The notes under the pieces: model-generated | Database searches by the model: none | Told to the model about the DNA's origin: nothing | The model's input: the letters and a program-made list of their open reading frames with translations, nothing else | Assembly (NCBI GenBank): GCA_905221615.1 | Contig: CAJNDT010003846.1 | Coordinates: 616,280 to 680,279 of the forward strand | Source of the DNA: Symbiodinium sp. CCMP2592 | Lineage: Eukaryota > Sar > Dinophyceae > Suessiales > Symbiodiniaceae | Length of the DNA stretch: 64,000 bases | Direction: 5' to 3' | In this document: piece after piece, positions 1 through 64,000 of the stretch | Position numbering within the stretch: position 1 is the stretch's first letter | How the letters are laid out: each line of letters starts with the position of its first letter | Translations under genes and position numbers: made by a program

Positions 1-340
1 GCGGGGTTCGGACTTAGGGTAACCGGGAGGCAGCTGGCGAGACGCGAGCCTGGAAGTTCTCGGAGGGCAGGGACACTCGCACAACACACTCGCAAGGCGC
101 TCACAGGGCACTCACAGGGCACTCGCAAGGCACTCACAGGGCAGCCTAGTAGGGATTTAGGGTTCTAGGGGTTCGGATGCCGGGGTTCGGGAGTTAGGGA
201 CAACCCGGGGAGCTTGCGAAGCGCGAGCCTGGAAGTTCTCGGAAGGACCTGGGCGTGCAGCAAAAAAAACACTCGCAGGGCACTCACAGGGCACTCGCAG
301 GGCACTCGCAGGGCACTCACACAATCACAGGGCGCTTGGG
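1..340. repeat. GC-rich direct duplication with CACTCGCAGGG-type minisatellite
   Basis: About 62 bases at 2-62 recur with small differences at 182-243. Each copy is followed by a short tandem array of the form GGGCACTCACA/GGGCACTCGCA (about 75-145 and 268-335), so the block is a diverged tandem duplication of roughly 180 bp. Single TTAGGGT and TTTAGGG motifs are embedded. Open frames here are repeat translations and are not reported as genes. Confidence 0.75.
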
Positions 341-548
341 ACTGCTTCGTTTGTTTCATAGCCCTGACGGCATCCATAGAAGTATTGTCGGCCGTGCGGC
401 ATCTGTGCGCATGCCTTGCAACCCTCCCAAGCGGAGGGAGCGCGGCCACAGCTGAAAACTCTGCGACCTCCATGCGACATCGGAAGCCGGGAACCCATGC
501 ACTTCAGAAACTTGTAAAGAACATCCAGGCCGCCTCGTAGCCCGAGAA
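341..548. other. No gene recognised
   Basis: A GC-rich spacer between the minisatellite and the primase-helicase debris. Overlapping open frames exist on both strands but none resembles a known family. Confidence 0.5.
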
Positions 549-1301
549 TCAGTAGGGCTGCGGTGGCGGAGCAATCACCATCCTCAGAATCTGCCTGCCA
601 TCTGGGCCCGGAACCAGCCGCTTGCAGACCCGTTTGGTCGCATCGCGTGGCTTGTCCGCAAAGCCGGCATTGGTCAGATTCGGCATCAGCTGCCTCTCCT
701 CCTCGGAGCCTTGCCCCGCTCTCGTGAACCTCGGCGATGGTCGAGGCCTCGTTGATGTCATCCGTGTAGGTGATCTTCGCGAGCCACTGGAGCCAGCGGG
801 ATTCCTCGGGCGCCCGTAGAAGCACATCTCCGAGACCTGCTTGATCCTGTCGGGGCGGGGCGCCACGTTCCTCGTGTGCTCCACCAGGTCCAGCAGGTGG
901 TAGAACTCCGAGAGCCAGTAAAAAGCGCAGGCCGTGAGCTTGCCCTCGAGCACATCGTCCGCCAGCCGGGAGTCGCTCTGCTGATGGGTGGCCAGGTGCA
1001 CGTTCTCCGTGAAGATGCTGGAGGCGGCGATGACATTCACTCTGGTGGAACTGCCGGTGTCCTGGCGCTCGTCGTGGGTGAGGCGGGGCTGAAAGTTCGA
1101 GGTCAGCACGATCAGAGCAGCAGGAGTAAAGGACTCGTTGCCGCGCCGGTAGAGGCCTCGGGAAGCGATCTCAGCATTGCGCTGTTCGCAGAGAGGCTTG
1201 AGGAGGGCCATGGAGTTTCTCACACACCTTGTGCACTTCCCACCGCCCTTTCTGAGGCTGGAACTGAAGGCACACGGAATCATTCTCTGGCACGAGCACA
1301 T
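549..1301 (-). pseudogene. D5/SF3-type helicase fragment, C-terminal part
   Basis: The first two thirds of this frame reads like the end of a superfamily 3 (D5-type) helicase: a motif-C-like segment, LIVLTSNFQPRL, followed by an acidic stretch and then STRVNVI, where the family has its arginine-finger region. The last ~75 residues become basic and low-complexity and probably lie beyond the homologous part. The Walker A/B part that should precede motif C is not upstream on this strand; it lies on the plus strand at 1665-2060. The gene is therefore rearranged and not expected to be functional. Family assignment is from motif pattern only. Confidence 0.5.
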
Positions 1302-1593
1302 CGCTTTCCAAGCGAGCAGCCAGGACTCGTCCGAAGTCGACCGTGTTGTCGGTGGCGTTGGGTCTGGGATGATCCTCCGTCTCGCCCTGACCCATGCAGC
1401 GCCGGGTCACCAAGAGCACTCGATGCAGTTCAGCCGCATCGAACGGGAGACTTGACACCGCCGCTGGCCCGTCCCACTCCTCCTCCGGAAACTGCTCCTT
1501 GGCCAGCTTGACCGGGTCCTGAGGCGCCTTGATCGTCACCTGCAGGAGCGGGTCGAGGTCGTTCAGGGCCGCCAGGAGAGCAGCCTCGCTCAA
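1171..1593 (-). pseudogene. D5_N-like fragment upstream of the helicase piece
   Basis: The frame contains a DFGRVLAARL...DVLVPENDSVCLQF...GRWEVHK pattern. This is similar in layout to the D5_N domain that precedes the helicase in D5 primase-helicases (an A-xx-FA helix, then a W-containing strand). It overlaps the 549-1301 frame by about 130 bases in another frame, so a frameshift or deletion lies between them near 1175-1240. Its start faces the plus-strand fragment head to head at about 1600. The homology is an inference. Confidence 0.35.
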
Positions 1594-1599
1594 GCCGTT

Positions 1600-2336
1600 C
1601 AGCTGGATGCCGAGGCCGTCGTTCAGCTCTTGGAGAAGCTCTCCGCCTACGACCCCTTTCTGAAGTGGCTGCTCCCAACGAGGACGTGGACGAGGCCGTC
1701 TACGTGGGCAAGAACCTCGCTCGGGCGATCGCGGGCCATCCGGCCTTCTGCGAGCTGATGTGGAACTGCGGGCCCGCGCAGAGTGGCAAGGACCTCGGCG
1801 TCTCCATCATGCAGAAGCTTGCGGGCACGGGCCCCACGGGCGGCTACTGCGCGGCTTTGAAATGGGGGTATTGCATGAAGGGCGCCAACAAAGGATGTTC
1901 GCCCTTCCTCTCGGCCATTGAGGGGGCGAGGTTTGTCTTCATCTCGGAAGTCCCCAACCGGCGCATCGCCCGCCAGCATCGCGAGATATTCGAACCGGTT
2001 CACTGCCATTGGGTTGATGGCACTCTCAAGCAAGGCCGTCGAGGCGACAGACTGCGACCGCACGTCGAGCCCACTGTTCCCTTGGGGCGACCGGCCTTCC
2101 TGAATGCCCTGGCGCAGGAGGCCCTGATCTACCTGCGGTGCCCTGCTCCCAACTGGACGACCCGCTGCGCACCAACCACCGGGTTCTCTTCGAGGACGGC
2201 TGGGTCTACGACTTCCGCGACGGCAGCTTCTCCCGCGCCAAGAGGAGCGACTTCTTCAAGCGCAGCATGCCCTGGAAGCACAGGCATCCCGAGTGGTGGG
2301 GCAACAAGGAGATGCGCAAGGCCGCGAAGGAGCTGA
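1600..2336 (+). pseudogene. D5/SF3-type helicase fragment with Walker A and B motifs
   Basis: A P-loop CGPAQSGKD (about nt 1767-1793) is followed about 40 residues later by SPFLSAIEGARFVFISEVP, a motif-B-like strand ending in an acidic residue. This spacing is typical of SF3/D5 viral-type primase-helicases. Plausible coding sequence in another frame (1600-1675) runs into it, indicating a one-base frameshift near 1676. After about 2060 the frame degenerates. The motif-C piece that should follow lies on the opposite strand at 549-1301. SF3 helicases unwind DNA ahead of replication in DNA viruses and some transposons; this copy is broken. Confidence 0.55.
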
Positions 2337-2491
2337 TGCTCTTGAAGAAGAACCCGAGGGCCTCGGTCGTGGAGGACTCCCTGCGCACGGAGGAGACGTT
2401 CGGCATGCGCCGAAGGGACGCCCGGCGGGTCGCCGGCACAGGGACCGCCGCGATCATGCGGTCGAGGAACTGCCGCTCGAGCTTGAAGTAG
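2138..2491 (+). pseudogene. Fragment with D5-like NGxxDxxTG-type motif
   Basis: The segment HRVLFEDGWVYDFRDG resembles the NGvyDl-tG motif found between D5_N and the P-loop of D5-type helicases. In an intact gene it would come before the Walker A piece, yet here it follows it on the same strand. The order is therefore permuted as well as inverted. Coding character fades after about 2410, where the minus-strand ORF from 3165 takes over, so a rearrangement breakpoint probably lies near 2410. Confidence 0.35.
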
Positions 2492-3165
2492 ATCGCGGAC
2501 ATGAAGCTTCCCAGGGGGTACTTCTTGCCCTTGAAGAGCTCGAACCACTGAGCATGCTCCACCGCCAGGGCCTCCCCGAAGCTCCGCATGTCCTCGCCGA
2601 AGGACACCAGCTCCGCCTCCAGAGGGCTGTCGTTCTTCTCCAGCCCGAAGTCTTGGAGCCACGACTCCAGCTTGCCCATGAAGCCCAAGCGGATGAAGAG
2701 CCGCTTCGCCACGTCCCTGGAGCAGCCGTAGGCCTCGCGCACCGCCGCGACCATGCCGTCGCGGTCCTTGTTGTAGCGCTTCACCGCCTCGGGGCACTCC
2801 TTGAAGTTGGCCTCGAACTGCGAGAAGACGCTGTTGACCACGTCCACGTCCACCCAGCCGTCGATGCCCTGGCGGCAGATCTCCTTGACGAGTCGGCAGT
2901 GCGCGAAAGCCGAGGTGCAGGCATGGCTGTGCGGCACATCGCAGAAGACCACAGGCGGCTCCACGTCAAAGTCCACACCCGAGAAGCGGCGGCCGAGGAT
3001 GTCGCCGGGCAACTTGCTCTCGCGCCAGCTTGTCGTGACGCAGCCATTGCCGCCCCGCCGGACCAAGAAGAAGCCGAGCGTTTCGAAGAGGCTGTACCCG
3101 GTGGCGAGGATCACCTTCCGCGCGCCGCGGAGCTTCATGAAGGCCTCGATGCTCGCCTTCCCCAT
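2206..3165 (-). CDS. Palm-like replication-associated ORF, family unrecognised
   Basis: 319 residues from an ATG at 3165, which sits inside the TIR of the neighbouring element (3160-3874); the true N-terminus is probably lost or altered. The central part, with a KRYNKDRDGMVAAVREAYG stretch followed by a KRLFIRLGFMGKLESW stretch, has the look of viral or plasmid primase/polymerase helical regions, but I cannot name the family. The last ~70 residues are antisense to the 2138-2491 fragment and are probably not native. On the same strand, the J-domain gene ends where the element begins on its other side, so both genes, or one original gene, were cut at this element. Confidence 0.4.
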   Translation of the reverse strand: MGKASIEAFMKLRGARKVILATGYSLFETLGFFLVRRGGNGCVTTSWRESKLPGDILGRRFSGVDFDVEPPVVFCDVPHSHACTSAFAHCRLVKEICRQGIDGWVDVDVVNSVFSQFEANFKECPEAVKRYNKDRDGMVAAVREAYGCSRDVAKRLFIRLGFMGKLESWLQDFGLEKNDSPLEAELVSFGEDMRSFGEALAVEHAQWFELFKGKKYPLGSFMSAIYFKLERQFLDRMIAAVPVPATRRASLRRMPNVSSVRRESSTTEALGFFFKSISSFAALRISLLPHHSGCLCFQGMLRLKKSLLLAREKLPSRKS

Positions 3166-3874
3166 AGACTGGGTTAGCCCAAAAGTTAACTATTAGTTAA
3201 AATTTTGGCTGGAGCCAAAATTTTAACTAAAAGGAACCCTACAGGAAGGACGCAGGGAGCAAAAAGGGAACACGTAGATATCCAAAATCACAGTTTTGAA
3301 ATGGCGCTGTGATTTTGGATATGCTCAACCTGCGATTTTGGATATCATATCCAAAATCACAGGATTTAGTTAACTCGTTTAGGCCCGGGCGAGGCCGAAG
3401 TTTCGACGAAACTTCGTCGAAGTTTCGGCCCCTCACTGGTCGAAGTTTGAAGGGTCACAGGTCGAAGTTTCAGGGCTGCAGGTCGAAATTTCGATGGGGC
3501 TTTCGTCACAGAAATGCAGCATTTTTTGTGGTTTCACCAGAGAGAAGTCGAAACTTCGACCCATGAGGGGTCGAAGTTTCGACCCTTGGGGGTCGAAGTT
3601 TCGACCCCTGCCGGGCCAGACCTAGATCCAAAATCGCAGGAACTCGGGAAGTGTGATTTTGGATATAGATCCAAAATCACACGTTGAAAATAAAACTGTG
3701 ATTTTGGATCTGGGATCCAAAATTTTGCGCTGTGATTTTGGAGAACTCGACCCTGTGATTTTGGATATCATCTCCAAAATCACAGGATAAGATAAAAATC
3801 CTGGATTCCTGTGATCTAGGATATTCCCCGGTGTTCTGGCAAAGATAACTTTCGGGCTAACCCGGTCTATGGGG
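3160..3874. mobile_element. 715-bp TIR element rich in hairpins
   Basis: The left end CCCCATAGACTGGGTTAGCC (3160-3179) is repeated in inverted orientation at 3855-3874 with one mismatch, and the similarity continues into AAAAGTTAAC-like sequence. The interior contains no gene. It holds about eight inverted copies of CTGTGATTTTGGAT and a cluster of GTCGAAGTTTCGAC palindromes (3395-3605). It separates two minus-strand ORFs and supplies the 3' end of one and the start codon of the other. It is best described as a non-autonomous fold-back element; the superfamily is unknown. Confidence 0.7.
3193..3230. repeat. Perfect 18-bp hairpin
   Basis: TTAGTTAAAATTTTGGCT (3193-3210) and its exact reverse complement (3213-3230) are separated by two bases. 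It sits just inside the left TIR of the 3160-3874 element. Confidence 0.9.
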
Positions 3875-4473
3875 TTGTTCACCGGCTCCTCCACGATGAG
3901 CAAGTCCTCCGCCTTGCGCTTGCCGGTGCTGGGCGCCGAACTGGACGCCTCCTGAGCCGGAGGAGCCGCCTGAGCCGGAGGCGCGGTCTTCCTCGGCCGA
4001 CCCGGTCCTCGCTTGGCCTTCGGAGCTGCCTTAGGTGGCGGCGCAGCTGCTGCTTTCGGAGCTGGCTCGGGCGATGCCTTAGGTGGCGGCGCAGCTGCTG
4101 CTTTCGGAGCTGGCTCGGGCGCTGCCTTGGGAGCCGGAGGTGGTGCCGCTGTAGGCTCAGGCGTAGGGTCGCGGAGCTCCTGAAACAAAGCTTCTTCCCG
4201 AGGCGTGCGGCGGCCTCGACGCAAGGCGTTGATGAGGTGCTGCGACAGGATGCCGATGTCTTCCTTGAGATTGTCGAGCTCCTTGAACGCCTCCTCGGCT
4301 CGCGCCTTCTGCTCGGGAGAGCACTTGTCTGGGTGCGTCAGGACGCGCATCTTCTTGAACGCCTGCTCCACACTCGCCTCGGGGAACACTCGGAGCCCGA
4401 GACGAGCCACTAGCGTCAAGCATCCATCCAGCACGAGGTCTGCGGCCAACGCCCGCGCTCGCGAGCTCGTCAT
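3622..4473 (-). CDS. J-domain protein with Pro/Ala linker and AT-hook, 3' end supplied by TIR element
   Basis: From the ATG at 4473 the frame encodes 283 residues. Residues ~20-70 form a J-domain-like helix pair with the HPD signature at 47-49 (THPDKCSPEQ), the motif by which DnaJ proteins stimulate Hsp70 ATPase. It is followed by a repeat-bearing Pro/Ala/Lys linker (~105-150), an AT-hook-like GPGRPRK (~156-162), and a KRK basic patch. Host-like sequence ends at about residue 200; the rest and the stop codon lie in the TIR element. The protein is therefore truncated or altered. The open frame also continues upstream to 5238, but that part is low-complexity and overlaps repeats, so I chose the internal ATG. 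A role as a DNA-binding co-chaperone is inference. Confidence 0.6.
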   Translation of the reverse strand: MTSSRARALAADLVLDGCLTLVARLGLRVFPEASVEQAFKKMRVLTHPDKCSPEQKARAEEAFKELDNLKEDIGILSQHLINALRRGRRTPREEALFQELRDPTPEPTAAPPPAPKAAPEPAPKAAAAPPPKASPEPAPKAAAAPPPKAAPKAKRGPGRPRKTAPPAQAAPPAQEASSSAPSTGKRKAEDLLIVEEPVNNPIDRVSPKVIFARTPGNILDHRNPGFLSYPVILEMISKITGSSSPKSQRKILDPRSKITVLFSTCDFGSISKITLPEFLRFWI

Positions 4474-5412
4474 GATGAAAGCAGGGGCTTTCAGCAGGTG
4501 ATCTCGAGATGCAAAAAATGCACTGCGACGCAAGGCTTGATGACTCCGAACACGGCACTCCGACAGCACTGCAGCTTTCACTAGAGAGAGCAGACCCCAA
4601 GCCCCAGGCCGTCCCAGAGAAGATGACTCGGCAAGCAAAGCAGCCTGAGCGCAGCGGCGAAGGGGCCGGGGCTCCCGGAGGTGAAGGAACGCAGGGCACT
4701 CTACAGGCGGGGAAGGGGACAGCACTCCTGCGCGCACACACTTGCACGACAGAAACCCTGAACCCTTCCAACACCACCCCGGCAAATCACTCTGAGTGAG
4801 AAGCTCCGCGGATTGATGAAGACGAGGACCTGGGCGGAGCGGGAAGTTAGGGAAGGCCTTAGGGGGAGAGAGGGTGCACTGGCGAAGCGGAGCGCCCAAG
4901 CGAAGAAGGTCCGGACCTGGGAGCGAAGGCGGGGCCCGGGATTCCCGGGACGAGGCGGGCTGCAGGGCCAGCAGCACAGGGCCCTCCTGTGCACTTGCAC
5001 TCGCACGACAGGAAACCCAAGCCCGCACAACATCCGAACAACCCCCGAAGAACCTCTGGGAGCACCACGCCGGCGGAGAAGGTCCAGACCTGGGCGGAAA
5101 AGGCGTGGGCAAGGGGCAGCCTACGGGGACAGGGCAACGGGACAGGGCAGTGAGAGGCGGCCTAGGGTAACCAAAAGGGTTGGGGAAGGGGAAACCCGAA
5201 CACCGAAGCAACCCAAGCAAGCTGAGGTCCCGACGCAAAGCCCACCTACCCGCCCGACCGCCCGCAACTACCCCCGCCGCCCAGCGAGGTCAAGCCTGAG
5301 CGGGCAGGAGGCGACGGTTAAGGCACATAAAACGCAGCAAAGCAGGGTAGTGAGAGGCAGTCTAAGGGAACCCAAAGGGTGAGGGAAAGGGAAACCCGGA
5401 AGACTAAACTGA
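4474..5412. other. GC-rich repetitive spacer, no gene supported
   Basis: Long open frames occur on both strands but are low-complexity (Pro/Arg/Ser/Gly) and mutually antisense. A block of the type GGGAAAGGGAAACCCGGA recurs at about 5180 and 5385, with GTGAGAGGC and AACCCAAAGGGT neighbours, indicating a diverged duplication of about 200 bp. Confidence 0.5.
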
Positions 5413-5829
5413 CTAAACAAACCCAGACGCAAAGACTGACCGCAGCTCTCTGTTTTGGCACGATCCGGCACCACTCCAGAAGTTCCTCCAGGAACTAGCC
5501 GAGTCCGAGGTTGCATGTCGGCAAATCTCACTGAGCTTGACCGCCGCGCGAGCCAGCTGAGTCTCCGTGAGCTGAATCTCCAAACGACGCTTGACGTGCT
5601 CGGTAATTTTGTCGACACTGATATACTGCACTGTGCGGCCCATGTGTTCCACGAACAAGCGCCCCGACTCCTTCCATTTGGCCACGTCAGTCGGACCTTC
5701 CTCCTTGCCCCAGCTGACGAGAGTTGTCTCCAAGATAATCAGATAGTTCGCGAGGGGCGTGCGAACCTCAGGGGGCAACGAGTCCAGGTTCAAAATATCT
5801 GCACCGTCTGCAGCTGCGGATGACTCCAT
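5413..5829 (-). CDS. Hypothetical protein
   Basis: From the ATG at 5829 the frame gives 138 residues with normal amino-acid composition: an acidic/Ala start, then DSLPPEVRTPLANYLIILET, which predicts amphipathic helices, and a helical second half. I do not recognise the family. An upstream extension in frame to 5937 is Arg-rich and less likely to be coding. It may be an exon or a retro-copy; no partner gene is evident nearby. Confidence 0.35.
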   Translation of the reverse strand: MESSAAADGADILNLDSLPPEVRTPLANYLIILETTLVSWGKEEGPTDVAKWKESGRLFVEHMGRTVQYISVDKITEHVKRRLEIQLTETQLARAAVKLSEICRHATSDSASSWRNFWSGAGSCQNRELRSVFASGFV

Positions 5830-7089
5830 CGGAAAGGTGCAGTGAACTGCTCGACTACGAGAGCGAGCTTCTGGATCTCTGCGCCGACAAGGCCCGCGCC
5901 CGGTGCTACAGTTTACTAAGGCGAAACGTGAAGTCAAAGTGGCTGCCGCAAGAGGAACTCAAACGCAGCAAGTGCACACTCCGATCACTCGCCGCTGCCG
6001 ACAGCCTGCCGAGAGCCCGAGGGCCCTGCAGCCCAGGCCGTCCCCTACATTGATACTGTGTGTGCTGCAGTGCCGCGCCGTTGCGCCGTGCTGCCGTGCT
6101 GTGTCTTTCTGTACTGTTGTGCTCTACTGCTGTACTGTGCGACGAACCACCTTGGAGGAGCGTGCGCGGCAGCCGAAGCTCAACGCAGGGCAGACGGGAA
6201 AGGGACCTACGGGGTTAGGGCAGCAAAGCACTCGCAGGGGACGCGAAGATCAAAGCCAACTGCTGGGGCCGAAGGGGTTCGGGTGCCCTGAACCAAACCA
6301 ACAGCAACCCCGGCGAAAGCACTCTAGGAAATTGTTACTGCAAAAGTCGGCGAGCCTAGCTACACTACAAATCAAAAAACAAAAAGGCAACAGTGAGCAA
6401 AGGCGAGCATCTGTGAGCATCCTAAACCCCCACGGATCAGGTCGACGGCGGCCACAGACTCGCCGCAAATCGACACTGAGCGCACCCAGCCACGAAAACT
6501 TGAGCCAAACCTAGGGGACGTATCCACCGAAATCGCGCTCTCGCCACAGTTTGGTGTGAAACGGCCCGGCAAATGGGCCATGCGCGGGCCTTCTCGAGGC
6601 TGGCTGTGTCGCTTTTGGCCGGCGGACCCGGGAGGGTGTGTGAAACATAGGCAGGGCGCACCCCGAAGATCGGGGCCGTGGCGGTTCCGTGATGCCTGGC
6701 GATTCCGTGTGGCTGTGTTCGACCCATCCTAAACCCTCCCCGAGCACGTTCCGGGGCTGGCCGGCACCGATTCGACAGGAAAGGGACGATCCGGCCGAAA
6801 ACGTGCTCAAACCCTAGACGGGGGGCACGCCGAAATCGGGCTCTCGCCGGTGCGTGGTCGGCTCGCAAAACGGCCGGCTGCCGAGGGCCGTCGGGGCGCA
6901 CCCTCCCGGGGCGGCTTCAAAATCCCAAAAAATTGGGTGCGGCATGGTGTTTTAAGGGCCATGCGCGTTTTTTGTGCTAAATGCCGGCAATGTCGAAATC
7001 GCTGCGCCTGAGCATCAAAACCATGAACACAGGTGGGACCGACGCTGAACCCTGCGTTGAAAAAGTGGGTGTTGCTTTAATAAAAAAGC
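5830..7089. other. Gene-free GC-rich stretch with a direct repeat
   Basis: No recognisable protein. A block of about 40-45 bp beginning CGAAATCG(C/G)GCTCTCGCC at ~6530 recurs at ~6831, each copy ending in AAACGGCC, and may mark ends of a decayed repeat. At 6055-6140 there is a low-complexity stretch of GTGCTG/TGTACTG units. Confidence 0.5.
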
Positions 7090-7707
7090 ATGGAAGTGGC
7101 GTGCCGGAACGCCACGGAGGAGCCGACCGAAGCCAATCTCGTGCGGCTGCTGGATCTGTGGTCGGCCGACTGGAAGCACCGGGGCCGCACTCGGGCCGTG
7201 GGGCCGGGGGCCTATGAGAGATATGCCACGCTGGGGCTGTTCGGGCACGGCAGGGTGGTCGGGGTCTCCAATGCCACGGGCCTGCGGGCAGCCTGTGCAG
7301 CCGTGAACAGCTTTCTCAAGAGCCGCTTTCCGAACGGCACCTGGACGTCCATAGCTGTGCTCTTCAACCCGCGCATGGGGCTGCACCGGGACATTCAGAA
7401 CATGCCAGGGCACGCGAATCACGCGCTGGCTCTGGGCGAGTACACAGGAGGGCGGGTGTGGATCGAAGATGACGAGGGGGACTCCACGGCCTGGCTGGCC
7501 GACAAGAAAGGGGCGCGAGAGCTGCGGGGGCGGTGGCTGGACATGCACGACAAGCCGGTGAGCTTCGACGCCCGCCGGTATCACATGGTGGAGCCGCACG
7601 AGGGCAGCATGTGGGCACTCGCAGCCTATGTTCCGCAAGCCTATGTTCGGGCAACGGAGCAGCACCGGCAAGCGCTGAGAGAAGCGGGCTTTCCGCTGCC
7701 TCCGTAA
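7090..7707 (+). CDS. 2-oxoglutarate/Fe(II) dioxygenase-like protein
   Basis: 205 residues from ATG 7090, intact. A HRD triad start (H99, D101), a GEYTGGRVWIED strand characteristic of 2OG-Fe(II) oxygenase folds, a second conserved GRWLDMHDKPVSFD strand, and a distal His in RYHMVEP (H165) form the expected H-x-D...H iron site. The Arg that usually binds 2-oxoglutarate about ten residues after the distal His is not evident (there is Met-Trp). The layout matches the dioxygenase ORF at 21589-22689 inside the large retroelement, so this may be a stray accessory gene of a related element. The substrate is unknown. Confidence 0.6.
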   Translation: MEVACRNATEEPTEANLVRLLDLWSADWKHRGRTRAVGPGAYERYATLGLFGHGRVVGVSNATGLRAACAAVNSFLKSRFPNGTWTSIAVLFNPRMGLHRDIQNMPGHANHALALGEYTGGRVWIEDDEGDSTAWLADKKGARELRGRWLDMHDKPVSFDARRYHMVEPHEGSMWALAAYVPQAYVRATEQHRQALREAGFPLPP

Positions 7708-7750
7708 CATCGCGGTCCAGTTGCGGCCTTACCGTATAACTTCTCGAAAT

Positions 7751-7992
7751 GACAGGAATGACAAGAATGACAAGCTCCAGCCGGCCGAGAAAAAAAAATT
7801 AAATAATTAATTAGTTCTGGAAGTGAATTACTTCCGAGTCACTTTTTTCTACTTCGAAGTGAAAATTTTCGAAGTAGTTCACCTTCACTTCCACCTTCCA
7901 GGCATCGAGGCCATAATTAATTATTTAATTATTTATTTTTTTTTTCGGCCGGCCGGCTGGAGCTTGTCATTCTTGTCATTTTTGTCATTCCT
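7751..7992. mobile_element. 242-bp fold-back (palindromic) repeat
   Basis: The left arm GGAATGACAAGAATGACAAG followed by CTCCAGCCGGCC and an A/T tract with AATTAATTA is matched in inverted orientation by the right arm (about 7910-7992). The centre is itself partly palindromic (GAAGTGAATTACTTC, ACTTCGAAGT). It begins 44 bp after the stop of the dioxygenase ORF. It contains no gene and is probably a MITE or hairpin terminator-like element. Confidence 0.75.
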
Positions 7993-8032
7993 TTTGCTTG
8001 TACCCGGAGGAAGCAAGGAAAAGCGCTTTTCG

Positions 8033-8989
8033 CTCTCTCTGGGGAGGGTGTTCCAGCACTCCACTCTGTGATAGCTACAAGCCTGAGTTCGAGACATAGG
8101 TCAGAATTCGATACTTTGGAGCACTATGGATTCGCGGGCCTACGGCCCGCAGCTCTGACGATCTTAGGGGCTCTAAAGTCTTTGCAAAACGGGCTTTAGA
8201 GGAACTTTAAGGGCGCGCCTCTTGCCAGCAGCCGACGAGTGCTCACCGGCAGCTTGCGAACTGCTTACTGGCAACTTACGAGCACTCGCCAGCAGCTTTG
8301 CCGGCAACTCACGAGCTCCTTGCTCGCAACTCACGAACTCCTGGCTCGCAACTCACGAACTGCCTGCTCGCAACTCACGAGCTCCTTACTCGCAACTCAC
8401 GAACTCCTGGCTCGCAACTCACGAGCTCCTTACTCGCAACTCACGAACTCCTGGCTCGCAACTCACGAGCTCCTTACTCGCAACTCACGGACTCCTGGCT
8501 CGCCAACTCACGAGCTCCTTGCTCGCAACTCACGAGCTCCTTGCTCGCAACTCACGAGCTCCTGGCTCGCAACTCAGAGCTGCCTGCTCGCAACTCACGA
8601 GCACTCGCCCGCTGCCTACGAGCAACTCACGAGCTCCTTGCTTGCAACTCACGAGCACTCGCCAAACCGCCTACGAGCAACTTGGCAGCTACTCGCACGC
8701 CCTCCGCGCCGAACAAGCGCGCGTAAGCGCGCGTCGCTCCCCAAACAGCTCCGGAGCGCGACAGTGCACCTCCGAGCAGCTCGCGAACCCTCCGCGTGCC
8801 CTCAAAGTGCTTCCGATGCCGCGCGCGCCCGTTTTGCAAGCACTTTAGAGCCCCTAAGATTGCGAGCCGTACGGCCTTCAGCCCTTAAAATCGACAGACC
8901 CTCCGAGTATCGAATTCTACCCTGTGTCTCGAAACTAGCCTCGTAGCTACTACAGAGTGGAGTGCTTGGAACACCCTCCCCAGAGAGAG
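8033..8989. mobile_element. 957-bp TIR element carrying a 22-bp minisatellite
   Basis: The left end CTCTCTCTGGGGAGGGTG (8033-8050) and the right end (8972-8989) are inverted copies. Inverted similarity continues for about 170 bp on each side, through TTAGGGGCTCTAAAG (8164-8178; inverted at ~8846-8860) and GCAAAACGGGC, at roughly 80-85 percent by eye. The core between the arms is a tandem minisatellite and contains no transposase, so the element is non-autonomous. Confidence 0.75.
8298..8690. repeat. 22-bp minisatellite (CTCGCAACTCACGAGCTCCTT type)
   Basis: About 15 variable copies of a 22-bp unit read CTCGCAACTCACGAnCTCCTnn. All three forward frames stay open and translate as LLATHEL/ARNSRTP/SQLTSS repeats; because 22 is not a multiple of 3, these are shadows rather than a protein. 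Flanking copies degenerate toward both TIRs. Confidence 0.8.
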
Positions 8990-9722
8990 GACTAGGGTTT
9001 GTTTCTAGAATAGTGGTTGGATCAAACCCCACCTCGCTCCCTTGTATGCGTGGGCATCGGCGGTGTCCCGGAGCACCGTTGCCAAGCTTGCTCAGCAAAT
9101 TCCACCACATCTCCGCGCAACACAGACCCATGCCACCCCTCCGCAACACAGATCCGTATATTTTCTGATTTCGGACAGGATTCTGCGCCTGTTTGGAAAA
9201 AGTGTGATTTGATCTTTGGTGTTTTTCGGTCTGCCTCAAATGTTAGAAGTGCTTTTGAATCAGGTTAGTGACCGCACTCGTTTTGTCTCGTTTCGTTTTG
9301 CTTCGAATGTTTTTCAGCTCAAGTGAAAGATGCACACTCTGTTTTTCTTGGAAGCGGACTTCGGTCTCGCCTGTGGCGGTAGAAGTTAAGAGTTCTTCTG
9401 GAAGGCACCTGTGCCAAGAAAGCATCAAAATTACCTGTTTGGACCAGATCCTATTTGTCCGAAAAGTCCGCCTGCAGCTCAAAGGTGGAAGTGTTCTAGC
9501 TGCTGTGTCTGGAACACCTATTCGGCCACCAGTGCCGCCGATGTCCACTTTGGGTGCGGACCATCGATAAGGGCAACAACCCACACGAATGCAACAAAGG
9601 GAACTGTACAAAAGAATTATGCAAAAGATAAGATCTTGCCGTTGAAGACTTACAGGAACCGTTGAGTCCATCTAATTGCAGCATCACTCAGGTGTTGTGT
9701 TCGCCAGAATGAAGCTGTTTTA
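8990..9722. other. No clear gene
   Basis: Contains a near-tandem CCGCAACACAGA(T/C)CC duplication at ~9115-9155. A plus-strand frame at 9411-9665 has a WKCSSC...N...GCG pattern that may be a decayed zinc-finger piece of the retroelement whose RNase H tail follows at 9723. Nothing else is supportable. Confidence 0.4.
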
Positions 9723-10190
9723 ATGTTCACGAACCCGGGAGCGTATCGGGGCACTTTTCGGTTGCTCTTTCCGCTCGGACATCCCGCTGGGTCTGCCCTT
9801 TCTATTCAGGCCACGGGCCTGTTGAATAGTGCACTGTGGCGCCTTCGTGCTGCTGCTACCACTGATGGATGGGTCTCCGGGCGGCCCCTCATGTTGATCA
9901 ACATGCAGTTGTCTGATTTGCTTCTTCGCTCCTCCTTGAAACTCCTCCTGCGGTGGAGGCCACGTGATGAGAATCAGTACGCCGACCAGCTGACGAACGA
10001 GATTTTCACCAACTTCTCCGACAAACATCGCATTGCAGTTACATACTCGGATTTGCCTCTTTCACTCCTACATCAGCTGTGGGAGACCAAGGAAGGTTTC
10101 GACTCAGCACGAAGGGCTCAGGCCATGCTGCAGCAGGGTGCCTCGGGGCATCAGCTTCACAAGAGGAAGGCAGAGAAAACACCTTGGTAG
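9723..10190 (+). pseudogene. Retroelement RNase H / reverse transcriptase tail
   Basis: A 155-residue frame ends like the RNase H region of retroelement polyproteins. The strand KLLLRWRPRDENQYADQLTN matches the family pattern in which an acidic D/N-rich loop (RDENxxADxLT) carries the last catalytic Asp. No reverse transcriptase core or the first RNase H motifs are present upstream, so only the 3' end of an element survives (5' truncation, as usual for decayed retrocopies). It is followed at 10208 by a repeated hairpin block that may be the element's 3' end. Confidence 0.55.
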
Positions 10191-10207
10191 TGCGTTCCTG
10201 AAGGGGA

Positions 10208-10282
10208 AAGGGGGCTGGATGCATCAACATGCATCCGCCCTGCCAAGGGTGCCGCGAGACTACCAACCAGTGCGAATAAAAC
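10208..10282. repeat. Hairpin-containing direct repeat, copy 1
   Basis: A roughly 75-bp block starting GGGGGCTGGATGCATC contains the palindrome GGATGCATCAACATGCATCC and ends in ACCAGTGCGAATAAAACAA. It recurs at 10467-10541 with about five differences. It lies just after the retroelement RNase H fragment. Confidence 0.8.
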
Positions 10283-10466
10283 AACTTGAATTTCTCTTGA
10301 GCGATTTTCAATCCAGCTTATTTCGGGTCAGTCCTGCAGTCGCACGAAGTGGAAGTCTTCAACAGGTGCCACGTCAGGCTCAGGCCGTGGCTCTTGTCAT
10401 TTTCTTTAGCCCACCCAACCCACCCTGGAATGCCAGCGCATTTCCGAGAATAGTCCGTTCCACGCC

Positions 10467-10541
10467 GCGGGGGGGCTGGATGCATCAACATGCATCCGCC
10501 CTACCAAGGGTGCCGCGAGACTACCAACCACTGCGATTAAA
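10467..10541. repeat. Hairpin-containing direct repeat, copy 2
   Basis: Second copy of the block at 10208-10282. The ~184 bp between the copies are unique, so this is either a short terminal duplication of a decayed retroelement or two 3' ends in tandem. Confidence 0.8.
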
Positions 10542-14632
<4,091 letters not shown>

Positions 14633-15077
14633 TGTTTGTGTTATTCTGCTGTACATGCGACAAACCTGCATTCACATGTTCACTTTTCCTCGGCATTTCT
14701 GGTTAAAATTCGTTGTTGGTTTTTGCTTTGACCCATGATTTTTCCTGTTTTCATGTTCTTTTCGCTTTTAAGTTTGCAGGGGGCTGGAGTGCATCACAGA
14801 AGTCTCCAGCCAACGAAGACGCTTCTGTGAATGCAGTGAAAACGTACCTGCAGTGGCGCACTTGGGGAGAAGCACTCCAGCTGGTGGCCACAACATGTGT
14901 TTTCAAAACATGTTGTTTTCATGCAGTTTGACTTTCGCTGAAAACTTGACCATTCCTTTATTTGCTTTGAAGCTTTGTACGGTTGCTGCAATCTGTTTGA
15001 ACATGTCCATGAAAGTATCTGCATCGGACGATCAGAACATCCAGAAGGCCGGGTCAGTAGGAGCCTTTCCAGTTGTG
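14633..15077 (+). repeat. 5' terminal direct repeat (pseudo-LTR)
   Basis: 445 bp, starting TGTTTGTGTTATTCTGC and ending CCTTTCCAGTTGTG, with no difference seen by eye from 25703-26147. It contains nested hairpin potential: GGCTGGAG/CTCCAGCC, CACAGAAG/CTTCTGTG, and ACAACATGT/ACATGTTGT around a short loop (~14890-14915). A 72-aa open frame inside it is duplicated because the DNA is, and is not considered a gene. Confidence 0.9.
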
Positions 15078-15182
15078 TTCGGCAAGAGCTCCCTCACGAG
15101 GGCCTTGTCGCTATTCGGCGAAGTTGCCGGCCCACCGGGGTTCTTGTGTTAGCAGGTCTGGAAATCAATTCCGTTTCACAAC

Positions 15183-16700
15183 ATGTTCAAGTGGAGATCA
15201 CTGAGTGGAAATCACATTTCTGGAAATCAGATCGGAGTTGCATTCTGGAGTCGCTTCTTGAGATCATTCCGGCTTGAGCTTTGCAGTCAGTTGTTGTTCT
15301 CATTTGCTGCCATGGATCGTGAACGTTCCCCCCGCCGCAACCCTTTCTGGAGCTCCTCTTTGCCAGCTTCGGTCCCACCTACCCCTGAGAGTTGGCAGCA
15401 CCCTGCTCCCCGACCCGCCCCACCAGTGAACAGACCGGCAGTGCTTCAGCCACAGAATCTTACGTGGCAACCCAATCCACGCATTGCTCAGATTATGAAC
15501 ATCTCGCCAACCCCTCGTATTCCAGGCCTCCCTTCCCCTCCTGCTGCAAACTCCCCGAGAGTCTTCGGCCCGATGATGCCAGCTGAGTTTTGCCAGAACC
15601 CAAATTATTTGGATTCCCGTTGTATTGCAGGCTTGAACTTGGCCCGTTGGGTAAAGAAGACTGATTGGACAGTTCGAAAGCAGATTGATGGATGTCCGAC
15701 CCATATGATACCGCTTCACTCGTTGCTTTATCAAGGTTGGAATTCGTATTGGGTGCGCCATATTGCCGAAGGAAAGCCGACTTTCTTTGCAGGCTTCAAA
15801 TCGATCGGTGAAGTTGTATTTTGCCATGCCTTGTTTGGAAAGTTGCGAGATGAAGACGTCGACTTGGATGAGCTTGCCTCTATTGTGCTTGGTATCAGTG
15901 ACCCTGCTTCCAAGAGCAGCGGTTCGGACTCAAAGTCGCAGGCCACACATTTGTTGGCACAGAAGGTTGTTGACTACATGCTAGGTCTGTATCCTCAGGC
16001 CTCTGTTGACACAGAGAAGGCAGCCATGGCCAATCAGATTCAGATTCTTCAACAACAACTTGCGAATTTCGAGAATGCTTCCCCCTCCCGATCTTCTAAT
16101 CCAGAGGTTGCAGGTCTGAAAACGTTGCCGATTGAAGAAAGCCCCCAAGGACGTGTGCCGGAGTCTGCGCCCTCAGCTCAGAAAGTTCCGGATGGTGCCA
16201 CTCGCCTTCTTCGTGGTCAGACGGCTGAGCCTAAAACCAGTCTCATGCAGGCATTCCAGAAAGGCAAACCATCCGGGAATCACGCTGAACCTTTGAGTGT
16301 CGAGCCCGATGAAGCTGAGACCCAGGGTCGCAACCCAGGCAATTCGAGTTCAGCTCCTCAGCCTGAGTATGGAACATCCTCGCATGTTGGACAGGTTGTG
16401 AAGATTGTTCTCACGGATCCCAGCAAACGTCACTTCTTGAGTCGCAGTTGGAAGGCTTGCAAGTCGGACAAAGAAGTATCGACGTGGATTGAAGGATTGA
16501 ACTTGAGCAAGAACAATCGACAGAAGCTCCAAACATGGACAGCTCATGTCCAACGATGGCATGCGGACCTTCCTTCCAATGAGCAGGCCGAATTGGATCA
16601 GGTTGTTGCCAATTGGGGCGTACCCATCCGTGACATTCCCAAGCTTAAGGCGAATTCTCTGCTCCGTATTCTTGCTGCCGGAACAATTCTCGTGGCTTGA
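15183..16700 (+). CDS. ORF1, gag-like protein ending in a readthrough-type UGA
   Basis: 505 residues from ATG 15183, or 462 from the in-frame ATG 15312. I favour the latter because it opens with a basic, Ser/Pro-rich region (MDRERSPRRNPF) and is preceded by a pyrimidine-rich stretch. It has a proline-rich N-terminus (~50-130 of the longer form), a globular middle with several Trp/His residues, a short helical segment with Gln-rich character (~285-300), a charged linker, and a helical C-terminal domain. I do not recognise a family. Its position 5' of the RT and its composition suggest a nucleic-acid-binding, Gag-like role. Its stop, TGA at 16698, is followed by CTA and an open frame continuing into the RT without any frame change. 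Confidence 0.65.
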   Translation: MFKWRSLSGNHISGNQIGVAFWSRFLRSFRLELCSQLLFSFAAMDRERSPRRNPFWSSSLPASVPPTPESWQHPAPRPAPPVNRPAVLQPQNLTWQPNPRIAQIMNISPTPRIPGLPSPPAANSPRVFGPMMPAEFCQNPNYLDSRCIAGLNLARWVKKTDWTVRKQIDGCPTHMIPLHSLLYQGWNSYWVRHIAEGKPTFFAGFKSIGEVVFCHALFGKLRDEDVDLDELASIVLGISDPASKSSGSDSKSQATHLLAQKVVDYMLGLYPQASVDTEKAAMANQIQILQQQLANFENASPSRSSNPEVAGLKTLPIEESPQGRVPESAPSAQKVPDGATRLLRGQTAEPKTSLMQAFQKGKPSGNHAEPLSVEPDEAETQGRNPGNSSSAPQPEYGTSSHVGQVVKIVLTDPSKRHFLSRSWKACKSDKEVSTWIEGLNLSKNNRQKLQTWTAHVQRWHADLPSNEQAELDQVVANWGVPIRDIPKLKANSLLRILAAGTILVA

Positions 16701-16703
16701 CTA
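16698..16703 (+). promoter_or_regulatory. Likely stop-codon readthrough site TGA-CTA
   Basis: ORF1 and the RT ORF share one frame and are separated only by this stop and four codons. UGA followed by CUA is the best-known leaky context in eukaryotic translation. Readthrough would yield a Gag-like/GIY-YIG/RT fusion. Confidence 0.6.
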
Positions 16704-16712
16704 CAGGCCATA

Positions 16713-19550
16713 TTGGATGCCAGGGACGTGTATCGCACTGACCATCCGCCACAAGGTTGGTGGAAACGGCACCGAAGTGAAGTGGATTTGCTTCGGAATG
16801 CTCATTTATTTTTCCAAGGTCTCTACGAGACCCCTACCATGTTCGGACGACAATGCATGGACATTGTTATTTGGATCCGTGGAAAACTCCTTTTGCTTGC
16901 TTGTGAGTTCGGGCTTGTACAGTCGCCATTGACCTCTCAGCTACGTTTAAAATGCTCCAGCTACACCTGGAAATTCTTTCAGACGCAGTCGGTGATCTAT
17001 TGTCGCATCTTTCTTCAGCCTGAGTTACAGAAATTCATGTATGTCGGATCATCATCCCAAACACTGGGCGACCGTGAGCGTACAAGATGGGGGAAATTCC
17101 AACAGATCAAGGCCGGCAAGTCAGTGTGCGGTGAACTTTCGTTGTTTTGGCATTATCGACGACAGAATTATCACATGGCCATTCCTCTGTTGATCATGCA
17201 CGTCCCACAGGCCGATTGTTTGCGCACGATTGAGCAGACATTTATCAACTTGCTACAGCCTCACCTAAATGCTCCTTGGGTTCGCTCTCTTGTCAGAGCA
17301 AAACATGCACAGCTTGCCAACTCGGATCCAGTCAGATGTGTTCGGCGATTTGTGACCTCGTGGAGAACCTTCCGACGCTTTCGACGTCGGAATTTCCAGC
17401 TCACTGGAATGACTCCTTCGGTCTTCCGGTCGACACACATTGTTCAGAACATTGTATACAGTTATCAGATTCTGTTTGACTTAGCTTCTGACGGGCTGAA
17501 GTCCTTTCTTGCCCAAAAATATCTGCGCAGCAATCGAGTTGACTCGGATTTTCTCTATAGATTATTCAGGATGGCCACTCATCTGGGTGACCCGTTCTAT
17601 GAGACGATCTGCAGGTCCAGATTGAACACTGTTCTGCAATTTCGACAGTTGAGGTGCCCGACTACATGCCGCCCCCTTTCCACTCCGTTCTTGCTACCTG
17701 AAGTAGGCTTTAAACGCTTGGTTCGCGGCATGTTGAGAGATATTCTGGATGTATCGACGGATCGACTACTGCCGTACCACATTCCAGCGACATCGCTTGT
17801 TGCCAAAAGTCACCCTAAAATCAAGGATGTGTTGTTTTCGCATAAACCCATCCTGCAGTCGTGGGACCCGCACGAGGAGCCGCAACACGCTGGTGTCACA
17901 TGTTGCTGCCATGAACTTCTTCGACGTCATCCACACCTGACTGTTGTCCAGGGTCACATTGCTTCTTCTGCCACGTTGTTGACCCTGCCACCTGATTTGA
18001 CTCAGTTGGCCCAGTCCAGTTGCTCCAATCCGGTATTCATGAACGCCACGGATCATTGGACGATGTTTCTTGAAGACGTGAGGCATTGGATTGATCACCA
18101 TGGCTTGATGCATTACCCGACTGTTGATATTCGAAGTGTGTGGCAGAAGGCTTGGAAGCTGCACTCACAACACGTTGGAACACATTGGTCAGTGGATCAG
18201 GTTCGTGAGTTGCGAAGAAGGACCAACGGCTTGGTGTGGCATGTCCGTGACCATGAAGGCTCGCATGCGCATGTTTTCTGTCCTGTGAAGTATTGGATGA
18301 TGCTCCAGAACACTTTTACTGCTGAATCGGTCTTCAAGCCATTGTCGTTAAATCCCTCGACAATTATGGTCCAGATGGAACATGCAGTGCCACCTCGCAT
18401 TCTTGAATCCTTTCCCTTCCGTTTTGGATCTCGTGCTGCCCGTGTGTCATGGGCTTACATTCTCCCCAAGTTCAAGAAAGAATGGAAAGGAGGCAGGCCA
18501 ATCGTTAGTTTTGCCTCTCACCCGGCTCGCCAGTTCTTGGTTGTGATGGCGCGAGTCACAGAGATGCTTGTCGCTGAAGTGTGTCCTCACACTCGATCTT
18601 ACAACGATGCAATCTTGCTTTGGCAGAACATACATGCTTTCTTTGAGAAGCGATGTCACAGCTCGGATCAAGACAGACAAAAGCTTGCCATGCATAATCA
18701 AGACTTGTCAGGTTTTTTCGTGAGCATTCCACGGGAACGGTTCATGATTACCTTTCGCATATTGCTTTGTCGTTTTTACGACGTCTCGGATGCGGATCTT
18801 GATCATGCCTTAAAAGGCGTTGTGGTGACTGTGGACTTGGAAAACAACATGTCAGTTATGAAAACTATCCGTGGTCGGCATTGCCTGTTGAATGACAAAC
18901 GAGTGGCTGTCCCAATGGACCTATTTCTGGAGGCTGTACAGGTGTCCTTCAAGTTCAATCTATTCATGGTGGGTCAGCAGGCCATTCAACAAATCCGAGG
19001 TGCACCGATGGGAAGCCACTTTTCCCCGGCAGCTTGCCATGCTGTGGTAAGCCTATACGAGCACATGTACTTTGGCAAATGTCTGTTAGAGTCTTCTCGC
19101 TTGCCAACCTTCGGCCTTGTGGTTCGATATGTCGACAACCGGATGAGTTTGATTCTTGATCGCCATGCCAACTATGCTGCCGTGCAAGCTTTTCTGCACC
19201 AGGATGTATACATACCGCCCATCGTTCTTGAGTATGAGGATGGAGACCTTTTCCTGGGTTTTCATGTGGATGTACAGGAACTACGAGTACAGTATGTCCA
19301 GCCTGTTGAGACCTGGAAGTTCTTGCACCCCAACTCTGCCGCAAACACACGGACACTGTTAAGCAGCTTTCGATCCAGAGCTCACCTGATTGCACGTGCT
19401 TCTTGGCCGTTGGAACAGCGGGAGGCCGATCTCGAACAGCTACTGCAGTCCTATGTACGACAGGGATTCGATCCGCTGCTGATGCACCCCATTCTGAAAC
19501 GTGTTAGGCTACAGTTTAACAATCTTCGCGCTCGCCCGACTGCAGTGTAA
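16713..19550 (+). CDS. GIY-YIG nuclease / reverse transcriptase (permuted Penelope-like)
   Basis: 945 residues; no ATG at the start, which fits readthrough from ORF1. Residues ~92-190 form a GIY-YIG nuclease: VIYCRIF (94-100) and MYVGSSS (109-115) as the two signature strands, basic RERTRWGKF (121-129), and catalytic-type Glu174 in RTIEQTFINLLQPHLN. Reverse-transcriptase motifs follow: KEWKGGRPIVSF (~590), motif A with D664 in QDLSGFFVSI, motif B' GAPMGSHFSP (~763), motif C YVDN (806-809), then FLGFHVDV and a thumb region. The GIY-YIG domain is N-terminal, as in Naiad/Chlamys elements and unlike classical Penelope. The second Asp of motif C is Asn. A long insertion lies between motifs A and B'. 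Expected role: nicking of target DNA and reverse transcription. Confidence 0.8.
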   Translation: MDARDVYRTDHPPQGWWKRHRSEVDLLRNAHLFFQGLYETPTMFGRQCMDIVIWIRGKLLLLACEFGLVQSPLTSQLRLKCSSYTWKFFQTQSVIYCRIFLQPELQKFMYVGSSSQTLGDRERTRWGKFQQIKAGKSVCGELSLFWHYRRQNYHMAIPLLIMHVPQADCLRTIEQTFINLLQPHLNAPWVRSLVRAKHAQLANSDPVRCVRRFVTSWRTFRRFRRRNFQLTGMTPSVFRSTHIVQNIVYSYQILFDLASDGLKSFLAQKYLRSNRVDSDFLYRLFRMATHLGDPFYETICRSRLNTVLQFRQLRCPTTCRPLSTPFLLPEVGFKRLVRGMLRDILDVSTDRLLPYHIPATSLVAKSHPKIKDVLFSHKPILQSWDPHEEPQHAGVTCCCHELLRRHPHLTVVQGHIASSATLLTLPPDLTQLAQSSCSNPVFMNATDHWTMFLEDVRHWIDHHGLMHYPTVDIRSVWQKAWKLHSQHVGTHWSVDQVRELRRRTNGLVWHVRDHEGSHAHVFCPVKYWMMLQNTFTAESVFKPLSLNPSTIMVQMEHAVPPRILESFPFRFGSRAARVSWAYILPKFKKEWKGGRPIVSFASHPARQFLVVMARVTEMLVAEVCPHTRSYNDAILLWQNIHAFFEKRCHSSDQDRQKLAMHNQDLSGFFVSIPRERFMITFRILLCRFYDVSDADLDHALKGVVVTVDLENNMSVMKTIRGRHCLLNDKRVAVPMDLFLEAVQVSFKFNLFMVGQQAIQQIRGAPMGSHFSPAACHAVVSLYEHMYFGKCLLESSRLPTFGLVVRYVDNRMSLILDRHANYAAVQAFLHQDVYIPPIVLEYEDGDLFLGFHVDVQELRVQYVQPVETWKFLHPNSAANTRTLLSSFRSRAHLIARASWPLEQREADLEQLLQSYVRQGFDPLLMHPILKRVRLQFNNLRARPTAV

Positions 19551-19687
19551 ACAGACTTTGCTTTCGTTGATGCCCGCGTTTGCACAGTGCTTCAGCCCAT
19601 GTACCATTGAGCTGGTTGCTTGCCATGTATCCTTTGCTCGAGAGCTTTTGTGCCTTGTATTTTCTGTAGCTTCCTGCAAACTCGACC

Positions 19688-21352
19688 ATGTCCGCGGAAG
19701 ACAGTCTTAATCTGTTCCCGAAGTCCTCGGGCCCTCCTGGCCCTGTAAGTGGCTCCGTGGAAATGTATATTCGAAAGAGGGTTGCACAAGAGGTGAACCG
19801 AGCCCTTGCACCGCCAGACACACTTCCAGCATGGGCACAGCCGACCGGAAGCGCTTCCGGAGGCCGCCGCGCTCTCCCTCCACCACCTGCCCCTCCTTCT
19901 TCTTCTTCGACTCCTTCGCTCCCTCAAGTTCATGTGGATGCTGCACTTCCCCGAGCTCCTCCCCCTTCGCCTTTCTTGACTCTCACTGAAGGAAGTGGAT
20001 CTTCGGCCCAGTCTATTCAGATTCATGACGAAGGTATGGCAAATCGGGTTATTGAAAGCCTGACCTCTGTTCGGTTGTTTGGCACTAATCGGGACGATCG
20101 GTCAAGGAGCCCGGTTTTGAAGCCGTGCCCGCCTCTCCCACGAAAGCGTCGTCAGCTCGCCGATGAGGAACGTCTACCTATTGAAGACAAGCCGTCATCC
20201 TCCGCCCAGCTTGCTATTGTTGACGCCAGCCTCGACAAGTATGCAGTTCCGGATGGACCGGAGCTTCCAGCTCCCTCGACCGAATGGGTTTGTGTTCAGC
20301 CCTCCTCCGGACCACCGATTTGGGTCCAATTTCTGGAACCTACAAAGTTGGACAGGCCTGATGTTCAACATTCGATGTGGCCCCAATTCTATACCATTCG
20401 GGCTGTTGCAGGAATGAATGTGTGGAATTTCGATCCCACCGCCTCCGAAAAAGAAAAGAAGAAGTATTGGTCTGAGATTGAACGGGTGTTGTTACATTAC
20501 CGGACTGCGATCATGAAGGACGTCAATCGTATCAAAAGTGCGGCCGAAATTATTGTTCCAGTCTTGCCGACTGGACCCTTTGATCTCCAGGAGAGATGGA
20601 TAGCTACCATTTTGGCAGGTGCCGACCATCATGCCAACTACTCATGGTCGGATGCTCAAGGTTACTTTGCTATGGGCCCGGATGCCAAAAAGCAAATTCA
20701 GAGCCTTGCCCGTATTCTATCCTCCGTGTCTCGCCTTCGCCCTTTTGTTCGAGATGATCTCCAGGCCGGCCGTGGATCTTATTGGTTGTTCCCGGGGAAC
20801 TCGGACCCGGACACTGGCCTTGTGGATGATGGTTCACATGAAGCTCCCCTAGGAGTTTTCCTTATTTCAACAACGAGGCTTCCGGATGACCCTGCCACCT
20901 GTTTCGCTGTGCCCTTTGTTCACAATACAGTCCCTCAGGACTTGGCTTCGATCATCAATCAGGAAGTTGTCAGACCATCATACTTCGACCGGGCGGACCG
21001 CACATGGGTTCCATCCACCGGCTTTTACGGCCGCATGACTTGGCCGAAACCTGCTATTCGGCTTCCAAAGCTTGACGGATCTCAGCCGGAGCATTTGATC
21101 GCTATGAGAAATTCGATGTTGGGGGCCCGCCGCTTCGGAGGAAAGCAAGTTGATTCTCGTACGTGTGCGGCGCTAGGCTGGACCTTTGTGAGGCAACACA
21201 CTCATTTTAAGGCTGTCAACGCCTCCGATCAAACATTCGGACATTTCGGCGATTTGATTCACGGCCAGGACGGCCGTTGGATGTTTCGTTCCAGTCGGAG
21301 TGTCTTAGTCGGCACCGCTGTCTTTTGGACATCGTGGGCACGTGATGCATAA
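19688..21352 (+). CDS. Accessory ORF with H-x-T (Tpt1/ART-like) motif
   Basis: 554 residues from ATG 19688, 137 nt after the RT stop. The N-terminal third is Pro/Ser-rich with a basic PRKRRQL patch (possible nuclear signal). The middle is a globular region with FDPTASEKEKKKYW. The C-terminal part contains CFAVPFVHNTVPQDLASII followed by VRPSYF. H-x-T followed by a helix ending in x-x-P is the entry signature of Tpt1/KptA-type RNA 2'-phosphotransferases and some ADP-ribosyltransferase folds. The copia-type element in this window has a similar segment (HATDLQALSSILRHGLVPS). The remaining catalytic residues cannot be confirmed by eye, so the family is a hypothesis. Confidence 0.45.
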   Translation: MSAEDSLNLFPKSSGPPGPVSGSVEMYIRKRVAQEVNRALAPPDTLPAWAQPTGSASGGRRALPPPPAPPSSSSTPSLPQVHVDAALPRAPPPSPFLTLTEGSGSSAQSIQIHDEGMANRVIESLTSVRLFGTNRDDRSRSPVLKPCPPLPRKRRQLADEERLPIEDKPSSSAQLAIVDASLDKYAVPDGPELPAPSTEWVCVQPSSGPPIWVQFLEPTKLDRPDVQHSMWPQFYTIRAVAGMNVWNFDPTASEKEKKKYWSEIERVLLHYRTAIMKDVNRIKSAAEIIVPVLPTGPFDLQERWIATILAGADHHANYSWSDAQGYFAMGPDAKKQIQSLARILSSVSRLRPFVRDDLQAGRGSYWLFPGNSDPDTGLVDDGSHEAPLGVFLISTTRLPDDPATCFAVPFVHNTVPQDLASIINQEVVRPSYFDRADRTWVPSTGFYGRMTWPKPAIRLPKLDGSQPEHLIAMRNSMLGARRFGGKQVDSRTCAALGWTFVRQHTHFKAVNASDQTFGHFGDLIHGQDGRWMFRSSRSVLVGTAVFWTSWARDA

Positions 21353-21588
21353 GTGATTGTTGATGCCTCCTTACCCCCGGTTGTCTTCGCTTGTTTTCTT
21401 CCGGCTTCAGAGTGAATAAGACCAATCGCTTGCCCACATTCTGAGTGTTGCACTCCGCCGTGGACCGTACGCCTGAAAACTTAACTGACCGGATGCTAGG
21501 GTTTGCAGTCTCAAGTGGCTAATGCATTGCAGCGCTTTGTGCATCATTTCGTCTTGTGTGCTGAACTTTTGCTCAGTCCCATGTCAAC

Positions 21589-22689
21589 ATGTCCACCATA
21601 GAGCGTAGCCCTTTTGATGTAGATGCCGATGGTTTCAATTTTCAGTCACTGGACGAGTTGGCTTCATTTCTATTCCGTATTCTTGATGGTATTCCTCCAC
21701 GGATGTGGTTGAGTTACAGTCGAAAGAAGGTGCGATCTACAGACCAAGCTCATGCAGATCAGATATTGCTTGGCTTGTATTCTGGCGTGCAGTCTCGAGG
21801 AAGATTGCAGTTTACAAAGAACACATTCCGGTTCCCTGGCCTTACCAAGTTGATTGTCCGAATGCTACATTATTCTCCCCAATTCTCGGATCTTGCAGTT
21901 ACCAGTATACAGATCAATCGCAATGTCCGGACTATTCCGCACAGAGATTCAAACAATCACGGCCCAAGCATTGGCTGGGCCATTGGAGATTGGACAGGTG
22001 GAGAATTATTTGTTGTGGAAGACCGAGGTCGCTTTACATATACAGTTGATGATTTCAATTGCAATGTTGCATCGCATGGTGCTCACTTGACAGGCAGACT
22101 CTTGGATGTCAGACAACCTTGCTGCTTTGACGGAAATGTGATTCATGCTACCATGCCGTTCACTGGAACTCGAATCATGATGGTTCTTTTCTGTGTCAAG
22201 CAACATGTTCCCGTTTCACCCCATGCCTCTTGTCTCTCTTTTGCTCGTTTTCTCGGTCTTCGTGTTCCTGTCCGTTCCTCTCTTTCCTCGTCTGTTCCCT
22301 CTGGCCCTCTCTTCTCTTCTCCTCCGTTGTCTTTGTCTGCCTTTCCTTTCTCCTCGTCTGGTCGGTCCTTGTCCTCGTCGGTTCTGTCTCCTCCTTCTTC
22401 TCCCTCTCTTCCTCCTCTTCCTCTTCCGTCTGGTCCTCCCCGTCCGTCTGCCCGTCCTCCGTTGTCGTCTCTTTCTCCTGCTTCCTCGGTTGCCTCCCTC
22501 GCGTCTTCGTCGGTTTCCTTTGGCCCTCTCCGTGTTTCCTCTGTTCCCTCTTGCTCCTCCTCTCTGCGGTCTTGGTCCTGCTCCTCCTTTCCTGGGTCTT
22601 CTTGCTCTTCTTTTGTTGTTTCTTTCTCTGACTGTAATGCTGACGATTCCGACGAACCATGTCAGAGTGACATGTCACTTGACGCATAA
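21589..22689 (+). CDS. 2-oxoglutarate/Fe(II) dioxygenase with Pro/Ser-rich tail
   Basis: 366 residues from ATG 21589. The iron-site triad is visible: H118 and D120 (IPHRDSNNHG) and H186 (NVIHATMPF), with R195 (TGTRIMM) in the place of the 2-oxoglutarate-binding Arg. GGELFVVED and RLLDVRQPCCFDG supply the usual strands. From about residue 220 the protein is a Ser/Pro/Leu-rich, low-complexity tail produced by TCC/TCT-rich DNA. The core resembles the free-standing ORF at 7090-7707. A role in modifying nucleic acid or protein is possible (AlkB/P4H-like fold), but the substrate is unknown. Confidence 0.7.
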   Translation: MSTIERSPFDVDADGFNFQSLDELASFLFRILDGIPPRMWLSYSRKKVRSTDQAHADQILLGLYSGVQSRGRLQFTKNTFRFPGLTKLIVRMLHYSPQFSDLAVTSIQINRNVRTIPHRDSNNHGPSIGWAIGDWTGGELFVVEDRGRFTYTVDDFNCNVASHGAHLTGRLLDVRQPCCFDGNVIHATMPFTGTRIMMVLFCVKQHVPVSPHASCLSFARFLGLRVPVRSSLSSSVPSGPLFSSPPLSLSAFPFSSSGRSLSSSVLSPPSSPSLPPLPLPSGPPRPSARPPLSSLSPASSVASLASSSVSFGPLRVSSVPSCSSSLRSWSCSSFPGSSCSSFVVSFSDCNADDSDEPCQSDMSLDA

Positions 22690-23411
22690 AAGATTGCTTC
22701 AGGTGCGCTGCGTGCATTCGCATCGTATGCCTCTCACTCTCTTTGCATTGGTCGGCATGCATGTCTTCAGGCAAGTTTGTTGCATGTGCTCAAGAAGTAT
22801 GCTCCTCCAATCGATAGACCATGACCCGTTGCCAGTTTCGTGATGTTTGGATGGAAGATGCGCCTCGATTCTGCATATTCTCCTTTCTTATGGTACGCAG
22901 CAGTGTGCATGTCAGCACACAGAGATGTGACAATCCTGATTCTTGCCGAAACCTGCAGCACGTCCAGTGGCAGCGATGGTTGATACATGGGTTGGGACGT
23001 TGTTTTCAAGCACACAATTACCATGGACTGTCCAATGACTCTGCTACTTTCAACTTTACACATCTTCTTCCACGATACAGTAAGTCCTTCCTGTGCCTGT
23101 CAGTGCAGTGTCGCGCTGTGACATTGCGACATATCAAGTTTCTGATGCGATTACGAGTTTGCCATGGTTCTCGATTGAAGCCCTCTTGTACATACCAGCT
23201 TATGTGTATCGAGACATGTTGGTGCCAACTTCACCAAGTTACGTTTTCGGCATGCGAATTTCCTGCTGCACATGTTCGAGTTATCTAGGCGGCTTTGAGG
23301 TCAAAAAAGTGTCCGCCACTGTTCTGTCCATTTGTGTGCCTCAGTTTGCCAAAAAACGTGAGTCTTGGCAGACGTTGGTTCAAGTATTTATGCACCAATG
23401 TTCACGTATCA
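22690..23411 (+). other. Interval within the element; possible small ORF at 23093-23440
   Basis: The sense-strand frame 23093-23440 (115 residues, GTG or an upstream start) has ordinary composition, with FSIEALLYIPAYVYRDMLVP and a CCTCSS cluster, but no recognisable family. It overlaps the next ORF's ATG by 29 nt. The rest, including 22821-23288, shows no convincing coding signal. It may be untranslated leader or a decayed ORF. Confidence 0.3.
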
Positions 23412-23999
23412 ATGTCTGGCTCTTTGCTGAGCTGCAATGACATAATCAGCAGTCTGGATGGAGATCAAGTCACGGCTCTTTTTCAGATCTTGGGAGATCG
23501 CCGGCAGAGGGCAGTCTTTCTTTCTCATCTTCGACGTCGGATTCAGAACGATGCGGATGCCCTTGTTGCACAACATCTTGGTGCTCCCTCCCACTCTGTC
23601 TCTGTGCCCTCTGTCCCTTCGTTGTCTTCTTTTCTTGCTCCCTCTCCTTCTCCCTCTCCCCTTCCTCCTCCTCCTCCTCCTCCCCCTCCTGCTTTTCCTC
23701 CTCCTCTCCCTGTTTCCTTCTCTGCTTCTGGCCGTTTTCCTTTTTCTCCCTCTCCCTCTCTTCTAGATGCCTCTCTTGGCGCTGTTTCGAGTGACGCTGC
23801 ACCGATAGTCATGGATGGACCGACTCTTTCGGACCCTCAACAGCGTGGCGCATTGCCCCGTCGACGGCAACAGACTGCTCCTGCTGCTCGGAGAAGCAGA
23901 TCTATGAGTGAATCGGAGGTTCGCGAGAGATCCCGTTCGAGATCTAGGTCAAGATCAAGCACCACTGTTTCACCCGGAGGTTCTCGTCATATCAGGTAA
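23412..23999 (+). CDS. Pro-rich protein with RS-repeat tail
   Basis: 195 residues from the in-frame ATG 23412 (the frame is open from 23295). An N-terminal helical domain (~10-60) contains DGDQVTALFQILGDRRQRAVFLSHLRRRI; then comes a poly-Pro stretch, a Ser-rich linker and a C-terminal RS domain (RERSRSRSRSRSS). RS tails are typical of nuclear RNA-processing factors, so an RNA-binding or packaging role is plausible. The poly-Pro segment is encoded by a CCT-rich tract and could be simple-sequence expansion. Confidence 0.5.
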   Translation: MSGSLLSCNDIISSLDGDQVTALFQILGDRRQRAVFLSHLRRRIQNDADALVAQHLGAPSHSVSVPSVPSLSSFLAPSPSPSPLPPPPPPPPPAFPPPLPVSFSASGRFPFSPSPSLLDASLGAVSSDAAPIVMDGPTLSDPQQRGALPRRRQQTAPAARRSRSMSESEVRERSRSRSRSRSSTTVSPGGSRHIR

Positions 24000-24130
24000 G
24001 CCAGACGTACGATGAAGACAAAACTGTTGTCCCGAACTTGCTTTCAACTTCTGAGGCGCAGACATGTGTTGTGCTTTCTTGCTTTCTTGCAGCATCATAC
24101 TTTGAAGTTGCTTACGGCTCAATTTGTAAG

Positions 24131-24463
24131 ATGAAGCGAACAGCAAGTATGGCGGCCCTTCCGGCCCCAGCTCCGATGGTCAGGATTCCAGTTGTTATTC
24201 CTCCGGATATATGCTCTGGCGGACGTGAGATGGGTTTCTGGCTTTCTTTGCCTACAGATTCTACGATCGATGACTTGAAGAGGAAGGTGTGCGATGAGCT
24301 TGCGAACCGCACGGGGATTCCACCCCGTTTGAACGCCTTCCAATTACGGCAATTTGGTCAACATTTACCATTCACATCTTCGATTTCTCGAGTTGCTGCC
24401 TTTCCGCATACTACGCAGTCAGTTCACTTTGTGAGAACCTGGCCACACGAATCATCGTGGTGA
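24131..24463 (+). CDS. Ubiquitin-like domain protein
   Basis: 110 residues from ATG 24131, which follows a polypyrimidine-CAG sequence (~24070-24093) that looks like a splice acceptor; the frame is open from 24038. After a short basic/Pro leader, residues ~33-105 follow the ubiquitin beta-grasp pattern: STIDDLKRKVCDELANRTGI (helix), then IPPRLNAFQLRQFGQHLPF, then a final strand SVHFVRTW. There is no C-terminal Gly-Gly, so conjugation is unlikely unless processed. It could act as a fold module for interaction with host ubiquitin machinery. Homology is inferred from pattern only. Confidence 0.45.
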   Translation: MKRTASMAALPAPAPMVRIPVVIPPDICSGGREMGFWLSLPTDSTIDDLKRKVCDELANRTGIPPRLNAFQLRQFGQHLPFTSSISRVAAFPHTTQSVHFVRTWPHESSW

Positions 24464-24513
24464 ACTTGTACAGTGTGCTGATCATAAAAATAAATGCTGT
24501 ATTGCGGTCCGTT

Positions 24514-25125
24514 ATGCGAGCTCATGAGTTTTTGTTGCTTTTGCAATCTACCAGTTGTCCTTCTTTCACTGCAGGATGTGAGCCCGAATGTTTCGTAGTG
24601 CCTTCTGAAGGGTGTAGACTTTTCCTCGACGCCATGTGGGAACTTACTGTTCTGACTGAGAAAGTGCTGACTTTTATCAGCACCCGACGCCATATAATTT
24701 TCTTCTTCACCTTCCCTGCATTAGATCCACTTGAGACTCTGGATGTTACTCTTCGCAGACATGGATTTCATACGATGTATGATCTTGAACAGTTCGTCAC
24801 ACAATGCAGAACAGAAGGGATGGATCTTCGTGCTGAAGTATGGGAGTTCTTTATGCAAGGACCCAGTGTGTATACGCCGATTACGTGTGAAGCTCCCGCC
24901 TTACCTCATATTGTGGTGTATGCGTCCGTATGCAAAGAATGGTATTACACTATTATCCGATTGGTTGGCGATCGCACATTCTTCAATATTCAGCAGCTTT
25001 GGCGTCTTGCCCAAGTGCGCCATGCCAATGTGGAATGGATTCATCACTCCAATGAAGACCGAGTGCGTATTGGGTCGGCTTTCATCGATGATCTTACTGT
25101 GCGCCGCATTGTTCACCCACTGTAA
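24514..25125 (+). CDS. Hypothetical accessory ORF
   Basis: 203 residues from the in-frame ATG 24514 (open frame from 24457, overlapping the end of the ubiquitin-like ORF). Sequence is balanced and globular: a hydrophobic stretch HIIFFFTFPALDPLETLDVTL, a helix with LEQFVTQCRTEGM, then VVYASVCKEWYYTIIRLVGD and a C-terminal FIDDLTVRRIV. No family recognised. The hydrophobic segment is short and could be a buried strand rather than a membrane helix. Confidence 0.4.
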   Translation: MRAHEFLLLLQSTSCPSFTAGCEPECFVVPSEGCRLFLDAMWELTVLTEKVLTFISTRRHIIFFFTFPALDPLETLDVTLRRHGFHTMYDLEQFVTQCRTEGMDLRAEVWEFFMQGPSVYTPITCEAPALPHIVVYASVCKEWYYTIIRLVGDRTFFNIQQLWRLAQVRHANVEWIHHSNEDRVRIGSAFIDDLTVRRIVHPL

Positions 25126-25277
25126 AGTGTAGAATCGACCTGGACTTGAGCGGATCACGCCACATGAGTATAAATGGTGTCCTTGGTCATGCGAGTCTTG
25201 ACATGTGGCCCTAGGATTGCCTTCTTTCGTGCTGATATGTAGTGCTCAAGCTTTTTTGAAGTCTCAGTGCGTAATCA

Positions 25278-25627
25278 TGTCGTCCAGTGGTCGTCGTACT
25301 CTTCGTTATGAACCAGGGTCGAGGCGAGCCAGCGATGACAATTTGGAGGATATTGTGCAAACATCAGCTGCCGATGCCCTCGATGCTCTTCGCTCTAACG
25401 ACATTCACCCACAAGACCTTATTCGGTTGATGCTTCGAGTTGTCGAAATCCTACGTGATTCTTCGGACTTTCAACAAAGGATGTCACGATGCTCCGGATT
25501 ATGCTCTCATCCGAACTGTGGTCGTGTATGTGCTCGTGCAGACGAAGGTCACAATCATTGCCGATGCTATTACCACCAGGTTATTGACCGCAGTGAGAGA
25601 GCCATCAAGAAGCGTAGACATCAATAG
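25278..25627 (+). CDS. Small basic Cys/His-rich protein
   Basis: 116 residues from ATG 25278 (open frame from 25205). An Arg/Ser-rich start (MSSSGRRTLRYEPGSRR), a helical middle (DALRSNDIHPQDLIRLMLRVVEIL), then a Cys/His cluster (CSGLCSHPNCGRVC...HNHCRCYYH) that could bind one or two zinc ions, and a basic end (KKRRHQ). This resembles a nucleocapsid-like nucleic-acid binder. It ends 75 bp before the 3' terminal repeat. Confidence 0.5.
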
Positions 25628-25702
25628 GCTTGCTGCTCACACGATGATTGGGAACAGTCGCAAAAGACCTGCACCTTGATGCTTCTTGCCCCTCCGGGGG
25701 CC

Positions 25703-26147
25703 TGTTTGTGTTATTCTGCTGTACATGCGACAAACCTGCATTCACATGTTCACTTTTCCTCGGCATTTCTGGTTAAAATTCGTTGTTGGTTTTTGCTTTG
25801 ACCCATGATTTTTCCTGTTTTCATGTTCTTTTCGCTTTTAAGTTTGCAGGGGGCTGGAGTGCATCACAGAAGTCTCCAGCCAACGAAGACGCTTCTGTGA
25901 ATGCAGTGAAAACGTACCTGCAGTGGCGCACTTGGGGAGAAGCACTCCAGCTGGTGGCCACAACATGTGTTTTCAAAACATGTTGTTTTCATGCAGTTTG
26001 ACTTTCGCTGAAAACTTGACCATTCCTTTATTTGCTTTGAAGCTTTGTACGGTTGCTGCAATCTGTTTGAACATGTCCATGAAAGTATCTGCATCGGACG
26101 ATCAGAACATCCAGAAGGCCGGGTCAGTAGGAGCCTTTCCAGTTGTG
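25703..26147 (+). repeat. 3' terminal direct repeat (pseudo-LTR)
   Basis: The same 445 bp as 14633-15077, offset 11,070, with no difference seen by eye. The flanks on both outer sides (CGCTCGTTT and CTACATTGC) do not match, so no simple target duplication is visible. Confidence 0.9.
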
Positions 26148-26789
26148 CTACATTGCATGCCTCAAGGAAAGAAGCCAGAGGAAAGGCCACGGGCTATGGA
26201 AGCGCTGCAACATAAATGGCCGTCGTCTCAGAAACGGGCCGTTGGAGCCATCTCGCAATCATCACCTTGCCAAATTGTGTCAGGTCCTTTTCCTCTTCCG
26301 ACGACGAGATTCCGAAGGCCAGGTATGCATCTCTGAGGTTGCAACTCCCAAATGTGGGTATGCAAAATTTTATTCGGAAGACTTCTGCCACTCCGATCTC
26401 TGATGCACATGAGACAGGACGTGCCGGGTGCGCTGATCAGCTCCATGGTTTCATTAGACCTGCTTCCTGCGCGTTTACACTAGGCCTTCATGCAAAGGCT
26501 AGTGCAAGCAGGATTTCCTGGGACGGCACTTTCGTTTCCAGATGGTACTCGCTCCGTTAGCCTCGGCAATATCTGATTTTTTTCGTGGTCTGACATGACA
26601 GCCTGCCATAGCCTACCGACGTACTGTAACGTGGAGCCAAAGGTTCAGATTAATTTTAACGCTACGCCGCCCGCCTCGGCTGTGTAGCGGCAGGGCGAGG
26701 GGGCAGTCGATGCTTTTTTATGCTAGGGCGGCCTGTCAAACCCCAACCTTTACACGGTTGTTGATACGAAGTGCGAGGAGAACGGGTAC
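26148..26789. other. Spacer without recognised gene
   Basis: About 640 bp of mixed sequence; short open frames (e.g. 26216-26560) have no recognisable features. Confidence 0.5.
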
Positions 26790-26858
26790 AAGGGGGGTGG
26801 AGGGTGGGGGGAGGGAGGGGGGGAGGGGGGGGAGGAAGAGGGGGGGGAGGGGGGGGGG
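26790..26858. repeat. G/A-rich tract, left target flank of the copia-type element
   Basis: Almost pure G with scattered A/T, ending in eight G just before the TG that opens the 5' LTR. The same kind of tract resumes immediately after the 3' LTR at 42766. Confidence 0.9.
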
Positions 26859-27106
26859 TGAAACCATAAACCTCTAAAGGGGTAGCTCTAACAGGTACCT
26901 ACAGCAATGGCTGCATGCTCATACATATACATTCCGCTGCCCATTGGCTCACAGTGGTTTTACCATATTGAGACAAGACAAGCTCTCCTTGCGTAGCAAG
27001 ACAAAACAACTACTGTCCGTGTGCAGGGCGCTGCCCTTTGATCCTTAGGGAATAAACTGGTCATACACCTCCTAACAGAGCATTTCCTTGTGGGTGTATC
27101 GGCACA
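26859..27106 (+). repeat. 5' LTR
   Basis: 248 bp from TGAAACCATAAACC to TGTATCGGCACA. It matches 42518-42765 apart from a single-base indel (ATAAACTGG/ATAACTGG) and a cluster of changes near 27074-27086 (AACAGAGCATTT versus AACAAGGAGTATT). It includes a short inverted pair TTGCGTAGCAA. Confidence 0.95.
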
Positions 27107-27112
27107 GTTTTC

Positions 27113-27128
27113 TGGTAGCGGAGCCCGG
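27113..27128 (+). other. Primer binding site, initiator tRNA-Met type
   Basis: TGGTAGCGGAGCCCGG starts 6 nt after the LTR end. TGGTA plus GAG matches the complement of the 3' end of eukaryotic initiator tRNA-Met (TGGTAGCAGAG or TGGTATCAGAGC), the usual primer of copia elements. The host tRNA sequence would be needed to confirm it. Confidence 0.7.
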
Positions 27129-27208
27129 AAAGGGCCGCCCGCCTCACAAAGTCCGCTACAGCGGTCGGCCTCGCCGAACGCTTAACCAAGCGGATAAGAG
27201 GCAGCACA

Positions 27209-30200
27209 ATGTCGAGCTCGCATAGCGAAGCCGACGGCAGTTCCCAATCCTCCGGGGGATATGAGAACGAAGAGACCTCCCAAGGTCCAGCCACTTATGT
27301 CGCACAGTCATATGCAACATCTGACCGCATGCTTGCATCATTAGGCATAACGCCCAAGATCGCGCCTGCCTATGATGGCACCACCTCGTGGTTTGAGTAT
27401 GAACAGTTGATTGACGACTGGTGCGACATAACAACGCTGGATGACACCAAAAGAGGTCCGTCTCTCAAGACGAGGCTCTCCGGATTGGCCGCAGTACAAA
27501 AAGAATCACTTAACCGAGAAAGGCTTGCAGCCCCAGATGGAGTAGATTACTTCAAGAAGAAGATGCGTCCATTTTTCGTGAAAGGAGAACAGTACGTTTT
27601 CCTGTGGCGTTTCCTCGGCCTATTCAAGGCATGGAAGGGCAACCAAGACTTTGTGACTTGGATTGCTAAGTTTGAGATCGTGCTACAGCGCGTGAAAAAC
27701 TCATGGATGGATCTCTTACCAGAGATAGCTCTGGAAGATGCCCATCCAGATTTCATGCAGGCTGTGCAGGCAGATCAAACCTTCTTGCGCCTACAGGATG
27801 CAACCGAGAGAGACACATACGCCGCACGTTTCTTCGAAACATGGAACAAGGAACGCCTTGATAATCATCGAAGAGCGTTTCCTCTAAATGATAATCTCCT
27901 AGCTCTCCTCTTCCTAGTGCAGTCCGACCTAAATGAGATGCAACGTGAGAGGTTGGTAACAGCATTGACCAACCAAGGTCACCGAATTGAGACCTATACG
28001 TACCCTGTGGTACGGCAGACCATGTTCGATCAGTTCTCAACGACCAGAACTGGTCTGCAGGATCCCAACATTCGGCACTCTTCTCACAAGAAGGACCGCC
28101 ATGGAAGGAGAGATCAACGCCGCAAACGCGGAGGTCGAAACTTCCTCATCCTCGATCAGGGTGAATACGACGGAGTCGATGGATTCTGGCTCCAAGACGA
28201 AGACACCCTTGAGGAAGGCTTTCTTGCCGCCGAGGATGAAGAAGCTGTCTTCTGGACAGTTGACGACCATGAAGCCTTCGTTGCAAGGAGATTCAAAAAG
28301 GGAAGAAGACCAAGAATGCGTCCCGGATCACCGGGAAGAGCAAAGGGTGGCAAGCGAAAAGGACGTGGCCGTTTTAGGTCATACCGCGGAAAAGGGAGAG
28401 CCAACCAGGCAGAACATGATCCAACTGATTCCAGCTATTTCGGTAAAGGTAAAGGAAAGGAAAAAGGAAAAGGTGGAAAAGGCAAAGGAAAAGGAAAGGA
28501 CAAAGGAGACAAAGGAAGCTCCTTCAAGGGTACAAAAGCAAAAGGCAAAGGTAAGGATACAGCTAAGTCTGCCTCCTTACAAGGAGACCAAACTGGATCT
28601 CCACAGGCCTATGAAAGTTCCACCGCACCGAGCTGGGATTCATGGTATGAGGACAGTTATTATACTGACTCCAGTTGGAATTATGCCGCTTATGACGATC
28701 AAACGTCTTATACATACTATGCATCACAAGCCTCACGAAGAAAGACACGGAGAAAGAAGAGAAGAAATCAAGCAGGATCATCAGGTAGAGGCACAGATCC
28801 GAGCGCGCACCAAGAACCCGTGTACAACTCATCAGTGAGTTACGTGCCCCAGGTCTCTGAACCATCCGAGGGGCAAGGTGTGGAGACTGCAACAGCAGTG
28901 TTTCCGTTGCAGCACACCGTCCTATCTGCTCTCACAGAGCGGATCAATCTTGATAAGAGCCCTACCTTTGTCATACTTGACTCAGGTTGTACTAGGGCTA
29001 TGGGTTCCCGCTATGCGGTGAACAGGCTTATCAAGGCCGTGAAGCAACATGCCCCAGGCATGATTGATTTCACTTTTTCACCTTCGAACACGAAGTTCTC
29101 TTTCGCAGATAGTGAAACAGCTCTTATCAAGGAGCGTGTAACTCTATGGTTCAACACAACTCCAAGAAGAGATACAACCATAGAAGTTTTGGATCAGGGG
29201 AGAGTCCCCATTTTGTTTTCCATCGAACAGATGAGGAATTTAAGAATGACCCTCGAGTGTAGTCCCACAGCTGACCTAGCAACGTGTGAAGCTTTCGGTT
29301 TGTATAAAACCCCTCTTCCGATTAGTACCAATAACCATTTGGTATTGGACCTTCTAGGCTTCACTTCCACCAGGAAGTATCTCCCTAAGTCAGGTACGTC
29401 GTTCAGTGCGACGGAGACTGCTCTAGGAGCCAACAAGCCTTATACTAGGATACCGGAAGGTCGCTGTCCAGCCTGTGCCGGACAGAAAAGGGCTCACACG
29501 TACCTCAAGGGTTGCGACAAAGCACCTGAGGGAGCAGCTGATCCACCACCGAAGAGGATTTCAGGTAAAAAGAAGCCTCTTCCATCTGATCCGGCAGAAT
29601 CATCTGCCAAGAAACTTGATCCACCAGAACCATCTGGTGATGCTCCTGAGCCTTCCGGACCATCGGAACCATCATCAGGCTCTAGGGACAAACCTGCAGA
29701 ATCCTCTGCACCACATGAACCTCCAGAAGAAGAAAGACTTGAGGTCCCACCTGCGAAGATAAAGACTCCAAAGGGTCTTAAAAACCTTCTGAAGAAATCC
29801 CGCAAATATGCGGTTAAACCTCCTGTTGAAGAGAAGTCTAAGGTCCCAGGAGCTGATGACGGGACGGAGGTAAGACCACTTGAGTCAAGAGAATACCCGG
29901 CTCCTGGTACAGACTCACCTACAGGTGAAGAGATTGTCGCGGAACCATCGCCATCTCTTCCCATTGCTCTTCGCAGGATTCACGAGAAGCTTAAGGACCC
30001 TGTAGAACTCTATAAGCTTCACCGTAAGCACCGTCATATGAGTACGGATCAGTTCAAGCGACGCACAAAAGCCTTACAGATCCCAAAGGAGATATACGAG
30101 CTATATGACCAACTGGTCAAAAAGTGTTCAGCCTGCCAGGAACATGTGAGAGCTCCTTCAAGAGCGAAGATTTCTGGTTTAAGATCAGAGACTTTCGGTG

Positions 30201-33200
30201 ATCTCACCTTCGTAGATCACGGTGAGCTTCCAATTCCCGGCAAGGATAGTCGCTTAGTATTTCTTATTCTCTATGATGGAGCAACAAACTTGTTGACTGC
30301 CGAAGTAGTCCAGGATAAAGAAGAACATACTACAATGTCGATTATGAATGACTACTTTGAGAAATTTCAGATCAACCCAAAGGTTGTAGTTGGAGATCAA
30401 GCATTCATGACTCCAAAAATGGAGGCTTATTACAATCGGCAGAATATCAAGCCTGTGGCAACAGGACCTGGAACACCATGGCCCAACAGGGCCGAAGCTG
30501 CTGTAAGATTGCTGAAGCATCAGATTAAGCTCATACTTCAGATCCTGAAGGATGGTGACCCGCAGTATAACGGAATCACCATGAAGTATGGCAACCTCGT
30601 TCGCCAAGCATGTTTGGCAAGAAACTCTTCGATTACCTACGGAGGAGTTACTCCTTTAGAAATGGCCTTTGGAAGGCGTCCTCGAGATGTTATAACACCA
30701 GAGAACGCTGATCCCAATCAGTTGACAGGTAATCCAACTGATACGGAAGTCACTGCGAGAGCCATTAAGGAGCTTGCCAACAGGGCTTACCAAGAGGCAC
30801 GCCAATCTGATGATCTGCGTAGAGATCTTGCAGCCAGACTGTCAATGACCCAAGGACCTTTCTCTTTGGGAGATAAGGTTTTCTACTGGTCAGAAGATAA
30901 GTCTAAGATTGGATCCACTGGGTCCAAACATGGATCTTGGCTAAAAGGAAAGGTGATCTCCGAACTCGGAGGATCCATGGTAGGTGTGGATCTTGGAACA
31001 CGCATCGTCCGCGTCAATATCTCAAAACTGAGGAAAAATTATGACATAACATCTGATGTGGAGATTCCTCTCGCGCCTGATGAGGAAACTCTGACGTCAG
31101 AAGGTTCTGACCACGCAAGTTGCATGGTCACCTTCGATGCTTCCCTGCAGTCGACAGACCTAACGGTTCCACATCAAGAGTGTCACTGGCAGGTCACCAG
31201 CACTGGGAAGATTGACTTCCTAGAACTCTACGGCGGATCTCCCCGCATGAGTCACAAGGCTGCCCTGTCAGGTCTGCGAGTAGGTCAGCCAGTCGATTTG
31301 CGTAGCGGTCTAGATCTTGAGCAACCGCAAGGTCGCTCCAATCTTCTTAGGATCATCAAGGAACAAGAACCTACTATTATTGTTATGTCACCGGACCATT
31401 CTCAGTGGTCTAGCTGGTACTCACAGTGGAAGAAAGGCTCTGCCAAGAGACTTTCTGTTTTAAAATTCTGTGAATCGGTCGCAGACCACCAAATGAAGCT
31501 CGGACGTTACTTTGTTCTTGAGAACCCATACTACAGCAGGCTCTGGTCTTCACCAGAAGCAAAACGCCTGTTTTCTAATCATAAGATCAGCTATGAGGTC
31601 TGTAACCTACAGGCCTATGGCATGAAAGATCCAACAGGATACTATGAATCGAAATCCTCGATTTTTATGCACAACTTGCCACCGCAAGTTTTAATTCCTC
31701 TCCAGAGGCATTCTGCCAAAACGAAATCTCCAACATCTCCACCAGGAGACGAAAAGGGTATTCAAGGCTACGGTCTTAAAACGAAACTCGCACAAGTGTA
31801 TCCTTATGAATTCTGTGAGACTTTTGCCTCGTGTTTGGCAAGATTCCTGAAACGAGATGCGTATGCATCTCATCTGTCTTTAGTCACAGACATACTAGAA
31901 TACTCTGGAGATGAATGCCTCCAGGGACTTTCGGAACTTCTTGATCAGGAGTATTCGCTTTTGACAACAAATCCTCTCAAGGATTCAAAACTCCTGCAAG
32001 ATCCGAAAATCAGATCACTTGTTGCTAGAGTAAATTCTTTATCGAGTAAAACTGAATTACCATTGCATCATTCCAAACCATCACCGTCCCTTGATGCCTT
32101 GGTGTCAGACATTACTCGCCTTAGATCAAGACTCTTACCAGGGTCTGGTTTCGAACAGTGTACTCTATACAGAGGTACATTTGGAACAGTCAAAGCACTC
32201 ACCAGTGTAACTGATGGCGTTCTTGTCTTCTGGAACAAGAAGAAGCCCAATTCGACTATGACGTGTTGCTTGCCGCACCAGGTTTCCTGGAACAAGGTAC
32301 ACCCATCAACCTTCTCGGGGGTGCTCTTCCAGATGACAGGCGGCAAGACTTCACCGTCCGTGCGAACACCGCCGGATGTAATCATGTCGGACGAAGAGGT
32401 TTCGCCGTCAGACCCGTCAGAACCCATGAGCACTAATCGCTCACGGATCACATCTGACGATGTCTCTATGCCGGAACCAGATCAGCCGATGCCTCCCGGC
32501 ACGCCGCCGTCGCGTCCTCCTCCTCCCATACCTCCACCGCGACTACCGGCCGTTTCCTCCGATGAGCCCGTGGCTCCTGCTCGGGCTAAGCCTCGCGTGC
32601 ATCCGCCTCCTCGCGTTCCGTCTCCTCGGCGTCTGGGGGGTGATGTGTCGCCAAGGTCTTCATCGGAAAGGAAAGTTTCGCCGCACAAACAGAAATCACC
32701 TTCACAGGTGCCGACACCAAAACCTAAACCGAAGGCACATCCACAGGGACCCATTCTTCCGTTACAACAAGATGAAGAAGACACTGAAGAAGAACTGGTC
32801 CCAGACGACCCCGGACAACCGTCCGCTCCTCCTCACACTTCTGGTTCACCAGAACCGGAGAGCGATGCCGAGTCAGAAAACACAAGGTATTACTCTGATG
32901 AGGAAGGTGACTTGGTCGTAGATGAGAAGGACTGGGTCCTTCTCACAGAAGAACAGAAACTGTGCAGTAACACAGGTTCTTTCTCCATGCCTCGGTACAT
33001 GCATGGCGGACCCGTAGACATCAGAGAGGTAACATCAAGAGTGAGGTCAGACCGAACACGGTATAAACCCACCAAAAGGTTCCGATCTGACATTCGTGAA
33101 GAGTACGATCTTCTCACGGAAGAGGACAAGGCCTTATCCCTAAGTTCCCCCAGGAACTCAGCGAATCTGACCCAGAAGGCACAACGGAAGGAGGCAACTG

Positions 33201-35077
33201 CCAAGGAAAAGCGTGAGATGAAGAAACAGTTTGATGAAGCGAAAGCAGCAGAATATCAGAGCTGGCTAGACAATGATGTCTTTGAGCTCGTCGATACACG
33301 GAAACTCGGAAACATCCGAAATTATGTCACTGGTCGATGGGTCCTGACTCTAAAAAGAGACAAGGACGGAAACTTCCTTAAGTGCAAGGCCCGATGGGTC
33401 CTGAGAGGTTTCCAGGATCGACAGAAGGACATTCAGCAAACTGATAGTCCTGCTGCGAGTCGCCCAGGTTTCCGCTTAGCGATTCAACTAGCAGCTAACA
33501 AGCTGTGGAATCTGACACACATCGACCTAAAGACTGCTTTCCTGCAGGGTGAAGCCTATGATGAGTCGAGAGACATAATCTGTCAGATTCCTCCTGAAGC
33601 AGGTTATCCTTCCTACATTGCAGCGAGGATGAAGAAACCCGCTTATGGACTTAACGATGCACCTCGAAGATGGTGGAACATCGTTGATAAGGCACTCCTG
33701 TCTTATGGCCTGGTGCCAACCCGTGCGGATCGCTGTACATATGTTCTGTATGGTAAGAAGTCTGCAACAGCAGATGCTGAGCTCAAGAAGTCTCAGCCAA
33801 AGACCATGGAATCAGCGATTGACTATCTCCTAGATCCCATAGCAGGCAACAATGCCAAGGGTAGACAGGTACATGGAGTAGTCTGTTTGCATGTAGATGA
33901 CCTGTGCATGGCCGGTGATGACACCTTTCGTAAGGCCGTGATTGAATCGATCAAAAAGGAGTTTGCAGTAGGTTCTGAAGACACGAATGATATCATGTTT
34001 GTAGGACAGAGATTAGTCTGGAAGGATGCTACAGCATCAGTGCCAGCACATATCTCAGTAAATCAGAACCTAGCTGTTGAAGCTCTAGAAGAAATTGTTT
34101 TTGACAAGAAGCTCAACAATGAGCAACAATGCACACCACAGCAGCACACTGCTTATAGAAGTGTTTTAGGACAGATCAACTGGCTACAAAGCCGGACTCA
34201 AGCTCACATCTGTTATCGCTTCAGTCGGTGTGCGAGCAAGGCTGCCAAGCCTACTATCGGTGATATTCGAGAATTGAACAAGCTTGTTAGGATTTTGAAG
34301 TCTACCGAAGTAGAATTGCGTTTTTGGCCGCTGAAAGGAAATCTCAGAATCCTCGGTTACCCTGATGCTTCCTACAGGAACAATGATGACAAATCATCTC
34401 AGAGAGCACATGTTATTTTCCTTGCTGAAGATCGAAATCCAAAGCTAAAGGGAATGAAACAATCAGCAGCAGCTGCTTCTTCCAAGAAGAACGATTTCTC
34501 TGAATCCTCTATTAAGGAAACATCCTCGAGAGGTAGCCTGGTGGATTATGAGTCTCACAAGATTACGACAACCACAATGTCCACAACAGTGGCAGAGCTT
34601 AACGCACTGATGCGTTGCTTTGGTACCTGCCTGTTCCTCAAGGGACTTTGGGCAGATCTCTCATCAGAGACCGTACCTATACATATCAGAACAGATGCGA
34701 ACAATCTTGTGACAACAGCAGGCACGACACACCTTCCAGAGCAGAAGGAAACTCACCATCTTATACAGATGCTTCGTAAGGAATCCAACTCTGGATCTTT
34801 AGATGACCTAGCTCATGTAAGCTCGAAGTACTGCCTAGCTGATGCATTAACAAAGCATTCGGCGCAACCTGATGAGCTTATCAAGGCTCTGGAAACAGGA
34901 AATTTACCAGAAACAGACATTCATCCACCCTTCCGTGAACTTCTTCAACATAAAGCTTTCACTGTTCGGTGGATCATAGACAACCTTAAGAATGCCGCTA
35001 CAGCGGTAGCCTTCCTTGGAATTGATGTCTCAACAGAGATTTACCGATTATTTTACTGCCAAGGAACATGGTGGTAG
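27209..35077 (+). CDS. Copia Gag-Pol polyprotein, intact
   Basis: 2622 residues from ATG 27209. Gag occupies ~1-420 with a capsid-like helical region (WRFLGLFKAWKGNQDFVTWI) followed by a Gly-Lys/Arg-rich basic segment (KGKGKEKGKGGKGKGK, ~405-450) in place of a CCHC knuckle. Aspartic protease: VILDSGCTRAMG with D591. Integrase: HHCC zinc motif (~935-975, HRKHRH...CSACQ), then D1003, D1063 and E1096 (DDE, 32 residues between D and E). A Pro/Ser/Glu-rich spacer (~1720-1930) follows. RT: HIDLKTAFLQG (~2105) and HVDD (~2228-2231). RNase H: GYPDASYRNND, TTVAELNALMR, RTDANNL and KYCLADALTKH. All catalytic residues are present, so the protein could be active. Integrase precedes RT, which defines the copia class. 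Confidence 0.95.
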   Translation: MSSSHSEADGSSQSSGGYENEETSQGPATYVAQSYATSDRMLASLGITPKIAPAYDGTTSWFEYEQLIDDWCDITTLDDTKRGPSLKTRLSGLAAVQKESLNRERLAAPDGVDYFKKKMRPFFVKGEQYVFLWRFLGLFKAWKGNQDFVTWIAKFEIVLQRVKNSWMDLLPEIALEDAHPDFMQAVQADQTFLRLQDATERDTYAARFFETWNKERLDNHRRAFPLNDNLLALLFLVQSDLNEMQRERLVTALTNQGHRIETYTYPVVRQTMFDQFSTTRTGLQDPNIRHSSHKKDRHGRRDQRRKRGGRNFLILDQGEYDGVDGFWLQDEDTLEEGFLAAEDEEAVFWTVDDHEAFVARRFKKGRRPRMRPGSPGRAKGGKRKGRGRFRSYRGKGRANQAEHDPTDSSYFGKGKGKEKGKGGKGKGKGKDKGDKGSSFKGTKAKGKGKDTAKSASLQGDQTGSPQAYESSTAPSWDSWYEDSYYTDSSWNYAAYDDQTSYTYYASQASRRKTRRKKRRNQAGSSGRGTDPSAHQEPVYNSSVSYVPQVSEPSEGQGVETATAVFPLQHTVLSALTERINLDKSPTFVILDSGCTRAMGSRYAVNRLIKAVKQHAPGMIDFTFSPSNTKFSFADSETALIKERVTLWFNTTPRRDTTIEVLDQGRVPILFSIEQMRNLRMTLECSPTADLATCEAFGLYKTPLPISTNNHLVLDLLGFTSTRKYLPKSGTSFSATETALGANKPYTRIPEGRCPACAGQKRAHTYLKGCDKAPEGAADPPPKRISGKKKPLPSDPAESSAKKLDPPEPSGDAPEPSGPSEPSSGSRDKPAESSAPHEPPEEERLEVPPAKIKTPKGLKNLLKKSRKYAVKPPVEEKSKVPGADDGTEVRPLESREYPAPGTDSPTGEEIVAEPSPSLPIALRRIHEKLKDPVELYKLHRKHRHMSTDQFKRRTKALQIPKEIYELYDQLVKKCSACQEHVRAPSRAKISGLRSETFGDLTFVDHGELPIPGKDSRLVFLILYDGATNLLTAEVVQDKEEHTTMSIMNDYFEKFQINPKVVVGDQAFMTPKMEAYYNRQNIKPVATGPGTPWPNRAEAAVRLLKHQIKLILQILKDGDPQYNGITMKYGNLVRQACLARNSSITYGGVTPLEMAFGRRPRDVITPENADPNQLTGNPTDTEVTARAIKELANRAYQEARQSDDLRRDLAARLSMTQGPFSLGDKVFYWSEDKSKIGSTGSKHGSWLKGKVISELGGSMVGVDLGTRIVRVNISKLRKNYDITSDVEIPLAPDEETLTSEGSDHASCMVTFDASLQSTDLTVPHQECHWQVTSTGKIDFLELYGGSPRMSHKAALSGLRVGQPVDLRSGLDLEQPQGRSNLLRIIKEQEPTIIVMSPDHSQWSSWYSQWKKGSAKRLSVLKFCESVADHQMKLGRYFVLENPYYSRLWSSPEAKRLFSNHKISYEVCNLQAYGMKDPTGYYESKSSIFMHNLPPQVLIPLQRHSAKTKSPTSPPGDEKGIQGYGLKTKLAQVYPYEFCETFASCLARFLKRDAYASHLSLVTDILEYSGDECLQGLSELLDQEYSLLTTNPLKDSKLLQDPKIRSLVARVNSLSSKTELPLHHSKPSPSLDALVSDITRLRSRLLPGSGFEQCTLYRGTFGTVKALTSVTDGVLVFWNKKKPNSTMTCCLPHQVSWNKVHPSTFSGVLFQMTGGKTSPSVRTPPDVIMSDEEVSPSDPSEPMSTNRSRITSDDVSMPEPDQPMPPGTPPSRPPPPIPPPRLPAVSSDEPVAPARAKPRVHPPPRVPSPRRLGGDVSPRSSSERKVSPHKQKSPSQVPTPKPKPKAHPQGPILPLQQDEEDTEEELVPDDPGQPSAPPHTSGSPEPESDAESENTRYYSDEEGDLVVDEKDWVLLTEEQKLCSNTGSFSMPRYMHGGPVDIREVTSRVRSDRTRYKPTKRFRSDIREEYDLLTEEDKALSLSSPRNSANLTQKAQRKEATAKEKREMKKQFDEAKAAEYQSWLDNDVFELVDTRKLGNIRNYVTGRWVLTLKRDKDGNFLKCKARWVLRGFQDRQKDIQQTDSPAASRPGFRLAIQLAANKLWNLTHIDLKTAFLQGEAYDESRDIICQIPPEAGYPSYIAARMKKPAYGLNDAPRRWWNIVDKALLSYGLVPTRADRCTYVLYGKKSATADAELKKSQPKTMESAIDYLLDPIAGNNAKGRQVHGVVCLHVDDLCMAGDDTFRKAVIESIKKEFAVGSEDTNDIMFVGQRLVWKDATASVPAHISVNQNLAVEALEEIVFDKKLNNEQQCTPQQHTAYRSVLGQINWLQSRTQAHICYRFSRCASKAAKPTIGDIRELNKLVRILKSTEVELRFWPLKGNLRILGYPDASYRNNDDKSSQRAHVIFLAEDRNPKLKGMKQSAAAASSKKNDFSESSIKETSSRGSLVDYESHKITTTTMSTTVAELNALMRCFGTCLFLKGLWADLSSETVPIHIRTDANNLVTTAGTTHLPEQKETHHLIQMLRKESNSGSLDDLAHVSSKYCLADALTKHSAQPDELIKALETGNLPETDIHPPFRELLQHKAFTVRWIIDNLKNAATAVAFLGIDVSTEIYRLFYCQGTWW

Positions 35078-35135
35078 TCTTGTTTGCTGGTAGCACAACC
35101 ATGTGCTGGATTTTCTATTTAGACTGTTTTCCGTC

Positions 35136-35155
35136 TAAAAGAAAATTTGTGTCTG
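35136..35155 (+). other. Internal copy of the polypurine-tract region (possible central PPT)
   Basis: The 20 bases starting TAAAAGAAAATT and ending GTGTCTG match the 3' PPT region at 42496-42515 at 19 of 20 positions. It lies 59 bp after the pol stop. It may be a central plus-strand primer, a relic of a former 3' end, or, because TCTGCAG follows directly, a splice-acceptor region for the downstream ORFs. Confidence 0.55.
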
Positions 35156-35301
35156 CAGGCTGCGTTTTCATCAAGATCGGACATGTTCATGAGAACTATA
35201 TGTTCTGTATCATCCGCAGCCGCTTTCAGCCTCGAGCCTCACAGCAATCAGCCTTTTGAGCTAACCAAGCATTCCTGATCCTGTTTGGTCATCGTGCCGT
35301 A

Positions 35302-35826
35302 ATGAGCACACGATCAAACTTCCGTAGCCGTGATGGACACGCCCTACCCAGGGCAGTACAGGCGTACCATGAGCGACATCCACACATGGATAGCTCGTAC
35401 CCCGAGTCTCGTCGGGAAGCATCACGTCGACACACCGAACACGGTGGACACCGATTTCACAAACGTGAGAAAAATCACGAGCCTCCATACATTTACATGG
35501 GTCACCAACAGGTGTTCAATCCGCATCCAAGAGATCTTGCTGAACTGATCTCACGATGTGGCCATGCGAGTCGAGCAAGGCTCACTCCAATCTCCAGACA
35601 TGGAGTCAGGCTCTACGAAGGAGTCCTTCAAGGACCATGGGACAACAGTCCCCTTTTATACTGGGATAACAACGTGGGTAATCACGCTCGTGATCCACGC
35701 CAGTTTTGTACGATGCTTGCACATCACCTTCAGACTGGCCTCCCACAGGAGGTAAAACAATGTGTGAGTCTTGATGCATCGGAGAATATGACTATTCCTC
35801 CTCAGTGCCAAGACTGGCAGAGGTAA
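35302..35826 (+). CDS. Copia accessory ORF A, N-terminal segment
   Basis: 174 residues from ATG 35302, 224 bp after pol. Basic His/Arg-rich start, then PPYIYMGHQQVFNPHPRDLAELI and a CGHASRARLTPISRHGVRLYEG stretch, which looks globular. The stop TAA is followed by an open +1 frame (ORF B) with no intervening stop at the junction, so A and B may be one protein. RHGVRLYEG is reminiscent of the RNA 2'-phosphotransferase N-terminal motif (RH-x-P) but the match is weak. Confidence 0.45.
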   Translation: MSTRSNFRSRDGHALPRAVQAYHERHPHMDSSYPESRREASRRHTEHGGHRFHKREKNHEPPYIYMGHQQVFNPHPRDLAELISRCGHASRARLTPISRHGVRLYEGVLQGPWDNSPLLYWDNNVGNHARDPRQFCTMLAHHLQTGLPQEVKQCVSLDASENMTIPPQCQDWQR

Positions 35827-35845
35827 CAGGTCTCTCACCAGAGAT

Positions 35846-37105
35846 GTGCTTCCACATTCTTTCCAAGACAACAGAGTCGGAAGGTGGTTGGCACACTCAA
35901 CAAGACACCTTCAGAACCAGCGCCCTGATCTCTTTGCTGGCCAACACAATTATCTTCTGGACATGTCCAAGTTGGCCGATGCAGAGCTCGCACAGTATAC
36001 ACCACAAGAGATCGCGCTTGGTGTCCTCCTCAACACTAAGTCCAGGTTCGTGGTCACTATGGTTTATAACCAAGATGGCAAGGCCGAAACCACAGATGCC
36101 GCCGTTACCATCCCACCGGATGCAAATGTGCTGACCATGACCAAAGTTTTCCTCTCGGCAGTGGGAGGACACGGTTCACGACGAACTCTACCAAGAGTTG
36201 AAGAACCAGATCCTGAAGAAGAGAGGCCAAGGTCACACATGACCATCTCAGACTTCATGGCAACGGGCAGCAATCCAGTGCAGTCCCGTGCACAGCGTCT
36301 TTCCACTAACGCGCCGAGACCCGTAGGCATGGAGGATTTTGTTCGACAGAACAATCCTTGTTACATCATGCATGCCACGGACCTACAGGCATTATCCTCA
36401 ATCCTGAGGCACGGTCTGGTACCATCAAACCTCCTATCTCAGGTGGTTACCTCACCAGGTCTTCAAGCTCTCGTGAATGAAAACAGTCGTTCCAACAGGG
36501 ACACTGTTCAGTTTTCAACGCTAGACCTGGCGAATCCTAATCCGACCCTGTTGCGTGCCAACAAGGCACTGCTTCTAGTATTCGACGCAAATAACGTAGT
36601 GAACGAAGTCACAAACATGTGGCAGTCGCAAGCAGGGATGTTTGCTACACCAGAGGTAGTGCATGCCCGTACTCTTAGCGCCGTATTCGCACCCTCTGAA
36701 CCACTCTGGGTATCATCGCAATACGATGAGCTCAAGAGCATCGGACCATGGTGGGCAGACCACTGCTCCGAACAGATGCCGTCAGCGACTTACGAGTCGA
36801 AGAAATGGTGCGCAAATTACGGCCAAGAGATCGAATCGACACTTCGGAAGGTGTCAAAGCGAAATCTGCCTCCAGAGCCTCCCAAGGCTAGATCTTCTCA
36901 CAAGAAGTCTTTCTCTCTGCCAAATACAGAGGCTGACACAGCTCCAAACCTGGAGCAAACCGCTTCTGCAGGTGAGGTACCTCCGAAAACGGAGACTACT
37001 GCAAAGGAGATCCATCCTCCAAGCCCGGCAGGCCGAGGCAGACAAGGATCCGGACAGTCTTATGGGACAGCTCTGGAACTCCGACGGCACCAGAAGCGCC
37101 ACTGA
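35846..37105 (+). CDS. Copia accessory ORF B with Tpt1/KptA-like H-x-T motif
   Basis: 419 residues; the start is a GTG, and the frame is already open at the end of ORF A, so initiation is uncertain. Around residue 170-195 the sequence NPCYIMHATDLQALSSIL is followed by RHGLVPS and, later, VQFSTLD. This matches the H-G-T...IL-x-x-G(L)-x-P...HLS progression of Tpt1/KptA RNA 2'-phosphotransferases, which remove a 2'-phosphate from RNA using NAD+. From about residue 360 the frame becomes low-complexity, and coding character moves to the +1 frame near 37030. The enzyme assignment is tentative because the Arg residues of the site cannot be checked. Confidence 0.5.
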   Translation: MLPHSFQDNRVGRWLAHSTRHLQNQRPDLFAGQHNYLLDMSKLADAELAQYTPQEIALGVLLNTKSRFVVTMVYNQDGKAETTDAAVTIPPDANVLTMTKVFLSAVGGHGSRRTLPRVEEPDPEEERPRSHMTISDFMATGSNPVQSRAQRLSTNAPRPVGMEDFVRQNNPCYIMHATDLQALSSILRHGLVPSNLLSQVVTSPGLQALVNENSRSNRDTVQFSTLDLANPNPTLLRANKALLLVFDANNVVNEVTNMWQSQAGMFATPEVVHARTLSAVFAPSEPLWVSSQYDELKSIGPWWADHCSEQMPSATYESKKWCANYGQEIESTLRKVSKRNLPPEPPKARSSHKKSFSLPNTEADTAPNLEQTASAGEVPPKTETTAKEIHPPSPAGRGRQGSGQSYGTALELRRHQKRH

Positions 37106-38996
37106 AGTTCTTAAGATAACGACAGGTCACAAACCTCCAGAACCTGTTCAGGATACTTCTGCCAACGTAGTTCCTCCCAAGGAAGAATCTTCTGGAACAG
37201 AGACGGAACCTGAGGAACCAGATCCTAACCAGGATTGTGACGAAGAATCAGACGTTGAGTCGGCATCAAGCGAAAAGAGCGAAAAGAGCGAAAAGAGCTC
37301 AAAATCTTCGTCATCCTCAGAACTCCGAGTTGATGTTAATCCGTCTCACAAGACGAACTCTGCACCTGCAGCGTCAGAGGAGAAGAAAGAATCTCCCACG
37401 GAAGAGATCACAGAGAAACTTGAGAAGGTCAAACTTGACCAACCAAAGCCTGAAACAGAATATGTTCAGAGTTCAGACGAAGAGCCAAGGAAACCAAAAT
37501 CTCCTAAAAAGGAGAAGGAAAAATTCCTAGTTCTCTTCGATCCTGAAACAGAAACTTATTATCGAGTCAACAGAAGCAAGCTCAACCTCGAATACGAGGA
37601 GCCTGCTGATGAGGAAGACCTCGTAAGAGAACATGAGCGCATCAGCGCTCGAATTCGAGAAAATCGCAAGCACCGAATCTCGAAGTCATCGTCTAACCCG
37701 GCTATGCAACAGGAAATGCAAGAGAGAATCTGGGTTAGTCGATGGAATCGAAAAATCCGAAGTCCACTCATGATCAAAGATTCTGAGGCTCCTGACGAAG
37801 AGGAGTGGGACAGACCCAGAGAGTCGGCATCTTCCTCCTCTGCACCTCCTACCAAGGAGAGATTTGTAGGAGTACGCAGGACAGCCATGAGCCTTAACCA
37901 AAGGATACGGATGTTGCCTCGACCAGACAATCCTCTCTGCGATCTCTGCAAACAGCCTACAGGCTATTTTTGCTATTCCTGTGGTACGATTGTATGTGCA
38001 GACTGTCGACTTACCCCACAGGGTAAACAACGGATGTGCGAGTGCGTCTTGCCAATCGATTGCCTCGAGACCTCTAAAGTGTCAGCAGGAATGACCTCAG
38101 AAGAGCGTCAGTTTTTATACGAGGCCATCCTCACACATGAGGACGTAGATTTGGCAGTCCAGAAAATCAACATGTATTGCGACCACGCAAGAAATCTGTT
38201 CGAGAAGGACCATCCAGGCGTTGATCCATGCAGCCTTGATGATATTAGGAACAATCCTCCGAATACGTATGACAGCTCCACAGAGGCTCCAACCCTGGAG
38301 GAATACAAGAGCATTAACAAGAGTCACATCAATATCAAGGACTCTAGAACAAGCCACCCGGCTTCTTTTCTCTCTCTTACTGGCTACGAAGACAAACTGG
38401 TGCTCGACGCACATTACGAGATAGTTCGCAATAGGATGGCCGGTGTTAACGAGAAGAGAGAATACATTGAAGGCTCAAACCCAGACAGCGTATCGCTAAA
38501 CCTAGTGGTATTCAACTGGGGAAATATGGATCGAGCGCCGGTGCCCGCAGGGAATCCCAAAAAGAAGCTCAAACCTGAGAAGGGATTCGATTATCACCCT
38601 CTTATTGACATGTGCTTCAACAATTCAGCTCATATTACCCTCGTACTCGAGGCAGGAGCACTTGCGTCAGAGTATTCGATCGCAACCATGCGACAACATG
38701 AATACAGGGGGATGCTAATCCATTCTCCTCCCAAGGAGCCTGAGGCACCCTCGATGTATATTGGAGTCAAGGGTGACCCAACAACAGACATCGCTCTCGT
38801 CCACCACTTTTACCGTCATCGAACAATGAAGCCTAAGAATGGTGGTCCCAAGAAGCGACTGTGGGCATGCCACGGTGCGGTATGCCGCCTCACCTTTGGG
38901 TACCACAGTACCATACCAGGAGGCAAAAGAATGGGTCCACCCATATTCTGGCCAAAGGATGACGAGAGACGAGTTCATGCAGATTATCGGATATGA
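37030..38996 (+). CDS. Copia accessory ORF C: acidic linker, B-box-like zinc finger, start of EEP-like fold
   Basis: The frame is open from 36663 (ATG), but before about 37030 it is antisensical to ORF B, so I give the likely coding part. A long Glu/Ser/Lys-rich linker comes first. Then a Cys cluster CDLCKQPTGYFCYSCGTIVC (~37940-38000) with the spacing of a B-box or small treble-clef finger. Then SLNLVVFNWGNMDR (~38490-38530) and THITLVLEAGAL-type strands, which resemble the first strands of endonuclease/exonuclease/phosphatase (EEP, APE-like) folds where N and E bind metal. Homology appears to switch to the +1 frame near 38897, in the ORF D frame. Confidence 0.5.
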
Positions 38997-41900
38997 CCCA
39001 CTCAAGGGCAAAAATCCTGACAAGGATGGACCCACTGATGGCTCTTACCTCTCACCAGAGGCGTGCCTGACACTGTCGAACCTCGACCCCTCGCCGGTTC
39101 TCTGTGAATGGAACGGCCATGTCGAGGGTGATGAGCCACCAGAGGAAGACTTTGAGTCATACGCAGAGATCTTCTCACAAGAAGCATCGAACGATCTTGA
39201 CGAGATGTGGTGTACAAAAGGGCCTTACAAGGTCATCACCATCGCGATCGTCCATTTCAACTCATTCATGACTCATAAGGAAGAACAGAGACGCGAACTG
39301 GTGAACGCGTTCCTCAACGAGATTCTCCCTTTTAAACCGGATGTAATAGCGGGAGATCTCAATAATATTGCGTCGAGGCTCACCTTAAAAGGTGGAGACG
39401 TTCACCCGCGAAACAGTTTGTTTTCTCTATACCTGGAGAAGAAACTTGCAGCATTCAACAAAATAGCAGGAAGGCACTCACAAGTGCGACATCTTTGCTT
39501 GAACAACTCCGACCAGCACAGACTGGCACGTGCAGATCGTCTACCGGCGGACCCGGCGAAGAAAGTTGCTGACCTTGACTGTATCAACAGTTATATCCTT
39601 GACTGGAGTAAAACGCCGCACACGGCGTCACCTAGTCCAAGAGATGTTACACCTGCCGCCGAAAGAACATACTGGGAGCGAATCTCAGATATGTGGCAGG
39701 ACATGAACAATAACAGGGATATTGATATCCGTCTGTTTGTCTCAGTCAAGCAGTACTATTCAACTTTTTCTAACCTTGACCTATGGTTGAGTCCCTCTGA
39801 CAAAGATTGGCACAGCCCTTTGGGCTTCACGATACAACCAATCCTTACAAAAGGGAAACACAACCGGTCAGATGCCCAGGTTCAGAAGATCGCTGACAAG
39901 CGAAAGGCTTTCAAGCAGCGTAATGCTGAATACTGGGGTTACAAAGATTCATTCGTTTACTCATCCGGCAACAGCTGGTACGACAGATCGCAACCATCAG
40001 GTAGCCATCACAGATACGGAAGATTCTGGGAATGGCCACAGCCTGAACGTCCCAGCGAGCCTGAAGGTCCTCCTCCAAGAAGGAACCAGGAATCATCGTC
40101 CTCTTCACAACAAGATCTACCAAGATCAAGGTCCAGGCCTCAAAGAACCAATATTGTTGACAAGCTCAACATGTCTTTGGAAGAGCTGGATGGACTAGAA
40201 GAAGAACCGTCACCAACAAAAAGTGACATCGAAGAACACGAAAGAGAAACATCAAACTTGATGTCTGCTCAGAGAGATGAAGAGGAACAAGAGGACGAAT
40301 CCTCCAGCCGGAGAAGAAGAAGGAAGGCATCGCGTCCACCGTCTGCTCCGAGCGGCAAGGCACTCAGAACAGCTGCTACAGCAGCGGGGTTGTCGGGCTG
40401 GTTCGGACACCGCAACCAAGGTGGAGCGAACGCAGAGTCTATCAAGACTGATGAAACTTCACTTCCAAACTCACTAACCAGTGAGCAGGACTTCTCCGTC
40501 TTCAGCATCGCGTGGAATGTGTTTCTGCTGCTAATGGGCTTACACTGGATGTGGAAGCAGATTACCAGGCCTCCTATCAGATGTATGGAGCGCCAACAAC
40601 CAAAATCAAAAGCAGCAGCGAACCAAAGAGTTCCATTCCTCGAACCCGAGGATGAACCGCAGACGCGTGAACCTTTAGGACCCAACAGGGTCAATTCCGG
40701 AGAAACAACTGATCTGCGACCTATCTGGCATACTTCCCGAAGCGAAGTCTACCATCTCTCAGACAGCTGTTACCAGCTCAAGCAAGCAAGAGATGTTTGC
40801 AGGAAGGTGCTGTGCAAAAACTGCCTCCATGCAGTACAAGTTGCGGAGATTCGCAGGAACGATCCTTTTCAAAGAGGTGATACACGTCCACGTGGCACCG
40901 AAAGAGACATTGAGCGCTTCCAGACCTACGATGATGCAAGTACCACTCCTCATATGACGCAATTATTCAAAGATGCATTGCATGCACAAATGGCCGAAGA
41001 AGCCATGCAGATTACCTATACATCGATCCCCAAGGGATCCTCGGCAAAAGCCAAAGGTACATCTGCACTCTCAAGTGCCGCATCGTCGTCAGCGCCCAAG
41101 GCAATGCCACCAGTGCCTAACAAGGCAAACATGTCACCTCCACCTAAGAGTCCTCCGCCAAAGGCGAAAGGAACAGTACCTTCAGATCCTCCGAGACCAA
41201 AAGGTCCTACCAGAAGAGGAGGTCAAAATCGGCGCATTCAACGAAAGGCAGCCAGAGAAGCCCACAACAGTGGACTCTGCACCTATGCAGACGCTGCACT
41301 TAACGAAGCCAATCAAGGCCAGGCAATTAACATTACGTGCCGAAACATGGCAGCAAGACACGTCAGCTCTATCGATGCAACGGTAGAAGCAGCCGATCAG
41401 TTTACACAACGCGTGCTACAGCACGTAGAAACATATGATGAAGAGGAACCGTGGAGCACGGAGTTTCTACCAGTCGTGGAAGTCCTATTCAGGAACTTAA
41501 GCGGCGACGAAACAACTGTCATACATGACAATCAAACGGTAACTATGCCTCTTACGAAATACACAGACCTCCTCAGAATCGCACAATCATTGCGAAGCTC
41601 TATCCAGAGAGACAAGGAGGAAAGGAAGGAACATCTTGACACCATCCAAGATACTCTATCCAGAGTGGAAATCCTTCTAACAGCACTGAAGGACTCAAGG
41701 ACAGTCTTTAACCAATTGGTCCATTCCTCACTAGAGATAGAGCGAAGAAATAACAATCTCAAAAATGTCCTCGAGACACTCTTTGACGACCAAAGCTCTG
41801 AGGAAGACCAGTCAGAATCTGACAATGAAGAAGTCCTAACTCCTTCTGCAGCACAGTACTGGAATAGCCTTTATGCCCACGCCTTATCTCCTTCAGGAGA

Positions 41901-42216
41901 TGAAAGTGAAAGATCATGGGCGTCCTCAGACGGACAGCTTGAAAGAAGAAGGGCTGAACGGGCAAAGGCTAAGCAGCCACAACCGGCTAAAGCCAAGGCA
42001 ACTCCAGTCAGCTCACAAGCTGCGCCAAAGGCCGAGCCAAAGGCGACAACATCCAACCATGGATATGATACTGCAGACGCCGCCTTCACCAGGGCTGAGA
42101 ACAGACTACTCGGAATTTATTCAAGTTCCGAAGAAGATCACTCAGACCCGGATGAGCCACATCCGAACGTCTACGCTCGAGCCTATGATCCAAACCTGGA
42201 TCCAAATCTGAGATAA
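38839..42216 (+). CDS. Copia accessory ORF D: rest of EEP-like fold, membrane segment, Cys/His motif
   Basis: 1125 residues; overlaps ORF C in the +1 frame by about 157 nt. Residues ~130-330 continue an EEP-like fold: TIAIVHFNSF, then FKPDVIAGDLNNIA (the GDxN metal/catalytic strand, ~165-178), and LSPSDKDWHSPLGF near 315 in the position of the SDH motif. Then an Arg/Ser/Glu-rich region and one strongly hydrophobic segment (FSVFSIAWNVFLLLMGLHWM, ~552-571) that could span a membrane. A compact Cys/His cluster follows (YHLSDSCYQLKQARDVCRKV plus LCKNC, ~638-662). Toward the C-terminus is a long charged helix with coiled-coil character (~910-1000). TM plus Cys-rich could suggest an envelope-like role, but there is no signal peptide evidence. 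Confidence 0.5.
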   Translation: MVVPRSDCGHATVRYAASPLGTTVPYQEAKEWVHPYSGQRMTRDEFMQIIGYDPLKGKNPDKDGPTDGSYLSPEACLTLSNLDPSPVLCEWNGHVEGDEPPEEDFESYAEIFSQEASNDLDEMWCTKGPYKVITIAIVHFNSFMTHKEEQRRELVNAFLNEILPFKPDVIAGDLNNIASRLTLKGGDVHPRNSLFSLYLEKKLAAFNKIAGRHSQVRHLCLNNSDQHRLARADRLPADPAKKVADLDCINSYILDWSKTPHTASPSPRDVTPAAERTYWERISDMWQDMNNNRDIDIRLFVSVKQYYSTFSNLDLWLSPSDKDWHSPLGFTIQPILTKGKHNRSDAQVQKIADKRKAFKQRNAEYWGYKDSFVYSSGNSWYDRSQPSGSHHRYGRFWEWPQPERPSEPEGPPPRRNQESSSSSQQDLPRSRSRPQRTNIVDKLNMSLEELDGLEEEPSPTKSDIEEHERETSNLMSAQRDEEEQEDESSSRRRRRKASRPPSAPSGKALRTAATAAGLSGWFGHRNQGGANAESIKTDETSLPNSLTSEQDFSVFSIAWNVFLLLMGLHWMWKQITRPPIRCMERQQPKSKAAANQRVPFLEPEDEPQTREPLGPNRVNSGETTDLRPIWHTSRSEVYHLSDSCYQLKQARDVCRKVLCKNCLHAVQVAEIRRNDPFQRGDTRPRGTERDIERFQTYDDASTTPHMTQLFKDALHAQMAEEAMQITYTSIPKGSSAKAKGTSALSSAASSSAPKAMPPVPNKANMSPPPKSPPPKAKGTVPSDPPRPKGPTRRGGQNRRIQRKAAREAHNSGLCTYADAALNEANQGQAINITCRNMAARHVSSIDATVEAADQFTQRVLQHVETYDEEEPWSTEFLPVVEVLFRNLSGDETTVIHDNQTVTMPLTKYTDLLRIAQSLRSSIQRDKEERKEHLDTIQDTLSRVEILLTALKDSRTVFNQLVHSSLEIERRNNNLKNVLETLFDDQSSEEDQSESDNEEVLTPSAAQYWNSLYAHALSPSGDESERSWASSDGQLERRRAERAKAKQPQPAKAKATPVSSQAAPKAEPKATTSNHGYDTADAAFTRAENRLLGIYSSSEEDHSDPDEPHPNVYARAYDPNLDPNLR

Positions 42217-42495
42217 GGAAAATCTCGGAGTTTCACAACAGTGACTCACAAAGCTCTAACAAGAGCAAAGTGAAGGGCTGCATAATTCGATGTAGAAAAT
42301 ATCACCAGACATGATCTTGTACAGACGATCTCTCTGACCAACATGCATGAGTGTGTGCAAAAGGAGTGTCCTCAGCAGTGTACTTCAGTGCTATACCTAG
42401 CTTAAATAATATGCTGTTTTCATCATGAGTCCAGACTCCGCAACTGTGACAGTGGGCATAATAGTATATGTGTGAATGTGCGGCCATGCTTCCGG
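42217..42495 (+). other. 3' untranslated region of the copia-type element
   Basis: 279 bp between the last stop and the PPT, without an ORF on the sense strand. Confidence 0.6.
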
Positions 42496-42515
42496 TAAAA
42501 GAAAATTAGTGTCTG
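42496..42515 (+). other. 3' polypurine-tract region
   Basis: TAAAAGAAAATTAGTGTCTG ends two bases before the 3' LTR; the purine core AAAAGAAAA is the likely plus-strand primer. It is duplicated at 35136-35155. Confidence 0.6.
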
Positions 42516-42517
42516 TT

Positions 42518-42765
42518 TGAAACCATAAACCTCTAAAGGGGTAGCTCTAACAGGTACCTACAGCAATGGCTGCATGCTCATACATATACATTCCGCTGCC
42601 CATTGGCTCACAGTGGTTTTACCATATTGAGACAAGACAAGCTCTCCTTGCGTAGCAAGACAAAACAACTACTGTCCGTGTGCAGGGCGCTGCCCTTTGA
42701 TCCTTAGGGAATAACTGGTCATACACCTCCTAACAAGGAGTATTCCTTGTGGGTGTATCGGCACA
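42518..42765 (+). repeat. 3' LTR
   Basis: 248 bp, TG...CA; nearly identical to 26859-27106. Followed directly by the G-rich tract. Confidence 0.95.
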
Positions 42766-42855
42766 GGGGGGAGGGGAGGGGGGGGGGGGGAGGGGGGGGG
42801 GGGGGAGGGGGGGGGAGGGGGGGTGGAGGGGGGGGGGAGGGGGGGGGGAGGGGAG
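42766..42855. repeat. G/A-rich tract, right target flank
   Basis: Runs of G broken by single A, the continuation of the tract at 26790-26858 that the element split. Confidence 0.9.
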
Positions 42856-42885
42856 GATCCAGGGTTCGGGTGGCCTGCGAGAGGT

Positions 42886-43258
42886 GGGCGTTTCCGAAAA
42901 TGGGGACCCTAATGTAGTACCCTAAGTAGTAGGATCCTTATTTACAAGGACCCCCAAAATAAGGCACCCCTAATTTTCGGAAACTCTAAACCCTTTATAG
43001 AACCTTTATAGATCCCTTTAAGGAACCCTCAAAGGACACCTAAATAAGGCACCCCTAATTTTCGGAAACTCTAAACCCTTTTTAGAACCTCTATAGATCT
43101 TTATAGGAACCCTCAAAGGACCCCAAAATAAGGTAGCCAGGTAGCCCTAATAATCGGAAAGTCTAAACCCTTGTAGAGCCCTTTAAAGGAATACTAGTAC
43201 CCTGACAGTAACCCCTTGAAAAGGAACCCTAAGGTACCCCTAATCTTCAGAAACTCCC
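42886..43258. mobile_element. MITE family 1 copy (GGGAGTTTCCGA ends), internally expanded
   Basis: TIR GGGCGTTTCCGAAAA at the left and TTCAGAAACTCCC at the right; flanked by a 4-bp duplication AGGT (42882-42885 and 43259-43262). The right half (AAGGCACCCCTAATTTTCGGAAACTC) is repeated inside at ~42961-42986 and ~43046-43071, making this copy 373 bp rather than about 100 bp. Confidence 0.65.
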
Positions 43259-43350
43259 AGGTATGGCTTTCCTGTACCGAAGCCTCCGCAGCCACCCCGT
43301 CCGGAGCGACCCTTCTGGGTGCAGGAGCTCCGGGTTCCTTCCGCGCTTTT

Positions 43351-43510
43351 TCAGGGGTTTAGGGGGTTTAGGGGTTTGGGGGTTTGGGGGTTTAGGGGCT
43401 AAGGGGTTTAGGGGTCAGGGGTTTAGGGGTTTAGGGTCTAAGGGTTTAGGGGTTAAGGGGTTAAGGGTTTGGGTTTTAGGGTTTAGGGGCTTAGGTTTAG
43501 GTTTCATTTC
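43351..43510. repeat. Degenerate TTTAGGGG interstitial telomere-like array
   Basis: Variable units TTTAGGG/TTTAGGGG/TTTGGGG/TTAAGGGG in tandem. Confidence 0.8.
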
Positions 43511-43707
43511 AGGGTTTAATTGGGGTTCCGTTTAGGGGTTCTACTGCAATGGATCTCTACCAGGGGCCAGGGGTTCGGGGGTTGGATTCAGGATCGAACA
43601 TATCGTCCTGGGTGAAATGTTCAATATCCACGGATCCTACTATTTAGGGTTCTGTTGGGGTTTAGGGTTGGCGGCTGTTGGGTTTCCGGGTTGGGGTTGA
43701 CGGCTGT

Positions 43708-43823
43708 ACTTCAAGGATCGTGGGACTTAGTAATTGCGGTTACCCTAACTAAACTGATAATTACTTATAGCCCCTATTAAGGTACTTGTAGCCATACTTC
43801 CTAAGTCCCATGATCCTCCAAGT
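43708..43823. mobile_element. MITE family 2 copy (diverged)
   Basis: The left end ACTTCAAGGATCGTGGGACT is inverted at the right as AAGTCCCATGATCCTCCAAGT. The GGGACTTAG core is shared with the 53079 and 59045 copies. Confidence 0.5.
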
Positions 43824-44101
43824 ATCCGAGGGGCATCAACGGTTGGAGGAGGCCCGAACATCATGCTACAAGTGCATAGGCAAGGCACGGGAACAAGCTC
43901 CCCAGAAACTCCAAAATCTCTTAAACCCTAAACCCTAAACCCTAGGAGTATACCTTAAATCTTTCGGGCTTCTTATCATAGTTCACGGTTTAACTTATAC
44001 GGAGTTCTGGAGTCTCTGGGAATACGCCAGATGTACCGGCAGCGAAAGCCTTCAGGGACTTCTATTTCGGGGTTTGGGGGTTTTTGGGCTTAGGGTGTAT
44101 A

Positions 44102-44145
44102 TGAATAAATCAATAAAAAAATAAATAAATATAAATAAATAAATA

Positions 44146-44208
<63 letters not shown>
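44102..44208. repeat. (AAAT)n and (AT)n microsatellite
   Basis: AAATAAAT units change into a perfect AT run (about 44177-44208), directly followed by three TTTAGGG units. Confidence 0.95.
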
Positions 44209-44213
<5 letters not shown>

Positions 44214-45199
44214 TTAGGGTTTAGGGTTTGGATGTAGGGCTTCGGGTTTAAGGTTTCGCCTAGGGTTTAGACTGTCTGGTGAGAATATCCTAGTGAAGTC
44301 CCCATGTGCTCGTACTAAATCAGGCGTCTACGGAGTTGGCTGAGTTGTGGCGTACCGTTGAGTGGCACAAAACGCCTAAAACCCAAAGCTGCAAGCGCAC
44401 TCCCTGAACCAAAAAACCATACCCCAAACCCTCAAAAACAAAGAGCTCTAAGCCCTTTTTAAACCCCAAACCCCTCAGCACATGCAGCCTTCAAAGACTT
44501 TACCGAGGCCTGTACAGTCAGTAGTAACATGTCATGACAGTCCCAGCATTTATGATTCTACTTGAATGTGCCGGAGTGCTGTGTTCTAACATTGAAGGCT
44601 CCCAGCGTAAACCAAACAAAAACTGTAAACACGTCCCACATGCGCAGATCCAAACTATTAAGGCCGCATACATTCGACTCCGACACTTTCCAATCCTATC
44701 CCTCTGAAGGAGCAAAGCATGACGCCACTCGGAGTTCCTGGGTTCAGGGTTTAGGGTTCGGGGTTCAGCCCTCAGGCCAGGAAGTGTAAGCCCTAAAGTG
44801 TTTATGGTTAGGGATCCCAAACACCATAGCCGTACGGAGTACACTGTTTGCGGGCCTGCGCAATTCGTGAATAGTTCTTATTTGAAGTGCATTGTGAACT
44901 ACTCAATGTTCGTTCTAATACACAAGGCCCCGTAGAAGGTTTGAGGGGTTGAGGGGTTTTGTGTCCGGGTTCTGAGTTACGGATCTGGGCTCGGGGGATT
45001 ACTGATTACGGCTTCGGGGTTGCGTTCTGGTGAAGCTGTAGACTTCAGGGAGGAGCAAGTCACAGAACCGCTCCATGTCGTAAAGCTTAAACCTATACTT
45101 TCAACCCTAGACCCTTCCTTTTCGCCCTGTTAAGCCCTACACCCAAACTCTTTGCCAAGGGAGAGGCTCTCTGCATGTTTCAACCGCCGAAAGGGATTT

Positions 45200-45301
45200 G
45201 GGAGTTCACAAAATGGGGGGGGTACCCTATTTTGGGGTCCTTATAAGAAGGATCCTACTACTTAGGGTACTATATTAGGGTCTTTATTCTCGGAAACCCC
45301 C
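45200..45301. mobile_element. MITE family 1 copy
   Basis: GGGAGTT at the left and TCGGAAACCCCC at the right around a core with GGGGTCCTTATAA and GGATCCTACTACTTAGGGTA, shared with the 57255 and 63475 copies. The flanking tetramers (ATTT/ATGT) are a decayed duplication at best. Confidence 0.55.
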
Positions 45302-45570
45302 ATGTAGGGAAAGGAAAGTACAGCCCAGGTCTGGGCTTATGGTGACCCGGAAGTACAACCAGACCGTACCCTGGCGTTTTGTTTCGCGGGGGCATGATTT
45401 GGGTGGTTGTCAAAATGATGGTCCCTTTTGGGGTCCTTGTTAAAATACGGCACCCAATATTTAGGGTACCCAGCAAGGGACCCTAATTGGAGGTGTATTT
45501 ATTTTGGGATTTTTTTTTTTGGGGGCATTTTTTTGGCTTGTGTGCGCGCTTGGCTTGGCTTCTCGGCTTC

Positions 45571-48500
45571 CCTGGCTTCTTGGCTTCTGGCTTCTTGGCT
45601 TTTCGGCTTCTTGGCTTTTTTCTTCGGCATAGAGAGCCTCATAAATCAGTCCTTAAGTCACGCCCTCAACCCTAAGCCGAGCCGAGGCGAATTTAGGTCA
45701 GTAAAGCGGGATAGGGGTTAAAAAAAAATTAAATAAGGATCAAAAAAAATTAAATAAGGATCAAAAAAAATTAAATAAGGATAAAAAATTAAACGGGTAT
45801 CCGCGAAAGGAAGGGGAAAAAGGAACGAAAGACAGAGAGAGAGAGAGAAGGAAAGAAAGAAAGAACGAAAGAAAGAAAGGAAGAAAGAAAGCAAGGGAAA
45901 GAAAGAAAGAACGAAAGAAAGAACGAAATAAAGAAATAAAGAAACAACGAAAGAAAGAAAGAACAAAAGAAAGAAAGAAAGAACAACGAAAGAAAGAAAG
46001 AAAGCCATGCAAGAAACAGAGAAATAAGTAAATAAAGAAAGCTATAAGTAAAGAAAGAAAACAAAAATAGAGAACTAAGTAAAGAAAGAAAGCTACAAGG
46101 AAAGAAAAAAGAAAACACAAGGAAAGAACCAAAGAGAGTTGACAACTTAGAGAAATACCACGGAATCCGTAGGAAAATCGTGTTTTCCCAGGAAAAACCA
46201 AGCAAATCCTTAGGAAACGAAAGAAAATCCCTAGGAAAGCAGTGTTTTCCCTTGGAAAAATTCAAGAATTGCTGTATCTAAAAAGCAAGAAAGAAAGACA
46301 GAAAGAAAGAAAAAACGAGAGAGAGAACGAAAGAACGAAAGCAAAAACAAGAGGAAGAACGAAAGCAAGAACTAAAGAAAGAAACTTAAGGAAATACCAC
46401 GGAATCCGTAGGAAAATCGTGTTTTCCCGAACCAAAAACCAAGCAAATCCTCAGGAAATGAAAACGAATCCGTATGAAAACAGTGTTTCCCCTGGGAAAA
46501 ATTCAAAAATTGCTGTATCTAAAGAGGACGAAAACAAGGAAAACAGAAAGAAAGAAAGATAGAACGAGAGAGAGAACGAAAGAACGAAAGCAAAAACGAA
46601 AGAAAGAACGAAAGCAAGAACGAAAGAAAGAACGAACCAAAGAAAGAACGAAATAAATCAAACCAGAAAGGAAAGCAAGAAAGAAAGGAAGGGAGTATGA
46701 GATGAACAAAGAAAGAACAACAGAAAGAAAGAAAAGAAATGAACGAGCGAAAGAAAGAAAGAAGTCCATAATAAAAAAGCAAAGTTGGAAAATACGAAAG
46801 AGAAAGAATATGAAAAAATCACAGAAACAAAGATACAAGCAACAGGATACTACATAGCCCACTCGAATTTACCATAATATCGTAATGTACCGTAACAGAA
46901 TATAACATAATGTAAATGTAACCTATAAAATATGCTACATATTATGTTGTAAATATACACACTGTACTGTACTATGTTACAATGTACTACACTATAAACT
47001 AAGATGTTGTTTTGTTCTATGTCATCTTCTGTTATATTGTATTGTTTTTTTAGTATGCTATTATATGCTATAAGAAGCAAGGTTCTGTTATGTCAGAAAA
47101 TGTCACACCATTTTTGTGTTGTCGAACCATCTTATGTCGTTCTTCTGGTTTACTATGTTATATATATTAGGTTAGAATGCTAGCGGAAGAAGAGACACGA
47201 ACAGGCACGGAAGAACAAAACACCCGCCGCCGCGCTTTTCGAGACGTGCAAGCTTGATTCAAAGAGTGTTTTCGGCCCATCATGTGAACGTTGTCTCTGC
47301 AAATGGGGGGGGCTGCGCCCCCCCCAACCCCCCCGCTGTTTTAAGCCGTGCAGGGTTGCTTTGATTCTCCCTGGCTTCTTGGCTTCTGGCTTCTTGGCTT
47401 TTCGGCTTCTTGGCTTTTTTCTTCGGCATAGAGAGCCTCATAAATCAGTCCTTAAGTCACGCCCTCAACCCTAAGCCGAGCCGAGGCGAATTTAGGTCAG
47501 TAAAGCGGGATAGGGGTTCAAAAAATAAATAAGGATCAAAAAAAATTAAATAAGGATCAAAAAAAATTAAATAAGGATAAAAAAATTAAACGGGTATCCG
47601 CGAAAGGAAGGGGAAAAAGGAACGAAAGACAGAGAGAGAGAGAAGGAAAGAAAGAAAGAACGAAAGAAAGAAAGGAAGAAAGAAAGCAAGGAAGAAAGAA
47701 AGAAAGAACGAAAGAAAGAACGAAATAAAGAAATAAAGAAACAACGAAAGAAAGAAATAACAAAAGAAAGAAAGAAACAACGAAAGAAAGACAAAAAAGC
47801 CATGCAAGAAACAGAGAAATAAGTAAATAAAGAAAGCTATAAGTAAAGAAAGAAAACAAAAATAGAGAACTAAGTAAAGAAAGAAAGCTACAAGGAAAGA
47901 AAAAAGAAAACAAAAGGAAAGAACCAAAGAGAGTTGACAACTTAGAGAAATACCACGGAATCCCTAGGAAAATCGTGTTTTCCCCAGGAAAAACCAAGCA
48001 AATCCTTAGGAAACGAAAGAAAATCCCTAGGAAAGCAGTGTTTTCCCTTGGAAAAATTCAGGAATAGCTGTATCTAAAAAGCAAGAAAGAAAGACAGAAA
48101 GAAAGAAAAAACGAGAGAGAGAACGAAAGAACGAAAGCAAAAACAAGAGGAAGAACGAAAGCAAGAACTAAAGAAAGACACTTAAGGAAATACCACGGAA
48201 TCCGTAGGAAAATCGTGTTTTCCCGAACCAAAAACCAAGCAAATCCTCAGGAAATGAAAACGAATCCGTATGAAAACAGTGTTTCCCCTGGGAAAAATTC
48301 AAAAATTGTTGTATCTAAAGAGGACGAAAACAAGGAAAACAGAAAGAAAGAAAGATAGAACGAGAGAGAGAACGAAAGAACGAAAGCAAAAACGAAAGAA
48401 AGAACGAAAGCAAGAACGAAAGAAAGAACGAACCAAAGAAAGAACGAAATGAATCAAACCAGAAAGGAAAGCAAGAAAGAAAGGAAGGGAGTATGAGATG

Positions 48501-49993
48501 AACAAAGAAAGAACAACAGAAAGAAAGAAAAGAAATGAACGAGCGAAAGAAAGAAAGAAATCCATAATAAAAAAGCAAAGTTGGAAAATACGAAAGAGAA
48601 AGAATATGAAAAAATCACAGAAACAAAGATACAAGCAACAGGATACTACATAGCCCACTCGAATTTACCATAATATCGTAATGTACCGTAACAGAATATA
48701 ACATAATGTAAATGTAACCTATAAAATATGGTACATATTATGTTGTAAATATACACACTGTACTGTACTATGTTACAATGTACTGCACTATAAACTAAGA
48801 TGTTGTTTTGTTCTATGTCATCTTCTGTTATATTGTATTGTTTTTTAGTATGCTATTATATGCTATAAGAAGCAAGGTTCTGTTATGTCAGAAAATGTCA
48901 CACCATTTTTGTGTTGTCGAACCATCTTATGTCGTTCTTCTGGTTTACTATGTTATATATGTTAGGTTAGAATGCTAGCGGAAGAAGAGACACGAACAGG
49001 CACGGAAGAACAAAACACCCGCCGCCGCGCTTTTCGAGACGTGCAAGCTTGATTCAAAGAGTGTTTTCGGCCCATCATGTGAACGTTGTCTCTGCAAATG
49101 GGGGGGGCTGCGCCCCCCCCCAACCCCCCCGCTGTTTTAAGCCGTGCAGGGTTGCTTTGATTCTCCCTGGCTTCTTGGCTTCTGGCTTCTTGGCTTTTCG
49201 GCTTCTTGGCTTTTTTCTTCGGCATAGAGAGAGCCTCATAAATCAGTCCTTAAGTCACGCCCTCAACCCTAAGCCGAGCCGAGGCGAATTTAGGTCAGTA
49301 AAGCGGGATAGGGGTTAAAAAAAATAAATAAGGATCAAAAAAAGATTAAATAAGGATCAAAAAAAATTAAATAAGGATAAAAAAAATTAAACGGGTATCC
49401 GCGAAAGGAAGGGGAAAAAGGAACGAAAGACAGAGAGAGAGAGAGAAGGAAAGAAAGAAAGAACGAAAGAAAGAAAGGAAGAAAGAAAGCAAGGAAGAAA
49501 GAAAGAACGAACGAAAGAAAGAACGAAATAAAGAAATAAAGAAACAACGAAAGAAAGAAAGAACAAAAGAAAGAAAGAAAGAAACAACGAAAGAAAGAAA
49601 GAAAGCCATGCAAGAAACAGAGAAATAAGTAAGTAAAGAAAGCTATAAGTAAAGAAAGAAAACAAAAATAGAGAACTAAGTAAAGAAAGAAAGCTACAAG
49701 GAAAGAAAAAAGAAAACACAAGGAAAGAACCAAAGAGAGTTGACAACTTAGAGAAATGCCACGGAATCCCTAGGAAAATCGTGTTTTCCCCAGGAAAAAC
49801 CAAGCAAATCCTTAGGAAACGAAAGAAAATCCCTAGGAAAGCAGTGTTTTCCCTTGGAAAAATTCAAGAATTGCTGTATCTAAAAAGCAAGAAAGAAAGA
49901 CAGAAAGAAAGAAAAAAACGAGAGAGAGAACGAAAGAACGAAAGCAAAAACAAGAGGAAGAACGAAAGCAAGAACTAAAGAAAGAAACTTAGA
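45571..49993. repeat. 1.8-kb satellite, two full copies and one partial copy
   Basis: Copy 1 45571-47369, copy 2 47370-49165 and copy 3 49166-~49993, each beginning CCTGGCTTCTTGGCTTCTGG. Periods are 1799 and 1796 bp and identity is very high by eye. Each unit contains a purine-rich (GAAA/GAACGAAAG)n block of about 1.1 kb, an internal duplication of an AAATACCACGGAATCC block, an AT-rich segment, and (in full copies) a GGGGGGGCTGCGCCCCCCC hairpin. Open frames full of Ser/Phe/Leu on the minus strand are shadows of the GAAA block. Confidence 0.9.
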
Positions 49994-49997
49994 GAAA

Positions 49998-50417
49998 GGT
50001 TGCAAAATTCATGTCAATGCACATCAAAAATTGCAACTTTACCTCGCGTTCGAACACTCGACCACGCCAATCCCTGTGAAGGGTTGCAAAATTCATCTCA
50101 ATGCACATCAAAAAATGCAACTTTGCCTCGCGTTCGAACACTCGACCACGCCAATCCCTGTGAAGGGTTGCAAAATTCATCTCAATGCACATAAAAAATT
50201 GCAACTTTACCCTGCGTTCGAACACTCGACCACGCCAATCCCGGTGAAGGGTTGCAAAATTCATTTCAATGCACATCAAAAAATGCAACTTTACCTAGCG
50301 TTCGTGCATTCGACCATGCCAATCCCTGTGAAGGGTTGCAAAATGCCAATCCTTGTGAAGGGTTGCAAAATGCAGCTCAATGCACCCAAACCCTGTGAAG
50401 GGTTGCGCGGCGCCCGC
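49998..50417. repeat. 84-bp minisatellite
   Basis: Units beginning GGTTGCAAAATTCA start at 49998, 50082, 50166, 50250 and 50334: exactly 84 bp apart. The last units are truncated. The period is a multiple of three, so frames stay open on both strands (28-residue repeats), which I regard as incidental. Confidence 0.9.
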
Positions 50418-51073
50418 AAAATGTGTAACTTTACCTCGCGTTTGAACGCCCGAGGATGCGGCCCTGCAAGGCAATGCAACACGGCCAAGCAAACCACAAA
50501 AAAAAAAATGACCAACAAAAAAAAAAATCACAAACTAATTCCAGACCCACCCTAATTTTGACAACCACCCATTTAGGGTTTTCAGGCTGAGGGTATCTCT
50601 AGCTAAGGCTTCAAGGGAGGTTTTGGGTTTAGAGTGTTAGAGGTGCAGGATTCAGGGCTTTCTGGCTTTAGGGCTTTAGGCTTGGGCTTTGGGGTTTATT
50701 TAGGGCTTGAGGGTTGAGGGCCGTTGGTGGTTCAGAGGTTGTGTTGGGTTTTCGGTTCGCGCATTTTTCTGCTCCTGAAGAGTATTCAGAAGGTTTCCTC
50801 AAACCCTAAACCTTATCTAGACTTCTAAACCCTATTTGAAACCCAAGCTCTGAACCCCAAACTGTCACAGTGGCTCGCGGTGCTTTGGGTTCGGAACCTT
50901 CGAAGCTGAGTCGGAAGCCACGGACCTGCCCCCAAAAAACACCAAGGATACCAGCTAAATAGGGCTTAGGCTTTCGGGTTTACGAAAGGCCTTGGGTCCA
51001 GTGTTTCGGGTTCAGATCAGTGTCCCTAAGCCCTAAACCCCAAAACCCGGGAGAAGAGGAGTTCAAAAAAAAG
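50418..51073. other. Degenerate telomere-like and unique sequence
   Basis: Scattered TTTAGGG, TTAGGGC and GGGTTT motifs; no gene. Confidence 0.5.
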
Positions 51074-51148
51074 AACCCTAAACCCTAAACCCTAAACCTT
51101 AAACCCTGAACCCTAAACCCAAAACCCTAAACCCTAAACCCTAAACCC
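51074..51148. repeat. Interstitial CCCTAAA array
   Basis: About ten mostly perfect CCCTAAA units with single variants (CCTTAAA, CCCTGAA, CCCAAAA). Confidence 0.9.
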
Positions 51149-51848
51149 CGCTAGTGCTTCGGGCCCCAGGAGACGAGCTACCAGACGGTTGCTACCAGGG
51201 CGGACCCTCACCACTTTCCCAACTACATCGACGTGAAGGATTCGGACCACTACAAGGACCGAGTTTGGGGGTCTACGGTTTAGGGTTTAGAGGTTCGGTT
51301 TCAGGGCAGCTTTTGTCAAAGCGCCGGTCGCTGGTCTTTTTCTTACAGGTTTTCAGGGCTTGGTACGTCCGCATAGGCTCCTAGAGCATCAAGAAACTTG
51401 ACCCCGAAGCCCAAAAACACCAAGAAACCGACAGCCTTAAACCCTAAAGGCTTAAACCTGCCTGGGCCTGGACTGAGGCGGGCCGGGGAAGCCGAGGGAG
51501 TGTTGTTTACTTTGGGGGTTCAGGGGTTTTAGGGTGTAGGGGTTTAAGCCGGGAAGCAAGGAGGGTTTATGGTTTTTGGGTATAGGACCTTCAGCCAACG
51601 AGGGAAGTCTAGTGTTGAAGGGCGTAAAGTTTCGGACCAAATCCATTAAAGTTGAACTTGAGCATCGAAGACTCCCCCTTTCAAAGCAAAACGCCCTCAA
51701 CAAAAACCTTGAAGTTCTCGCCCCAAAAGAGGACCATCGCAGGCGCAACTGCCACTGCGATCCCGACCGTTGGGCCCGGGCCTTATTGGATATAACTGAA
51801 GTTAAGGGAGGCTCAGGCCGGTACTGTGGGAAGGAATGACTAGTAGTG

Positions 51849-51935
51849 GTCTTCTTTGGGATCTTCAGGGTTCCTTTAAGGATCTTTAGGGCTCCTTTAA
51901 GGGATCTTTAGGGCTCCTTTTAGGGATCTTCCGGC
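51849..51935. repeat. 22-bp dispersed repeat, GGGATCTTTAGGGCTCCTTTAA variant
   Basis: About four units of the family seen at 52895-53066, here with TTTAGGGCTCC in place of TATAGGGTTCC. Confidence 0.7.
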
Positions 51936-52599
51936 TCGGAGGGGGCTTGGACATCCCTCTCTCTATCGCTCTTCTTCTCTCTCTTGCTTGCTGTTGTTGT
52001 TCCTTTCTTTCCCGGGATTGTGTCGAGATCATCTCTTGTAGCAAGGTCATGACTGATAGAGCCATATTTGTGGGCACAAGGGTGAGGCGAGAGCCAGAAA
52101 CCCTAAACTCGAAGTGCAAAAACCCCTAAATGCCCGAAAACCCAAAACCCCAAACCGCAAGAACTGACCGTAGGCCGTCACGCCTACACGTTAATCTAGA
52201 GGCAGGACTATTTTGGGAAGAATTGCAAATATGATTCCTAAGGGCTCCTTATTGAAACAGCTGCGACAGTATACAGCAAAACCCTGGGAATAATTGGAAA
52301 TAGTATTCCCCAGGATTCCCTAATGTAACCTTACTCAAGCATACCACAAAAGCACTCTTCTATGTCTCAAGGCGCTGAAGGCCTCGGTGTATTTTTGCCA
52401 AGTCTTGCTACCAATCCCTGAATGCCAACCTATAAAAATATGGTACAATGGGATCTATTTTCATATTATGTTATGAGATGATATAAGATGGTATACACAA
52501 TATTGTGTAAGTACAGTAGAGTGTAGTAAATTCGGAAGAGCTTAGTACAGCATGACAATATGACACAGTACGAATGTTATAACATAGTCGAGTATAGTT

Positions 52600-52799
52600 T
52601 AAACCCTAAACCCCAAACCCCAAACCCCAAAGCCTAAACCCCAAACCTTAAACCCCAAACCCTAAACCCTAAACCCCAAAGCCTAAACCCCAAACCCTAA
52701 ACCCCAAACCTTGAACCCTAAACCCTAAACCCTAAACCCCAAACCTTAAACCCCAAACCCTAAACCCTAAACCCCAAACCTTAAACCCTAGACCCCAAA
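52600..52799. repeat. Interstitial CCCTAAA/CCCCAAA array
   Basis: Longest telomere-like array in the window, about 28 units of CCCTAAA, CCCCAAA and CCTTAAA. Confidence 0.9.
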
Positions 52800-52894
52800 G
52801 TCCCAAGTCGAACTCCTACCTCGAACCAGCCGGGGCCCTGAACCTCCCAAGGCTTCGGATGACGCTTGAAGCGCGCAGAGCACCACACCCTCAA

Positions 52895-53066
52895 CCTTAA
52901 AGGGATCTATAGGGTTCCTTAGAGGGATCTATAGGGTTCCTTAAAGGGATCTATAGGGTTCCTTAAAGGGATCTATAGGGTTCCTTAAAGGGATCTATAG
53001 GGTTCCTTAGAGGGATCTATAGGGCTCCTTAGAGGGATCTAGAGGGTTCCTTAAAGTGATCTATGG
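52895..53066. repeat. 22-bp tandem repeat AGGGATCTATAGGGTTCCTTAA
   Basis: Seven to eight units with few changes. The reverse-complement family (TAGATCCCTTTAAGGAACCCTA) recurs at 58660-58715 and 59190-59265, and a variant at ~57825-57885. Confidence 0.9.
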
Positions 53067-53078
53067 GGTTTAGGGTTT

Positions 53079-53200
53079 ACCTGGAGGGGCAGGGCACTTA
53101 GCAAGTAGGTTCTAACTAGGGTTATAATTGGGGTAACTCCATTTAGGATACTTATAACTCTACTTTAAACCTACTTACTAAGTCCCCTGCCCCTCCAAGT
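53079..53200. mobile_element. MITE family 2 copy
   Basis: 122-bp palindromic repeat: CTGGAGGGGCAGGG...CTTAGCAAGTAGG at the left is inverted at the right as CCTACTTACTAAGTCCCCTG then CCCCTCCAAG. The core contains GTTATAATTGGGGTAACTCC. Confidence 0.75.
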
Positions 53201-54170
53201 AGGGTAAACTCTAGCCTAAGAACAGAAGCCCTAACCCGCACCTCGACCCTACTAAACCCGACACCTGTTGAATGCAGAAATTCCAACACTAAATGGAAGC
53301 CTACACCTTGAAGAGCGACTCTGAATACCATGGACAGGTATCCTCCCTGTTTGATGGCGATTGTACTTTCTGACAGATACATCGTCCCCTTATTGTTCAG
53401 ATGAGTCTACGATAATATGTTTCAGTCACCAAGCATCCGTGCGACCATAAAACTCCTATATAAGCCCGTTGAGGCAAATTAAGTGAACACTAAACGAAAC
53501 CCTTTGATAGAACCCTATACCCCGCCCTTTGCAGCGCAGGTACCCTGTTTATAACAGAACCGTATAGGTACCATTTGAGCGAGACCTCAAACAGAGCACT
53601 ACTGAGCTTTAAATCCCTTAGGTATCTCCGAAGCACAGGTCGTTGACCCCAAGTTGCGTGATGCAGTTCCGGATGCGAAGGTGTCGGGAAGCTGGGGGAG
53701 GGTTTAGGGTTTAGTGCCTACAGCATTTAGTGCTTTCAGGTTTGCGGGTTTATCGTTGTCCACGGAATGGGATGTTCTTTTGTTTACGGCTTCTGCAAGC
53801 GCATATACTCAGCCCTTACACTCCAAGCTCTTCCCCGACTCCTGGCCCCCCCCCCATCCCTAAACCCTAAACTGACCCTGGACCCAAGCCCCGAAACCGA
53901 CACCCTCAAACCAGTCGAGTTAAGGGTTCAAAGAAAGTCCGGGTTTTAAGGAGACATAGCAAAAAGTAGACATCGTATCAACTGTCTTCCCTGTGTAACT
54001 ATAGTATCACATATTCTTAGAGGGTTCGTTTTTTTAAATAATCTTTTTTGTTGGGCGGTTCGACGGGTGTTTTTAGGACGAGGGGAACCTTAGTTATTGG
54101 AGTCAGCTGGCAGAGTTGGGTTTGGGTTCCCATACACTTTTGCATCAGCTTGGTAACCTTACAGGGAACT

Positions 54171-54255
54171 CCAGAAAGTTGGAACATGGTTTCAGGGTAG
54201 GATACCCTATAATTTACCATAAAGGCTTTAGGATAACCATATTCCAACTTTCTGG
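54171..54255. mobile_element. Family 4 palindromic repeat, copy 1
   Basis: 85 bp from CCAGAAAGTTGGAAC to TTCCAACTTTCTGG. The same 85 bp occurs in the opposite orientation at 57446-57530, with shared flanks (ACAGGGAACT on one side, CTTTTAC on the other), so the true unit may be about 100 bp. Confidence 0.8.
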
Positions 54256-54558
54256 CTTTTACTGTACTATCTACCTCGAACCACCAAAACCTAGCTTTTG
54301 GTAAGGTCCTCACACATTCTGTATTCGGGCTCGTCATAAGAAAATACACACCCAGTAAGTTATGGTAGCTAGGACCCAGAGTAGGCCCTTATTTCCTTTT
54401 TTAGGGTTTAGGTTCCCTTATAAGCCCCCTTAAACCAAAAAGGGCACCTTTTTTTTCCTAGGTTACTCTTGGGACTTAGTAGTTTAAGGTAAGTCCAATG
54501 ATCGATCCGGTAAGCGCCGCTCCACAGCCTTCACGCATGTAAACCATAAGCACTACAC

Positions 54559-54970
54559 GGGAGTTTCCGAATGTTCGGGGTACTGGTACCTTAAATTTGG
54601 GGTCCTTCTAATTGGTGAATGGTCTCAGCCTCCCAACGTTTTTTCCTTTCAAGATCATGTCACGACGGAGGACATGTGAACTATAGGCCTGCAAGCTCCT
54701 TTAACAGCAGTATAGTCCTAAACCCGTCGCATGCCGTAGGCATGTAAAGGTAGGACTGCACTAGCTTTGACTTTCACTTCGTGTCTGTGTGTGGTGAGAA
54801 GGTAGGACTGTCCGTGCATTGTCCGTGAGCCCCTTCTGAGCTGCACAAATCGAGAAGTATGCCAACGACAAGGTTTTTCTGGAAGCTTTCTGTAGTGAAA
54901 GCCTTTCAATAATAATAAGTGTTCAACTATGTAGGGTATTATACTAGGGCCGCCTATTTGCGGAACTCCC
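54559..54970. mobile_element. MITE family 1 copy, interrupted
   Basis: GGGAGTTTCCGA and GGTACCTTAAATTTGGGGTCC at the left, TAGGGTATTATACTAGGGCC and CGGAACTCCC at the right; about 300 bp of other sequence separates the halves. Confidence 0.45.
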
Positions 54971-55298
54971 CCATACAAACACTGGACTATCATGATGGTT
55001 CCCTGCAACTTGCATCCTTTTAAAAAGACAGGGTCTCCCCAGCAAGGTATGAATACATAAGAAATAGTATCCTCTTGTACCCCCCCATTACAATGAGGGA
55101 TCAACACCGATCGAACAAAAGGTAAGGCCCCCATATGTTTCACATTGCAATGATGAAGTCCGACCTCATTGGTCTTTCTCTTCGCAACATTTGGAATTTT
55201 GGGATTTCGGTTGTAGTCACAACCTGGGACTTTTTAATGTGCCACTCAATATACCAATGTGACAGCATTTACTCAACCAGTCAGTCAACGGAACAAGT

Positions 55299-55490
55299 GT
55301 GATTATCATCATCACCGTCATCGTCGTCATCATCATCATCGGCATCATGGTTGTCATCGCTACAGTCATCATGACCTGCATGATCATGATGAGGATGACG
55401 GTCATCCTGGCGGACATGGACATCTTCATCATCGCCATGGTCATCATTGCCATCGGCTGTCATCATCATCATCCTCGTCGTTGTCGTTAC
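55299..55490. repeat. Degenerate (CAT/ATC)n simple repeat
   Basis: Trinucleotide-like CATCAT/GTCATC sequence; the Met/Asp/His-rich open frames on both strands are its translations. Confidence 0.9.
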
Positions 55491-55975
55491 AGTCCCAGTG
55501 TTCGGCTCTAGCAACTCTGTTCCAGCAGGTTGTTGTACTCCGAACGTACAGGTCGAGTCGTTCCTGCGCGCGGAGCGGGGCGAAACGAGGATCCTTCTGT
55601 GCCTTTAGGGCTGGGGGGTGTCATTTACGGGTCTGTGTTGTTTATATTGAAGTCCAGGTTTATGGTAGATAACCAGCATAAAAGATCTTGCTAAGGGGTT
55701 CTCTTTAGGGCCTGGGTTAAGGTGAATGTTACAGGGCTTTAGACAGTCAAGGGTCCGGAAGCCGCAGAAATGCTTTTGAGAGCGGCGCTTGTGGAAGAGC
55801 CATGGTTCCAGGGTTCCCGAAAAAGTGCTCATGCTGAGGGCTTATTCAAAGGATTCTAGAAAATCTCAAACCTAAACTGTCACACGAGGGGCTTGAATAA
55901 TATGTCATATTATGCCCTTATCGTCCCGCCAGAGTAAAAAATAGTAGAACCCCCCCAAACACCACAGGACCCCAT

Positions 55976-56075
55976 GTAGGAGCCTGATCAGAAAACCTTG
56001 GCCCTCTAACCCTAAAACGTCAGGGATCATAGAAAGAACCCCAGTAAAACCAGGGTTTGTTAATCAGGTTCCCAT
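55976..56075. mobile_element. MITE family 3 copy (diverged)
   Basis: GTAGGAGCCTGATCAGAAAACC at the left, inverted at the right as GGTTTGTTAATCAGGTTCCCAT. Confidence 0.6.
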
Positions 56076-57254
56076 GTTAGACTCCGACCATGACGCCCCT
56101 AAACCTCAAATCTTCCCAGTCCCAGTCTCAGGCTGTTGGTGCTTTTGTTTCGGAGGTTTGGGTTTAAGGCGTGAAGCCTTTGGGTGTCGGCAGAGATGGG
56201 GCTTCTAATACGGCTTAGGGTTTAGGGCGTAGGGTTTAGGCTTTAAGGTTTATTGCAATTTGGGGTCTTTGGGGTTTAGGGTCAGGTGTTGTTTGGGGTT
56301 TGGGGTTTTGCTGATGGGTTTTTGAAAATGTTGGGTTTCAGACATTTTCAGAAAATTGTAACCCCCTGATGAACAAAGCCCTGACTTTTTTTTAATGTTG
56401 GATCCGCAAAGGTCATGGGACTGCTCTCTTTTGTTTGTACGGCTCATGCAAAGAGCCAGGACCTACCCCGACCCGGAGATCTTGAACATCCTCTTCAGCG
56501 ACGAGGTTCCTAGTCGAAGACAGACGGCCCTAATCACCCACATCCTTAGCCCTAGTCCCATGACATGAAGTCCTCGGACCCTAAACCCCAAACCCAGGGC
56601 CCTGAACCCAAGACCCCAAACGCTAGAGGCTAAGGCTTTCGGGCTTCAGGGTTTAGGGTTGGGGGGGCTCGTTGAGCTGCTTTAGGAGCCTGTATCATTG
56701 GTGAGCACTCCTTCGGATTCATGAATACAGTATGGTATAGCATATGGAGCACAAGCCTAATTCTGTTTCTTCAGGCCCGTGTTGCGTGTAGATCTTGGAG
56801 AGATCCTAGATATTTTCGGTAGTGTTCTCTAATTACTGTTGGGCTCTGCGGGTGTTTCAGTATCTGAACTGAACTTAGACTACTTTCAAAATATTGAAAT
56901 TTTAGCTGCTTCTTGGCGATTATAGGAACCATTTGATTGAAAAAAAAGTACCCTAAGTTGTCAGGTGCAATTTGTGTGGGGCCTAGGGATTGTTACTCTA
57001 GGACCGGCCTCCTGGCGTTCGCAACCAAAGCCCTCAAAGCATCACCGCGAAACCACCAAACAATAAAGCACCCAAAAGCCTGAAGCCAAACTTCAACACC
57101 ACCTAACTACTGACTAACTCGCGGAGTGCCGATTTTCGGTGGTTACCCCTAAACCCTTAACCCTAAACGTGTTAAACCACGAAAAGCAAACTGAACCCTT
57201 TTGCCACTCACTAGCGGAGGGCTAAGAATTTCCGGTGTTACACTTTGTGTATGA

Positions 57255-57358
57255 GGGAGTTTCCGAAAATTAGGGGTACCTTACCTTGGAGTATTTATAA
57301 CAAGTATCCTAGACTATTTCGGGTCCTACATCAGGATCCCCTATTATCGGAAACTCCC
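57255..57358. mobile_element. MITE family 1 copy with 4-bp target duplication
   Basis: 104 bp with perfect 12-bp TIRs GGGAGTTTCCGA / TCGGAAACTCCC, flanked on both sides by ATGA (57251-57254 and 57359-57362). Confidence 0.8.
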
Positions 57359-57445
57359 ATGAGGCTCGGGTTTAGAGCTTTGCTGGGTTTCGACTCAGGG
57401 CTTCAGGGCTTAAGGGGTTCTGGGAGTTTGGGGTTAAGGTAAAAG

Positions 57446-57530
57446 CCAGAAAGTTGGAATATGATTATCCTAACCCTTCTATGGTAAATTATAGGGTATC
57501 CTACCATGAAACCATATTCCAACTTTCTGG
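57446..57530. mobile_element. Family 4 palindromic repeat, copy 2 (inverted)
   Basis: Reverse-complement orientation relative to 54171-54255, with nearly identical sequence. Confidence 0.8.
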
Positions 57531-58087
57531 AGTTCCCTGTCGGAGTTGGAGTCTAGGGTTTAGGGTCCAGGCCTGGGCTTTAATTAAGGCCTACACCCTC
57601 GAGCCTAAACCCTAACCCTAAGCTATGCGCCCTAAACAAATCCTCGACCCAAAAAGCCCTAGAAATCCCAGGTCAAAATCCCGAACCCTAGAAATCCCAG
57701 GTCAAGCCCAAGAGGGAGAATTTCAAGGAGCTGAACGTGGACTTCTCCTGCTTAGACCTGCCGGTTCAGGCAGCGAGCCTCCGAAACTGTATACTGTAGG
57801 GGCCTTAATGAGGGTTCCTAGGGTTCCTTTGAAGGGATCCTTAAAGGGCTCCTTCAAGGGATCCTTAAAGGGATCTATAAGGAGGGTAATGGCGGTAATG
57901 GGACTTAGAAAGTAAGGTTCCTGTAAAAGGGTTCATAAGGGTTACTATAAGGGAAACTATGGGGGTACTACAATGTAGGGGCCTTAATAGTTAGAATAAG
58001 GTTTGGGAGTATCTTACACTGTACGTGTCCTAAGGAACCCCCAAAACCCTGTTCTAATCACTAAACTAAACCACTACATTAGTCAGT

Positions 58088-58185
58088 GTAGGAACCTGAT
58101 TAAGAAACCTTGGGTCTTTATTGTGGTTCTATTTAAATATAAATATTGGAGTCATCGGGCCAGGGTTTCTTAATCAGGTTCCTAC
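58088..58185. mobile_element. MITE family 3 copy
   Basis: 98 bp with TIRs GTAGGAACCTGATTAAGAAA / TTTCTTAATCAGGTTCCTAC and an AT-rich centre. Confidence 0.8.
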
Positions 58186-58280
58186 TTTAGGGCAACTTTT
58201 TCGGGTTTGGAGTTCAATTGGGGTTTGTTCCCATGGGTAGGCCCAAGGTCTGCGGTGTAGTTGTACCTTGCTACTTCTGG

Positions 58281-58299
58281 CCCCCCCCCCCCCCCCCCC
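58281..58299. repeat. Poly-C run
   Basis: 19 C. A similar run lies at about 58733-58750. Confidence 0.95.
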
Positions 58300-58659
58300 G
58301 CGCCTTTTGGGCCCACAACAGGGCAAAATCCTAGACCCCAAAGCCCCAAAACCCGCACACCGAACCCTCGCCCGGCTCAACACCCCCGAATCTCCATTTG
58401 GGGTCGTTCTCGAAATTAGGGTGCCATACTAGGGATCTACAGTAAATACTATGGTTTCCTTACAATGGTAACTCACATTCAATTCCTGAACAGAAACCAG
58501 AATCTTCAGCTGCCCCATCTCAAGCCCTTGTAAAGTCGTCACAGGCAGCTGAGAAACTCTTGAAGAAGCGGGGTCTTTTGAGATTCTTCAACACCTTGAT
58601 TACATTGGATGGGGCCTTCTTGCTTTTCTTTCAAGATGTCTTTTGCCAAACCCTAAACC

Positions 58660-58715
58660 CTAGATCCCTTTAAGGAACCCTATAGATCCCTTTAAGGAGC
58701 CCTATAGATCCCAAA
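58660..58715. repeat. 22-bp dispersed repeat, reverse orientation
   Basis: TAGATCCCTTTAAGGAACCC and TAGATCCCTTTAAGGAGCCC units. Confidence 0.8.
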
Positions 58716-59044
58716 CCCTAAACCCTAGATCCACCCCCCCCCCCCCCCCCACGCCCCAATTCCAAACCCTGAAGCCGAGCCCCGAGCCCTCAACCCTAAG
58801 CCTTAGCCTAATACACACCAAGTCCATAAGCCCTACCTGGACCCTAAGGAACCCACCTTTTTTAGGGTTCCCTCATATGATTTCTTTATATAAGTCTGTA
58901 AAAAGGTAGGTTACGTGGGGTTAAGGTAAACCCTGAACTTATCAACCTTCAGCCCTACAAACCGTGAGCCTTGAACCCCAAACCTTATCATTGATCCCTG
59001 TAAAGGAGCCCTTCCAGATCCTTATAAAGGAACTATAAACCCTC

Positions 59045-59166
59045 CTTGGAGTGGCAGGGGACGGAGTACGTATGGTTATAAGTAGAGTTATAAGTACCCT
59101 CAATGGAGTTACCCCAATCATAACCCCACTTATAACCCTACTTACTAAGTCCCCTGCCCCTCCAAG
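59045..59166. mobile_element. MITE family 2 copy
   Basis: 122 bp with TIRs CTTGGAGTGGCAGGGGAC / GTCCCCTGCCCCTCCAAG; same length and layout as 53079-53200. Confidence 0.8.
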
Positions 59167-59189
59167 TAGACCCTACAACCCTAAACCCC

Positions 59190-59265
59190 ATAGATCCCGT
59201 TAAGGAACCCTATAGATCCCTGAAAGGAACCCTATAGATCCCTTCAAGGAGCTCTATAGATCCCA
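59190..59265. repeat. 22-bp dispersed repeat, reverse orientation
   Basis: Three units of TAGATCCC(G/T)TTAAGGAACCCTA type. Confidence 0.8.
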
Positions 59266-60048
59266 AATCCTAAACCCCGAACTTCAAGACTTCTCCTGTC
59301 CCTAGGAAGGTGGTCCCGTGCGGGGCCGACACAAATTCGTGGAGAGGACACTGGGGCTGGCATCCAGAAAGGGGTGGAAAAGAGGGTGCTATAAGGGACC
59401 TATAAACCCATAGGTAGAAACTCCAAAACCCTTTCAAAAGAGGAATATACAGTTAATATACATCTGAAAATCTGGTAGGAAGCTTAATAATAAGATTTAA
59501 GGGCTAGGGCTGTCATCCAGAAACCCACGAGACCTACTGCTTTCGAGGTATGGGGTTTAGGGTTTAGGGCAGTTTAGGGTTTATTTTGACCGATGCGAAC
59601 CCCATAGACCTGTGCACTTACCTGGGAGGGCGTTCTGCTCTTGCGAGCCCCAAAGAGGAGCCGGGATCCAGAAGCTTACTGGTTCAGGGTTATACCTTGC
59701 AGTGAAGAGGCCATACTCTGCTATTTTGTGGGGTTTGGGGTCGCGGGCGCGGTTTGCGAGTTCGGGCTCTTTGGTAGGGTTTAGCGCGCAGGGTTGAGAT
59801 TATGCTGGGCCTAGTACTCTTTGCTCAGGGTTTCCTGATGGAAGTTTAGAGCCAAACATGCCAGTCAACCCCATAAAGTTGGAAACCGGAGTCAGGCCAA
59901 ATAGTGTTGGGATTCCCCATAGACTACTCTCAAGGGTTGAGTCTATGGCGTTTTGGGGGCTTCTGTTGTAGACCTTAGTTTATCGTCTTCGGCATTGGGG
60001 GAGCTTGGGCTCTCCGGCTGAGGGGTTTCGACTGTAGTGTGTGGTAAT

Positions 60049-60124
60049 GTAGGAACCTGATTCAGAAACCCGGGGCCTATGAGAAGCCGAATAAAGGCTT
60101 ACGGTTTCTTAATCAGGTTCCTAC
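60049..60124. mobile_element. MITE family 3 copy, short
   Basis: 76 bp with TIRs GTAGGAACCTGATTCAGAAA / TTTCTTAATCAGGTTCCTAC. Confidence 0.8.
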
Positions 60125-61079
60125 ATACGTGTGGTATTCTTGCACTGGACGCATATATGGGAATGCAGCTGCCAGCACACCGCAGACAGTGTTCCGACGT
60201 AGACCTTTATAGTCTGAACTGGCATAGGATTCGGGTAGCCTTATGTACCCTTATGGTTCGGTGCTGGTGGGATTCGGGTTGGGTTGGGAAGGGGTCGGGG
60301 AGCGGGGACTTTTGTCTCCGGAGAACGGCTTCGCTCAGTTCTGGCGATCGCTTCCGAGCGATGGGCTTGAAGTGATGGAGTTAGACTGCTGCCGCTCGGT
60401 TTGGGCCATTGACACAGGTTTCTTCTATGCGATTTCATTGGTGCCGGCCGTTGAGAATGCCACCAACAAATTCCTGACGCCAGTGATGATGCCCTTCACC
60501 GAAGTTCTGAAGGGTGACCCTGACGAAAGCCTTGAAGACTTCTCAAGCTTGCCAAAAGCGCGACATCACAGTGGACTACCTTGGACGGCTACACTCTGGA
60601 CTTGTGCCGCTGTGGATAGTGGGGCCGCCAGCTAGAGCGGGCCATGCGCACAACGGCAACAAAAGGCCCGACAGTGAATCCCAAAGCCACTGAATTCCCA
60701 AGGTTCGACTTGATTCTGTAGTACATGACGAGAGCCTGTTTAACGAGCGGCATGAAAAAGGTGCCCAGGCTCAGGGATTAGGGCTATAGGGCCCTATAAG
60801 GGTGCAGGGGCAGTAGCAGACGGTGTCCGTTTGAACCAATGTTGGTAGGTCTTAGGCTTCAAGCCGGACACGAGGGGCTAAGAGCAAGTGGAGATTACCA
60901 GGAATATAGGGGAATGAAGACTTAGGAGTACCGTTCTTAGGGTGCCTGATCGTAATTTGCTCTAGAATCAACGCCATATAGGGTCTAGAATATTCATGCG
61001 GCCTGCTCCTAACGCTACTTACTCAAACTACGTCTCCCGCTCATCATCGGAGCTCGAAGACCTAAACGCAGAAGCAAAC

Positions 61080-61200
61080 AACCCTACACCCCAAACCCTA
61101 AACTCTACACCCTAAACCCCAAACCCTACACCCTAAAAACCCTAAACCCAAAGCCCCTAAACCCAAAACCCATTAACCCTTAAACCCTAAAACAATGCGC
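61080..61200. repeat. Interstitial CCCTAAA/CCCTACA array
   Basis: Degenerate units CCCTACACCCC, CCCTAAACTCTA and CCCTAAA. Confidence 0.8.
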
Positions 61201-62218
61201 CCTAAACCTTGAAAGGGAGCTACCACAGACGCCAGAAGCCCAAATCAAAGTTTTGGGTTTACAGGTTTTAGGATTTTGCTATAGGATTTAGGGTTTTGCG
61301 AGCTGCCCTATACTCTCAACCTCCTTCTCTTAGTTACGGAAGCCAGAGGCCCAAATCAGAGCCCGTCCAAGGAAGAACTTCATGCCAGAGCCGGTTCCTC
61401 CGAAGGCCTGGTTGTGGGTTTAGGGGGGCTTTAGGGTTTAGGTGTTAGGGGGGTTTAGGGGGGTTAGGAGGGTTTAGGGTTCAGGGACCCTGAACCCTAG
61501 AGGCATAGGGACGAGTAAGGGTTGGCGTCAATTTTTTGGGAGGGGCATCAAGTTTAGGGTTTAGGGCATACGCTTTTTGAAGATTCCCTTCACCCTAAGC
61601 CCCAAACCTTCCAAACCCTAAACTAAACCCTTAATCCTGTGATCGGCTTTCGCGTAGGGTTACGAGTCGACGGATTAGGGACGAGGACTTTCGGCTTGGG
61701 GAGTGATACGCGGTTTTCGGGTTTGAAGGTTTAGGGTTCAGGACATACTTTCATAGTCCCAATGTAATTGGACAGTTATTGTTGCTTCTATGACTAGCGC
61801 GACTGCTCCCACGACGACCAGAAGGGCGACAATGATATATCGATGCAGATGACATAAGATGGCTGAAGAAATACCAACAATATTCCTTATGGTTTCATTA
61901 TTCCTAATGTGAAAGTGGACGATGGTCATCAGCCAACAACGAGTTCTAGTCACAGGTAAAACAGGAACAAGTACTCCTGTCATTTTTCATGCATGCTTCT
62001 TGGTAATATAGAAGCCTGCATACTTACCATTGCTGTTCGCCCAGGGTTCCCTTTTCAAATGCATACTGTTTGTACTGTACTATACATCAAAGCCTATTCT
62101 GTTCTTATGAGCCCTATATGATTTCGACAATCTGGTGCCAGGAGGAAGAGGAGGCGGCAGAAGCAAGAAAGGGTTGGCTTCACGGCAGCAGCTGTGGCTT
62201 TGGGCTTTGGTCTTTTCA

Positions 62219-62264
62219 GGGTTCGGGTTAGGGTTTAGGGTTTAGGGTTTAGGGTTTAGGGGTT
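62219..62264. repeat. Interstitial TTTAGGG array
   Basis: Five nearly perfect TTTAGGG units in a row. Confidence 0.9.
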
Positions 62265-63474
62265 CGGGTTTAAGGGCTTTGCACCGAACACATGTGGTCC
62301 TAGGTCGAGGGGTTTTGGTGGAGGTGTTTGTCGGTTTTTGTTGCCACGGTTTGTGTTTCTGCTGCAGGTCTGGGGGTAGGCTAAACCCTGCAGCTCTAAA
62401 CCCAAACTCTAAACCCTGAACCCGGAGCCCTAGAACCGAAGACCCTATTCCCGAAAGCCGGGAGCTAAAGCCGAAAATAACCCTAAACCTCAGCCCTGTC
62501 GAAGCGGTGCCCGGTTTCTTTGACAACTGACAGGCAGCCAGTCTCAAGAGGTTAAAGGGCCTTAGGATTGCAGTTTTGGTGTAGATTTACACTCCCAAAC
62601 CTTTGGAATTAGGGAATACATCTCGCACTATGTAATGTAAGCGCTTACTATAATTGACGAGATATCCCGATATTCCTTGACTAAAGGGTTTGGGAGTCTT
62701 TGCTAAGACCTCCATATGTGCGGTCAGATGTTCTTTCGGTCAGTCGGTTTAAAGTTTAAGGCTTGCAAGGTTCAGGATTCATTCGACCGGCTTCTTGAAT
62801 TCAGACCCAGTCGTACATCCTCATTCCTGAAACAGTGCCGTGTTAAGCTCCCCCCTTTCCAACCCTAAGGCCCTGAAGCACTGATGCTCTAAACCCTGCA
62901 GTTTCGTTGTTCAAAGCCCTGAGCTTAGTAAACAAACAGGCCGCGAGCCCTGCATTTACCCTAAACTCGAAACTCAAAGACTCCAAGACCCGGGGGTTCA
63001 GCAACATCGACGGAACCCAAGCCCAGAGCCCAGGAATTGGTGCAAAAGTGGGCGGAAGCTCTTGGACACGAGCGGAGTGCTTTGGCTCAATTGATGTGGT
63101 TCAGTGCAGGAAACTCTCGGTGACGGTTTTCAGGCTTTGGGTGGGGGGCGGGGGTCAGGTTTTGTATTTGGAGTGTTTCTGGGCTTTGGGGTTTTAAGGT
63201 TTTTTGAGGTCCAGGGCATTAGGGATGTGAGGCTTTGGGCGTCAAGGTTTAGGGCTCGGCGCTTAGTACAGAGAGACTTACATATCCCTACGGTTCCAGG
63301 AACAACTTTACAGCAGGACTTCGGATGATGTTGAGGTAGCAAGAACTAGGTAGGGCTTTGGGACATTTTATATTTTCGCTTATTGGGCTTAAGAGGATCT
63401 TATTTACTAATATTTTTCGAAAAGAAGAACCTTAAACTAGGACAACCTTGGCCGGTAAGAACCACAGCGAGATG

Positions 63475-63575
63475 GGAGTTTCCGATAATTAGGGGTACCT
63501 TATGTTGGGGTCCTTACAATAAGGATCCTACTATTTGGGGTGCTATACTGGGGTCCCCTATATTCGGAAACGCCC
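63475..63575. mobile_element. MITE family 1 copy with 4-bp target duplication
   Basis: 101 bp, TIRs GGGAGTTTCCGA / TTCGGAAACGCCC, flanked by AGAT at 63471-63474 and 63576-63579. Confidence 0.8.
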
Positions 63576-63606
63576 AGATGTGTGTGTGAAGGACAGCTTT
63601 GTGATT

Positions 63607-63691
63607 GATAGGGTCTAGGGGTTCAGGGGTTCAGGGTTTAGGGGTTTAGGGTTTAGGGGTTTTGGGGTTTCGGGTTTAGGGTTTAGGGCCC
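63607..63691. repeat. Interstitial TTTAGGG/TTCAGGG array
   Basis: About ten variable units; it ends before 63692, so the window end is not itself telomere. Confidence 0.85.
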
Positions 63692-64000
63692 CGCCTTGTG
63701 AGCCAACCTGGAACCTCGCGGCAGGGAAATTGCTGGCAGCATGTCATAATTTCCTGGGCTCGTGTTACGGATAATGCAAGCGGTCATGATCAGGCATCCG
63801 CAACGTTACGCTATAACAAAGAACCTGCATAACTGTTGTTGCTGCAACTGAATACTAGACTCAATTGATTTCCTTACCCTGGGCATCAACATGGCTAGAA
63901 AGCCTTATATAGTATGGTCTTTGGGCCCAAAAGCCTTAACATTAGAGTCCTGAGACCCCTAGGGTTAACAAGAGCCCAGATTCTTGACAGGCCTACGCTT

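Follow-up and report, generated by a model that had tools for sequence, protein, structure and literature searches.

Penelope-like elements with a GIY-YIG nuclease domain at the N-terminus, the Chlamys and Naiad groups, were reportedly described by Craig et al. in 2021. These elements have a C-x-C motif between the nuclease and the reverse transcriptase (RT), pseudo-LTR-like repeats and tandem arrangements, and one or two genes are the norm. One account places Penelope-type elements among the least understood retroelements, with an ancestry shared with telomerase, and describes terminons, giant multi-ORF relatives from bdelloid rotifers (PMC6431247). Chlamys in the brown alga Ectocarpus is given in another account as the first Penelope-like element reported in the TSAR supergroup (PMC12477816).

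Here, we show that positions 14633-26147 on the + strand of the window (the whole stretch of 64,000 nucleotides analysed) are one mobile element, its extra open reading frames (ORFs) included, bounded by two 445-bp repeats. We counted nine ORFs, all on the + strand, where the earlier note had eight. The host nucleus is that of a dinoflagellate, as indicated by 429 exact spliced-leader matches against none in the control. We interpret the element as a recently active nine-gene retroelement of this nucleus and, probably, as a deep relative of Chlamys/Naiad-type Penelope-like elements, in which the GIY-YIG nuclease is N-terminal; we put the probability of this reading at roughly 0.7. Within a poorly known class of retroelements it seems to form a new branch.

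As in Chlamys and Naiad, GIY-YIG (here at the motif level) precedes the RT in one protein, and C-x-C (C355, C357) lies between them, while the repeats and the tandem on C686 may correspond to the pseudo-LTRs and tandems of those groups; the element differs in having nine genes under selection rather than one or two, in its in-frame TGA CTA before the RT, and in its octamer-specific insertion with fixed ends. Terminons are likewise large Penelope-type elements with many accessory genes, and the earlier statement that such relatives are usually one- or two-ORF elements was too strong, given these giant multi-ORF forms (PMC6431247). However, terminons lack an endonuclease domain on the RT, are telomeric, contain hammerhead ribozymes and differ in their accessory genes, whereas the present element has the GIY-YIG motif, its insertions with empty sites sit in dispersed or tandem host repeats, and no ribozyme was matched in Rfam across 13600-27200; we do not count it as a terminon. 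With LTR retrotransposons and retroviruses of gag-stop-pol layout it shares two identical terminal repeats and a single in-frame stop that separates the first gene from the second, but it has no recognised primer-binding site, polypurine tract, RNase H or integrase, and has a GIY-YIG-like domain and an octamer-specific target. Finally, R2 is a site-specific non-LTR element, similar in target-specific insertion and probable target-primed reverse transcription and different from ours, which has another nuclease, terminal repeats and a short dispersed octamer as target instead of one gene.

We know of no system that combines a GIY-YIG RT, retrovirus-like organisation, seven extra genes and octamer homing. 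Tentatively, and with the odds somewhat against it, the element could represent a new retroelement class, in which a permuted GIY-YIG RT of the Penelope/telomerase side is joined to a retrovirus-like organisation (identical terminal repeats and predicted gag-UGA-pol readthrough), to seven more selected genes, possibly including a DNA-modifying oxygenase, and to 8-bp homing. Since the homing word is carried at the element's own end, end and target are one sequence. The element may form particles; if true, a retrovirus-like life cycle arose independently outside the LTR lineage. Moreover, a family whose ends are fixed, whose empty sites can be read and whose target word is known makes Penelope-type integration directly testable, and the element suggests how a retroelement could run a nine-gene programme in a host with trans-spliced mRNAs.

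Terminal repeats and the target octamer

The 5' long terminal repeat (14633-15077, + strand; first bases TGTTTGTG, last bases CAGTTGTG) and the 3' repeat (25703-26147, + strand) agree at 445 of 445 positions, bearing out the identity that the earlier note had read by inspection. The 5' repeat is followed by a leader (15078-15182, + strand) that starts TTCGGCAAGAGCTCCCTCACGAGGGCC and contains, by eye, a hairpin CCCTC-AC-GAGGG; a second, G+C hairpin, GCCCC-TCC-GGGGGCC, also identified by eye, lies directly 5' of the 3' repeat (25688-25702, + strand). Other copies are likewise bracketed by repeat pairs. Among 11 copies, picked because both repeats had already been located, the pair was identical in eight and carried 2-3 mismatches in the remaining three. 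A 26-mer taken from the left end of the repeat was counted 147 times, with no occurrence in the reversed control.

The copies read have fixed ends. The left end was TGTTTGTG in 15 of 16 (the exception, C4135, has CGTTTGTG), and the right end was CA(G/A)TTGT in 17 of 17, with a final G in 15, such that TTGT(G) is common to the right end and the octamer. Insertion is site-specific, at an octamer, TGTTTGTG (14633-14640, + strand), that is also the repeat's left end. All 40 empty sites listed (40 of 837 candidates scored) had 8 extra bases relative to the joined flanks, and the six loci read, from three insertions, all hold exactly TGTTTGTG, the repeat's initial 8 bp; the window's own empty site, in a 90% identical paralogue, reads TGTCTGTG. 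No target-site duplication was found outside the repeats in 11 copies, the empty sites having the octamer alone between the flanks. Empty sites were recovered for only 4 of 11 insertions: in a repeat search of six insertions, which left out C1580 and C1924, four matched themselves only, and C947 gave only diverged relatives of its site, with the octamer in some and not all. In C4135 and C3724, the two copies whose right-end TTGT is followed by A, the left end retains G, and the junction therefore lies inside TTGT.

GIY-YIG nicking with target-primed reverse transcription is the likely mechanism. The predicted nuclease would nick the target within the octamer, and the freed 3' end in CACAA would pair with a 3'-terminal UUGU(G) of the element RNA. 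This putative RNA would span both repeats and be copied whole by the RT, and closure of the other junction would rely on the left end's 8-bp match. As the target octamer opens every repeat, head-to-tail joining of copies is also possible, an arrangement seen on C686. The fixed ends and near-identical repeat pairs of the copies read are nonetheless closer to LTR elements than to 5'-truncated Penelope copies, an observation that counts against our preferred explanation.

The repeats might instead be pseudo-LTRs of the Penelope type, due to tandem lying or transcription, a solitary two-repeat unit being a slice of a tandem. We consider this unlikely, if well short of far-fetched. Penelope-like elements have been published as tandems with pseudo-LTRs (PMC11167929), C686 has the order repeat-element-repeat-element-repeat with spacings of 11133 and 11058, and C1247 holds an inverted pair of copies, if not an assembly artefact. 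On the other hand, when the first 100 of the 147 listed repeat starts are taken, 24 of their 39 spacings correspond to one 9-12 kb unit (two of them from the C686 tandem), and the copies read share the same ends, unlike variable 5' truncation. Within the same 100 starts, 28 of 61 contig-and-strand groups had a single repeat start, a class that pools solo, truncated, diverged and contig-end repeats.

The predicted nuclease-reverse transcriptase protein

ORF2 (16839-19550, + strand; frame open from 16701) encodes 903 aa with an N-terminal GIY-YIG-like nuclease and an RT. It has homologues at 48-80% (P0001-P0006), and its dN/dS was 0.02-0.14 over 29 copies. As read from motifs in the alignments, the GIY-YIG-like domain (16971-17288, + strand) comprises VIY 52-54, YVG 68-70, R79/R83, E132 and N144; the pattern V-I/V-Y, 13-14 residues, Y-V-G, with E132 and N144, is conserved between the window protein and four aligned homologues, which upholds at the motif level the nuclease placed N-terminal to the RT in the earlier note. 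No Pfam profile matched this domain of the window protein. The C-x-C (17901-17909, + strand) is invariant in the homologue alignment. RT palm and fingers (18414-19271, + strand) are represented by LPKFKK..GRPIV, QDLSGFFVSIP (D622), RGAPMGSHFSP, YVDN (764-767) and FLGF. YVDN is shared with the four homologues that reach the motif; the RT norm is YVDD, and YVDN is unusual.

We take these RT motifs to be Penelope/telomerase-like. The earlier Penelope-like assignment stands on motifs, and the profiles did not back it: the window RT protein found nothing in Pfam or in the PDB, the best RVT_1 match (E = 0.0034, in the relative P0005) fell short of the Pfam cut-off, and the predicted RT structure was of low confidence (pLDDT 35). 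With profile matches weak or absent, kinship with Penelope is probable from the motifs.

A rather improbable alternative is an LTR-type element, with cDNA made in particles, true strand transfers, linear or circular DNA joined at a short shared core, and GIY-YIG replacing integrase. The identical repeat pairs in 8 of 11 copies, the fixed ends, a gag-stop-pol layout as in some retroviruses and the junction within the short shared core TTGT would all suit such an element. Yet a primer-binding site and a polypurine tract are absent at the expected places: TGG does not occur in the 30 nt after the 5' repeat, and purine runs in the 60 nt preceding the 3' repeat reach 6 at most. Crude pattern searches of the element found no integrase, tyrosine-recombinase or zinc-knuckle pattern, and a single protease-like word, one D-T-G-L in ORF3. 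RNase H, protease, integrase and tyrosine recombinase had no Pfam match in the element either, although these absences are weak evidence because Pfam misses even the element's RT. Furthermore, the RT motifs read as Penelope/telomerase-like, whereas a copia ORF adjoining the element matches RVT_2 at 7.4e-17.

The stop between ORF1 and the RT frame

ORF1 (15183-16700, + strand) encodes 505 aa, is proline-rich in its N-terminal part and ends in TGA; it is gag-like by position only. Compared in 29 other RT loci, it showed dN/dS of 0.03-0.25 in 28 and 0.76 in L016, where the alignment breaks. In 30 of 30 loci, ORF1 and the GIY-YIG/RT gene share one frame with a single TGA between them, directly followed by CTA in 29, and the RT lies 138 nt downstream of the TGA, in frame, in all 29 measurable loci. 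This TGA CTA (16698-16703, + strand) recurs at none of the element's eight other stops. The 46-codon linker to the RT ATG (16701-16838, + strand) is open and constrained in frame (pS 0.25 against pN 0.07), and neither of the other frames shows this excess. At the sequence level, the arrangement is that of a stop-codon readthrough cassette, with one conserved in-frame stop of the leaky type and coding constraint downstream. UGA CUA is a high-readthrough consensus in human cells (PMC4359377), and gag-pol-like readthrough is probable here. ORF1 would be translated mostly alone, and readthrough would yield, on good support, an ORF1-nuclease-RT fusion of 505 + 1 + 949 codons.

Doubtful by comparison is the proposal that the TGA is a selenocysteine codon, or that translation of the RT re-initiates at its own ATG. 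Selenocysteine-containing Naiad elements are said to exist, and the ATG at 16839 is retained in 27 of the 29 copies with a locatable start; against these stand its loss in L023 (GTG) and L030 (ATA), the coding constraint of the linker upstream of it and the near-universal CTA after the stop. Together with the ninth ORF and the octamer target, this in-frame TGA CTA goes beyond the earlier reading.

Downstream genes and their recurrence

Comparison with other copies shows purifying selection on each of the nine ORFs; in a five-copy comparison the other frames, as a control, gave dN/dS of about 0.6-3.7, and in the two most diverged copies spacers were 50-77% identical against 70-89% for genes. 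ORF3 (19688-21352; this and all following ORFs on the + strand) encodes 554 aa with a proline-rich N-terminus and a conserved C-terminal half (homologues P0007-P0012), and showed dN/dS of 0.00-0.18 across its first ~453 codons in 29 copies; P0011, of Symbiodinium natans, is an RT C-terminus fused to ORF3, which links the two genes there. ORF4 (21589-22689, 366 aa) has a 2-oxoglutarate/Fe(II) oxygenase-like domain and a Ser/Pro/Leu-rich tail, with dN/dS of 0.15-0.16 (domain, four copies) and 0.14-0.43 (tail, five copies). For the dioxygenase suggested in the earlier note, the aligned motif HRDSNN ... H-A-T-x-P-F-x-G-x-R agrees, and the profile evidence does not reach threshold: Tet_JBP matched 2 of 19 members (E = 0.0056 and 0.032), both below the 34.9-bit cut-off, and not the window's own ORF4. 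We regard a TET/JBP-like oxygenase as a low-confidence assignment. The element may thereby carry an enzyme against dinoflagellate host DNA modification; hydroxymethyluracil in dinoflagellates seems associated with repeats (PMC11071213).

The remaining genes are shorter. ORF5 (22821-23288, 155 aa) is Cys/His/Arg-rich (dN/dS 0.13-0.20), ORF6 (23412-23999, 195 aa) is Pro-rich with C-terminal RS repeats (0.05-0.38), and ORF8 (24514-25125, 203 aa; 0.08-0.19) contains three stops in copy C1002 and one in C2735; each range covers all five copies compared. ORF7 (24131-24463, 110 aa) is ubiquitin-like by eye and had no Pfam match; dN/dS was 0.09-0.19 in four copies, and a fifth had no change. ORF9 (25277-25627, 116 aa; 0.11-0.34 in 5 of 5 copies) ends in a Cys/His cluster that probably binds zinc. 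ORF3-ORF9 would probably be freed from one long transcript as separate mRNAs via spliced-leader trans-splicing, with possible roles in packaging, in the handling of RNA and, through the TET/JBP-like ORF4, in escape from host DNA modification. A GCTCAAG-like word in seven spacers outscored all 500 shuffles, its length having been chosen after looking; the 12-base leader end was not significant in the spacers (P = 0.13).

At least 52 RT matches were listed, a lower bound as 50 of 1164 first-look candidates were scored; dropping two second pieces of counted places left 50 RT places. ORF3, ORF4, ORF7 and ORF9 follow the RT on the same strand, within 16 kb and in the same order, at 36 of these 50, most with the window's spacing. 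The others lack ORF9 only (7), have ORF3 and ORF4 only (4), have ORF3 only (1) or have none of the four (2). The earlier view of a single element that owns its downstream ORFs is thus sustained by the search it had proposed, done here by coordinates, and among the 50 places tabulated only these two have an RT without any of the four ORFs, a lack that it had named as grounds for doubt. That the nine ORFs are host genes brought together by chance between two repeats has next to no likelihood and is rejected, since, even with no recognised mobile-element Pfam domain in any ORF, the whole unit recurs with its genes in this order and purifying selection acts on every one of them elsewhere in the family.

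Isolated places, lacking any further element gene within 20 kb, numbered 1 of 74 for ORF3, 0 of 67 for ORF4, 2 of 63 for ORF7 and 24 of 67 for ORF9, second pieces and weak distant relatives excluded; the ORF4 count also excludes ten short rows (34-74 residues, 62-85% identity, e.g. C5274:35899) that look like fragments. The three isolated ORF3 and ORF7 places each lie near a repeat end (C349, C1335 and C5127). Three of the 24 isolated ORF9 places were read, and all lie in a repeat of more than 5 kb, mutually 99.84-99.98% identical, that bears an element fragment. C718, a piece at a contig end, bears the repeat and right flank of the window copy.

Gene content and recurrence of the repeat-bounded unit

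The element lies on the forward strand of the window (C3846:616280-680279 within a 1.098-Gb assembly). Its direct terminal repeats of 445 bp, at 14633-15077 and 25703-26147, are mutually identical, and nine ORFs lie between them on the + strand. The multi-ORF, repeat-bounded unit described in the earlier note is thus confirmed in a stronger form than first stated, with identical repeats, nine ORFs and an ORF set that recurs with the RT.

Searching the genome with the RT protein yielded at least 52 matches, a lower bound because 50 of 1164 candidates were scored, and 25 of them cover residues 1 to 902/903 (one with an internal stop). We tabulated 50 RT places, leaving out two second pieces, and added the coordinates of ORF3, ORF4, ORF7, ORF9 and the repeat. 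All four ORFs were found downstream, on the same strand and within 16 kb, at 36 of the 50 places; ORF9 alone was missing at seven, only ORF3 and ORF4 were present at four, only ORF3 at one, and none at two. Some of the incomplete copies are interrupted, as on contig C1913, where ORF7, ORF9 and the second repeat lie more than 30 kb away. The ORF set therefore accompanies the RT across places, and the concern raised earlier that other RT copies might lack the downstream ORFs is not borne out. Conversely, no other element gene was present within 20 kb at 1/74 places for ORF3, 0/67 for ORF4, 2/63 for ORF7 and 24/67 for ORF9. In these counts each place is entered once even if split into pieces, and distant relatives at less than about 57% identity are set aside, as are ten short ORF4 matches (34-74 residues, 62-85% identity) that are seemingly fragments. 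A repeat end lies close to all three isolated ORF3 and ORF7 places. 

We considered ORF9-only places as small element derivatives and rejected this for the three that were read (C369:365325, C5022:174222 and C4113:142109; loci L068-L070), all of which lie inside another large repeat. This shared repeat exceeds 5 kb, has a mutual identity of 99.84-99.98%, and bears an element fragment that includes part of the terminal repeat and an ORF9-like frame, intact and 80% identical. Elsewhere, repeat starts merely 1-3 kb apart (C532:123076, C306:237546, C1580:742637, C3680:414493) are probably short non-autonomous derivatives, and two 5'-truncated copies sharing a truncation point stand head to head at C1247:194-12251, representing either a natural inverted insertion or an assembly artefact.

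The one named relative of ORF3 comes from Symbiodinium natans. A database protein from that species (P0011) is an RT C-terminus fused to ORF3, and the source contigs of an ORF3 relative (P0009) and an ORF4 relative (P0029) are both 201432 long, suggesting that the gene arrangement is probably shared by other genomes.

The coding sequences are under purifying selection. Among 29 other RT loci (from the best 30 of 52 matches fetched), dN/dS was 0.02-0.14 for RT and 0.00-0.18 for the first 453 codons of ORF3; for ORF1, from codon 53, 28 copies gave 0.03-0.25 and L016, in which the alignment breaks, gave 0.76. In five other copies picked to span divergence, ORF4-ORF9 gave in-frame values of 0.05-0.43 versus about 0.6-3.7 in the two other frames, nearly all of which contain stops (the exception being the +1 frame of the ORF4 tail, open in 3/5 copies). 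Spacer identity fell to 0.50-0.77 in the two most diverged copies, and in the nearest copy ORF7 was unchanged and the ORF4 domain had no synonymous change. ORF8 carries in-frame stops in C1002 (three) and C2735 (one). Judged by these substitution patterns, the nine ORFs all behave as genes. Copies show low synonymous divergence from one another at window 16839-17093 and 18459-18653 (0.07-0.20 in most stretches, 0.31 in one overlapping window) relative to the rest of the RT gene (mostly 0.3-0.65); this could reflect gene conversion, an overlapping signal or an RNA element acting in cis.

Kinship of the RT and its junction with ORF1

Six database proteins are related to the RT protein, at 48-80% identity. 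The RT protein contains the motifs LPK..K...GRPIV, DLSGFFVSIP, RGAPMGSHFSP and YVDN, together with a GIY-YIG-like motif, and reads as resembling the Penelope/telomerase type. Chlamys and Naiad elements share the order nuclease, CxC, RT, which is also the order in the window protein. The permuted-domain Penelope kinship proposed in the earlier note is plausible on motifs and domain order; the window protein had no Pfam match, and PDB searches were empty. An RVT_1 match to the RT part of relative P0005 (E = 0.0034) fell below the curated cut-off. IMG/VR scans with RT, ORF4 and ORF3 alignments found no relatives, Rfam gave no match in the element region, and structure predictions were too poor to use (pLDDT 35 for RT from seven sequences, 33 for ORF3). 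Going by titles and abstract openings, searches of one open-licence library for dinoflagellates or Symbiodini showed no paper on such an element; PMC12477816 describes Chlamys of Ectocarpus as the TSAR supergroup's first PLE.

Immediately past the ORF1 stop, from 16701 onward, the RT frame stays open for 949 codons. That stop is TGA in 30/30 loci; the next codon is CTA in 29 of them and CTC in the other, and the RT start lies in frame 138 nt beyond it in all 29 locatable loci (L021 has a deletion). Pooled over 10 diverged copies, partly related among themselves, the intervening linker differs from the window with pS 0.25 and pN 0.07 in frame, an excess not seen in the other frames. The RT methionine codon is replaced by GTG in L023 and by ATA in L030; the linker of L017 contains a stop. 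UGA CUA is given as a high-readthrough consensus in human cells (PMC4359377), and the TGA CTA context is absent from the element's other eight stops. We infer that an ORF1-RT fusion would be made via readthrough of the TGA. A stem-loop at this stop is not claimed (fold z = -1.86, with 8/200 shuffles equally good). This junction and the self-matching octamer target described below are the new facts that make the element worth study.

Repeat ends, target word and insertion

Repeat ends were compared in 11 copies, namely the window's and 10 among those with both repeats located. In 8/11 the pair is identical within the copy, and the other pairs differ at 2/492, 2/494 and 3/482 positions. No classical target-site duplication adjoining the repeats was seen in these 11 copies: the longest word common to a copy's own flanks averaged 2.55, 5.27 and 7.91 for 15, 40 and 150 bases, versus 2.86, 4.76 and 6.90 between flanks of different copies, and own-flank matches do not adjoin the element on both sides.

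We then searched for empty sites with 90 + 90 bases of joined host flank from each of the 11 copies, combined into a single query (837 candidates, 40 of them scored). The 40 places listed all belong to three insertions (C5284, C1169, C1913); every one of them crosses the junction and exceeds the joined flanks in length by 8 bases. The word TGTTTGTG stands at the junction in 6/6 empty-site loci read, two for each insertion. A further search, using six other insertions, gave a single full-length place: a paralogue of the window's site, 90% identical and likewise longer by 8 bases, which reads TGTCTGTG; for C4936, C151, C1282 and C4135 this search returned only the insertions themselves. The C947 insertion has only diverged repeat relatives, five of which were read: TGTTTGTG occurs at about the homologous place in C34 and C811, C4933 reads TGTTCGTG, the octamer is missing in C579, and in C2369 another element copy ends there.

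The repeat itself begins with this octamer. TGTTTGTG also starts five further diverged copies, while the left end at C4135 is CGTTTGTG. Right ends read CA(G/A)TTGT in 17/17 cases, with a final G in 15/17. At C4135 and C3724, A follows the right-end TTGT and G closes the left octamer, indicating that the junctions fall inside the shared TTGT. By chance, an octamer is expected about 33,500 times in this genome; TGTTTGTG occurs four times in the window, two of these being the repeats. The element inserts site-specifically, at a short word present in its own sequence.

In the simplest model, the octamer would be nicked and target-primed reverse transcription would follow, with the freed target end CACAA pairing with UUGU(G) at the RNA end and the left junction closed through the 8-bp match; such a model requires one RNA covering both repeats. 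It would account for the fixed ends and the lack of an extra duplication, for the A/G pattern at C4135 and C3724, and for copies joined head to tail, as on C686, whose three repeats are spaced 11133 and 11058 bases apart. The rivals are a pseudo-LTR mechanism and a true LTR mechanism. Neither a tRNA-type primer-binding site downstream of the 5' repeat nor a purine tract ahead of the 3' repeat was found, pattern searches matched no zinc-knuckle, integrase or tyrosine-recombinase, and the sole protease-like word was one D-T-G-L in ORF3. The first 100 listed out of 147 repeat starts fall into 61 contig-and-strand groups, 28 of which hold a single start.

Accessory genes, spacers and neighbourhood

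ORF4 has an oxygenase motif; a below-threshold Tet_JBP match was found in 2/19 family members, the window's own ORF4 having none. Its distant relatives (24-41% identity) sit in very long open frames of the same genome, so several element types may have gained such oxygenases, as dinoflagellate retrotransposons took up cytosine methyltransferases (PMC5890265). Among the ORF4-like oxygenase domains listed, 11 that are about 31% identical to ORF4 sit in a 3166-codon open frame (C68:284899, C1171:58479 and others). For Breviolum, hydroxymethyluracil is described as enriched in multimapping reads, from which its authors infer repeats (PMC11071213). ORF6 has RS repeats, ORF7 is ubiquitin-like by eye, and ORF9 has a Cys/His cluster. 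An ADP-ribosyltransferase fold for ORF3 was dropped, Pfam giving only SSFA2_C (E 0.13, 3/7 members). Distant ORF7 relatives (34% identity) occur on one strand in pairs about 14-15 kb apart (C4844:285677/300463, C4035:610844/624967) and may represent a further large element in tandem.

In most spacers a short conserved block precedes the next ATG, and several of these blocks have the form GCTCAAG. The GCTCAAG-like score summed over seven spacers was 42, versus a mean of 35.1 and a maximum of 41 in 500 shuffles, and the 9-base leader end gave P = 0.004, with word length picked after inspection; DinoSL 12-mer relics were not significant in the spacers (12-base end P = 0.13). These blocks are possible splice-acceptor signals. 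The dinoflagellate spliced-leader 21-mer has 429 exact matches in the assembly (reversed control 0), which marks the host as a dinoflagellate.

Downstream, the element is adjoined by a copia-type polyprotein of 2622 aa at window 27209-35077 (RVT_2 E = 7.4e-17), with a stretch resembling a DNA methyltransferase by eye for which Pfam reported none at E 0.01. The 142 bp at 26859-27000 are identical to 42518-42659 (the query ended at 27000), and many interstitial TTTAGGG/AACCCTA-like tandem arrays occupy window 42900-63700.
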